The notes under the pieces: model-generated
The model's input: the letters and a program-made list of their open reading frames with translations, nothing else
The model's database searches: none
Told to the model about the DNA's origin: nothing
Shown here: piece by piece, positions 1 through 34,117 of the stretch
Numbering within the stretch: position 1 is the stretch's first letter
Layout of the letters: each line of letters begins with the position of its first letter
NCBI GenBank assembly: GCA_009377505.1
Contig: WHTX01000015.1
Location: 1 to 34,117 of the forward strand
Length of the DNA: 34,117 nucleotides
Direction of reading: 5' to 3'
From: Acidimicrobiia bacterium
GTDB taxonomy: Bacteria > Actinomycetota > Acidimicrobiia > Acidimicrobiales > CAIXPF01
Program-made: the position numbers and the translations under genes

Positions 1-604
1 GAACGGCCTGTTCTCCGACAACACCGACTTCGACAACACCTGCGGCGACAACGGCGGTGTCGAGAGCTGGCTCGCTCCCTACGGCGAGTGCAACAACGGC
101 AAGGTCATCTCCATGGGCCACGACGCCAGCTGCTCGGTGCACGGAGGCTTCAAGCAGCTGCGGCCCGACTACGTCCCGTCCGTCAGCACGACGTCAGTGG
201 CTGCGGCGCCCACCGCTGCGGGACCGGTAGCGGCGAACCCGCCTGCCTCCTTCTCCACAGCGATGGTCCGTAGTGTCGTCATCACGAAGGAGCTCAAGGG
301 CGGACAGGCCAATGTCATGTTCGTGGCGCCAGGCGGCGTCGACGAGCTGTTGCAGGTGGCGAAGCAGTGCGTCGACCACTATCTCGATGAGTACAAAGCG
401 GCGTACTGCGAGGTGTTCGGGTCGGACGCGGATTTCGGGATGTCGAACGACGACGACGGAGACGGCTTCGGCAGCGCGTGCTGGGTCATGATCGTCGGCA
501 TCCCGCTGGTCGGCGGCGACTACCAAGTCACGGAGATGGGACAGATCAGCTACCAGCTCGACGGCTGTCCCGGCAGCGTCCTCCCGCCCGTGACCTCTGG
601 GTAG
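1..604 (+). CDS. Cys-rich repeat protein, C-terminal part (5' end outside window)
   Basis: The frame is open from base 2 and stops at TAG 602-604, so only the last ~200 residues are visible. The first ~57 residues form one Cys-rich repeat: NGLFSDN, a Cys, GGVESWLAPYGEC, then ASC-x-x-HGGF. This repeat occurs three more times in the gene at 12557-13927, and bases 1-111 are identical to 13384-13494. After a Thr/Ala/Pro linker comes a ~110-residue domain not seen in the paralogue, with several Cys and an acidic stretch (NDDDGDG). I do not recognise this domain. The Cys content suggests an extracytoplasmic protein. It ends 160 bp before the end of the oppositely oriented tubulin-like operon. The short C-x-x-HGG part faintly resembles DUF3761, but I would not assign it. 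The gene is clearly real; its function is unknown. Confidence 0.8.
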   Translation, partial: NGLFSDNTDFDNTCGDNGGVESWLAPYGECNNGKVISMGHDASCSVHGGFKQLRPDYVPSVSTTSVAAAPTAAGPVAANPPASFSTAMVRSVVITKELKGGQANVMFVAPGGVDELLQVAKQCVDHYLDEYKAAYCEVFGSDADFGMSNDDDGDGFGSACWVMIVGIPLVGGDYQVTEMGQISYQLDGCPGSVLPPVTSG

Positions 605-764
605 GCAGCTGGGGTCGCGGAGGCCGCTTCACTGCCGACGTTCACGGCCGTCGTGCCGCGACACCGAGCCGCTGGGAACCGACCATGACCAGCTGCAGCC
701 GGCTGGACGTTCTCGACGCCTGCAGAACGTCGGTGACGCCCGGGTTCGGATGGGTGGCAGCAGG

Positions 765-1643
765 CTAGATCTCGTGGAGGGGGAGCCAGCCGAGCCGCAC
801 GCATTCGAGCGCGTCTTGCGCCGGCCGGAAACCTCGGTCGGACTTGAGGAGCTTCTCCAGGCGACGCTGGGCGTGGTGGGTCTTGCCGAGCAGCCACTCG
901 CACAGTGCGAGCTCGTACTCGGCCACCGATCCGACGTAGGAGCGCCTCGGCGCCGCCGCCTTGGCGCTCACGAGCACTTGTCTCGCCTCGTCCGGCTCAC
1001 CCGTTCGCCGCAGCGCCCAGCCTTCGAACACCAGCAGGCCAGCGCTGAGCTCGTCCCGGCCGCTGGCGCCCCCCGCCAGGGCGAGCGCCCGCTCGGCGTC
1101 GCCCTCTTCGGCGGCGAGCTCCGCCGAGGCCAGGCACACGGCGTCCGACGCCGGCAGCGCAGCCAGCACACCCGCCGCCTCCTCCGCGGCACCCCCGTCC
1201 TGGAGCAGCTCGGCAAGCAGCAGGGACAGGGTCACGTGGTCGAGCGGGTGGCCGTACACCACGATGTCGAGCGCCAGGGGCACGGCGAAGGGCGCCAGCT
1301 TCCCCGGCGCCATCCGCGTGCACACGAAGGGGTGGTCCTGCAGGTTGTCGCCACCTTCGAGCGCGGTGATCAGGTACTCCTCGGCGGCGGCCAGGTCTCC
1401 CCGGGCGTAGGACTTCAGCGCGTACAGGGCGCACGCCAGGTAGCGGATGTTCGTGCGCTCGTCGTCGGCCAGCTCGCGGAGCCTGGCGAAGTTCCCGTCG
1501 CGCAGCGAGTCGTACAGCTCCTGGTGGCCACGGGGGTCGAAGCGCCCCGGCCTCGGCCCCTCCGACGGCCCGCCGAAGCTGTCGCGGACGGTCATGAGCG
1601 GCATGGGCAGGAGCCAGGCTGGCGCCTGAAGTGTGGTGGTCAT
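765..1643 (-). CDS. TPR-like helical repeat protein, last gene of the tubulin-like operon
   Basis: This 292-residue protein has no signal peptide or membrane segment. From about residue 45 it is a chain of Ala/Leu-rich helix pairs with TPR/SEL1 character, such as AR-GDLAAAEEYLITALE and GDAERALALAGG. That suggests a cytosolic scaffold or adaptor. It starts at ATG 1643-1641, only 4 nt after the TGA of the six-TM gene, with a GAGGA Shine-Dalgarno sequence directly upstream, so it is co-transcribed and probably translationally coupled. It closes the five-gene operon. No catalytic motif is visible. Assignment to the TPR superfamily rests on helix pattern and length; the partner is inferred from position only. 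Confidence 0.75.
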   Translation of the reverse strand: MTTTLQAPAWLLPMPLMTVRDSFGGPSEGPRPGRFDPRGHQELYDSLRDGNFARLRELADDERTNIRYLACALYALKSYARGDLAAAEEYLITALEGGDNLQDHPFVCTRMAPGKLAPFAVPLALDIVVYGHPLDHVTLSLLLAELLQDGGAAEEAAGVLAALPASDAVCLASAELAAEEGDAERALALAGGASGRDELSAGLLVFEGWALRRTGEPDEARQVLVSAKAAAPRRSYVGSVAEYELALCEWLLGKTHHAQRRLEKLLKSDRGFRPAQDALECVRLGWLPLHEI

Positions 1644-1647
1644 GTCC

Positions 1648-4647
1648 TCACATCACGTGTTCGTCGAAGGGCGCGTGGCCGTTCGTGGCCACGGCCGGGG
1701 CTGGGAACTCGCTGAGGGGCAGGTCCGAGCTGGCGAAGGGCATCGTCCAGTCCGAGCGCACGAAGGCGAGGATCAACCCGGCCGCTCCGGCGTCCACCGG
1801 CTCGCTTTCGTGTACGGCGACGTCGGGCAAACCCTGCGGCGCGGGCACGACCTTGCTCGGCCACCACACCCGCGGGCAGAAGCGCGCCCTGGGGTCGTCG
1901 GCGACGGGCAGCGGCATCCGGCGGAAGAAAGAGGCCGGCAGCTGCGGCGCCCGCCCCCTGACCAGCTCGCCGCCGAGCTCCTGGATCGTCTCCAGCGCTT
2001 CGTCCCCGCCCCGCTGGCGGTCGTCCCGCTCGAAGTACAGGCCGAACACCTGGCCACTGGCCACATCGCTCACCCGCTCGCGCAGGGCCCGGTCGAAGGT
2101 GCCCTCGTGCAGCATCCGCGCCAGCGCCCAGCGGCTGCTCTCGGGGCCATGGCCCGGAGCGTCCTCGGACGGCTCGATGCTCGGGTCTCGCTCCGGGTGC
2201 AGGTGGGCCAGCGTCTCGACATCCCGCCCGGTCCGGTGGGCCAGCTCGGGCCGGAACAGCTCGACCGCCGCGCCGTACTGGTGCTGGAGCCAGCCGGGCT
2301 TGGCGACCTCTCGCCGGATCCGCGCCAGCAGGGCGTCCCGGCCGTGCTCGCTCAGCTCGAACCGGGAGATGCGCAGGCTCATCGCCCCTGCCAGCTCCTC
2401 CAGCTCCGGGGCACGCCGGTCCTCGGCCGTCACCGGCGGCCCGAACGGCAGCCACACCAGGCGATTGAGCGCGGTGGCCGTGGCCACCAGCTGACCGTGG
2501 GCGATCCCGAGCCGTTCAGCCTGGCCCGCACAGGACAACGCCGCTTGCTCCGCCCAGCGCAGGCGCGCCGCCGCCCCGCCGAGCCGAAGGCGTTCCCCGA
2601 CGCGGAGCCAGGCGATGGTGACGAGCGTGGCGAGCACGGCGACCAGTAGGCCGCCCGCCCACAGCAGGAGCTGCTGGCGCCGGTCGCCGCTCGACATGTC
2701 GGCGTACCAGCTGTTCTGGCGAACGACGCCGCCGACGCCGCTCAGCGTCACATGGACGAGGAGGATGGCGCCCACCGCCTTGGCCGCCGTGGGCCCCCGG
2801 CGCCCGCCGCGCCCGTGGCACAACGCCGCCAGGGCAAGGAGGGCCGCGCCGAACAGCGAGGTCAGCAGGACCTCGCCGACCCGGACGGCGCCGATCGGAG
2901 GGGGAGCCAGGACCACGGCATCCTGGGCGGCCGCGGCGAGGAGCACGAGGACGCCGAACAGCACGCCGAGCTCGACACGCGCCTTGCCCAGGATCGACTG
3001 TCCACCGACCCTCGGGCCCTTGAGCACCGGCACGGCGCAGGCGAGCGCCGACATCAGCGCCACGCCAGAGAGCGCCAACCAGGCCACCGTCCGCTGGTCC
3101 TCGTCCCACTCGAGCAGCCCGGCCGCCTCGGCCAGCCCGGAGAGCACGGCACCCGTGGCCACGAGGCCGACGAAGAGCGTGGCCATCACCCAGTTCAGCG
3201 CCCCCAACAACGGGCTCGGCCGCCGGTCGAGCACCTCACGCGCCCGCCGGAAGTCGGCCATCGCTGCAGTGGCCGCCCCTTCAGCGGCCTGCCATTGGGC
3301 GCGGACACTGCTCGCCACCCTGCCGAGGAGGGTCTCGCCACCGTCATCACCACTCGTCAGCTGCTGGCGGACCGCAGCTGCGCCGCTCGACGGATCTGGC
3401 CCGAACACGGTCGGGTCCGACACGACGAGCCGTCGCCCCTCCTCGGTCGGCGGGGCGACGGCCGGCGCCGGCCCACCGTCGACGAGGGCGAGGGCGTTGT
3501 CCACGAGCTCGCCCCACTCCGCCCGGCTGACACGGGAGCCGTCGATCTCCTCGCGCCGGTGGGCCACGGCGGACTCGAACTCGGCGACCGTCCCTGGCCC
3601 CGAGGTCTGCGACCCGGGTGCCGGGTCCATCCCCGCCCACACCGTGGTGAGCTTTGCGTCTTCGCCGATCGCCGCGTTGATCGACTCACCGGCGAGGTGC
3701 TCGAGGTCCGACAGCACGCTCGTGCGCAGTTGGCGGGGGATGCCGGCCAGGTAGCGGCCGGTCTCCCTGCCGATGCGGCCGGCGGCCGTGCGGACGTCCA
3801 CCGCCTCGCGTTCGTCGGGCCGTGCCGGCGGTTGCTCGAAGCGCAGCCCGGGCAGGCGCGCCAGGACGGCATCGGCCCACCTGGTGACGTCTCGGGACGG
3901 GTTATAGGAGACGTCACACCCCGGCGGCACGGGGAGGGGCCGCATGGAGGTGAGCGCCTCGTCGACGGGGAGGGGTGGGCCGACGGCAACCCGGGCGAAG
4001 CTGCGGGCGACCATGACCTTGGCGTCGCCCGACCCCGTGACGCCCGGGGCGCCGTCCTCGATCGGCGCCTCGGGCATCCCCTGCCACAGGCCTGCCTGGG
4101 TAGCGACGCCGACGGCCACGTGACCGGCGAACACCTCCGGGCGCTCGGCGGACAGGGGCATCGAGAAGGCCTCGTCCGAGGGACGATCCTCGGGAAGGAG
4201 CACCACGTTGGCCTGCGCCCTCGGCGTGAACAGCTCGACCAGCGGTGTCGGCCGGTCCAGGTCGGTCAGGGCGAGCACACGTGCCTCGACGACGACGGCC
4301 GAAGGCGGACGGTGTCGCTCGAGCTGGTCGGTGACGTGTATGGCGGCGCCGGCCAATGCCGGCACGTCCGAAAGGGGCAGGGCGCTGGACGCGACGGTCA
4401 CCACGTGCGCCACCTCGACCCGGTGCTGCTCGGCGAGCCGGTCGAGGAGAGGGCCCCCCTCCTGGGGCCCGTCGGCTCCGACGCGCCAACAGCGGAGCGT
4501 CGGCTGGGGGCCGTCGCCGGCGTCGACGACCCACAGCGGGCGGATGAGGCGCGCCACGGCGAGCCGCTCCAGGCCCTCGAGGGCACGGCGCACGACCTCG
4601 TCGGCCCGCGGGTGGACGACCAGCACCGTGACACGCGACGACGTCAT
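1648..4647 (-). CDS. Large six-TM membrane protein of the tubulin-like operon
   Basis: The product has 999 residues. Residues 1-470 form a soluble N-terminal region without a recognised domain. Six hydrophobic segments follow at about 483-505, 521-542, 559-580, 590-610, 624-643 and 660-682, then a ~310-residue soluble C-terminal region. The frame is open 32 codons further upstream. I chose ATG 4647-4645 because it overlaps the TGA of the tubulin-like gene by one base (TGATG), the usual sign of translational coupling, and the extension is Arg-rich shadow sequence. I do not recognise the family. Its position directly behind the tubulin-like gene suggests a membrane anchor for that protein (inference). 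A decayed copy of its C-terminal region (around residues 845-955) lies at 13930-14247, showing that a second copy of the gene once existed. Confidence 0.85.
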   Translation of the reverse strand: MTSSRVTVLVVHPRADEVVRRALEGLERLAVARLIRPLWVVDAGDGPQPTLRCWRVGADGPQEGGPLLDRLAEQHRVEVAHVVTVASSALPLSDVPALAGAAIHVTDQLERHRPPSAVVVEARVLALTDLDRPTPLVELFTPRAQANVVLLPEDRPSDEAFSMPLSAERPEVFAGHVAVGVATQAGLWQGMPEAPIEDGAPGVTGSGDAKVMVARSFARVAVGPPLPVDEALTSMRPLPVPPGCDVSYNPSRDVTRWADAVLARLPGLRFEQPPARPDEREAVDVRTAAGRIGRETGRYLAGIPRQLRTSVLSDLEHLAGESINAAIGEDAKLTTVWAGMDPAPGSQTSGPGTVAEFESAVAHRREEIDGSRVSRAEWGELVDNALALVDGGPAPAVAPPTEEGRRLVVSDPTVFGPDPSSGAAAVRQQLTSGDDGGETLLGRVASSVRAQWQAAEGAATAAMADFRRAREVLDRRPSPLLGALNWVMATLFVGLVATGAVLSGLAEAAGLLEWDEDQRTVAWLALSGVALMSALACAVPVLKGPRVGGQSILGKARVELGVLFGVLVLLAAAAQDAVVLAPPPIGAVRVGEVLLTSLFGAALLALAALCHGRGGRRGPTAAKAVGAILLVHVTLSGVGGVVRQNSWYADMSSGDRRQQLLLWAGGLLVAVLATLVTIAWLRVGERLRLGGAAARLRWAEQAALSCAGQAERLGIAHGQLVATATALNRLVWLPFGPPVTAEDRRAPELEELAGAMSLRISRFELSEHGRDALLARIRREVAKPGWLQHQYGAAVELFRPELAHRTGRDVETLAHLHPERDPSIEPSEDAPGHGPESSRWALARMLHEGTFDRALRERVSDVASGQVFGLYFERDDRQRGGDEALETIQELGGELVRGRAPQLPASFFRRMPLPVADDPRARFCPRVWWPSKVVPAPQGLPDVAVHESEPVDAGAAGLILAFVRSDWTMPFASSDLPLSEFPAPAVATNGHAPFDEHVM

Positions 4648-7600
4648 CACATCACCGCGGACATGTCGCCGAGCTCGAGGTGCTCGAGCGCGGTGACCAG
4701 CTCCGACAGGGCCCGGTCGATCATCGAGTACATGCCCGGCCATACCGCCCGCTCCGAGCCGTGCACGGCCGCATCGTCGAGCGACCGCTTGCGGTGCAGC
4801 TCGATCTCGTTGGCGTAGTCCCGAGCGGTCGAGGTGAAGACGCCGATCGCCGCTTCCCTCCGGTCCGTCGCCGAGGCCGACGTCAGGTCACCAGACCTGA
4901 GCTCGACCACGGGCGTGGACAGCTTCGGCCCAGCGTCGCCGATGCGCACCCAGCGGTCGAGCGCGCCGTTGAGCCGCTCGTAGACGTGCGCGGCCTGCAT
5001 CGTGGTGAGGCCGGGCTGCAGGCCCAGGTCGCGCAGCGCGACGTAGGCGCCGAGCGGCTCGAGGCTCTGGAGCTGGGCCACCTCGGCGTAGGCGAGCCCG
5101 AGCGCCTCGAGCACGGCGGGGAGCAGGTCACGGTGCTGGCCAACCTCCCGCAGGAGCGGCTGGGGGAACGAGCACGTCTTGTTCCCGGCAGCGATGCACC
5201 GGCGCTCCCGGTCGATGCGACCGAGCAGCAGCCCGGTGAACCACCCCCGGGTCATGGCCAGGATCACCTCGTGGGAGGCGGGCACGAACTCCTCCACGGG
5301 CCGGGCCCGCCGGCTGGTCCAGAAGTTCGTGCGCGCCGGCGGTGACTGCTTGGCCGCGTTCCAACCGCGGACGATCGGGTCCATGATCGACGCGAAGACG
5401 AGCGGGTCGTGCGCGGCGCCGAGCGTCGAGGAGATGGAGATCGACCGGACGTTCTGCGCAGTCGAGAACTGGGCGCCCAGGTCCCCGGGCGCCGAGCCCC
5501 CGCCGAGCGCGTGGGAGAGGATGTCGGCGACGACCTCCTCCATCGGGTGGTCCTTGAAGGGCAGGGTGCTCGGCACCGGCCGCTGCGGGATGCTCGGCCG
5601 GTGGTGCAAGAGGGACAGGAGCCCCGTGTCCAGTCGGACCAGGGGCTCGGCGGCGCCGAGGGCCGAGGTGAGGGCAGTGCGGAACGCCGCCCGACGTTGG
5701 GCCGTCTCGGCCGGGTCGACCGTCTGGTCGTCGCCGAGGTAGCTCCGCAGGTCGCTCCCGAGGAAGCGGCTGAACGAGGCCGCCGGCCGCCCCAGCCAGG
5801 CCCGGGCCCTGCGCAGCAGGTCCTCGGCCGAGAAGCTCGTCGTGAAGGTCGCCGCAGCGCGCGGCTGCACGCCACCCAGCAACCACGACGTGTCCGGGGA
5901 CCACGCCGTGCGGATCTCGACCGGTGGGGCCAGGTCCGCCGATCCGTCCTCGCTGAGGAAGTCGCCGACGATCACGGAGGAGCGGGCCTCGATGACCGAT
6001 TCCCCGGCCAACTTGGAGCGGGTGGAGCTTGCCAACAGGTCCTCGAAGCGGCCCGGGAACTCGTCGAGGTCCAGCACGAGGAACTCGTTGCGCGGCGGGC
6101 GCAAGCGCGTCGGCACGGGGCCGTCCGGCCAGGAGCGCACCAGCGGCTCGCGCACCCCGTCGCCCACCATCCCCAGCTGGTGCAGGTGCGAGCGGGCGTG
6201 CTCGAGCGAACGAGCCAGCGGCGTCAGGAAGTCGGTCCGCAACCCGTCGAGGAGGGCCCGGGCGACCTCACGCCGCCGCGCCTCGGCACGGTAGTTGCCG
6301 CCCACCCATATGCCCTGCCTCATGGCGTCCTCGATCGCCGCGTTCGTGAAGGGCACGTTGCCGGACTGCGTCAGCCGGGCGGCGATCTCGCTCCGGTAGC
6401 CCTCGGACCAGCGGAGGTGGTCCGTCATCTCCTCGCCGAGCTCCCGGCAGGCGTCGGCCAGTTCCTCGGCCACGTAGCGGACCAGCACGGCCGCGGTCTC
6501 GAGGCCGTGGCGGCTGACGACGGCGAGCACCTCCTCGAGGACCCGACGGGGCGCCTCGTCGACCCAGCTCCGGGCGCGGGCGCGCAGGCGCTCGTCATAG
6601 GCCTGCATCAGCGCGTCGGCGTTCCCGGGGATCACCTCGGCGATCCGCGTGGTCCAGGCCTGCGCCGGCATCGCCTTGTCCGACCGGACCTGTTCCCCGA
6701 TGTTGCCGAGCGTGGCGTGCAGCAGCTGCTGGGCCTCCTCCGGCTGCAGGTTGTCGATGACCTGGTCCGAGCCGTTGCGCTCGTACAGGCGCGCGGCCCG
6801 CAGGAAGTGCACCAGCTCGTCCCGGGCGAGGGCCTCGGCGATCTCCCGCGGGTCGCGGGCGTCGTTCGGGTCGATGTCGAGGGCCCGCCGGTGGTGGCCG
6901 TCGAGCAGCCACTCCGCGGCCATGCGCGCCAGGCGTTCCTCGCTGTAGCGGCCGAAGCGGTCGAGCCCGAGCCCGACCTCCGCGTAGCCGAACGCTTCGA
7001 ACACCGGCTGGTGGTCGCGCACGACGATGTCGGCCTTGACCGCGTTGCCCTCGGCGCTGCTCTGCCAGTTGGCCATCGTGTACTCGACGAGCTTGATCTG
7101 GATCGTCGGGTCCGTGGCCCAGCCGCGCAGGGCGCGGCCCATCATGGCGTACACCTCCCTCTGGTCACCGAACGTGACACCGCGGGTGTTCGAGGCGCCG
7201 ACCAGGAAGGGGAAGGCGGGCCCGCTGCGGTCGATGGGGGTCGAGGCGCCAGCGGCGGCGAAGAGGGAGCTGGCCCGGGCGTAGTTGCCGGTGAGCCAGT
7301 ACCCGTTCATCAGCTCGCTCAGGGCGGCGAGGGCGTTCGGCTGGACCCCGGCGGTCGCCGCGTCGCCCAGCTGGGCGAACACGTCGGACGCGTAGAGGAT
7401 CCCGAAGGTGTTCCTCCCCGCCGTGCCGGGGAGCTGGCGCAGCAGGTCACAGGCGTCGAGCAGGAGGCCCGCACCCGTGCCGCCGGCGAGGGAGGACACG
7501 ACGATGACCACGGGCTCGGTCGGGGTGTGGGCTTGTTTCCCGTAGGCGAGCTGGTGGATCTCGGCCAGCTCCGCGCCCGCCGAGGCCGACGACAGCCGGG

Positions 7601-8027
7601 CGTGGGCGCCGCGCAACGCGTCGAGGATGCGGTCGGCGTAGGCCAGGCCGATGGTGCGCCCGACGGCGCGGTACTGGCCCGCGCCGGTGGTGATCGGGAC
7701 CCGCAGGTACGTGGGGTCGACCCGCCAGCCGGCGAGGTCCCGCCACCCCTCCTCGGGGCTGGCGCCGCTCACCTTGTCCGACACGGCGCGGAAGTCCACG
7801 CCCGACATGACCAGCCCGAGGTAGTTCGACGGCGGGAGCAGCTCGACCTCCTCGATCTCGCCGCCGTCCTGGGCGGTGGGCGTGTCGATGTGGATCATCT
7901 GCCAGGCGCTCGGCATGCCGCCGGTCCAGCCGATGGTGTCGAGCCAGCCCAGCAGCTCGTGGCGGAGGAACCGGAGGGTCTTGCCACCGGAGCCGCCGAG
8001 GCCGACGAAGAGGAACTTTCGGAGCAC
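4647..8027 (-). CDS. Tubulin/FtsZ-like GTPase-fold protein (Tubulin_2-type)
   Basis: The product has 1126 residues. The N-terminus has a Gly-rich nucleotide-binding loop (VGLGGSGG, residues 8-15), IDTP at 47-50 and GQYRAVGR at 117-124. Residues 178-187 read SSLAGGTGAG, matching the tubulin/FtsZ signature GGGTG[ST]G. This combination is typical of the Pfam Tubulin_2 family, part of the FtsZ-like families that Makarova and Koonin linked to VWA proteins and proposed to act in membrane remodelling. About 800 further residues are unassigned. No membrane segment is seen, so it should be cytosolic. It starts at ATG 8027, 29 nt after the VWA gene, and its stop overlaps the start of the six-TM gene. 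GTP binding and polymerisation are inferred from the family. The family call is secure; the cellular role is not. Confidence 0.9.
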   Translation of the reverse strand: MLRKFLFVGLGGSGGKTLRFLRHELLGWLDTIGWTGGMPSAWQMIHIDTPTAQDGGEIEEVELLPPSNYLGLVMSGVDFRAVSDKVSGASPEEGWRDLAGWRVDPTYLRVPITTGAGQYRAVGRTIGLAYADRILDALRGAHARLSSASAGAELAEIHQLAYGKQAHTPTEPVVIVVSSLAGGTGAGLLLDACDLLRQLPGTAGRNTFGILYASDVFAQLGDAATAGVQPNALAALSELMNGYWLTGNYARASSLFAAAGASTPIDRSGPAFPFLVGASNTRGVTFGDQREVYAMMGRALRGWATDPTIQIKLVEYTMANWQSSAEGNAVKADIVVRDHQPVFEAFGYAEVGLGLDRFGRYSEERLARMAAEWLLDGHHRRALDIDPNDARDPREIAEALARDELVHFLRAARLYERNGSDQVIDNLQPEEAQQLLHATLGNIGEQVRSDKAMPAQAWTTRIAEVIPGNADALMQAYDERLRARARSWVDEAPRRVLEEVLAVVSRHGLETAAVLVRYVAEELADACRELGEEMTDHLRWSEGYRSEIAARLTQSGNVPFTNAAIEDAMRQGIWVGGNYRAEARRREVARALLDGLRTDFLTPLARSLEHARSHLHQLGMVGDGVREPLVRSWPDGPVPTRLRPPRNEFLVLDLDEFPGRFEDLLASSTRSKLAGESVIEARSSVIVGDFLSEDGSADLAPPVEIRTAWSPDTSWLLGGVQPRAAATFTTSFSAEDLLRRARAWLGRPAASFSRFLGSDLRSYLGDDQTVDPAETAQRRAAFRTALTSALGAAEPLVRLDTGLLSLLHHRPSIPQRPVPSTLPFKDHPMEEVVADILSHALGGGSAPGDLGAQFSTAQNVRSISISSTLGAAHDPLVFASIMDPIVRGWNAAKQSPPARTNFWTSRRARPVEEFVPASHEVILAMTRGWFTGLLLGRIDRERRCIAAGNKTCSFPQPLLREVGQHRDLLPAVLEALGLAYAEVAQLQSLEPLGAYVALRDLGLQPGLTTMQAAHVYERLNGALDRWVRIGDAGPKLSTPVVELRSGDLTSASATDRREAAIGVFTSTARDYANEIELHRKRSLDDAAVHGSERAVWPGMYSMIDRALSELVTALEHLELGDMSAVM

Positions 8028-8056
8028 GGGGGTTCTTTCCTGGGGTCGTTGGTTCG

Positions 8057-10642
8057 TCAGAACCAGGAGGGGCGAGGGGGAGGAGCCGAAGCCTGAGCTG
8101 CCGACGTCCGAGCGGCGGGCACTGTGGCTGGCCGCTCGTCGGGCCGGTCGCTCGGCGATGGCCGCAAGGGCACGTCGGCCGGCCGTGGGGGTGCGGGCGG
8201 GCTGGCCGGGCGCGAGGCCGCGTCGGCCGGTCGTGGGGCTGCGCCGGTCGCCGACGGGGAGCTGTCCGTGCCCTGGTCACCGTGGGTGGGGGGCGCGTTG
8301 GACCCCTGCTGGGCCGGGCGCGGGCGGCCGTTGTCGGCCAGGCGGGCAGCGGCTGCGCGCAGGCCGTCCTCGAGCACCTGTGCCGCCTGGGCAGCAGTGA
8401 ACCGTCGGGGAGCGAGCAGGACAGCCTCGGCCGGCTCCTCCTCGCCGCTGGTGTCGTCGCGGACGATCACCACGGCGAGCTGGGTGAAGTGCGAGGTGAT
8501 CACGCCGGACCTGGCCCGTCGGGAGTGTGTGGCGGGCAGGGAGGTGGCGCAGTCAGCGCCGGGGTAGCTGATCCTCGCCGTCGGGGTGGCGAAGGGGTGG
8601 CGGGGGAGCCGCCGCTTCAGGCTCCCTCCACCCGGGAGGTGGAACTGCGTCCGGTCGCCCTTGAGCGGTCGGAGGTCCTCCATGGCGACCTCCCCGTCGA
8701 GCGTCGCTGACGTTGGCCCGTCACGCCGCACGCGGGCGGGGACCGACACGGCGAGGAACTCCTCGGGCGAGGGGAGCCGGCTCTGCCGCCAGGTCAGGAG
8801 CCACAGGACCCCGAGGGGCACCAACACGCTGATTGCCGCCAGGCCCAGGGCTGCGAGCGTTGCCTTGGCCCGGTCCGGCGACCGGGCGAGGGCTAGGTCG
8901 TCGACCTCCAGCGCGCTCGTGCCGAGGTCGCGGGCCTCCTGCCCGTCGTCGAAGGTGGCGCTGTACCCGGTGCTGAAGCTGGCAGCACCGTTGCGCTGGT
9001 CGGTGAGCTCGAGCGTGGCGGGGACGAGGACCTCCGTCCCGGCGTCGAACGGTGCGCAGGCGTCCCGGGGCGCGTCAGCGCGGAGGCTCCCGATCGGAGC
9101 GCCGTTCTCGTCGAGGACGGCGGCCGGCCCGTCGCCGAGCACCACGCAGAAGCGGGCGCCGGGGATGGTGGCCCGCGCCGTGAAGACCAGTTCGCCGACG
9201 TGGCGGCCGGTGCCCTCGATCGACCGGGGCCCTCGCCAGGCGGCGGACGGTTGCGGGGGCAGGTCGGCGACGGCGAGGCTGCGGCTCACTGTCCCGAGTG
9301 CGGGGTCGCCGGTGATGGCGCCGCGGAACGTAGCCGTCGCCATCAGGTCGACGGAGGACCGGTCCCCTCCGGGGATGCTGGCGACCCAGACGTGGCGGTC
9401 CCCATCCCAGCTCGTGGGCACGGGAGCGCCTGACGCCGTGGCAACGAGGTCGACATCCTCGGGACCGAGCCCACCGCTGGTCGGCTCCTCTGGTCGAGCC
9501 ACCACGAGGTCGACGGTGTGGGTGGTCGAGCCCCGGTAGAGCTGAGGGCCCTCGAGCACCTGCGCGGCGGCGTCGAGGTCGACGAAGCAGGCCCGCAGGG
9601 GCGCGCTGGGCTGCACCACGAGCCTACCGCCGGCGTCGCGGACCTCAGCTGGGAGCTCCGTGTCCGTCGTGGGACCGGCGACCTGCAGTGGCGGGTGCGG
9701 TGGGGCGAGCGGCACGGTCGCCGTGGCGCCCGGCGGCAGCCGGAAGGCCACGCCAGCGATGGCGGCGACCGGCAAGGTGCCGTCCATCAGCCGGTTGCAG
9801 TCGACTTCGACGGCCCCGCTCGTCTCCTGGAACTGCCGGAAGAAGGAGTCGGCCAGCTGATCGGCAGAGCTGAGGACGTCCCGTTGCCCGCTGATAGAGC
9901 ACGGGCCGCCCGGTGTGAAGAGCGCCTGGAGCACGGGGTCGGCGTTCGTCCGCAGTTGCACCGTGCGGCTGTTCGGTGACCCGGTGCGCAGCTCGCTCAG
10001 CCGGGCGTCGAAGCCCGCGTTCCTCAGCTCCTCGGCCAGGGGCCGAGGGTTCACCGCGCTCGGGGGCGGAGGCCCGCAGACCAGCTGGGACAGCTCGTGG
10101 GTCACCGACCACGGGTCGGTCGTCGTCGAGTAGGCGGGCGAATCGCCGGCGTCGATGGTGGCGACGTCGTGCGCCCCGTCGGTGAACCAGACCAGGGTCT
10201 TGCACTCCTTGGGCGCGGCGATCGAGGCGAAATGGCTGGCGGCACCGCGCAGGGCGACGACGTAGTCGGTGTTCTGGCCGCCGTTACGTTGGTGGAATGC
10301 CTCGAGCTCGCCGCGCGCCGCGCCGGCGCCGGACGGCAGGTCGTAGCGGCCGTAGGGCTGGTACCTGCCATCGAAGCCTGCGATCGCCGCGCTGACCGCC
10401 CCCTCGCGCGGCGCCGATGTGGCGAGGAGGTCGATGAGCTGCTGGGAGGCGCTGACCCGCTCGCCTCCCGGGTCGGTCTGGCGGAGGCTGCCTGACTGGT
10501 CGAGCAGGAGCAGCACGTGGCGGACGTCGCAGCCTTGGGCGGTGGCGCCGGGCACCTCGGCGGCCGACGCGAGCGGTGTCGACAGGGCTGGGAGGATGGT
10601 GGTGCCGATGAGCAACGCCAGGAGCAGGGCGCCGCGCCTCAT
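8057..10642 (-). CDS. Secreted/membrane-anchored von Willebrand A domain protein
   Basis: The product has 861 residues. A signal peptide is visible (MRRG, hydrophobic core, ALSTPLASA at about 19-27). A VWA domain follows with a full MIDAS metal site: D48-x-S50-x-S52, T125 and D155 (FTDG). Residues ~280-580 look like beta-rich extracytoplasmic domains. A single TM segment lies at about 593-617, followed by a ~240-residue cytosolic tail whose last ~90 residues are rich in Pro, Ala and Ser. The frame is open 168 codons further upstream. I placed the start at ATG 10642 because a clean signal peptide begins there and it overlaps the preceding stop as ATGA. The topology (MIDAS outside, Pro-rich tail inside) fits a sensor or adhesin that talks to the cytosolic tubulin-like protein encoded next; that role is inferred. 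Confidence 0.9.
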   Translation of the reverse strand: MRRGALLLALLIGTTILPALSTPLASAAEVPGATAQGCDVRHVLLLLDQSGSLRQTDPGGERVSASQQLIDLLATSAPREGAVSAAIAGFDGRYQPYGRYDLPSGAGAARGELEAFHQRNGGQNTDYVVALRGAASHFASIAAPKECKTLVWFTDGAHDVATIDAGDSPAYSTTTDPWSVTHELSQLVCGPPPPSAVNPRPLAEELRNAGFDARLSELRTGSPNSRTVQLRTNADPVLQALFTPGGPCSISGQRDVLSSADQLADSFFRQFQETSGAVEVDCNRLMDGTLPVAAIAGVAFRLPPGATATVPLAPPHPPLQVAGPTTDTELPAEVRDAGGRLVVQPSAPLRACFVDLDAAAQVLEGPQLYRGSTTHTVDLVVARPEEPTSGGLGPEDVDLVATASGAPVPTSWDGDRHVWVASIPGGDRSSVDLMATATFRGAITGDPALGTVSRSLAVADLPPQPSAAWRGPRSIEGTGRHVGELVFTARATIPGARFCVVLGDGPAAVLDENGAPIGSLRADAPRDACAPFDAGTEVLVPATLELTDQRNGAASFSTGYSATFDDGQEARDLGTSALEVDDLALARSPDRAKATLAALGLAAISVLVPLGVLWLLTWRQSRLPSPEEFLAVSVPARVRRDGPTSATLDGEVAMEDLRPLKGDRTQFHLPGGGSLKRRLPRHPFATPTARISYPGADCATSLPATHSRRARSGVITSHFTQLAVVIVRDDTSGEEEPAEAVLLAPRRFTAAQAAQVLEDGLRAAAARLADNGRPRPAQQGSNAPPTHGDQGTDSSPSATGAAPRPADAASRPASPPAPPRPADVPLRPSPSDRPDERPATVPAARTSAAQASAPPPRPSWF

Positions 10643-11082
10643 TGGCGGGACCACGCTTCCGCCATCATCCAGCCGTGCCCACAGGCCGCTCCGACAGCGC
10701 AGAGCGCCATGACCGTGGCCACGACCGCCGGGCGCCAGCGCGGGATCACGTAGTCCGACCGGGTCGATCGCTTGACCTCTGCTGATCGGAACCAGGCGAA
10801 CATCCCGAGGGCGAGCCAGGCCCCGCTCAGCCAACCGATGACATTCAGCCGTGAGATCTCGCTGGCCGCCATGGTGTCGGTCCTCGCCAGGGGGAGCAGC
10901 GCCACCGCCGTCGCCGCGGCGACGAGGAGGGCGGCGAGCGGGACGAGCGGTGGTGTGGCTGACGAGGACGGGTCCTTGCCCGCAGCGAGGCCCGCCCAGC
11001 CGAGTGGCACCGGTGGGGCCGCTGCAGGGGTGCGCGGGGGCGGCGCCAGGCCGGGTGGTGAGATCGAGTTGGGAGACCCCAT
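10639..11082 (-). CDS. Small three-TM protein with Pro-rich N-terminus, first gene of the tubulin-like operon
   Basis: The product has 147 residues. The first ~45 are rich in Pro, Ala and Ser. Three hydrophobic segments follow: LVPLAALLVAAATAVALLPLA, LNVIGWLSGAWLALGMFAWF and AVVATVMALCAVGAACGHGW. The frame extends far upstream, but ATG 11082 has a strong Shine-Dalgarno sequence (GGAAGG, 6 nt upstream on the coding strand), and the extension is Arg-rich noise. Its TGA overlaps the ATG of the VWA gene (ATGA). It is probably the first gene of the leftward operon, with its promoter in the 11083-11327 gap shared with the divergent gene at 11328. The family is not recognised. Confidence 0.75.
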   Translation of the reverse strand: MGSPNSISPPGLAPPPRTPAAAPPVPLGWAGLAAGKDPSSSATPPLVPLAALLVAAATAVALLPLARTDTMAASEISRLNVIGWLSGAWLALGMFAWFRSAEVKRSTRSDYVIPRWRPAVVATVMALCAVGAACGHGWMMAEAWSRQ

Positions 11083-11207
11083 GGTTCCTTCCAGGGCGCC
11101 GACACGGCGAGGCCCGGCTGCCACGCCGGGGCGTCGTGCCGGGCACGAACGCGTCGTGCGGGCCCAGCGGCAGCTGCCTGTAGTCATCGGCGCGTCAGAT
11201 GGCTGCC

Positions 11208-11250
11208 TTAGGAGATGGCGATATCCGTCATCTACCTCATGGCCCAGCCG
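11208..11250 (+). repeat. Dispersed repeat L, copy 1
   Basis: A segment of about 43-48 bp beginning GGAGATGGCGATATCCGTCA is roughly 80% identical by eye to 24132-24178. Both copies lie just upstream of a second shared element. In copy 1 only 11 bases separate the two elements; in the other locus a complete nuclease gene lies between them. Confidence 0.55.
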
Positions 11251-11261
11251 AGTCGCCGGCT

Positions 11262-11300
11262 GTGAATGAGCCTGGGCCGATTCGTCGCGGAGCGGAACCA
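11262..11300 (+). repeat. Dispersed GCGGAACC element, copy 1
   Basis: The core 11279-11300 matches ATTCG..GC...GCGGAACC. The flank GAGCCTGGGC is shared with the copy at 25049-25086. Less extended copies lie at 23731-23752 and 28401-28423. All four are on the + strand and outside intact genes. This copy lies 27 nt before the start codon at 11328. Confidence 0.6.
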
Positions 11301-11327
11301 TCCTGGCCCGTCCCCACGCGCTGGCCC

Positions 11328-12320
11328 ATGACCATCCCGACGTCTCCGTGGGGCGCTCCGCCCGCGCCCTCCACGCCCCCCGACGGCGCGCTCCCGAGCG
11401 TGCCACCGCCACCGTCCTACAGCGCCTCGCCCCTGGTGCCCCCTCCGCCGCCGCTGCCCACCGGCAAGCGAAAGCGGCCGAAGTGGCACTGGGCGGCAGC
11501 CGGCGTGGCGGGGCTGGTCGCCATCGGGGCCATCGGCGCGGCCGCGAGCAGTGAGGAGGCAGAGCGCGTGGCTGCCGAGGACGTCGGCACGGTCGACGAG
11601 GCACCGGATGGCGAGGCACGGGCTGAGCAGGTGCCCACGAGCGAAGCACGGACTGCGCCAGCGCCGACCACGACCGCGGCACCCACGACGACAGCCGCCC
11701 CGACCACCACCGCGGCCCCGACGACGACCGCGGCCCCGACGACGACGACGACCATGGCTCCGCCGGTGTATGCCCAGTACAGCGGCACCGGGGCGAACGT
11801 CGTGGACGTGCCCGCCAGTTCGATGCCGCTCGTCGCCACGATCGCTCATGACGGCTCGAGCAACTTCGCCGTCTGGCTCAAGGACCTGAACGGCCAGAAC
11901 ATTGATCTCCTGGTCAACGAGATCGGCTCCTACGCCGGCACGAGCGAGATCTCCGTCGCCAACCACGACCAGGTCAAGGGTGGCGCGATTCTGGTGATCG
12001 AAGCTGACGGCAACTGGTCGGTGGACATGCACCCCCTCATCGACCAGCCGGTGTGGACGCCCTCCGCGCCGATCAGCGGCGTCGGCGCCCAGGTCCTGGT
12101 GGTCCCAGGCGGCGTGAACGCGCCTACCAGGGTGTCCATCTCGAGCGACGGTTCGGGCAACTTCGCTGTGTGGACCACATCGACCGGAGGGATCTTCCCT
12201 CGTGATCTGCTCGTCAACGAGATCGGCGCCTACAACGGCGTCCACCTGATCTCGAAGGGCACATTCGTCGTCACGATCCAGGCTGATCCCGGCTCGAACT
12301 GGGTCATCACGCCGGCCTGA
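11328..12320 (+). CDS. Membrane-anchored protein with Thr-Pro stalk and duplicated beta-rich domain
   Basis: The product has 330 residues. A Pro-rich N-terminus (1-45) ends in a basic patch (GKRKRPK), followed by a TM anchor (AAAGVAGLVAIGAIGAAAS, ~52-70), an acidic linker, a stalk of four PTTTAA hexapeptides plus PTTTTT, and two copies of a ~80-residue domain. Each copy carries DGS-x-NFAVW and DLLVNEIG-x-Y. The predicted topology is Pro-rich end inside and repeats outside. The frame is open further upstream, but I chose ATG 11328 because a decayed paralogous fragment at 25750-25852 aligns from just before this codon. It is read divergently from the tubulin-like operon and shares the Pro-rich, one-pass design of its proteins, so it may be a surface component. 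I do not know the domain family. Confidence 0.8.
   Translation: MTIPTSPWGAPPAPSTPPDGALPSVPPPPSYSASPLVPPPPPLPTGKRKRPKWHWAAAGVAGLVAIGAIGAAASSEEAERVAAEDVGTVDEAPDGEARAEQVPTSEARTAPAPTTTAAPTTTAAPTTTAAPTTTAAPTTTTTMAPPVYAQYSGTGANVVDVPASSMPLVATIAHDGSSNFAVWLKDLNGQNIDLLVNEIGSYAGTSEISVANHDQVKGGAILVIEADGNWSVDMHPLIDQPVWTPSAPISGVGAQVLVVPGGVNAPTRVSISSDGSGNFAVWTTSTGGIFPRDLLVNEIGAYNGVHLISKGTFVVTIQADPGSNWVITPA
11664..11753 (+). repeat. 18-bp tandem repeat encoding PTTTAA stalk
   Basis: Four imperfect 18-bp units encode PTTTAA, followed by a PTTTTT variant. The codons vary (ACC, ACG, ACA), so the repeat is maintained at protein level rather than being freshly expanded. Thr/Pro/Ala runs of this kind usually form extended, often glycosylated, spacers outside the cell. 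Confidence 0.85.
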
Positions 12321-12460
12321 CACCGAGCGCCCGGTGGGCCTCAGACGGTGACAGCTCGCCAGCGCTGCGGCTTATCGCGCTGATGATCCCATGTGGTTCC
12401 CTCCGGTGTCGGGACCGCCCGTGATCGGCGAACCTGGTGCAGCCCTTGAGATGAGAGCTG

Positions 12461-12485
12461 CCCGCCTGACCTTCGCTCGGGCGGG
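12461..12485 (+). terminator. Hairpin, possible terminator downstream of 11328-12320
   Basis: The arms CCCGCCTGA and TCGGGCGGG pair over 9 bp (one G-U) around a 7-nt loop. There is no T-tract, which is common in high-GC actinobacteria. It lies 140 bp after the stop at 12320 and before the start at 12557. Confidence 0.45.
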
Positions 12486-12556
12486 TCTTCGAGTAGAGGC
12501 GACTGCCTCAGCGCCTTTGCTCACCTCAAGGTGACAGCGAATCGGGTCGAACGAAC

Positions 12557-13927
12557 GTGGTGACCATCGGGCCGACGCTCTCGCCACCGCCGCCGCTTCC
12601 TCCGCCTCCGCCGCTCCCGTTGGCGGCCCCGTCGGGCCCGCCACGGCCCCAACCGCCGACGGGTGGCGGGTGGCGGTGGTTCCGGAGCCAGCCGATGTGG
12701 GTGCAGGTGGTGCTCGCGCTGATGGCGCCGCCGCTCCCCCTCCTGCTGCACACGCTCGGACGCGCCCCCCGCCAGCGCAAGGCTTGGTGGGCGCTGACGA
12801 TGTTCGCCACCCTCGCCTGGGCGGTGGTCGGCGCCGCCGCGGTCGGCTCGTCCCCCGAGGAGGGCACGGTGGCCGTGGATGCCGTCGCTGACGCGCCGAC
12901 GACGACGGTCGACCCGGTCACCCGGGCCATCGGCGACGGCTACGTCGCCCGTTGCAAGGACGGCGACTTCTCGAACAACCTCGACTTCGGCAAGACCTGC
13001 TCCGGCGGTGACGGGGTCGACACCTGGCTCGCCACCTACGGGCAGTGCCGGGACGAGTCCGTGATCATCATGGGCCCGGAGGCCAGCTGTGATGGCCACG
13101 GCGGCTTCCGCTACCTCCTCCCGGCGGGCTACGAGCCCACGGCGGCCACGTCGGACCTGGCCAAGTGCAAGAACGGCCTCTTCTCCGACAACAGCGACCT
13201 GGCGGCGGCCTGCAGCGCCAACGGCGGTGTCGACAGCTGGCTCGCTCCCTACGGGGAGTGCAGCGACGGCTCGTTCATCATCATGAGCAAGGACGCCTCG
13301 TGCGACGGCCGCGGCGGCTTCCGCGCCCTCGTCCCGGTCGACCAGGGGCCAACGGCACGGCCGGATGACGTCGCCAAATGCGCGAACGGCCTGTTCTCCG
13401 ACAACACCGACTTCGACAACACCTGCGGCGACAACGGCGGTGTCGAGAGCTGGCTCGCTCCCTACGGCGAGTGCAACAACGGCAAGGTCATCTCTATCGA
13501 CGAGGACGCGAGCTGTTCGGTGCACGGTGGGTTCAGGGTCCTCCGACCCGACTACGTCCCGCCCGTCACGACGACGACCGCCCCGCCGCCCCCCACGGCG
13601 CCTTCCCCCGATGCCACTGCGTTGTCCGGCAACGACGGCGTGGTCAGCGAGCTCGAGTGGATCGCGGCTGGCATCGTCCTGGAGAACCAGGGGCTGGGCT
13701 ACGCGACCACGATGATCGGGCTCGAGGACGCTCAGGAAATGGCGACGGCGATCTGCAGCGCCGCGCCGGCGATGTCCTCGCAGGAGTCCCTGATGTTCGC
13801 GCTCTACACCAGCGCGCGCGGCAGCGGGTTCTCGGGCTACGAGGCAGAGACCGTCGTCCCGGCGCTGGCAGGGGCGCTGATGGTGGCCGCGTGCGAGTCC
13901 GAGTTCGACCGGCTCGTCGGCGCCTGA
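12557..13927 (+). CDS. Membrane protein with three Cys-rich extracellular repeats
   Basis: The product has 456 residues. A Pro-rich N-terminus (1-38) is followed by two hydrophobic segments (~47-67 and ~77-98) and a Thr linker. Three ~60-residue repeats lie at 130-189, 201-260 and 271-331. Each has four Cys in constant spacing (for example C204, C219, C235, C249), with the motifs NGLFSDN, GGV-[DE]-SWLAPYGEC and ASC-x-x-[HR]-GGF. A PTTTT/Pro linker and a ~100-residue C-terminal helical domain with two Cys follow. The start at GTG 12557 is tentative; no good Shine-Dalgarno sequence is visible. Four Cys per repeat suggest disulfides or metal binding outside the cell. The third repeat is partly identical at DNA level to the start of this window. 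The C-terminal domain vaguely recalls DUF732 but is not assignable. Confidence 0.82.
   Translation: MVTIGPTLSPPPPLPPPPPLPLAAPSGPPRPQPPTGGGWRWFRSQPMWVQVVLALMAPPLPLLLHTLGRAPRQRKAWWALTMFATLAWAVVGAAAVGSSPEEGTVAVDAVADAPTTTVDPVTRAIGDGYVARCKDGDFSNNLDFGKTCSGGDGVDTWLATYGQCRDESVIIMGPEASCDGHGGFRYLLPAGYEPTAATSDLAKCKNGLFSDNSDLAAACSANGGVDSWLAPYGECSDGSFIIMSKDASCDGRGGFRALVPVDQGPTARPDDVAKCANGLFSDNTDFDNTCGDNGGVESWLAPYGECNNGKVISIDEDASCSVHGGFRVLRPDYVPPVTTTTAPPPPTAPSPDATALSGNDGVVSELEWIAAGIVLENQGLGYATTMIGLEDAQEMATAICSAAPAMSSQESLMFALYTSARGSGFSGYEAETVVPALAGALMVAACESEFDRLVGA
12944..13549 (+). repeat. Three tandem copies of the Cys-rich domain
   Basis: Units at 12944-13123, 13157-13336 and 13367-13549 encode homologous ~60-residue domains. 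Units 2 and 3 are also similar in DNA. A fourth unit, with 111 bases perfectly identical to 13384-13494, opens the window at base 1. Confidence 0.85.
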
Positions 13928-13929
13928 GG

Positions 13930-14247
13930 TCGCCGGCCACCGGCAGGGGTCTCCGCCCGAAGAACGACGCCGGCAGGTGTCGAGCCCGTCCCCGGACCAG
14001 CTCCCCCCGAGGTCCTCGATCGTCTCGAGCGCCCCCGTCCCCCCCGGTGACGGTCGTCGCGCTCGAAGTACAGGCCGAGCACCTGTCCGCTGGCCACGCT
14101 GCTCACCGCTCGCCCCGCGCCCGGTCGAAGGTGCCCTCGTGCAGCATCTGGGCCAACGCCCAGCGGCGGCTCGCCGGCCGCTCGTCGGGCCCGTCAGCCC
14201 CCGGCTCGATGCCCGGGTCCTGCTCCGGGTGGAGCTGGGACAGGGCC
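13930..14247 (-). pseudogene. Decayed fragment of a second six-TM protein gene
   Basis: Read on the - strand in changing frames, this stretch encodes pieces nearly identical to the C-terminal region of the 1648-4647 product. Examples are RWALAQMLHEGTFDRA (RWALARMLHEGTFDRA in the intact gene), VASGQVLGLYFERDD and HPEQDPGIEP. Several indels break the frame, and neither the 5' part nor the 3' end is present. It starts 3 bp after the stop of the Cys-repeat gene and ends abruptly near 14247 at a junction with unrelated sequence. It is a remnant of a duplicated tubulin-like gene cluster. Confidence 0.85.
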
Positions 14248-14612
14248 TGGTCTGGGCGAAGCGCGACACAGGCGACACCCTGTTCGCGCTGCCCAAGGGC
14301 CGGCGGAAGCTCGCCAACCTGTACCGCGACCCGCGGGCGACCGTCGTGATCTTCGACGCGGCCAACCCGTGTGAGAGCGCCCAGGTGCAGGGCACGGCCT
14401 CCATGGAGGACGAACCGGGCGGCATGATGATCGATGACCTGTCGCACATGATACGGGCGGGCGCTATCCCGGGTTCGCGGGGCCGGACCCGCGGTGGGCG
14501 ACCGATCACGGCCGACAAGGTCACGACCAGCTGGCCCGAACTCGTGAGCTCCCGGCCTTTGGCTGGAGCGGATCAGGGCCGGAGCGCCATGACCGCGGCG
14601 ACGGTGGCGTAG
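14248..14612 (+). pseudogene. N-terminally truncated pyridoxamine-5'-phosphate-oxidase-like fragment
   Basis: The + strand frame reads LVWAKRDTGDTLFALPKGRR, then KLANLYRDPRATVVIFDAANP, a V-x-GTAS turn, DDLSHMI and PITADKVTTSW. This is the order of strands seen in the small split-barrel F420/FMN-binding oxidoreductases. The N-terminal strand that normally precedes VW is missing. The sequence instead runs into the decayed - strand fragment at 13930-14247, so no start codon belongs to it. The frame stays open to TAG at 14612. It is a truncated gene joined at a rearrangement breakpoint near 14248. An intact relative lies at 18226-18696. Confidence 0.65.
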
Positions 14613-15459
14613 CCGCGCCATTCGAGGGAGGCGGCGGGGGCCGACGACGCGAACTCGACGGTCCAGCCGCCGTCGGGTTGCTGGCCGTCGGCGAGGCGGT
14701 CGAGCTCGGCGGCGACGACGTCCGCGGCGAACAACCGGCGGGCCGGGCCCTCCGCGCGGGGCGCGAGGTCGAGCGCTCGCAGCGCCTCGCCCGGGGCGCC
14801 GCCCTCGACGGGCACCACGCCGTCGGGCGGCAGCATCCGGGCCATCCCCTCCAGTAGGGCGGCCGCCCGGGCGTCGGCCTCGGCGACGACATCGAGGAAG
14901 CGGACGGCGAACAGCAGCTCGTAGGCGTGCGGAGCGCTGTCGAGCCCGGCGATGGCGTCGAGGCACCAGCTCGTCGCCCGGGCCAGCCACCGATGGCCGG
15001 CGACGCCCGGGTCGTGACGGGCGACCAACTGTGCGTTCGCCGCGACCTGGGCGGTCATCTGGAGCGACGACGTCGTCTGGTCGTCCCGAGCCACAGCGCC
15101 GCGCACCCGGCGGGGTCGGTGACCGGGAGGGTGAACGGCAGGCCGCCGTCGCCGAGGGTGTGCCGGTCGAGCCAGTCGCACAGCTCGACGGCGCGGGGCC
15201 CGGCCGCCGCCGGCGCGACGGCACCGACCTCGGCCAGCACCTCGAAAGCGTGCATCGCCCCGGTCGGCTGGCTCTCCGGGGACCGCAGGTCGGGCTCGAT
15301 GCCCCAGCCGTAGCCGCCGTCACCGTTGCGGTAGGCGTCGAGGGCGGCGAGGACCGCACCGGGGTCACCCCCGCCCAGCAGCAGCTCGAGTCGCCGCCGG
15401 TCGAGGGCCCGGCCGTGGCCGGCGAGGAACGAGACGGCGGCCGCGGTGTCGACGCTCAT
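14573..15459 (-). pseudogene. Frameshifted prenyltransferase/squalene-cyclase-repeat-like gene
   Basis: Translation from ATG 15459 gives MSVDTAAAVSFLAGHGR, then NGDGGYGWGIEPDL and GDGGLPFTLPVTDPAGCAALWL. At about 15080-15100 the sense continues in another frame with QTTSSLQMTAQVAANAQLVA and runs to the TGA at 14573-14575. Together this makes ~295 residues with GDGG-x-GWG and PDGGW motifs, as in alpha/alpha-barrel terpene cyclase or prenyltransferase beta-subunit repeats. A single indel, real or a sequencing error, separates the two halves. The start overlaps the stop of the upstream oxidoreductase gene (ATGA), so the two form an operon. Whether a functional protein is made cannot be told from the sequence. 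Confidence 0.75.
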
Positions 15460-16328
15460 GACCGCACCAGCACACCGTCGAGGGCTCCGGCGAGGAGCTC
15501 GACCTGGTGGACGTCGGCGTCGCAGGGCAGGAACACGACGTCGTCGCAACCGGCGTCGTCCAGGCGGCGCAGTTCCCGCTCGAGCTGGTCGGCGGTGGTG
15601 ACCGTGTCGGCTCTCACCGCGGCCAGGTAGGCCGGGCCGTAGTAGTGGTAGAGGCAGTGCTGGGCGATCTCCTCCGCGCCGGAGCCGAGGCAGAAGTAGC
15701 GCTCGACGACGACGCGCGGCTGGCCCGGCCGCCTCGCCCCACGCCACGCCTCCCGTATGGCGTCGATGCTCGCGGTCAGGGCCTCGTGCCCGAACGAGGG
15801 CGCCACCCACCCGTCACCGAACCGTGCCGCCCGTCGGAAGGTGGCCGGCGCGAAGCCGCCGAACAACAGCCTCGGCCGTCCAAGCGGAAGGGCGGGGATC
15901 GCCGCCCCGCCGGGCCCGCCGAGGCCAGCGGACCAGACGTCCCGCATGGTGGCGACCATCTCGTCCATGACGGCGCCCAGCGTCGCCGGCGCCGGCCCGA
16001 CCGCCTCGTGGTCGTCGGGCCAGCCGCCGAGGCCGAGCCCTGCGGTCAGCCGGCCGCCGCTGACCCGGTCGAGCGAGGCCAGCTGCTTGGCCAGCACGAC
16101 GGCGTTGCGCCGCCACGGCACGTTCAACACCGTGGTGAGCAGCTCGACGCGCTCGGTCCGCGCCGCCGCGGCGGCCAGGGCGACGAGCGGGTCGAGGTTG
16201 TCGTACACGAGCCGGTCGATGACGCCGACCGACTCGAACCCGGAGGCCTCCGCGGCCGCCGCCCACTGGCCGACGGCGCAGCCGGGCGCGCCGGGAATGG
16301 CTGCCGGCAAGCCGATGCCGATCCTCAT
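15456..16328 (-). CDS. LLM-class (F420-dependent type) oxidoreductase
   Basis: The product has 290 residues with the bacterial-luciferase-like TIM barrel pattern: an MRIGIGLP first strand, ASGFESVGVIDRL, LAKQLASLDRVSGGRLTAGLGLGG, and FRRAARFGDGWVAPS near the C-terminal half. Family members use F420 or FMN to oxidise or reduce small molecules; the substrate is unknown. It starts at ATG 16328 with a strong GAGGAGGAA Shine-Dalgarno sequence. It overlaps the downstream frameshifted gene by 4 nt and is divergent from the AraC regulator with a ~70-bp gap. That regulator probably controls it. Confidence 0.92.
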   Translation of the reverse strand: MRIGIGLPAAIPGAPGCAVGQWAAAAEASGFESVGVIDRLVYDNLDPLVALAAAAARTERVELLTTVLNVPWRRNAVVLAKQLASLDRVSGGRLTAGLGLGGWPDDHEAVGPAPATLGAVMDEMVATMRDVWSAGLGGPGGAAIPALPLGRPRLLFGGFAPATFRRAARFGDGWVAPSFGHEALTASIDAIREAWRGARRPGQPRVVVERYFCLGSGAEEIAQHCLYHYYGPAYLAAVRADTVTTADQLERELRRLDDAGCDDVVFLPCDADVHQVELLAGALDGVLVRS

Positions 16329-16396
16329 GGGGGTTCCTCCTCGTGCTGGGAGACGTTGACTCCACAGCAGCGTCCCGCGCGAAGGTGGAGAGCATC

Positions 16397-17116
16397 TTGA
16401 ACGAAGGGGACATCTACCGGGAGTGGGCGCCGCCGCCGGCGTGGCGGCACGTCGTCGCCTGCTGCTGGGAGCAGCGCGTCGGCGCCGAGCGGGTCCAGCG
16501 GGTGGTGCCCGACGGCCACGCCGACCTGCTGGTCCACGACTCCGGCACCGTCGAGGTGGTCGGCCTCGCCGACCAGGTCGCCCTCACGGCGCTGCCGAGG
16601 GGCACGTGGATCCACGGCGTCCGCATCCGGCCCGAGGCCGTGGCGGCCGCCTTCGGCGTGCCCGCCTGGGAGCTCACGAACCTCACCGTCCCCGGCGACG
16701 ACGTCTTCGGTTCCCGCCGCGCCCGCCACCTCCCCGACCGCCAGGGGCTCGACGAGTGGCTGATGTCGATCGAGCCCGACCCGCGCACCGCGGCGGCCAC
16801 CCGGCTGCTGGCCTCGCGGCCCGTCGGCGCGGCGGCCGACGAGCTCGGGATCACCATCCGCCAGCTCCGCCGCGTCCTCACCGCCAGCGTCGGCCTGGCA
16901 CCGAAGCCGTACCAGCGCGTCGTCCGCTTCCAACGGTTCCTCGCCGCGGCCGAGCGCGGGCAGGGGTTGGCCGCGGCCGCCGCCGACGCCGGCTACGCCG
17001 ACCAGGCGCACCTCACCCGGGACGTGCGCGCCCTCACCGGGGTCACCCCCCGGCAGCTGCTCGAAGAGCGGCTGGGCCCGGCCTTCCCGCCCGGCGATCT
17101 ACCGACGGCTCGCTGA
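16397..17116 (+). CDS. AraC-family transcriptional regulator with DUF6597-like sensor domain
   Basis: The product has 239 residues. The N-terminal ~130 residues (IYREWAPPPAWRHVVACCWE, VVPDGHADLLVH, LPRGTWIHGVRIRPEA) match the DUF6597-type domain common in actinobacterial AraC regulators. The C-terminal ~90 residues hold the two helix-turn-helix motifs (LGITIRQLRRVLTASVGLAPK and ADAGYADQAHLTRDVRALTG). I prefer TTG 16397, preceded by GGTGGAG at 6 nt, to GTG 16343, which lacks a Shine-Dalgarno sequence; family members begin near the YREW motif. Its divergent position suggests control of the oxidoreductase operon at 14573-16328. The ligand is unknown. Confidence 0.9.
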   Translation: MNEGDIYREWAPPPAWRHVVACCWEQRVGAERVQRVVPDGHADLLVHDSGTVEVVGLADQVALTALPRGTWIHGVRIRPEAVAAAFGVPAWELTNLTVPGDDVFGSRRARHLPDRQGLDEWLMSIEPDPRTAAATRLLASRPVGAAADELGITIRQLRRVLTASVGLAPKPYQRVVRFQRFLAAAERGQGLAAAAADAGYADQAHLTRDVRALTGVTPRQLLEERLGPAFPPGDLPTAR

Positions 17117-17318
17117 CGTTCTTGTGGTGGTCACCGCCCCGACGCCACGGTCAGGCGACCCGTGCTGGCGGATCTGGTGGACCTGGCGTGATCTGCGACG
17201 CCAGCTTCCAGAGCTCCGTGCTCAGCCGACGGGGCGGCTCCCCGGCCGTCCAGGCGCGAGTGGTGCGGACCGACCCCCGTCGCTAGGGTCGCGGGACGCG
17301 ATGTGAGGGGAGGAGCTG
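17117..17318. promoter_or_regulatory. Intergenic region with a probable promoter for 17319
   Basis: No gene is visible here. TAGGGT at 17284-17289 fits the actinobacterial TANNNT -10 box. A transcript starting near 17296 would carry the GGGGAGGAG Shine-Dalgarno sequence before ATG 17319. No clear -35 box or terminator is seen. Confidence 0.4.
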
Positions 17319-17633
17319 ATGCTCCAGTTCACCCAGACCGCCGCCAGCGTGCTCCAAGGGGCACGCAGCCAGCAAGGGCTCCCCGACACCTACGGTGTCC
17401 GGGTCTTCGCCGCCAAGACCGCTGAGGACGAGATGGCGCTGCAGATCGGCTTTGCCGAGGTACCCGCCGAGGGCGACCACGTTGCCCGACAGCACGAACC
17501 GCCGCTCTTCATCTCCGGGGAGATCGCCGAACAGCTCTCCGACGTGGAGATCGACGTGGTCCCCGACCCGTCTTCGGACGGCCAGGGCGCGCCGCAGCTC
17601 GTCCTGCGACCGCAGTCGGGCGAGACCGCCTGA
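17319..17633 (+). CDS. HesB/IscA-fold protein lacking cysteines
   Basis: The product has 104 residues. The start (MLQFTQTAASVLQGARSQQGLP), the central GVRVFA strand and the FISGEIAEQL segment follow the A-type iron-sulfur carrier (HesB/IscA) pattern. The protein contains no Cys at all, so it cannot ligate iron or an Fe-S cluster as classical members do. Such Cys-less relatives are common in actinobacteria and have no established function. The start is fixed by a strong GGAGGAG Shine-Dalgarno sequence. The GNAT gene begins 22 nt after its stop, so the two are probably co-transcribed. Confidence 0.8.
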   Translation: MLQFTQTAASVLQGARSQQGLPDTYGVRVFAAKTAEDEMALQIGFAEVPAEGDHVARQHEPPLFISGEIAEQLSDVEIDVVPDPSSDGQGAPQLVLRPQSGETA

Positions 17634-17655
17634 CACCTCGCCCGGATCGCTCGTC

Positions 17656-18249
17656 ATGGCCTTCGACGTGCGCCCGGCGGATGTGTTCGAGGATGTCCGC
17701 CAGGTGATCGGGCCTCGGCGGCCCGAGGCGAACGTGTGCTGGTGCCTGTCGTATCGCATCCCGTCGCGGCTGAACCGCGAGCTGCGGGGCGCGGCGCGCG
17801 GTGAGCTCGTCGCCGAGCTGTGCCGGCGCGACCCGCCGCCCGGCGTCCTGGCCTACGACGGCGACGTGCCGGTCGGCTGGGCCGGGGTCGCCCCGCGCGC
17901 CGACCTGAACAGCTTCGCCCGCACGAACAGCAAGATCCCGCACGTGGACGACCAGCCGGTCTGGACCGTGTGGTGCTTCCGCACCCGGGCGGGCAACCGT
18001 GGCCGGGGCGTTTCCCACGCGCTCCTGGCCGGGGCGGTGGACTTCGCTCGCGCCCACGGCGCCCCCGCCATCGAGGGGTACCCGGTCGACAACCGTGGCG
18101 CGCCGGTCGACCGGACGATGGCCTACGTCGGGACCCTCGCGCTGTTCGAGCAGGCGGGGTTCACCAAGGTGTCCGACACGGGTTCGGTGCTCGATGGCTT
18201 CCCCCGCGTGCTGGTACGGCTCGATCTAATCCCGCTCGACCCTTCGTAG
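17656..18249 (+). CDS. GNAT-family N-acetyltransferase
   Basis: The product has 197 residues. It shows an acceptor half (ANVCWCLSYRIPSRLNREL), PVGWAGVAPRADL, the acetyl-CoA loop on strand 4 to helix 3 (VWCFRTRAGNRGRGVSHALL, with R/G-x-x-G-[RG]-G), and a C-terminal ALFEQAGFTKV. These are GNAT hallmarks. The frame is open upstream across the preceding gene; ATG 17656 gives the family N-terminus (MAFDVRPA). The substrate is unknown. Its 3' end overlaps the 3' end of the convergent gene at 18226 by 24 bp. Confidence 0.9.
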   Translation: MAFDVRPADVFEDVRQVIGPRRPEANVCWCLSYRIPSRLNRELRGAARGELVAELCRRDPPPGVLAYDGDVPVGWAGVAPRADLNSFARTNSKIPHVDDQPVWTVWCFRTRAGNRGRGVSHALLAGAVDFARAHGAPAIEGYPVDNRGAPVDRTMAYVGTLALFEQAGFTKVSDTGSVLDGFPRVLVRLDLIPLDPS

Positions 18250-18696
18250 CCCTCGCTGCGGCGTCCACGACTCGACGACGAGCTTGGTCGCCTCGGCGTT
18301 GAGCGCGGTGATGACGACCTCGGTGATATCGGCGACGAACATCTCCCCGTCCGGCTGCTCGCTCGCCGCGTCCGTGGTCACCGGGCCGGCGGGGACGGCT
18401 CGCCCGGCGACCTTCGCCTCGCCCGGCCAGTCAGCCTCCTTGCCCTCCTCGGGGTGGAAGGTCGGGCCGTGCAGCGCGAAGCGTGGGTCCCGCGTGAGGT
18501 CGGCCCCCTTGCGCGCGCCGGTCATCGACCCGAAGCTGAGATCGCCGTCCGTGAACTCGCACTCGATGCCCGAGATGCGTGGCGAGCCATCGGCGCGCAG
18601 CGTTGCGATCGTCTTGTGGCGACCGGCGTCGAACAGCCGCCGCACCCGCCTGGCGAACTCCGGTTCTGCCTGCTCGATCGCCTTCCACGCCGGCAC
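18226..18696 (-). CDS. Pyridoxamine-5'-phosphate-oxidase-fold protein
   Basis: The product has 156 residues. It begins VPAWKAIEQAEPEFARRVRR, followed by HKTIATLRADGSPRISGIE, DLSFGSMTGARKGADLTRDP and FALHG, the split-barrel flavin/F420-binding pattern. I chose GTG 18696 because family members start with this PAW/TW segment; ATG 18723 is an in-frame alternative with nine more residues. It converges on the GNAT gene and overlaps its end. Its start faces the divergent CoA-transferase (start 18793) across ~100 bp. Likely a small F420/FMN-dependent reductase; substrate unknown. Confidence 0.85.
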   Translation of the reverse strand: MPAWKAIEQAEPEFARRVRRLFDAGRHKTIATLRADGSPRISGIECEFTDGDLSFGSMTGARKGADLTRDPRFALHGPTFHPEEGKEADWPGEAKVAGRAVPAGPVTTDAASEQPDGEMFVADITEVVITALNAEATKLVVESWTPQRGLRRVERD

Positions 18697-18792
18697 GGCC
18701 GCGCAGCGTACCCCGACGCCCATCCGGGATCCCGCCCGATGGCGCAGGCCGATCTGGTAGACCCCGGCGACGACTGCCCGTGGAGGTGCCGA

Positions 18793-20055
18793 GTGCTCGA
18801 GTCGCAACCGCCCGACCCCCGCCGGGCACGGCTGGAGCCGCCGGCGTGGGCCCCCCGGACAGAAGCCCAGCCGACCGGGCCGCTCGCCGGGTTCCGCATC
18901 ATCGACGTCACGCACGCCGCCGCGGGGCCCTACGCCTCCCTCATGCTGGCCGACCTCGGCGCCGACGTGATCAAGGTCGAGCCTCCGCGGGGCGAGCTCA
19001 TCCGCTTCCTCGGTCCCTTCCACCCCGACGACGAGGTTCACGCCTACGGCGCCCGGTTCGCCTTCCGCAACCGCAACAAGCGCAGCATTGCCTTGGACCT
19101 CGAGGTCGACGAGGACCGGGAGACCTTCCTGCAGCTGGTCGAGACGGCCGACGGCCTCATCGAGAACATGCGGTCGGGCGTGCTCGACCGGCTCGGTGTC
19201 GGCTGGGAGGTGTGCCACGCCCGCAACCCCCGGCTCGTCTACGCCGCCATCCGCGGGTTCGGCGACCCCCGCACCGGCGCCAGCCCCTACGTCGACTGGC
19301 CCGCCTTCGACCCCATCGCCCAGGCCATGGGCGGGGTCGTCGCCAACAACGGCCCCGATGCCGAGACGCCCCTGCGCGCCGGCCCGATCATCGGCGACCT
19401 CGTGCCCGCCCTGCACGCCGCGCTGGGCCTGGTCTCCGCCCTCCTCGCCAGCCAACGCAGCGGCGAAGGGCAGTTCGTAGACGTCGCCATGGTCGACGCC
19501 CTCATGTCCCTCTGCGAGTCCGCCCACGTGATGTGGGTCTACGCCGGGCAGCGCTACGAGCGCGCCGGGAACCACATCGGGGCGGTCGCCCCCGCCGGCG
19601 TCTACGCCACCGCCGACGGCCACTGCGCCATCGTCGCGCTCACCGACGGCCAGTGGCGCGCTCTGTGCCAGCTCATGGGCCGCCCTGACCTGGCCGAGGA
19701 CGACGCGCTGCGCTCGGTCAAGGGCCGTGCCGCCCACCGGGAGCGCATCGAGGCCGAGGTGGGGGCGTGGGCGGCGGCGCTCACCACGGCAGAGGTGGTC
19801 GCGCGGCTGGGCGGCACCGTCCCCGTCGGCCCTGTGTACGAGGCCGCCGACTGGGCCGACGAGCCCCACGTCGCCGCCCGGGAGATGTTGGTCGCCGTGG
19901 ACCACGACGGCTATGGGCCGACGGCGCAGCTGGGTTGCCCCATCAAGTTCACCGGCACCCCGGCCAACATCTACCGCCGCCCGCCTCGGCTGGACGAGCA
20001 CAGCGCCGAGCTACGCGCCGAGCTGTCGGCGCACCGACCGCCGCCGGCGTTGTAG
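18793..20055 (+). CDS. Class III CoA-transferase (CaiB/BaiF family)
   Basis: The product has 420 residues. Family marks are LAGFRIIDVTHAAAGPYAS, LADLGADVIKVEPP near the N-terminus, RNRNKRSIALDL, and GPIIGDLVPALHAALG, in which D202 is the aspartate expected to form the acyl anhydride. The longer frame begins upstream, but GTG 18793 has GGAGGT at 5 nt and matches family length. The reaction is transfer of CoA from an acyl-CoA to a free acid, or racemisation in some members. It is followed by an enoyl-CoA hydratase homologue 35 nt after its stop, so the pair may activate and process a carboxylic acid. The substrate cannot be told. Confidence 0.92.
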   Translation: MLESQPPDPRRARLEPPAWAPRTEAQPTGPLAGFRIIDVTHAAAGPYASLMLADLGADVIKVEPPRGELIRFLGPFHPDDEVHAYGARFAFRNRNKRSIALDLEVDEDRETFLQLVETADGLIENMRSGVLDRLGVGWEVCHARNPRLVYAAIRGFGDPRTGASPYVDWPAFDPIAQAMGGVVANNGPDAETPLRAGPIIGDLVPALHAALGLVSALLASQRSGEGQFVDVAMVDALMSLCESAHVMWVYAGQRYERAGNHIGAVAPAGVYATADGHCAIVALTDGQWRALCQLMGRPDLAEDDALRSVKGRAAHRERIEAEVGAWAAALTTAEVVARLGGTVPVGPVYEAADWADEPHVAAREMLVAVDHDGYGPTAQLGCPIKFTGTPANIYRRPPRLDEHSAELRAELSAHRPPPAL

Positions 20056-20077
20056 CGGGGGCATGAACGATCACGAC

Positions 20078-20090
20078 TAGCGTCCGGGCG
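20078..20090 (+). promoter_or_regulatory. Candidate -10 box for a leaderless mRNA of 20091
   Basis: TAGCGT (20078-20083) lies exactly 7 nt before ATG 20091. No Shine-Dalgarno sequence is present. This TANNNT-N(6-8)-ATG arrangement is typical of leaderless actinobacterial transcripts and recurs before several genes here. Confidence 0.45.
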
Positions 20091-20876
20091 ATGACCGAGG
20101 GCCCTGTCCTGTACGAGGTGGCCGACCACGTCGCCACCATCACCATCAACCGGCCCGAGGCCTACAACTCGCTCGACTACGAGGCCTACGAGCAGCTCTC
20201 CGCCCGCTTCGCCGAGGCCAGCGCCGACGAGGGCGTCCGGGCCATCGTGTTCACCGGGCGGGGCCGGGGCTTCTGCACCGGCGACGACGTCCGCAAGCTC
20301 CTCGGCGCCGGGGCGGCCGAGCTGGCCCGGCGCCTGTCCACCGGGGAGATCGAGTTGCCCGGCACGGCGATGCGGCGCAGCGACCGGCCGATCATCGGGG
20401 CGGTCAACGGGCCGGCGGTGGGCTACGGGATGGAGCTCAGCCTCCTCTGCGACATCCGCATCGCCGCCGAGGAGGCTCGGTTCTCGGAGATGTTCGTCCG
20501 CCGGGCCATCGTCGCCGGCGATGACAGCTTCGAGATCCTGCCCCGGGTCGTGGGGGCGTCCGCCGCCGCCGAGATGCTCATGTCGGGCGACTTCGTCGAC
20601 GCCCGCCGCGCGCTCGAGCTCGGGCTCGTGTCACGTGTCGTCCCCCAGGAGGAGCTGCTCCCCGCAGCGATGGAGCTGGGCCGCAACCTGGCCGCCAACC
20701 CGCCGCTCGCCGTGCGGGCCGCCAAGCAGGCGCTCGCCCTGGCCAGCGCGGGCAAGCGGGAGGAGCTCCGTGACTTCGTGCGCCGGCGGGGCAGCGAGCT
20801 GCTGGCCACCGAGGACCACCAGGAGAGCGTGGCCGCCTTCCTCGAGCGGCGCGAGCCGGCGTTCCACGGCCGCTGA
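20091..20876 (+). CDS. Enoyl-CoA hydratase/isomerase-family protein
   Basis: The product has 261 residues with the crotonase fold: VATITINRPEAYNSL, the oxyanion-hole loop GRGFCTGDDVRKL, and AVNGPAVGYGMELSLLCDIRIA. The glutamate in GYGMEL corresponds to the first catalytic Glu of hydratases. The segment where the second Glu normally sits reads ARFSEMFVRRAIVAGDD; ungapped alignment puts Phe there and Asp in the usual GAGG loop. It may therefore be an isomerase or another crotonase-type enzyme rather than a standard hydratase. It follows the CoA-transferase closely. Confidence 0.92.
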   Translation: MTEGPVLYEVADHVATITINRPEAYNSLDYEAYEQLSARFAEASADEGVRAIVFTGRGRGFCTGDDVRKLLGAGAAELARRLSTGEIELPGTAMRRSDRPIIGAVNGPAVGYGMELSLLCDIRIAAEEARFSEMFVRRAIVAGDDSFEILPRVVGASAAAEMLMSGDFVDARRALELGLVSRVVPQEELLPAAMELGRNLAANPPLAVRAAKQALALASAGKREELRDFVRRRGSELLATEDHQESVAAFLERREPAFHGR

Positions 20877-20963
20877 GCCTCGGGCGAGCTCGCGCCACCC
20901 CACGGCCCAGCAAGGGGGGCCTGGTAGGTTCCGCCTCCGACTCGTCGCCCCGGGGAGATGACC

Positions 20964-21842
20964 ATGGAGATCGGGATCACGGGGGTGTTCGGTGGATCGC
21001 CGAAGCGGGACATCGGCTTCCTCAAGGAGTACGCCGTCGCCGCCGAGGAGGCGGGCTTCGACTGCCTCTACGCGCCGGAGCACGTCGTCTTCTTCGCCAG
21101 CTACGACTCGAAGTACCCCTACACCCCTGACGGCCACCCGTCGTTCCCGCCCGACGTCGGGCTGTACGACCCGCTGTTCGTGTGCGCGGTGGCGTCGATG
21201 GTGACGACGCGGTTGCGCACCGCCACGAGCGTGATGATCCTGCCCGAGCGGCCGGCCCTGCTCACCGCCAAGGAGGTGATGACGCTCGACCACATCAGCG
21301 GCGGGCGCTTCGACCTCGGCATCGGCATCGGCTGGTCGGACGAGGAGTACGCAGCGCTCGGCGTGCCCTGGGAGCGGCGGGGCCGTCGTGCTGACGAGTA
21401 CGTCGAGGCCATCCGGGCGGCGTGGTCCAACGACGTCGCGGCCTACCAGGGCGAGTTCGTGCAGTTCGAGAACGCCGTGCTGCGCCCGGCGCCGGTCAAG
21501 GGCACCGTCCCCATCATCGTGGGCGGCGACTCACCTGCGGCGATGCGCCGTGCCGCCCGGCTCGGCGACGGCTGGTACGGCTGGTGGGCCGGGGTCGAGC
21601 TCGAGCCGCACCTCGCCCAGCTGCGGGCGATCATGGCCGAGGAGGGCCGGGACCAGGGCCCCGGTTGGAGCCTTCGGGTGGGCCTGCCCATCGGGGGGGA
21701 GTCTCCCGACGAGGTGGCCGAGAAGGCGGCGCAGGCCAAGGCGCTCGGCGTGGACGAGTTCGTGGTCGGCGCCGGGATCCCGAGCCGTGACTTCGACGTG
21801 CACCTGCGCCGCTGGGCGGAGGCGGTCTCGACGGCGCGCTGA
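20964..21842 (+). CDS. LLM-class F420-dependent oxidoreductase (TIGR03619-like)
   Basis: The product has 292 residues. A luciferase-like barrel is marked by MEIGITGVFGG, AEEAGFDCLYAPEHVVF, LTAKEVMTLDHISGGRFDLG, the GIGIGWSDEEYAALG loop, VPIIVGGDSPAAMRRAARLGD and GWYGWW. I prefer ATG 20964 to ATG 20958 because GGGGAG then lies at a proper 6-nt distance. A TAGGTT box at 20925-20930 may be its promoter. F420-dependent redox chemistry is inferred from the family; the substrate is unknown. It follows the enoyl-CoA hydratase homologue on the same strand. Confidence 0.93.
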   Translation: MEIGITGVFGGSPKRDIGFLKEYAVAAEEAGFDCLYAPEHVVFFASYDSKYPYTPDGHPSFPPDVGLYDPLFVCAVASMVTTRLRTATSVMILPERPALLTAKEVMTLDHISGGRFDLGIGIGWSDEEYAALGVPWERRGRRADEYVEAIRAAWSNDVAAYQGEFVQFENAVLRPAPVKGTVPIIVGGDSPAAMRRAARLGDGWYGWWAGVELEPHLAQLRAIMAEEGRDQGPGWSLRVGLPIGGESPDEVAEKAAQAKALGVDEFVVGAGIPSRDFDVHLRRWAEAVSTAR

Positions 21843-22012
21843 CGGGCGGTGCTGCCCCGGCGCGCACCACCGCGGCCTGTCCCTCGAAGCGCCCGCTCAT
21901 GTGGCCCCTTCTCCAGCGATGCGTGGGCGACGCGCGCCACCATCCACCACGGCGTCGTAGCCTCGCCGCCGACCGGAGGCCTAGCCTTCGGCGAACGACC
22001 CAGGGGGAAGCG
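21843..22012. promoter_or_regulatory. Intergenic region upstream of the cupin gene
   Basis: No gene is supported here. TAGCCT at 21982-21987 fits a -10 box; a start near 21994 would give a short leader containing GGGGGAAG before ATG 22013. Confidence 0.35.
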
Positions 22013-22393
22013 ATGAGCGACGAAGCACCGATCCGCCGGCTGGAACGGGAGAAGCGGCCGGCGCCGGAGCAGTGGTTCACCGGGCACGTGGAGATGGAGG
22101 CGGTGTTCATGGACAAGGAGTCCAAGACCGCCCATGGCCGGGTCCACTTCCACGACGGCGCCCGCACCAACTGGCACCTCCACACCGGCGACCAGGTGCT
22201 CTACTTCGTCAGCGGCAAGGGCATGGCCCAGAACCACGACGGGCCGGTCTTCGAGTGCGAGCCGGGTGACATCGTCCATGTGCCACCGGGGACCCGGCAC
22301 ATCCACGGCGCGCAAGCCGGCCACGACGCCACGCACATCGCCATCACCAAGGGCGACCACATCTGGGACAACGAGCCCGACTACCCCCACTGA
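22013..22393 (+). CDS. Small cupin-domain protein
   Basis: The product has 126 residues and is a single conserved beta-barrel. The first metal motif reads TNWHLHTGDQVLYFVSGKG (two His and a Gln where a Glu is more usual). The second reads PGDIVHVPPGTRHIHG. Such small cupins bind a divalent metal and act as isomerases, dioxygenases or decarboxylase partners. Start ATG 22013 has a GGGGGAAG Shine-Dalgarno sequence. The frame is open upstream, but that part is low-quality sequence. It ends 86 bp before the convergent vapC gene. The specific role is unknown. Confidence 0.9.
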   Translation: MSDEAPIRRLEREKRPAPEQWFTGHVEMEAVFMDKESKTAHGRVHFHDGARTNWHLHTGDQVLYFVSGKGMAQNHDGPVFECEPGDIVHVPPGTRHIHGAQAGHDATHIAITKGDHIWDNEPDYPH

Positions 22394-22423
22394 GCTGCGC
22401 TTCGCGGCCGAGTGGTCGCGCCG

Positions 22424-22440
22424 GCCGAGGGCGCCTCGGC
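22424..22440. terminator. Hairpin between convergent cupin and vapC genes
   Basis: GCCGAGG and CCTCGGC form a perfect 7-bp stem with a 3-nt loop, in the 85-bp gap between two convergent genes. There is no T-tract. It could serve either strand. Confidence 0.45.
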
Positions 22441-22478
22441 TCCACCGCGTCTCGCGATGCCGCGTCCGGCGTTGGGGC

Positions 22479-22892
22479 TCACGACTCGTCGGCGTCGAGG
22501 CGCTCCATCGGCTGGCCGGTCACCTCGGCGATCAGCTCGAAGTCCTTGTCCACGTGCAGGACCGTGAGGCCGGCGAGCTCGGCCGCGGCGGCGATCATCA
22601 GGTGGGGAATGGACGGCGCCCGGTGCTGGCCGCGGGCGGCGAGCAGCGCCAGGACCTCCACGGCGCGGTCCTCGATGGCGGGGGTGAGGTACTTGATCGG
22701 CATGGCGGAGAGGGGCGGCTGGCGGGCGGCGCGCCGTAGGTCGGCCGCCGAGCGTGCCGAGAAGCCGACCTCGAGTCGGGTGACCGTCGTGACCCGGACA
22801 AGGCCCCGTTCGATGCGCTCGGCCCAGAGCTGAGCATCGGGGCTGTCGCCGAGCCGGGCCAGCGCGGCCTTGTCGACCAACCAGGTCGTCAC
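22479..22892 (-). CDS. vapC: VapC-type PIN-domain toxin
   Basis: The product has 137 residues: [12 protein letters not shown] at the N-terminus (D7), TRLEVGFSA with the conserved Glu, and [20 protein letters not shown] at the end. PIN toxins cut RNA using three or four acidic residues. In the third motif ([13 protein letters not shown]) His stands where relatives usually have Asp (PDLLIAA), so activity may be reduced. The start overlaps the antitoxin stop as ATGA, the typical vapBC coupling. The family is confident; whether the toxin is active is open. Confidence 0.9.
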
Positions 22893-23104
22893 GACCAGGC
22901 GCCGCCCATCACGGCGGGGTCGGCCAAGTCGGCGAAGGTCTCGGCGAACCCGGCCAGGTCCTCGACGGTGACGGCAGTCCTCTGCGCCTCAGCGGACAGC
23001 TGCCGGCGGAGGAACTCGCTGCGGGAGAGGCCCAGCTTGCGAGCCCGTTCGTCGAGGGCGGCGACGACGTGCTCGGGTACGTCCCGGATCAGGATGTCGG
23101 CCAT
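22889..23104 (-). CDS. vapB: VapB-type ribbon-helix-helix antitoxin
   Basis: The product has 71 residues: [20 protein letters not shown] followed by [13 protein letters not shown] is the ribbon-helix-helix DNA-binding pattern. The C-terminal ~25 residues ([15 protein letters not shown]) would wrap the toxin. Start ATG 23104 has GGAGG 8 nt upstream. It probably represses its own promoter through the repeats at 23123-23139. Confidence 0.88.
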
Positions 23105-23122
23105 CAGAAAGCCTCCAGCTCG

Positions 23123-23139
23123 TGATAGCTGATGATAGC
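23123..23139 (-). promoter_or_regulatory. Candidate vapBC operator
   Basis: TGATAGC occurs twice, at 23123-23129 and 23133-23139, exactly 10 bp apart, overlapping TATCAT (a possible -10 box on the coding strand). The site is ~20 bp upstream of the antitoxin start, where ribbon-helix-helix antitoxins usually bind. Confidence 0.5.
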
Positions 23140-23195
23140 AACCCGGTCCCCGACCCCCCGCCCCACAGCCGCGCGCGGAGCAGACTGCCCGAGCC

Positions 23196-23628
23196 TCACC
23201 AGCTGAGCGCCGCCGCCAGGTTGTCGCCCAGGTACCCGCGCAGCACGTCGTCGTAGAGGCCCAGCTTTCGAGCCTCGGCGAGGCAGCGGGCGGCGTCGAG
23301 GAGCGGGTGGTCGCTGGCGAAGAAGACCCGGCCGGCGCCGCGGCGGCTCGACATGAACTCCACCACCGACGGCTCGATGTACTTGGGGAGGTAGGCCGAG
23401 GGTCATCAGGTAGAGGCTGGGGAACTTCATCATCAGCCTCTACCTGATGACCCTCCCACGGGTGGCCCATGTGGGCCGCCACGACGGTCAGCTCGGGGAA
23501 GTCGGCGCAGATCTCCTCCAGCAGCAACGGGTGCTGATACTTGGACGGCCTCGGCGGGCCGAAGATGCCCACGTTGCACGCCAGCGCCAACCCGACCTCG
23601 GCGAGCGTCGCGTAGATGGCGTAGAGCC
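23196..23628 (-). pseudogene. Amidohydrolase (metal-dependent hydrolase) pseudogene
   Basis: Read leftward, pieces of an amidohydrolase_2-type protein appear in changing frames: YATLAEVGLALACNVGIFG, KYQHPLLLEEICADFPEL and VVAAHMGHPW in one frame. MMKFPSLYLMT follows in another. YLPKYIEPSVVEFMSSRRG, RVFFASDHPLLDAARCLAEA and GYLGDNLAAALSW-stop come in a third. The N-terminal half of the barrel is missing; upstream of ~23630 the sequence is unrelated. The first frame break is at the perfect inverted repeat 23398-23455, which has replaced the codons between HPW and MMKFP. The second is a one-base insertion after LMT. It cannot encode an enzyme. Confidence 0.88.
23398..23455. repeat. Perfect 22-bp inverted repeat with 14-nt loop
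   Basis: Arms 23398-23419 and 23434-23455 are exact reverse complements; the loop is 23420-23433. The right arm is the native amidohydrolase coding sequence (SLYLMT), and the left arm is its inverted copy overwriting neighbouring codons. Confidence 0.95.
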
Positions 23629-23633
23629 ATCAA

Positions 23634-23807
23634 GCAGAGCCGGCTCCGCCGTCCACCAGTTCGACGAGCACCAGTTCGGTCGCCAGCACGGAGGGGAGCA
23701 CCCGCGCCCTGGAGGCGAGGGCCAGGATCGCAATTCGGCGCGAGGCGGAACCGGAGCGGCCCCCGCCACCGACGCCGTCGGAGCTCGTGGGGTGCAGTTC
23801 CTCCCGG
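23634..23807. other. Gap between amidohydrolase pseudogene and CDGSH gene, including GCGGAACC element copy 2 (23731-23752)
   Basis: No convincing gene is present. The core 23731-23752 reads AATTCGG..GC..GGCGGAACC and differs at two of 21 positions from the copy at 28401-28423. A leftward ORF across this stretch has no recognisable motif. Confidence 0.55.
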
Positions 23808-24029
23808 TCAGCCCTCCTGCTGGACGGCCCGCTCGGCGGCGGCGAAGCCGATCTGGGAGTGGGTGCCGTCGCAGAAGGGCTTGGTCGTCGATCCCCCACA
23901 GCGGCACAGCGCCACCGCGGCGGCCTCGACGCGGTACTCCTTGCCGTCCGGGTCCTGGATCGTCACCGGGCCCCGCACGATGTAGGGCCCGTTCTCCCTG
24001 GTCTTGATGGTCACTGCGTCCTCGGCCAT
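23808..24029 (-). CDS. CDGSH iron-sulfur domain protein
   Basis: The product has 73 residues. It contains the complete cluster motif C42-R-C44-GGS-TTK-P-F-C53-DG-T-H57, i.e. C-x-C-x2-[ST]-x3-P-x-C-D-G-[SAT]-H, preceded by the usual short N-terminal strand region (GPYIVRGPVTI). Such proteins hold a redox-active 2Fe-2S cluster with three Cys and one His. ATG 24029 is preferred to the ORF start at 24044, which adds an unusual MYTRA prefix. It is a stand-alone gene divergent from the nuclease gene at 24188. Confidence 0.92.
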   Translation of the reverse strand: MAEDAVTIKTRENGPYIVRGPVTIQDPDGKEYRVEAAAVALCRCGGSTTKPFCDGTHSQIGFAAAERAVQQEG

Positions 24030-24131
24030 GGCCCTGGTGTACACCGCCAGCCAGGGGCCGTGCCCGCGATCGGCCCCTGCCAGGGCCGCGACCTCACCGG
24101 GTCGAGGTCGATGAGCGCCCCCGACGTTGCC

Positions 24132-24178
24132 TCAGGGGAGATGGCGGTAGCCGTCATCCCTCTCGTCGCCGAGCCGAT
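24132..24178 (+). repeat. Dispersed repeat L, copy 2
   Basis: This is the counterpart of 11208-11250 (shared GGAGATGGCG and CCGTCATC blocks). It ends 9 bp before the GTG start of the nuclease gene, so it may include that gene's promoter or leader. Confidence 0.55.
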
Positions 24179-24187
24179 GGGAAGGGC

Positions 24188-25054
24188 GTGCAGCACCGTC
24201 TCCTGCTCCTGGGGCTGGCCCTCGTCGCCGTCGCGCTCACGGCGTGCGGCGACGCCAGCGGGAGGCTCGCCGACAAGTCCGCGGCTGGTCCGACCAGCGG
24301 GCTCGACGCGCTCGAGGTGCTCTCCGACCTCGCCATCGAGGCCCAGCACCTGGCGGCGCCTGCCTACGGTCGTGACCAGTGGCCGCACTGGCTCGACGCC
24401 GACGGCGACGGCTGCGACACGCGGGACGAGGTCCTGCTCGACGAGGCGGCGGTCGTCCCGGCCGCCGGTGCCGGGTGCACGCTCGACGGCGGGCGCTGGG
24501 TGTCGGCCTTCGACCACAGGCACACGGCCGACGCTGTCGCGTTGGACGTCGACCACCTGGTCTCCCTCGCCGAAGCACATCGCTCCGGGGGTTGGGCGTG
24601 GGACGAGGAGGAGAAGGCGGCCTACGCCAACGACCTCGACGACCCCCGCACGCTCGTCGCCGTCGCCGCCTCGTCCAACCGGGCCAAGGGCGACCGGGAC
24701 CCCGCGGGCTGGCTGCCCGAGGAAGGCGTGTGCCGGTACGCCGCCGACTGGGTCGCCGTGAAGGCCCGATGGGGCCTCTCCGTTGACGCGGAGGAAGCCA
24801 CGACGCTGTCCGACCTCCTGGTCGATCCCTGTGCGGGCACGACGGTGGCCCCATGGCCGCCACCGAGCACGGGGGACGGTGGTGCCGCGCCGCCCTCCAC
24901 CAGTGGGGTACCAGTACCTCTCGTGCCCGCCGGTGCCGACCCGTTCCCGAACTGCTCGGCGGCACGCGCCGTCGGCGCCGCGCCCCTCCACCAAGGCGAG
25001 CCCGGGTACGGCGCTCACCTCGACGGCGACGGCGACGGCACCGCCTGCGAGTGA
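24188..25054 (+). CDS. Lipoprotein nuclease with HNH (GmrSD/DUF1524-type) and excalibur domains
   Basis: The product has 288 residues. The N-terminus is a lipoprotein signal (MQHRLLLLGLALVAVALTAC, lipobox LTAC with C20). The nuclease core has GDGCDTRDEVLL, the metal/catalytic motif DVDHLVSLAEAH (D122, H123), YANDLDDPRTLVAV, SSNRAKGDRDPAGWLP (N164) and paired Cys typical of exported HNH endonucleases. After a Pro/Ser linker, the last ~36 residues (FPNCSAARAVG, PGYGAHLDGDGDGTACE) are an excalibur calcium-binding domain. GTG 24188 has GGGAAGG just upstream. It is predicted to act on nucleic acid outside the membrane, in nutrient scavenging or DNA uptake processing, or in competition. It lies between dispersed repeats. 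Confidence 0.92.
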   Translation: MQHRLLLLGLALVAVALTACGDASGRLADKSAAGPTSGLDALEVLSDLAIEAQHLAAPAYGRDQWPHWLDADGDGCDTRDEVLLDEAAVVPAAGAGCTLDGGRWVSAFDHRHTADAVALDVDHLVSLAEAHRSGGWAWDEEEKAAYANDLDDPRTLVAVAASSNRAKGDRDPAGWLPEEGVCRYAADWVAVKARWGLSVDAEEATTLSDLLVDPCAGTTVAPWPPPSTGDGGAAPPSTSGVPVPLVPAGADPFPNCSAARAVGAAPLHQGEPGYGAHLDGDGDGTACE

Positions 25055-25086
25055 GCCTGGGCTCGATTCGTCGCAGAGCGGAACCA
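25049..25086 (+). repeat. Dispersed GCGGAACC element, copy 3 (extended form)
   Basis: The sequence matches 11262-11300 over ~38 bp (GAGCCTGGGC followed by GATTCGTCGC and AGCGGAACCA), with one insertion and few mismatches. It begins at the stop codon of the nuclease gene and ends 78 bp before mazE. Confidence 0.65.
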
Positions 25087-25135
25087 CGCTGGGGCCAGCG
25101 ACGCACCGTTCGCTGCTCGAAGGCACAAAGCCACG

Positions 25136-25155
25136 GTATGCCCGTGGGGGCATAC
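25136..25155 (+). promoter_or_regulatory. Palindromic operator of the first mazEF-like module
   Basis: GTATGCCC and GGGCATAC form a perfect 8-bp inverted repeat with a 4-nt spacer, and a half site (GGTATGCG) follows at 25162. CATACT (25151-25156) could be the -10 box, 7 nt before ATG 25164, which implies a leaderless mRNA. Antitoxin autoregulation is likely. Confidence 0.6.
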
Positions 25156-25163
25156 TGGGCGGT

Positions 25164-25388
25164 ATGCGTGACTCGACTACCGTTCGTTTGTCAACAAGGA
25201 CGCGTCACGAACTTCGCCGGCTCGCCGACGCCGACGGCGTGACCCTCGACCAGGCGATCGCCGCGCTGGTGCGCGCCGAGCGACAGCGCCGCATGGGCGA
25301 GGCGCTCGCCGCGGCCGAAGTCACCGCGGCTGACACGTCCTGGCTCGAGCTCGGGCTCCGCACGGTGGCGGACGATGCGAGCCGGTGA
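25164..25388 (+). CDS. MazE-like antitoxin
   Basis: The product has 74 residues. The N-terminus STTVRLSTRTRHELRRLAD followed by DGVTLDQAIAALVRAE is a ribbon-helix-helix-type DNA-binding segment. The acidic C-terminus (TAADTSWLELGLRTVADDA) would neutralise the toxin. It starts at ATG 25164 directly behind the palindromic operator. Its last 14 nt overlap the toxin start. Confidence 0.85.
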   Translation: MRDSTTVRLSTRTRHELRRLADADGVTLDQAIAALVRAERQRRMGEALAAAEVTAADTSWLELGLRTVADDASR

Positions 25389-25710
25389 CGTCGTGCGCAT
25401 CGACTTCGGCGTCCCCATCGGGAGCGAGCCCGGCTTCGTCCGGCCCGCTGTGGTGGTGACGGCCGATCTCGTCCTCGAGGCGCGCCCGCGGACGATCCAC
25501 GTCGTCCCCATCACGAGCAACACGCGCCGTCGACTTCCCACCGAGGTGCCGGTGAGTGCGGCCGCGCTCGACCGCCCGTCGGCCGCCCAGTGCCACCTCT
25601 GCACCGTGGTGAGGATCCAGCGGGTCGAGGAGGGCGACTTCGGTGAGATCGGTGCCGCGGCGCTCGCTGAGGTGCGCTCTCTCCTCGGCGACCTGCTCGA
25701 CATCGGGTAG
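25375..25710 (+). CDS. mazF: MazF/PemK-type endoribonuclease toxin
   Basis: The product has 111 residues. Family marks are RAGDVVRIDFGVPIGSEPG, FVRPAVVVTADL, the core strand HVVPITSNTRRRLPTEVPV, and the Ser-containing segment SAAQCHLCTVVRIQRVE. The catalytic Arg and Thr positions of MazF (RPAVVV, PITSN) are kept, so it should be an mRNA-cleaving toxin. The start overlaps the antitoxin stop, giving coupled translation. Confidence 0.92.
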   Translation: MRAGDVVRIDFGVPIGSEPGFVRPAVVVTADLVLEARPRTIHVVPITSNTRRRLPTEVPVSAAALDRPSAAQCHLCTVVRIQRVEEGDFGEIGAAALAEVRSLLGDLLDIG

Positions 25711-25749
25711 GCGAACCAGCGGCCGATCTCGAGCTCGGTGTGGTCGGCA

Positions 25750-25852
25750 CCTTGCCCAAGCCCATCCCGACGACTCCGTGGGTCGTTCGGCCCGCACCGC
25801 CCACGCCCCCGACGGAGCGCTCCCGAGGGTGCCACTGCCACCGTCCGACGCC
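25750..25852 (+). pseudogene. Decayed copy of the 5' end of the 11328 stalk-protein gene
   Basis: About 90 bases from CCATCCCGACG onward align with 11331-11417 at roughly 87% identity by eye, with one indel in a C-run (6 versus 5) that breaks the frame. The remnant reads PIPTTPWVVRPAPPTPP, against TIPTSPWGAPPAPSTPP in the intact gene. There is no ATG and no downstream domain. Together with the leader-like elements at 24132 and 25049 it marks an old paralogous locus. Confidence 0.75.
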
Positions 25853-26298
25853 TGAGGACGCCGTAGGCCGGGACGTCGACCGGTCCGGCGGGTGCAGTTC
25901 ACGCCGCTGGCCGCGGGGGCTGGTGCACCCAGGAGTAGCCGGGAAGCTGGCGCACCCCGGCTCGGGTGCGGTTCGTGCCGCTCAGCGGCACAGGCGCACT
26001 CGGGGCCCGGAGGGCGAAGCGGCGAGTCTCGCGACAGCCGCGAAGAGCCCGCCTGAGCTCGCCGCCGACGAGGCGGTGAGATCGGCGGCCCGGGCCCGGG
26101 ACTGCCCGTGCACCTGGTGTCGACCGATCCGCCGCCGTGGCGGCCCCCGTCCCGCTTGCGCTGCTTCGCCGCCCGTCGTTCGCGATTGCGTTGCCCCCAT
26201 GCCCGCGATCATCGCTGCCGGGTGTGACGGCTTGGGTGATGGCCCCTGACCTGCTTCGCCGACCCGCCGACCGCCTCAGCGGCACCGTACATCCGAGT
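25853..26298. other. Stretch without a supported gene
   Basis: ORFs exist on both strands, but none shows a motif, a Shine-Dalgarno sequence or plausible composition. GTGCCGC and GCGGCAC (25975-25991) form a 7-bp hairpin with a 3-nt loop. It is probably decayed DNA between two toxin-antitoxin modules. Confidence 0.5.
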
Positions 26299-26598
26299 TC
26301 AGCTGGTGATGGCGCGGACCGCCCGTCGGGCCTGGCGGAGCGTCTCGGCGCCAGCCCATTCGACGCGCTCGAGCAGCCGGTCGATCGCCAAGGTACCGAG
26401 TTGGTTGACGGCGACGGCCCGGTTCTCCGTGAGGGGGATGTGCCAGGGCCTGGGTGGGACGGGGGCCGTCAGGAGCACGGGCGCGACGATCGCCCGTTCT
26501 GCGAGGCGGTGGAACCTCGAGTCCGAGATGACGAAGACGAGCCGTCGTGCTTCCTCGCCACGATCGGCCAGCCAGATGTCGCCGGCGGCGGCTGTCAA
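26299..26598 (-). CDS. MazF/PemK-type toxin, second module
   Basis: The product has 99 residues: GDIWLADRGEEARRLVFVIS, DSRFHRLAERAIVAPVL, WHIPLTENRAVAVNQLGTLA and a C-terminal helix (WAGAETLRQARRAVRAI). This is the MazF/PemK barrel in the short version without an obvious RPVVV motif. The start overlaps the antitoxin stop as ATGA. It is read toward the gene-free stretch 25853-26298. The family is likely; cleavage specificity is unknown. Confidence 0.85.
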   Translation of the reverse strand: MTAAAGDIWLADRGEEARRLVFVISDSRFHRLAERAIVAPVLLTAPVPPRPWHIPLTENRAVAVNQLGTLAIDRLLERVEWAGAETLRQARRAVRAITS

Positions 26599-26828
26599 CG
26601 GAGAGCGTCCATCCAGCCGTCGACCTCGGCCTCGATGCGCTTGCGCTCGGCGCGCTGTTCGGCGGTCTCGGCGGCAGCCGCCGCCTCCGCCTCAGTCCAG
26701 AACTGCTGCGCCTCGTAGGCGTCCAGGGCGGCGACGACGACGTCCTCGAGCGAGTCGCCTTCGGCGGCCAGCGCCCGGAGACGGTCGCGGGTGGCGGTCG
26801 CGATCTTCATCGTCGTCACGTCTGCCAT
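26595..26828 (-). CDS. Antitoxin of the second MazF-like module
   Basis: The product has 77 residues: TTMKIATATRDRLRALAAEG followed by SLEDVVVAALDAYE is ribbon-helix-helix-like. A long Ala/Glu-rich helix (EAEAAAAAETAEQRAERKRI) and DGWMDALR follow. It overlaps the toxin by 4 nt. On the coding strand TATACT (26840-26835) lies 6 nt before the ATG, so the transcript is probably leaderless. Confidence 0.85.
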   Translation of the reverse strand: MADVTTMKIATATRDRLRALAAEGDSLEDVVVAALDAYEAQQFWTEAEAAAAAETAEQRAERKRIEAEVDGWMDALR

Positions 26829-26834
26829 ACCGGA

Positions 26835-26840
26835 AGTATA
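26835..26840 (-). promoter_or_regulatory. Candidate -10 box of the second mazEF-like module
   Basis: TATACT on the - strand is followed by 6 nt and then ATG 26828. It overlaps a GTATAC palindrome that may be part of an antitoxin operator. Confidence 0.5.
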
Positions 26841-26955
26841 CGTGTGGTCTGGTGTGGAGGTGGATGACCTGCGGGGTACGGTAGTTCCATGCCTGCTACT
26901 CAGTGGGCGAGGAGCGTCTCTGGGGCGTGGTCCGGGAGAAGAAGGGCATCGGGAC

Positions 26956-26969
26956 TAGCATCCCTGTCC
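26956..26969 (+). promoter_or_regulatory. Candidate -10 box deciding the start at 26970
   Basis: TAGCAT (26956-26961) lies 8 nt before GTG 26970, with no Shine-Dalgarno sequence between. It supports a leaderless start there. Confidence 0.4.
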
Positions 26970-28289
26970 GTGACCGGTGGACGACCGCCCGCGGCCGGCC
27001 CCCGGGTCGAGCTCGACCCCCTGCCTCCCGGCCGGACGCGCCCGGGCCGCCGGGCGAGCCTGTCCGAGGCCTTCGACGCCATCCCCAGCGGCGCCCGGGT
27101 GTACATCGCCCCGACCTGCGGCTTGCCGGTCACCCTGGTCGACGGGCTCACCGAGGCGCGGGACCGTTGGCGCGCCCTCGAGCTGGTGACCGACTACCTC
27201 ATCGGGGCGCTCTCGCCCTTCGGCGCGCCCGGGGCTCCCTTCACGCTCACCAGCCTCCAGCCGACGCCGGCGGTGGAGCCCATGCGGAAGGCCGGCGCCC
27301 TGCGCTCCGTCTCCGCCAGCTACTCGCAGTTCGCCCGGCTCCTGTCACCGCAGGGGCCGCTGCCGGTCGACGTGGCCCTCGTCCAGGTGAGCCCGCCCGG
27401 GCCCGACGGGCGCTTCAGCCTCGGTGTGTCGGGCGGGGTCACCACCGAGATCGTGCGCACCGCGGCCCTGGTCATCGCCGAGGTGAACCCGGCCATGCCC
27501 TACACCTTCGGGGCCACGGAGTGCGACCGTTCGGCCTTCGACCTGCTCGTCGAGGTCGAGCACCCCCTTGTCGAGCTGGCCGTGCCCCGACCCGACGAGA
27601 CGGCCCGGGCCATCGGCGCCCACGCCGCCGCGCAGGTCGTCGACGGGGCGACGCTGCAGTTCGGCATCGGCGCCATCCCCGAGAGCGTGCTGGCCCAGCT
27701 GGGCGACCGGTCCGACCTGGGCCTGCACGGCGGCATGGTGGGCGACACGGTCGTCGACCTCGTCGAAGCGGGAGTCCTCACCGGCCGTCGCAAGAGCCTC
27801 GACCCCGGCCTGTTGGTCGTGGCCGGCGTGATCGGCACCCGCCGCGCCTTCGACTGGGTGCACCGCAACCCCCAGGTGTGCACTGTCAGCTCCGCCTACA
27901 GCCACGGAGTGCCCGTGCTCGCCCGCCAGGCTCGCTTCACCGCCATCAACTCCGCCCTCGAGGTAGCGCTCGACGGGTCGGTCAACGCCGAGGTGGCGGG
28001 CGACCGTGTCCTCTCCGGCCCCGGCGGGCAGCCCGACTTCGCCCTGGGCGCCGACCTGGCCCCCGAGGGGTGCGGTGTCGTTGCCCTCCCGTCGGTGGCC
28101 GCCGGTGGCACGCTGTCGCGCATCGTCCGGCAACTGGCTGCCGGGACGCCAACCACCGTGGCTCGCTACCTGGTCGATCGGGTGGTGACCGAGTACGGCG
28201 TGGCCCGGCTGCGGGGGCGCTCGGGCGAGGAGCGGGCCGAGGCGCTCACCGCCATCGCCCACCCCGACCACCGCGCCGGCCTGGGCTGA
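26970..28289 (+). CDS. Acetyl-CoA hydrolase/transferase-family protein (4-hydroxybutyrate CoA-transferase-like)
   Basis: The product has 439 residues covering both family halves: LVIAEVNPAMPYTFG, QFGIGAIPESVLAQLGDRSD, VVDLVEAGVLTGRRKSLDPG, NPQVCTVSSAYSH, FTAINSALEVALDGSVNAEV, SGPGGQPDFALGA, GTLSRIV, then VVTEYGVARLRGRSGEERAE and AIAHPDHRAGL. Family enzymes move CoA between carboxylates through a glutamyl thioester. Where many members have H-[ST]-E-M, this protein has LHGGM, so the nucleophile may be absent or elsewhere. I placed the start at GTG 26970 (leaderless -10 box); ATG 26889 adds 27 poor residues. It probably belongs to carboxylic acid catabolism with the other CoA genes of the window. 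Confidence 0.9.
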   Translation: MTGGRPPAAGPRVELDPLPPGRTRPGRRASLSEAFDAIPSGARVYIAPTCGLPVTLVDGLTEARDRWRALELVTDYLIGALSPFGAPGAPFTLTSLQPTPAVEPMRKAGALRSVSASYSQFARLLSPQGPLPVDVALVQVSPPGPDGRFSLGVSGGVTTEIVRTAALVIAEVNPAMPYTFGATECDRSAFDLLVEVEHPLVELAVPRPDETARAIGAHAAAQVVDGATLQFGIGAIPESVLAQLGDRSDLGLHGGMVGDTVVDLVEAGVLTGRRKSLDPGLLVVAGVIGTRRAFDWVHRNPQVCTVSSAYSHGVPVLARQARFTAINSALEVALDGSVNAEVAGDRVLSGPGGQPDFALGADLAPEGCGVVALPSVAAGGTLSRIVRQLAAGTPTTVARYLVDRVVTEYGVARLRGRSGEERAEALTAIAHPDHRAGLG

Positions 28290-28549
28290 GCGACGGCGGC
28301 AGCCGGAGCCGACGGAGGCGTGGGGCCGATCCTGCCCAGCGGTGACGTCGGAGCACCCCGGGAGAAGCCATCGGCCCGTCGACCGACACGAGTCAGCACC
28401 GAATTCGGTGCAAGGCGGAACCACACTCGGCCCCTTGCACGCGTCACGTGGCGCGTCCGGGGATCGGGAGGACCACTGACGGCCTAGATCACCCACCCCC
28501 ATGGAGCCGCGAGGAGCGCCCCGCCTACTTACTGCCGCCGGCGGCACCC
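28290..28549. other. Intergenic stretch with GCGGAACC element copy 4 (28401-28423)
   Basis: No gene is supported here. The core 28401-28423 (GAATTCGG..GC..GGCGGAACCA) is the fourth + strand copy of the dispersed element. CAACAT at 28554-28559 may be a -10 box for the following gene. Confidence 0.5.
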
Positions 28550-30175
28550 ATGGCAACATGCAGCCATGGCGACCACGAGCGGGCCGGCCCGGGGGGGAGG
28601 AAGGCCGGCACGAGGGGGGCCAAGCCAGAGCGGGTCCGGCTGCGGATCGGGAACCTGGCCAAGGCGGTGCTGGTCAGCCGGCAGGCGTACCAGGACCCGA
28701 AGGACGCCCTCAACGAGTTCGTCTCCAACGCCGCCGACGAGTACGCCGAGGGCGACCATCGCGGCGAGCGCATCCGCGTCCTCCTTCGCCGCCGCGGCGT
28801 CCGGCCAGTGATCGTCGTCGACGACGACGGCCGGGGCATGTCCCCCGACCGCCGCCGCGAGGTGACCCGCAACCTCTTCGAATCGGCCAAGGCCGGCGAC
28901 GACCGCACGCTGGGCGAGAAGGCGATCGGCATCCTCGCCTTCCAGCAGCTCGGCGGGCGCTGCGACGTCGTCTCCCGCGCCGACGGCTCGACCGAGACCT
29001 GGGCGCTCCGTCTCTCCCGCGGCCAGGCCGACGCCCAGCTCGAGCGGGAGCGTCGCCGCGCCCGGGCCACGCCAGGCACCACCGTCTACCTCTCCGACCT
29101 CGACCCTGACGTGCTGCGCGTCCTCACCCAGCGCAAGGTCGTCGACTACCTGCGCGCCCGGCGTAGCGCCGCCCTGGCCCGGGGCGACTACGGCATCGAG
29201 GTCGTCGAGGGCCGCAGCGTCGAGCTCGTCACCCCCGAGCGCCCCGACGGCATCCGCCTCGAGGTGCCCGCCCGCTCGACCCTCTGGGGGAAGATCGAGT
29301 TCGCGCTGTACGTGGCGCCCCCGGACGGCAAGCGCCGGCGGGTAGCCGTCGTGGGCCGGGCGGGCACGTCGATCATCGAGCACCTGTGCGAGCTGGACGA
29401 GTTTTCCGGCCCGCCCTGGGACTCCGACCAGGTCTCGGGCCAGATCGCCTTCCCTGCGTTGCACCAGACGGCCGGTCGGCGGGCGGTGCTGCGCGACCGG
29501 GACGCCTTCCCCGTCTTCGTCGACGCCCTGCGGGCGGTCACCCCCGCCGTGGCCCGCGCCGTCGAACGGGTCGCGCGGGAGATCGACGAGCGGACCTCGG
29601 AGCGGCTGGCCGACGCCGTCCGCCGGGTGTTCGGCCGGGTGCTCAAGGAGCTGACCGAGCTCGACAACCCCATGCGCAGCCAGCTCTGGGACCTCGACCC
29701 GAGCGGCTCTGGCGACGCCACCCGGGGCGGTGGGGGGGAGGGGGAGGAGCCCCTGGGCGGCGGCCGGGACGGCACCGAGCGGGAAGGCCCCGGTCTCGAC
29801 GAGCTGCTGCCCCCGCCCAGCGATCCGGTGAGCGCGCCGCCACCGTCCGCCGCAGAGGCGAGCGACGGGAAGGGTGACGCGGGTCGAAGGCAACGGACCT
29901 CGGCGCTGCCCTCCCTGGCGGTCGACCCCGAGCCCGGCTCCGCCCGCTCACGCTTCGACCCCGATCGGGGCATGGTCCTCTACAACGACCGCCACGCCGA
30001 CTACCTCCTGGTCAAGGACGACGAGGCCGCCGTGCTCGACTACCTGGCCACGCTGGTGGCCAAGGAGTACGTGGTCTACAACAACCCGCGGGCCCAGCCG
30101 GACGAGCTGGCCGAGGAGATGGTGCGCCTGCTCGTGCGAGTCCGCCGCCACCTCCCCCGGCGACCGAGCAGGTAG
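28550..30175 (+). CDS. GHKL-fold ATPase (Hsp90/MutL-like HATPase)
   Basis: The product has ~541 residues from ATG 28550. The Bergerat ATP-binding motifs are complete: N-box ALNEFVSNAADEY, G1 box VDDDGRGMS and G2 box LGEKAIGILAFQQLGG. A middle region (LWGKIEFALYV, GRAGTSIIEHLCEL), a long acidic/Gly/Pro linker and a conserved-looking C-terminal end (LYNDRHADYLLVKDDEAAVL and following) come after. The ATPase is probably a conformational clamp; the partner is unknown. The start is uncertain. ATG 28566, in another frame, is preceded by CAACAT at 6 nt, and one missing G in the 7-G run at 28591-28597 would join it to this frame as MATTSGPARGG with the basic segment retained. Function beyond ATP binding is unassigned. 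Confidence 0.85.
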   Translation: MATCSHGDHERAGPGGRKAGTRGAKPERVRLRIGNLAKAVLVSRQAYQDPKDALNEFVSNAADEYAEGDHRGERIRVLLRRRGVRPVIVVDDDGRGMSPDRRREVTRNLFESAKAGDDRTLGEKAIGILAFQQLGGRCDVVSRADGSTETWALRLSRGQADAQLERERRRARATPGTTVYLSDLDPDVLRVLTQRKVVDYLRARRSAALARGDYGIEVVEGRSVELVTPERPDGIRLEVPARSTLWGKIEFALYVAPPDGKRRRVAVVGRAGTSIIEHLCELDEFSGPPWDSDQVSGQIAFPALHQTAGRRAVLRDRDAFPVFVDALRAVTPAVARAVERVAREIDERTSERLADAVRRVFGRVLKELTELDNPMRSQLWDLDPSGSGDATRGGGGEGEEPLGGGRDGTEREGPGLDELLPPPSDPVSAPPPSAAEASDGKGDAGRRQRTSALPSLAVDPEPGSARSRFDPDRGMVLYNDRHADYLLVKDDEAAVLDYLATLVAKEYVVYNNPRAQPDELAEEMVRLLVRVRRHLPRRPSR

Positions 30176-30215
30176 CCTCCCCCGCCGGCGGCTGGCCTTT
30201 GGGGGAGGACGACCG

Positions 30216-31472
30216 GTGAGCGACATGGACGCCTCGACGCCCCGCAACCTGGCGGGCAAGTACGCCATCGTCGGCGTGGGGGAGACGAGCTACCGGCGGG
30301 GATCTGTGGAGACCACCCGCAACCTCGCCACGTGGGCCATCGGCAACGCCCTCGACGACGCCGGGCTGGAGTCGGCCGACGTCGACGGCATGCTCAGCTA
30401 CTCGGGCAACGACTCGACGTTCTCCACCTTCGTCGCCGGCGACCTCGGCATCCGGCTGAACTTCTACATGGACTGCTTCGGTGGCGGGTCCTCCACCGAG
30501 GCCCTCGTCGGCATCGCCATCGGCGTCATCGAAGCCGGCATGTGCAGCACCGTCGCCGTCTTCCGCTCCATGAACGGCTACACCCAGGTCCGCATCGGCG
30601 GCACCGGCGCCCGCGCCCAGGCGCCCATCGCCGGCGACGCCCTCCACATGCGGGCCTACGGCTGGCAGTCGGCGGGCCAGATGTTCGCCCCCACGTTCCT
30701 GCGCCACATGTACGACTACGGGACCACCCCCCTCCAGGTCGCCCACGTCAAGGCCGCCCACTCCAAGCACGCTTCCAACAACCCCAAGGCCTACTACCGC
30801 ACCAGGGTCACCCCCGAGGACGTCGTGGCCAGCCGCATGATCTGCAAGCCGCTCCACCTGCTCGACTGCTGTGTCGAGACCGACAACGCCACCTGCGTCA
30901 TCGTCACCTCGGCCGAGCGGGCCCGGGACCTGCGCCAACCGCTCGTCACCATCCGCTCCGTGGTCGGGCGATGCTCCAAGCCCCGGGCCGACATGCACTA
31001 CCAGCACGGCCCCATCTCCACCGTCGCCGGCCACTACGCCAAGGACATCCTCTGGCCCAACGCCGGCGTGCGCCCCGACGAGATCGACCTCACCGGTTCC
31101 TATGACGCCTTCACCTTCACCTCCATGCTCCAGCTCGAGGACTACGGCTTCTGCGCCAAGGGGGAGGGCGGCGACTACGTCTCGAACGGCACCATCGAGC
31201 TGGGCGGCCGCCGCCCCAACAACACCTCGGGCGGGCACCTCTGCGAGGGCTACACGCACGGCATGAACATGGTCATCGAGAACGTCCGCCAACTCCGGGG
31301 CGACGTCGACGACTCCTGCACGGTCGGGGACGACGGGCGGCGCCGTCACACCTACGACTACGCCGAGGGCGGCTGCCGCCAGGTCCGGGGCGCCGAGCTG
31401 TCGGCCAACCTCGGCTGGGCGAACCCGCTGACCACCTCGGCCATGGTCATGCAGCAGGGCGCAGGGGGCTGA
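30216..31472 (+). CDS. Thiolase-fold lipid-transfer (SCP-x/Ltp2-like) protein
   Basis: The product has 418 residues. It has the thiolase N-terminus (KYAIVGVGETSYRRGSVETT), MDCFGGGSSTEAL in place of the usual C-x-SG nucleophile loop, GSYDAFTFTSMLQLEDYGFC, and a C-terminal SGGHLCEGYTHGMN with the conserved His. The usual catalytic Cys position is altered, as in Ltp2-type retro-aldolases that pair with a DUF35 protein in steroid side-chain degradation. The next gene, 4 nt later, encodes such a DUF35 protein. GTG 30216 is chosen because GGGGGAGGA lies 6 nt upstream; ATG 30225 is an alternative. Thiolase or aldolase activity is inferred from the family and partner. Confidence 0.9.
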   Translation: MSDMDASTPRNLAGKYAIVGVGETSYRRGSVETTRNLATWAIGNALDDAGLESADVDGMLSYSGNDSTFSTFVAGDLGIRLNFYMDCFGGGSSTEALVGIAIGVIEAGMCSTVAVFRSMNGYTQVRIGGTGARAQAPIAGDALHMRAYGWQSAGQMFAPTFLRHMYDYGTTPLQVAHVKAAHSKHASNNPKAYYRTRVTPEDVVASRMICKPLHLLDCCVETDNATCVIVTSAERARDLRQPLVTIRSVVGRCSKPRADMHYQHGPISTVAGHYAKDILWPNAGVRPDEIDLTGSYDAFTFTSMLQLEDYGFCAKGEGGDYVSNGTIELGGRRPNNTSGGHLCEGYTHGMNMVIENVRQLRGDVDDSCTVGDDGRRRHTYDYAEGGCRQVRGAELSANLGWANPLTTSAMVMQQGAGG

Positions 31473-31476
31473 CGGC

Positions 31477-31998
31477 ATGGCCATCCACGGCGAGTACCTG
31501 GGCATGCCGGTCCAGCTCGACGACGTCGACCAGGAGAACCTGGCCTACTTCCGCTGGTGCGCGGCGGGGGACTTCCGCCTCCAGCGCGGGCGCACGTCCG
31601 GGCTCCTGCGCTACCCGCCCACCACCGCCTGCCCGTGGACCCGAGACCGCTCCTACGACTGGGTGCCGGTCGAGGGCCGGGGCACGGTGCACAGCTACAC
31701 CGAGGTCCACCACGCCATCCAGCCCGCCTTCCGGCCCTTCGTGCCCTACCTGGTCCTCCTCGTCGAGCTCGACACCCAGCGGGGCCAGCCCACCGAGCAC
31801 GAGGCATTGCGGGTCGTCGGCAACCTGGTGACCCCCGAGGGCCGCCTGGCCGGCCCCGACGCCGTGGCCTCGGTGGGCGTCGGCAGCCGCATGCGCCTGG
31901 TCTTCAGCCCCGTGGCCGAGGGCCTGGCCATCCCCAACTGGACGATCGACGAGACGGCCGCACAACCCGAGCACCCCTGGCGCTACCCCGAGGAATGA
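31477..31998 (+). CDS. DUF35 OB-fold protein with degenerate zinc ribbon
   Basis: The product has 173 residues. The OB-fold part is clear: WVPVEGRGTVHSYTEVHHAI, PYLVLLVELDTQRG, EALRVVGNLVTPEG and GSRMRLVFSPVAEGLAIPNW. In front, the rubredoxin-like zinc ribbon that normally reads C-x2-C, PP, C-x2-C is present as RGRTSGLLRYPPTTACPWT. Three of the four Cys are replaced, so zinc is probably not bound. These proteins form complexes with thiolase-like partners and position the acyl-CoA. The gene starts 4 nt after the thiolase stop and is surely co-expressed. Confidence 0.92.
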   Translation: MAIHGEYLGMPVQLDDVDQENLAYFRWCAAGDFRLQRGRTSGLLRYPPTTACPWTRDRSYDWVPVEGRGTVHSYTEVHHAIQPAFRPFVPYLVLLVELDTQRGQPTEHEALRVVGNLVTPEGRLAGPDAVASVGVGSRMRLVFSPVAEGLAIPNWTIDETAAQPEHPWRYPEE

Positions 31999-32123
31999 GA
32001 GGCGGGCGGGACGGCGGGCCCCGGGGTCGGCGGCTCGCCGCTCGAAGGCGACGGGCAGTGGAGCGTGGCGGGCCCCCTGTCGCTGGCTCGACGACCCAGG
32101 GCGCCAGCGCGGCCCGTGGTGCA

Positions 32124-32157
32124 TGTACATCGACGTACGACGCTGTACAGTTCTCCC
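32124..32157 (+). promoter_or_regulatory. Promoter/operator of the phd-PIN module
   Basis: Three GTAC cores lie at 32125, 32135 and 32145, exactly 10 bp apart; the outer two are TGTACA. TACAGT (32146-32151) fits a -10 box, 6 nt before ATG 32158. Phased sites on one face of the helix suit cooperative antitoxin binding over the promoter. Confidence 0.6.
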
Positions 32158-32490
32158 ATGTCGTCGACGATGACCGTGAGCCAGGCGAGGGCGGCGCTAC
32201 CCGAGATCATCGAGCGCGTCCTCGCCGGTGAGGAGGTCACCCTCACTCGCCACGGCAGGCCCGTCGCCGTCGTCGTGAACCCGGACATCCTCCGGGTGCG
32301 CCGAGCGGGCGAGACGTTGGCCGTGGCGGCGAACGTCCGCGAGGTCCTCGACGAGGCTCGGCGGTCGCCGCTGCGGGACCAGCCGACGCTGACCAAGGAC
32401 CGGGCCGAAGCGCTTGTCGCCGAGGTGCGAGCTGCCCGGTCCGACCGCCAGCGGAGCGCGACGTGGACGCCTTCGACGCCGACGTGTTGA
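32158..32490 (+). CDS. Phd/YefM-family antitoxin
   Basis: The product has 110 residues: MTVSQARAALPEIIERVLAG, then EEVTLTRHGRPVAVVVNPD is the Phd/YefM DNA-binding fold. The C-terminal part (REVLDEARRSPLRD, LTKDRAEALVAEVRAARSD) would contact the toxin. Start ATG 32158 lies behind a phased operator. The gene overlaps the toxin start by 28 nt. Confidence 0.92.
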   Translation: MSSTMTVSQARAALPEIIERVLAGEEVTLTRHGRPVAVVVNPDILRVRRAGETLAVAANVREVLDEARRSPLRDQPTLTKDRAEALVAEVRAARSDRQRSATWTPSTPTC

Positions 32491-32891
32491 TCTACGCTGC
32501 CGTGCCCGGGCACGAGTTGGGCCGGCGAGTCCGCCACTTGTTCCCTTCGGGAGCGGTCGAGGCCAAAGGCGTCGTGGCAGGTATCGGCTCGCTCCTTCTC
32601 CTGCCCGAGCTCATGGCGAAGCCGCTCCGCGACGGGGCCAGCGACGAGCTGGCCGCGCTCGGCGCTCTGCTCAGTCGGCTCGAGCTGCGCCCTCTGGACG
32701 ACGCGACCGCGGACCTCGCCACGGCGCTCGGCGCGGTGTACGGGCTTCGTGCCGCCGATGCCGTACACCTCGCCACCGCGGTCGGCGCCGGCGCCGACCG
32801 CTTCCTCACCAACAACACCAAGGACCTCCCGAAGTCCATCACCGAGATCGACATCACCTACCCCACTGACCTGCCGATCCCCAAGCGCTGA
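32463..32891 (+). CDS. PIN-domain (VapC-like) toxin
   Basis: The product has 142 residues: MDAFDADVLIYAAVPGHELG carries the first acidic residues, LLLLPELMAKPL the conserved Glu, LRAADAVHLATAV the second Asp, and DRFLTNNTKDL the last motif. These are the PIN nuclease residues. The start at GTG 32463 overlaps the antitoxin end. The Phd-type antitoxin with a PIN toxin is a known combination. Confidence 0.9.
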   Translation: MDAFDADVLIYAAVPGHELGRRVRHLFPSGAVEAKGVVAGIGSLLLLPELMAKPLRDGASDELAALGALLSRLELRPLDDATADLATALGAVYGLRAADAVHLATAVGAGADRFLTNNTKDLPKSITEIDITYPTDLPIPKR

Positions 32892-33060
32892 GGCACGGGA
32901 CGAGGCCTCCTGCGAGACCGGACAGGCTCGGCCGCCAGGTGGCGTCTCCGCTGAGGCGTCGGTCGGCACCCGGGCCGAGGCATGAACCATCGGTCAACAG
33001 TCGCCGTCGCCGCTTCGGCGGCCGCTCCCCCAAAGGCACCGCCCGACAGCAGGGCCCGGC

Positions 33061-33074
33061 CATACTGGCCGGCC
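33061..33074 (+). promoter_or_regulatory. Candidate -10 box of the helicase gene
   Basis: CATACT (33061-33066) lies 8 nt before ATG 33075, with no Shine-Dalgarno sequence, suggesting a leaderless mRNA. The gap 32892-33060 holds nothing else I can support. Confidence 0.4.
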
Positions 33075-34117
33075 ATGAACGCCACCTTGTCGGCACCGTC
33101 GGCCATCGACGCTGACCGCCTGGCCGCCGTGGCCCGGCTGCTGGTCGACTCGGGCCGGGTGGTGCCGGGCATGGAGGTCGACATCACCGGCCGGGCGCGG
33201 TCCCGGTGGTGGCCCCTGCCTGCCGTCGGGGACCGTGAGGTGCTCGCCTCGCTCCTGCCCGAGGACACGCTCGAGGGCCACGCCGAGGCCGCCTCGGCCC
33301 TGGCCGACGCCGTCGACGGCGAGGTGCGGCGCCGGCTGCACGGCGCCTCGGTCGAGCTCCTGGAGCGAAGGGCGGGGCGCCGGGCCGTCCCCCACGCCTG
33401 GCTGGTGTCCCTCAGCTCGCTCGACCCGTACCTGGCTGCCTCCCTGCCCGCGGCCAAGGTGGCTGCCTTCGCCGCCGCGCTCGACGCCTGGCTGGCGTCG
33501 GGAGCGGCTTCGCTCGGCCGGGCACGCCTCTGCCTGCGCGTCCACGAGCCCGCAGAGGACGCCACCTGCCCGCACGATGAGCGCTGGGCGGTCGAACTGC
33601 TCGTCCAGGACGCGGAGGAGCCGAGCCTGCTGGTGCCCCTCGCCGAGCTGTGGGACGGCGCCGTTCCCTTCGCCGCCGGTGCCATCGAGGACGTCCTCAC
33701 CGGTCTCGGGCGGCTGACCCGGGTCGCACCCGAGCTGGCCGTCCTGCTCGACGAGGCCGCGCCCACCGAGGTGCTCCTCGACACGCCGACCCTGCTCGGC
33801 CTGGTCCGGGACCGCACCGAGGCCCTGGCCGACGTGGGCGTGGCCCTGCTGTTGCCTTCGTGGTGGGCTCGACGCGGGCGCATCGCCCTGCGGGCCAAGA
33901 CCTCCTCGGGCGCGGCGACGCCGGGCGTGGTCACCGAGTCCGGCTTCGGCCTCGACCAGCTCGTGTCCTTCACCTGGGAGGCGGCGCTCGGGGGGCGCCG
34001 CCTGACCAGGGCCGAGCTGTCCGCCCTGGCCCGCGCCGCCGCGGCCAAGCAGCAGCTCGTCAGGGTCCGGGGCGAGTGGGCCGAGGTCGACCCTGCCGAG
34101 CTCCATGCCATCCTCGG
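33075..34117 (+). CDS. SNF2/DEAD-box helicase, N-terminal part (3' end outside window)
   Basis: The frame from ATG 33075 is open to the window end (347 residues). Only the region before the ATPase motor is visible. LLLPSWWARRGRIALRAKTS, FGLDQLVSFTWEAALGGRRL and the segment AAKQQLVRVRGEWAEVDPAE are characteristic of the SNF2-helicase-associated (DUF3670-type) domain that precedes the SNF2 ATPase in actinobacterial HepA-like proteins. No Walker motif lies within the window. It should remodel nucleic-acid-protein complexes; specificity is unknown. Confidence 0.85.
   Translation, partial: MNATLSAPSAIDADRLAAVARLLVDSGRVVPGMEVDITGRARSRWWPLPAVGDREVLASLLPEDTLEGHAEAASALADAVDGEVRRRLHGASVELLERRAGRRAVPHAWLVSLSSLDPYLAASLPAAKVAAFAAALDAWLASGAASLGRARLCLRVHEPAEDATCPHDERWAVELLVQDAEEPSLLVPLAELWDGAVPFAAGAIEDVLTGLGRLTRVAPELAVLLDEAAPTEVLLDTPTLLGLVRDRTEALADVGVALLLPSWWARRGRIALRAKTSSGAATPGVVTESGFGLDQLVSFTWEAALGGRRLTRAELSALARAAAAKQQLVRVRGEWAEVDPAELHAIL

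Follow-up and report, generated by a model that had tools for sequence, protein, structure and literature searches.

Tubulin-like proteins of the FtsZl1 type are already known to be paired with vWA proteins, and a membrane-remodelling role has been predicted for this pair (Makarova & Koonin 2010, PMC2875224), so that the association of FtsZ-like and VWA families, which a first-pass annotation of the DNA studied here took for established knowledge, is indeed published. An Actinomycetia version of the tubulin, accompanied by a DO-GTPase and GAP1-N2, has likewise been published, as a system predicted to act in biological conflicts (Kaur et al. 2020, PMC7159879). In the literature searched, we found no experimental work on the module, its ligand or a phenotype for any of its members. 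The locus that we compare with these systems lies in a window of 34,117 nucleotides, the whole stretch of DNA analysed, which belongs to an Acidimicrobiia genome of 5.35 Mb in 494 contigs that is ~92% complete. Like the FtsZl1-vWA systems (PMC2875224), it encodes a Tubulin_2 protein with tubulin-like, helical and C-terminal parts, an adjoining vWA gene with an intact MIDAS, and TM proteins nearby. However, the protein kinases, P-loop GTPases and OmpA that are frequent partners of FtsZl1 are absent from this operon, and the fixed pair of a small and a large TM protein found here is not named in the main text of that paper. With the systems of Kaur et al. (PMC7159879) it shares a tubulin with a helical C-terminal part and a membrane-bound vWA protein, as seen from profile matches and a shared tree, and the same four-gene core lies next to GAP1-N2 in 22 Actinomycetia loci. 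Unlike those systems, this genome and the other Tubulin_2 genomes of its order carry neither GAP1-N2 nor DO-GTPase2, a homologue of the third downstream partner is lacking from their loci, and the large protein has six TM segments instead of two. As such, the tubulin-vWA pair and the GTPase-linked system are published, and what is new here are the fixed four-gene core, the families of its large and small TM proteins, the GTPase-free form and the co-transfer of the core; the part of the literature that was covered, text without figures, yielded nothing on the fixed core, the GTPase-free form or co-transfer.

The locus consists of five intact reading frames, all on the minus strand (Table 1). 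The small TM and vWA genes overlap by ATGA, a 29-nt gap separates the vWA gene from that of the tubulin-like protein, the latter overlaps the large TM gene by TGATG, and 4 nt lie between the large TM and TPR genes. The same-strand operon that had been proposed therefore stands, with its couplings exactly as claimed. While the TPR protein matches TPR_19 in Pfam (E 1.3e-6), the large and small TM proteins have no Pfam match. NCBIfam names none of the five proteins, its nearest entries falling far under their curated cut-offs, and PADLOC has no match for the operon.

Table 1. Features of the operon and its surroundings, in window coordinates.
Feature	Position	Strand	Remark
Small membrane protein gene, first core gene, 147 aa, 2-3 TM segments	10639..11082	-	
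vWA protein gene, 861 aa, with signal peptide, vWA domain outside the cell, C-terminal TM helix and a predicted cytosolic tail of 245 aa	8057..10642	-	
vWA domain, residues 43-156, DxSxS/T/D MIDAS	10175..10516	-	PF13519 E 3.7e-7
C-terminal TM helix of vWA protein, residues 598-616	8795..8851	-	
Tubulin-like (FtsZl1/Tubulin_2) gene, 1126 aa	4647..8027	-	
Tubulin_2 domain	6918..8012	-	E 3.6e-45
T4 nucleotide-loop motif GGTGAG, residues 182-187	7467..7484	-	
Large membrane protein gene, 999 aa, six TM, unnamed conserved family	1648..4647	-	
Six-TM segment of large protein, residues 480-678	2614..3210	-	Two TM in most relatives
TPR protein gene, 292 aa, locus-specific	765..1643	-	
Direct repeat copy 1, in Cys-rich repeat gene	1..193		90.7% identical to 13384-13576
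Direct repeat copy 2	13384..13576		
Decayed fragment, second large-protein gene, frame broken, internal stop	13923..14303	-	80% nt identity to 1888-2211

The tubulin-like protein matches PF13809 (Tubulin_2) in Pfam with an E of 4.8e-44 and 151.5 bits, against a curated cut-off of 27. Its AlphaFold2 model, built from an alignment of 43 sequences (pLDDT 88.8, pTM 0.82), runs from an N-terminal tubulin-like domain through a long helical region to a C-terminal mixed domain, and Foldseek, at a probability of 1.00 and an E of about 4e-4, gives FtsZ (4dxd), TubZ (2xka) and tubulins as its best PDB matches. The fold is, with high confidence for a modelled structure, FtsZ/TubZ-like, which bears out the tubulin/FtsZ signature first read from the GGTGAG motif. 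Among the aligned proteins, a GxGGSG near the N-terminus, D48, GAGQ and AGGTG are near-invariant; they align with T1, NTD, T3 and T4 of FtsZ in a forced alignment whose score alone is not significant. By hhalign, the tubulin-like domain also matches the host FtsZ weakly (E 0.1), and it is on Pfam and Foldseek, not on this match, that the assignment to the tubulin superfamily rests. While the fold, T1, T4 and a T3-like loop are shared with FtsZ, TubZ and tubulin, the protein differs from them in its identity of about 12-14%, its length of about 1100 aa, a T7 that is not recognisable, and the absence of an FtsZ_C or Tubulin_C domain in the Pfam search. In the segment where T7 would lie (residues 306-345, between the presumed H7 and the next strand, a position taken from the order of elements in the model), there is no conserved acidic residue, the near-invariant acid D356 coming after it. 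For that reason it is uncertain whether the protein hydrolyses GTP or polymerises in the ordinary way, and the missing acid agrees with the earlier report that T6-H7 could not be placed in FtsZl1 (Makarova & Koonin 2010, PMC2875224). The nucleotide-loop motifs are nevertheless kept, leaving GTP binding and polymerisation as putative activities. The nearest relative, with 45% identity, is found in a Microthrixaceae MAG. The host retains its own FtsZ beside the tubulin-like protein, and a separate FtsZ is present in all 14 Tubulin_2 genomes tested.

In the vWA protein, which Pfam assigns to VWA_2 (E 5e-7), the MIDAS is formed by D48-x-S50-x-S52, T125 and D155. Across 35 aligned vWA proteins D48, S52, T125 and D155 are invariant and S50 nearly so, so that the MIDAS-complete domain read from this single sequence is conserved in the family; several cysteines are conserved in the same alignment. 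Together, the MIDAS and cysteines are as expected of an exported, disulphide-bonded domain that would depend on a metal. All 35 proteins carry one C-terminal TM helix followed by a tail of 149-310 aa, and most have an N-terminal hydrophobic stretch; a few of the called starts are probably short. Instead of the freely secreted protein that was envisaged at first, we thus predict a single-pass protein, anchored by its C-terminal helix, with the MIDAS outside and the tail in the cytosol.

The large protein is predicted to have both its N- and C-terminus inside, with charges of the loops fitting this topology. Six-TM and two-TM forms are homologous from end to end by profile comparison (E 2.7e-34 and 2.6e-37), and the six-TM forms make up one clade in the tubulin tree, with a support of 97. 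Matches to PDB or viral proteins were absent at E <= 0.001, the top rows being long helices. A single-protein query against 397 genomes of the phylum returned only the protein itself, a method that is too insensitive here, as the search with an alignment did succeed. We also considered the large protein as a divergent GAP1 and as the third downstream partner; both were rejected, since hhalign probabilities were about 0 and, in each case, the two proteins occur next to each other within one operon. In one relative (G336) the large protein has gained a trypsin-like domain. A C-terminal trypsin-like serine protease domain, with its motif visible in the sequence, is also added to the large TM protein at L014:3587-6838 (minus strand), and Trypsin_2 matches one large-protein relative at E 1.3e-28. 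For the small protein, described before as having three TM segments, two hydrophobic segments are strong, while the third is weaker. Iterative searching brought its family to 43 members, and its profile matches that of the Actinomycetia form (probability 96.3, E 1.9e-9), just as the vWA families of the two groups are homologous by profile comparison (E 4.8e-33). On these sequence comparisons, both TM proteins, large and small, represent conserved families. We found no description of either in the main texts of the literature examined, although a figure of Kaur et al. may show the large protein. The suggestion that the partners are undescribed thus holds in this sense for the two TM proteins, but not for the TPR protein, which is locus-specific and no conserved partner. 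With a vWA domain outside, a TM helix and tail, polytopic proteins and a tubulin-like protein in the cytosol, the predicted system does span the membrane, as had been proposed, with the transfer of force across it a putative function.

Tubulin homologues were gathered from the order and the phylum, an alignment scan added 78 named loci, and a script based on codon usage predicted the genes in the fetched loci. Of the 54 loci with a called tubulin of this family, 53 have the vWA gene immediately upstream of the tubulin gene, and a large TM gene was recognised directly downstream of it in 50 of the 51 loci whose sequence continues. The exception is a Nesterenkonia locus (L068), in which an unrecognised 888-aa protein with two TM segments follows the tubulin gene; L084 has a split tubulin gene. 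Small TM, vWA, tubulin and large TM genes hence form a core of fixed order in 50/51 readable loci, counts that are not fully independent due to near-copies (L051/L052 and L087/L089). The TPR gene is present at the window locus alone and at none of the other core loci, and was rejected as a core member. Within the order, Tubulin_2 is present in 15 of 298 genomes, and the large protein (E <= 1e-15) in 14 of these 15 and in 0/283 of the others (Fisher p = 4e-23); six further profile matches (E 1e-4 to 1e-7) covered short helical segments only, and were treated as chance. As such, the co-occurrence proposed for all five families is found for tubulin and large protein, with the order of four genes fixed, and does not extend to the TPR protein, a locus-specific add-on. 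Other loci (L055, L057, L060, L061, L064, L077 and others) have extra multi-TM or one-TM genes flanking the core that vary by lineage, which, like the TPR gene of the window, occupy a variable accessory slot. Further Tubulin_2 pieces (called at 196 and 915 aa) are located upstream of the main tubulin in an Acidimicrobiaceae MAG (L056). In two MAGs titled Gammaproteobacteria (L067) and Bifidobacterium breve (L052), the operons are nested in, or near-identical to, operons from Acidimicrobiia or from a different actinobacterium, and these contigs are probably misbinned.

Downstream of the core, the 22 Actinomycetia loci carry a family of ~660-1130 aa, GAP1-N2 and mostly also a recognised gene of the DO-GTPase family; this arrangement is the tubulin system that Kaur et al. 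(PMC7159879) described in actinobacteria. By contrast, neither GAP1-N2 nor DO-GTPase2 was found in any of the 15 genomes of the order that have Tubulin_2, that of the window included (15/15), while Corynebacterium glutamicum, the positive control, carries Tubulin_2, GAP1-N2 and DO-GTPase2. Both are lacking as well from a genome in one contig (G311) that belongs to another family of the phylum. Despite the incompleteness of our genome a missed gene is an unlikely cause, because the same absence recurs in the 14 others, and the core can therefore stand without the GTPase arm. In the tubulin tree a branch with a support of 97 sets the loci with the arm apart from the rest; since this tree is unrooted, gain and loss of the arm cannot be told apart.

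The history of the core differs from that of its hosts. Distances in the tubulin, large protein and vWA trees agree with each other (Spearman 0.70-0.79, 0/2000 permutations), while those of the tubulin do not follow the host FtsZ (rho 0.04, p 0.39), nor do those of the large protein (rho 0.19, p 0.13); the vWA protein is a weak exception, with a weak positive correlation (rho 0.31, p 0.013). These tests cover 12-13 genomes, and the conserved FtsZ lowers their resolution. Because the core trees agree mutually while the tubulin tree departs from that of FtsZ, the comparison suggests that the core is a cassette transferred as a unit between species. Around the operon of the window, a direct repeat of 193 bp flanks both sides, and the broken piece of a second large gene together with this bracketing repeat is a decayed duplication. 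Since the contig begins within the first copy, the assembly probably broke at the repeat. Paired Cys-rich repeat proteins, built around NGLFSDNTDFDNTCG...GGVESWLAPYGEC and probably exported, are encoded on either side of the operon (12695-13927 and 2-604, both plus strand), with no Pfam match above cut-off. Toxin-antitoxin genes are found elsewhere on the contig, at 22479-23104 (minus), 25375-25710 (plus), 26299-26828 (minus) and 32170-32891 (plus), and comprise a PIN with a ribbon-helix-helix partner, two that are PemK/MazF-like, one of them with a small neighbour gene, and a Phd/PIN pair. Near the operon there are no known defence genes other than these pairs, at about 11 kb and more.

So what could such a locus do? 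With topology, families and linkage established by sequence or model, we infer sensing, coupling, assembly and output as follows. The metal-dependent vWA ectodomain would bind a ligand or sense a perturbed envelope, and the vWA tail and large TM protein would relay the signal to the tubulin-like partner. The latter may then assemble at the membrane in a nucleotide-dependent manner, and this assembly would lead to a local membrane or stress response. The DO-GTPase/GAP1-N2 arm would be an added regulator of the core in Actinomycetia, with the core of the Acidimicrobiales standing without it, and the TPR protein would be a local add-on. An accessory, horizontally moving complex of four proteins, predicted to cross the membrane and to couple a sensor to a tubulin-like assembly, is the reading that we prefer, although we hold the chances that it is right to be about even. 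On this reading a stress or conflict response is more likely than a role in cell shape, because the patchy distribution, the transfer as a unit and the link to a conflict system speak for a facultative function over that of a housekeeping cytoskeleton.

That housekeeping cytoskeleton, a polymer that shapes or remodels the membrane and has the vWA protein as its anchor in the wall, is close to the envelope cytoskeletal system named in the first-pass annotation, and draws on the tubulin fold, the membrane-spanning partners, the long helical stretch that follows the tubulin-like domain and the membrane remodelling predicted in PMC2875224. We nevertheless do not favour it and consider it improbable: the core is found in just 15/298 genomes of the order, departs from the history of FtsZ in hosts that have a separate FtsZ, has a sister version in a predicted conflict system, and a decayed extra copy adjoins the operon. 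That broken second large gene between direct repeats could also mean that in this genome the operon itself is no active system but a relic in decay, which is very hard to reconcile with five intact, tightly coupled frames with conserved motifs. A full conflict system against phages or competitors in the sense of Kaur et al., with the tubulin as the assembling effector and the Acidimicrobiales form as its GTPase-free version, deserves somewhat more credit than the cytoskeleton, yet is still rather doubtful. GAP1-N2 and DO-GTPase2 adjoin the same core in Actinomycetia, the horizontal behaviour and patchy distribution would fit, and the trypsin-like domain on the G336 large protein is a theme of such systems; on the other hand, the toxin-antitoxin pairs are distant and the only defence neighbours, PADLOC recognises nothing, and GAP1, the core partner of Kaur et al., is absent from this genome. 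More tentatively than the sensor complex that we prefer, the locus may be an autonomous, transferred and metal-gated transmembrane tubulin machine, in which four genes are self-sufficient and DO-GTPase/GAP1 is an optional controller that joined in one Actinomycetia lineage. If true, a polymer of the tubulin family would have in the large TM protein a membrane receptor or anchor that has not been described before.

The function of FtsZl1/Tubulin_2 has been open since 2010, and the four-gene core provides a small gene set with which to study it. Moreover, its naturally GTPase-free form sets the core apart from a GTPase arm that was until now regarded as central. Should the core be able to work by itself, a metal-dependent domain outside the cell would be coupled to a tubulin-like assembly in the cytosol, in a form that is mobile as one cassette.

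What the first reader, a model, noticed from the sequence alone, without database searches (positions are those of the whole stretch)
765..11082. Five-gene tubulin-like / VWA / six-TM operon: candidate envelope cytoskeletal system
The sequence shows a tightly coupled operon (TGATG and ATGA overlaps, a 4-nt gap, one 29-nt gap) that combines a tubulin/FtsZ-signature protein (GGTGAG at residues 182-187) with a MIDAS-complete secreted VWA protein, two multi-TM proteins and a TPR-like protein. Association of FtsZ-like families with VWA proteins is established knowledge; the 999-residue six-TM protein, the small three-TM protein and the TPR partner in this order look undescribed to me. The topology suggests signal or force transfer between an outside metal-dependent adhesion domain and a cytosolic GTPase polymer.
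Basis: partly seen in the sequence, partly recalled or inferred. Interest (0 to 1): 0.85.

Follow-up and report, generated by a model that had tools for sequence, protein, structure and literature searches.

The report
Tubulin-like operon with membrane pseudo-tubulin
A rare actinobacterial gene cluster makes a tubulin-like protein, a partner that models as a membrane-embedded tubulin without the nucleotide-binding loops, and an outward-facing adhesion-type domain; it looks like a GTP-controlled scaffold tied to the cell envelope.

Summary
The operon is real and at the stated coordinates. Four of its five genes (small TM protein, VWA, tubulin-like, six-TM) form a fixed cassette. In relatives, VWA lies upstream of the tubulin-like gene in 48/51 loci and the six-TM homologue downstream in 46/46. 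In 397 genomes of the order, all 19 with a clear six-TM homologue also have Tubulin_2. The TPR gene is not part of the cassette; that slot varies and often holds a membrane-anchored trypsin-like protein.

The tubulin-like protein belongs to a known family (Pfam Tubulin_2 = FtsZl1, Makarova & Koonin 2010), whose VWA link is also known. Two results go further. Its model (pLDDT 91) has a complete tubulin fold, including the C-terminal domain not identified in 2010, split by a long helical insert. The 'six-TM protein', which no profile recognises, models as a tubulin fold too: its ten best PDB matches are all gamma-tubulin or CetZ (Z 9.7-12.0; next unrelated 7.7). It lacks the GTP loops and has its TM helices inserted between the two halves of the fold. 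I read the system as a GTP-binding tubulin anchored by a membrane pseudo-tubulin and coupled to an external VWA sensor. The pseudo-tubulin rests on one structure model without sequence support.

The parts
10639..11082 (-). tm3: small membrane protein, 147 aa, 2-3 TM helices, first gene of the cassette
   Evidence: homologue by HMM in 26/40 relatives' loci, or a small ORF with 2+ TM helices in 39/40
8057..10642 (-). VWA protein, 861 aa: signal peptide, external VWA domain, one TM helix at residues 598-616, cytosolic Pro-rich tail
   Evidence: Pfam VWA_2 E 5e-7; topology; upstream of tub in 48/51 relatives
10487..10501 (-). MIDAS DxSxS motif (DQSGS, residues 48-52)
   Evidence: DxSxS in the first 260 aa of 48 of 50 VWA homologues
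4647..8027 (-). tub: Tubulin_2/FtsZl1 protein, 1126 aa, complete tubulin fold split by a helical insert (about residues 393-621)
   Evidence: Pfam PF13809 E 4.8e-44; AF2 pLDDT 91.0, pTM 0.84; CetZ Z 23.0, 308 of 342 residues
7980..8003 (-). T1 GTP loop GLGGSGGK (residues 9-16)
   Evidence: G9, G11, G12, G14 in 49/49
7659..7685 (-). T3 loop GAGQYRAVG (residues 115-123)
   Evidence: R120, G123 in 49/49; G115, A116, G117, Q118 in 48/49
7467..7493 (-). T4 GTP signature loop SLAGGTGAG (residues 179-187)
   Evidence: S179, A181, G182, G183, G185, G187 in 49/49
1648..4647 (-). tm6: 999-aa protein modelled as a tubulin fold without GTP loops; TM module between its two halves
   Evidence: AF2 pLDDT 80.2, pTM 0.63; top ten PDB matches all tubulin superfamily, Z 9.7-12.0; no Pfam, NCBIfam or PADLOC family
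2518..3189 (-). membrane segment of tm6 (residues 487-710, six hydrophobic helices)
765..1643 (-). TPR protein, 292 aa, fifth position; probably an accessory or passenger gene, not core
   Evidence: Pfam TPR_19 E 1.3e-6; no homologue in related loci; unlinked homologues elsewhere

Best explanation
The cassette tm3-VWA-tub-tm6 encodes an envelope-associated assembly of the tubulin superfamily. Tub is the GTP-binding subunit. Tm6 is a second tubulin-fold subunit that has lost the GTP loops and carries a membrane module between its two halves; since the module has an even number of helices, both halves lie in the cytosol. Tm6 would anchor tub to the membrane, as a partner or template subunit, so that GTP-dependent assembly of tub happens on the membrane surface. 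The single-pass VWA protein puts a metal-dependent binding domain outside and a tail inside, and would pass ligand or strain information to the assembly. Tm3 would stabilise the membrane part, and the variable fifth gene (often a membrane-anchored trypsin-like protein in relatives) would supply an output. Shown here: gene order, co-occurrence, GTP motifs, topology by hydropathy. Predicted: both folds. Inferred: tub-tm6 contact, membrane polymer, sensing.
For: Tub fold and pocket. Tm6 fold: ten best PDB matches are gamma-tubulin or CetZ, Z 9.7-12.0, 250-268 residues aligned over model range 3-988, next unrelated row Z 7.7. In both models the insert follows strand S7 and precedes the rest of the C-domain (topology assigned by eye). 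Co-occurrence: 19 of 397 genomes with clear tm6, all 19 among the 21 with Tubulin_2. Gene order. TM counts by hydropathy mostly 6 or 2. Elsewhere in the family the gene after tub, or close behind it, is a clear second Tubulin_2 protein in L111 and L120 and a marginal one in cyanobacterial L118 (Pfam E 0.02), which has a two-TM hairpin in mid-protein. In Synechocystis, mutants in the Tubulin_2 gene sll0445 and its neighbours sll0446 and sll0447 have impaired phototaxis, and the proteins co-fractionate with pilus assembly proteins (PMC9880817).
Against: No sequence method links tm6 to tubulin: hhalign against tub gives probability 0.1-0.3, and tm6 scores against the other third genes stay within shuffled controls. 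Foldseek alone gave no significant match for tm6; the fold rests on one AF2 model from 37 sequences plus one structural aligner. Acidic residues in the stretch of tub that I take for the catalytic T7 loop are not conserved (at most 57% per column), so classical GTP hydrolysis is doubtful. No complex was modelled and no polymer shown.
Confidence: 0.55

Rival explanations
1. Tm6 is an unrelated alpha/beta membrane protein whose likeness to tubulin is a modelling or alignment coincidence; the system is then an ordinary FtsZl1/VWA membrane-remodelling operon with a lineage-specific membrane partner.
For: No sequence signal; Foldseek E above 0.05; mean pLDDT only 80, pTM 0.63.
Against: All ten best matches are tubulins, across gamma-tubulin, CetZ1 and CetZ2, clearly above the next rows; generic Rossmann GTPases (EF-Tu, Rab5) reach only Z 5.4-5.5 over about 140 residues. 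The order of secondary structure fits tubulin. A second tubulin follows tub in L111 and L120.
Confidence: 0.22
2. The assembly is a platform for surface appendages or motility: the tubulin pair organises pilus or secretion machines at the membrane, as suggested for the cyanobacterial relatives.
For: Synechocystis sll0445 (Tubulin_2), sll0446 and sll0447 mutants have impaired phototaxis; the proteins co-fractionate with pilus assembly proteins (PMC9880817) and sll0445/sll0446 are named as controlled by LexA or SyCRP1/2, regulators of motility and pilus biogenesis (PMC12313861).
Against: No pilus genes in the window flanks or among the neighbour families reported for relatives; the cyanobacterial loci lack recognisable tm6 and tm3.
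Confidence: 0.25
3. A biological-conflict (immunity) system of the GTPase-centred kind, with tubulin as an assembling component and the variable fifth gene as effector.
For: Kaur et al. 2020 (PMC7159879) describe GAP1-N2 systems with tubulin and extracellular vWA in actinobacteria and firmicutes; patchy distribution (19/397); variable fifth gene incl. trypsin-like and ankyrin.
Against: No DO-GTPase, GAP1 or HSP70 was seen among the neighbour families reported (one search lists the 25 commonest of 103); neighbours are mostly housekeeping genes with only stray restriction genes; no PADLOC match for any of the five window proteins.
Confidence: 0.1
4. Tub is a GTP-dependent switch that does not polymerise; it forms a fixed 1:1 complex with tm6 and reports the state of the VWA protein.
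For: T7-equivalent acid not conserved; long inserts in both proteins could block filament lattices (inference).
Against: The full tubulin fold, including the C-terminal domain that makes longitudinal contacts in known relatives, is predicted for tub.
Confidence: 0.25

Closest known systems
FtsZl1 (Pfam Tubulin_2, PF13809) / VWA membrane-remodelling systems, Makarova & Koonin 2010 (PMC2875224)
   Same: Same tubulin family, upstream VWA gene with intact MIDAS, membrane-protein neighbours; N-terminal FtsZ domain, then coiled coil, then helical C-terminal part.
   Different: No protein kinase, P-loop GTPase or OmpA gene seen beside it. The tubulin C-domain, which could not be identified in 2010, is seen here in the model; the third gene models as a membrane-inserted pseudo-tubulin; tm3 and the trypsin-like neighbour are not in the text that I could read (supplements not read).
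GAP1-N2 GTPase-centred conflict systems with tubulin, Kaur et al. 2020 (PMC7159879)
   Same: Tubulin with a helical C-terminal part, membrane-bound extracellular vWA; some firmicute versions have two tubulin genes.
   Different: No DO-GTPase, GAP1 or FNIII component seen here; a polytopic pseudo-tubulin is not described there in the sections read.
Synechocystis sll0445-sll0447 (PMC9880817)
   Same: Tubulin_2 gene in a cluster whose mutants show an envelope or motility phenotype.
   Different: Very distant; the authors annotate the neighbours as FtsA-like and DivIC-like; recognisable tm6 and tm3 are absent from the Nostoc-type loci examined.
BtubA/BtubB and alpha/beta-tubulin heterodimers; gamma-tubulin templates
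   Same: Two tubulin-fold subunits, one of which may have a structural role.
   Different: Here the second subunit lacks GTP loops and carries TM helices inside the fold; no dimer has been shown.

Membership tests
FtsZl1 / Tubulin_2 (tub) | Match to the Tubulin_2 profile | tested here: met
   E 4.8e-44, residues 6-370
FtsZl1 / Tubulin_2 (tub) | GTP-binding signature loop and T1 loop | tested here: met
   Invariant in 49 sequences
FtsZl1 / Tubulin_2 (tub) | FtsZ-like N-domain, extended coiled coil, helical C-terminal part | tested here: met
   Model: long helices 455-621 between the two tubulin parts
FtsZl1 system | VWA gene in the same operon | tested here: met
   Window, and 48/51 relatives
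FtsZl1 system | Kinase, diverged GTPase or OmpA neighbours (frequent, not universal) | tested here: inconclusive
   None in the window flanks; not seen among the relatives' neighbour families reported (only the 25 commonest of 103 listed)
Tubulin superfamily (tm6) | Tubulin fold | tested here: met
   Predicted model only: gamma-tubulin Z 12.0, CetZ1 Z 11.5 over 250 of 330 residues
Tubulin superfamily (tm6) | Detectable by a sequence profile of the superfamily | tested here: not met
Tubulin superfamily GTPase (tm6) | T1 and T4 glycine-rich GTP loops | tested here: not met
   No conserved glycines at the T1 and T4 positions across 37 sequences; hence 'pseudo-tubulin', not a tubulin GTPase
GAP1-N2 conflict system | DO-GTPase and GAP1 genes | tested here: inconclusive
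   Not found in the window or in immediate downstream genes scanned; not among the 25 commonest of 103 neighbour families reported
Tubulin/FtsZ filament system | GTP-dependent polymerisation | not testable with these tools
   Needs protein

The most novel reading that the evidence does not exclude
Tm6 is a polytopic membrane protein built inside a tubulin fold, a GTP-loop-free partner of an active tubulin, and such pairs (GTP-binding subunit plus membrane pseudo-subunit) are a general feature of the FtsZl1 systems across phyla, giving a tubulin assembly whose anchor is itself a tubulin.
Probability: 0.5. Interest if true: 0.88.

Novelty: new variant of a known kind. Interest (0 to 1): 0.72.

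Why it matters
FtsZ and most tubulin relatives are soluble and need separate membrane anchors. A tubulin-fold subunit with its own membrane domain, paired with a GTP-binding tubulin and an external VWA domain, would be a new way to build a membrane-bound cytoskeleton. It would also give a structural frame to the FtsZl1 family, proposed in 2010 and, in the literature found here, still without a biochemical function, and make it testable: bind GTP, find the filament, find the ligand of the VWA domain.

Tried and rejected
Single-protein genome scan with tub found nothing; the alignment scan worked. Profile-profile search for tm6 relatives among the third genes of distant FtsZl1 loci: nothing above noise. 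Tm6 against Pfam member by member: only scattered membrane families; sequence search of the PDB: TM-segment and designed-helix noise. Foldseek against PDB and viral models for tm6: no significant match, expected for a 999-residue model with a large insert; DALI-like alignment then gave the tubulin result. TPR as a core gene: rejected. Defence-island reading: not supported by neighbours. Idea that a conserved acid in tm6 (D/E at residue 197 in 27/35) supplies the missing T7 acid in trans: left as speculation. Supplements of the 2010 paper could not be read, so whether tm6 equals one of its unnamed B families is unknown.

Full report
WHAT IS THERE. Pfam finds VWA_2 (E 5e-7), Tubulin_2 (E 4.8e-44) and TPR_19 (E 1.3e-6), and nothing in tm6. 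NCBIfam and PADLOC add nothing useful for these proteins. The genome also has an ordinary FtsZ on another contig and no second Tubulin_2 gene.

CONSERVATION. Tubulin_2 is rare: 6 of 246 genomes drawn from the phylum and 21 of 397 from the order. I fetched loci from the latter and, with an alignment of their tub proteins, 80 loci from a public genome collection: 54 close relatives (mostly Acidimicrobiia MAGs; isolates Kutzneria CA-103260, Actinosynnema ALI-1.44, Patulibacter minatonensis and IMCC26207) and 26 distant ones (Meiothermus, Nostocales and others). In the close set VWA is directly upstream in 48/51 testable loci (the three misses are a contig edge and two broken or run-on reading frames), tm6 directly downstream in 46/46, and tm3 in 26/40 by HMM, or a small ORF with two or more TM helices in 39/40. 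In the distant set tm6 is recognised in 0/23. Scanning the order with the tm6 profile gives 19 genomes with E below 1e-15, all among the 21 Tubulin_2 genomes; the two others are G102, whose locus has a different third gene, and G585, with a 155-aa fragment. Hypergeometric chance is 1.7e-30, ignoring phylogeny. Six further hits (E 9e-5 to 8e-4) cover short stretches and look like noise.

THE FIFTH POSITION IS VARIABLE. TPR homologues are absent from all related loci. In the order they occur in a few genomes, and in G502, which has the system on contig C10, the TPR homologue lies on C8. Instead, ten relatives have a protein with a Lys/Arg-rich N-terminus, one TM helix and a trypsin-like domain that should lie outside by the positive-inside rule (Pfam-confirmed for five of them, in others by BLAST kinship; a GxSGG nucleophile motif in 4 of 10). 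Others have an ankyrin protein, lipoproteins or multi-TM proteins, and in some the next gene is unrelated. The tub tree puts the window with L051 (SH-aLRT 100); trypsin-like genes occur only among loci with the six-TM form. Flanking genes are metabolic or housekeeping, with only stray restriction genes and no defence islands.

TUB HAS A WHOLE TUBULIN FOLD. AF2 on 49 sequences gave pLDDT 91.0, pTM 0.84. Structural alignment matched CetZ (3zid, Z 23.0, 308 of 342 residues, 3.8 A), TubZ, FtsZ (2vxy, Z 20.3), BtubB and alpha/beta-tubulin (7ttd, Z 21.3, 354 of 425), with model ranges 2 to about 985. So the tubulin C-terminal domain lies after the long helical insert (residues about 393-621). Makarova & Koonin could not identify T6-H7 or a C-terminal domain in this family; the model supplies both. 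T1, T3 and T4 are invariant or nearly so, so GTP binding is likely. The stretch I take for T7 (after helix H7, residues 304-316) has no conserved acid, at most 57% per column, so hydrolysis is uncertain.

TM6 MODELS AS A PSEUDO-TUBULIN. AF2 on 37 sequences gave pLDDT 80.2, pTM 0.63, with the N-terminal 230 residues mostly at 76-96. Foldseek found nothing significant, but the DALI-like alignment of its candidates ranked ten tubulin-superfamily entries first: gamma-tubulin 5fm1 Z 12.0 (268 residues, 4.8 A), CetZ1 4b46 Z 11.5 (250 of 330 residues, 4.4 A), gamma-TuRC entries, CetZ2 Z 10.1; the next rows are coiled coils at Z 7.7 and below. Alignments run from residue 3 to 988, so both ends of the protein contribute and the long helices and TM helices lie between. 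Order of elements: strand 5-11, helix 17-31, strand 38-42, strand 79-87, helix 92-112, strand 118-126, strand 146-150, helix 170-184, strand 208-222, insert, strand 758-763 with helices, then strands 924-929, 944-947, 958-967. In tub the insert also follows the strand that I take for S7 (343-352) and its helix. A shared insertion point would argue for a common origin of tub and tm6; this comparison is by eye. TM counts by hydropathy are mostly 6 or 2, which keeps both halves in the cytosol, as the fold requires. The T1 and T4 glycines are not conserved, so tm6 should not bind GTP in the usual way. Sequence methods do not see the link: the claim is structural only, from one model.

THE REST OF THE FAMILY. 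Most distant FtsZl1 loci read VWA, tub, then a large third protein. In L111 that neighbour, and in L120 a gene close behind tub, is a clear second Tubulin_2 protein. In L118 (Nostoc) Pfam gives Tubulin_2 at E 0.02 at the T4 region. Profile scores of tub against the third genes of the cyanobacteria, L113, L114 and L010 exceed 12 shuffles each, those of Meiothermus barely. Several have a two-TM hairpin in mid-protein. A general 'tubulin plus membrane pseudo-tubulin' rule is thus plausible, not shown. Kaur et al. report two tubulin genes in some firmicute systems.

FUNCTION. The only experimental hint found is in Synechocystis: mutants in sll0445 (Tubulin_2), sll0446 and sll0447 have impaired phototaxis and altered photosystem II fluorescence; the proteins co-fractionate with pilus assembly proteins (PMC9880817), and sll0445/sll0446 are named as LexA or SyCRP targets (PMC12313861). 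Searches for a transmembrane or pseudo-tubulin in open-access papers found none (related searches). My reading: a membrane-bound tubulin assembly in which tm6 is the anchor, tub the GTP-dependent part, VWA the outside sensor; output unknown.

CAVEATS. Single-chain models without templates; caps left no domain-only or complex prediction; VIA-align only re-ranks Foldseek candidates; many relatives are MAGs and some labels (Bifidobacterium L067, Gammaproteobacteria L094, Rhodospirillaceae L077, Saprospiraceae L083) may be binning errors; gene calls in relatives come from a simple script of mine.

Noticed in passing
window 13923-14243 (-), against 1888-2211: A degraded partial second copy of tm6 (80% DNA identity over 325 bases, frame breaks and a TGA) lies about 9 kb from the intact gene, next to a copy of the flanking repeat gene.
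   Followed up: partly
window 2-604 (+) and 12557-13927 (+): Secreted proteins with a repeated cysteine-containing DUF3761-like unit lie on both sides of the operon; bases 1-193 match 13384-13576 at 91% and 1-127 match 13171-13297 at 81%, suggesting local duplication around the cassette.
   Followed up: partly
window 14573-15440 (-): A gene with a run such as YRNGDGGYGWGIEPDL appears split between two frames near 15080: frameshift, decay or assembly error.
   Followed up: no
L135 (G000 C139) 3795-3905: A 37-residue fragment 68% identical to the C-terminus of the TPR protein sits on another contig of the same genome.
   Followed up: no
L080 3217-6538: A second, frame-broken tub copy lies upstream of the intact cassette in an Acidimicrobiaceae MAG.
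   Followed up: no
L123 13281-16118: Directly after the Tubulin_2 gene lies an HSP70-domain protein, recalling the tubulin/HSP70 themes of Kaur et al.
   Followed up: no
window 25375-25710, 32065-32490, 22479-22892: PemK-like toxin, Phd/YefM-like antitoxin and a PIN-domain protein are scattered in the window, not adjacent to one another.
   Followed up: no
L054, L055, L059-L062, L071, L082, L097, L099, downstream of tm6: The trypsin-like neighbours show a GxSGG motif in only 4 of 10; the rest may be pseudo-proteases.
   Followed up: partly
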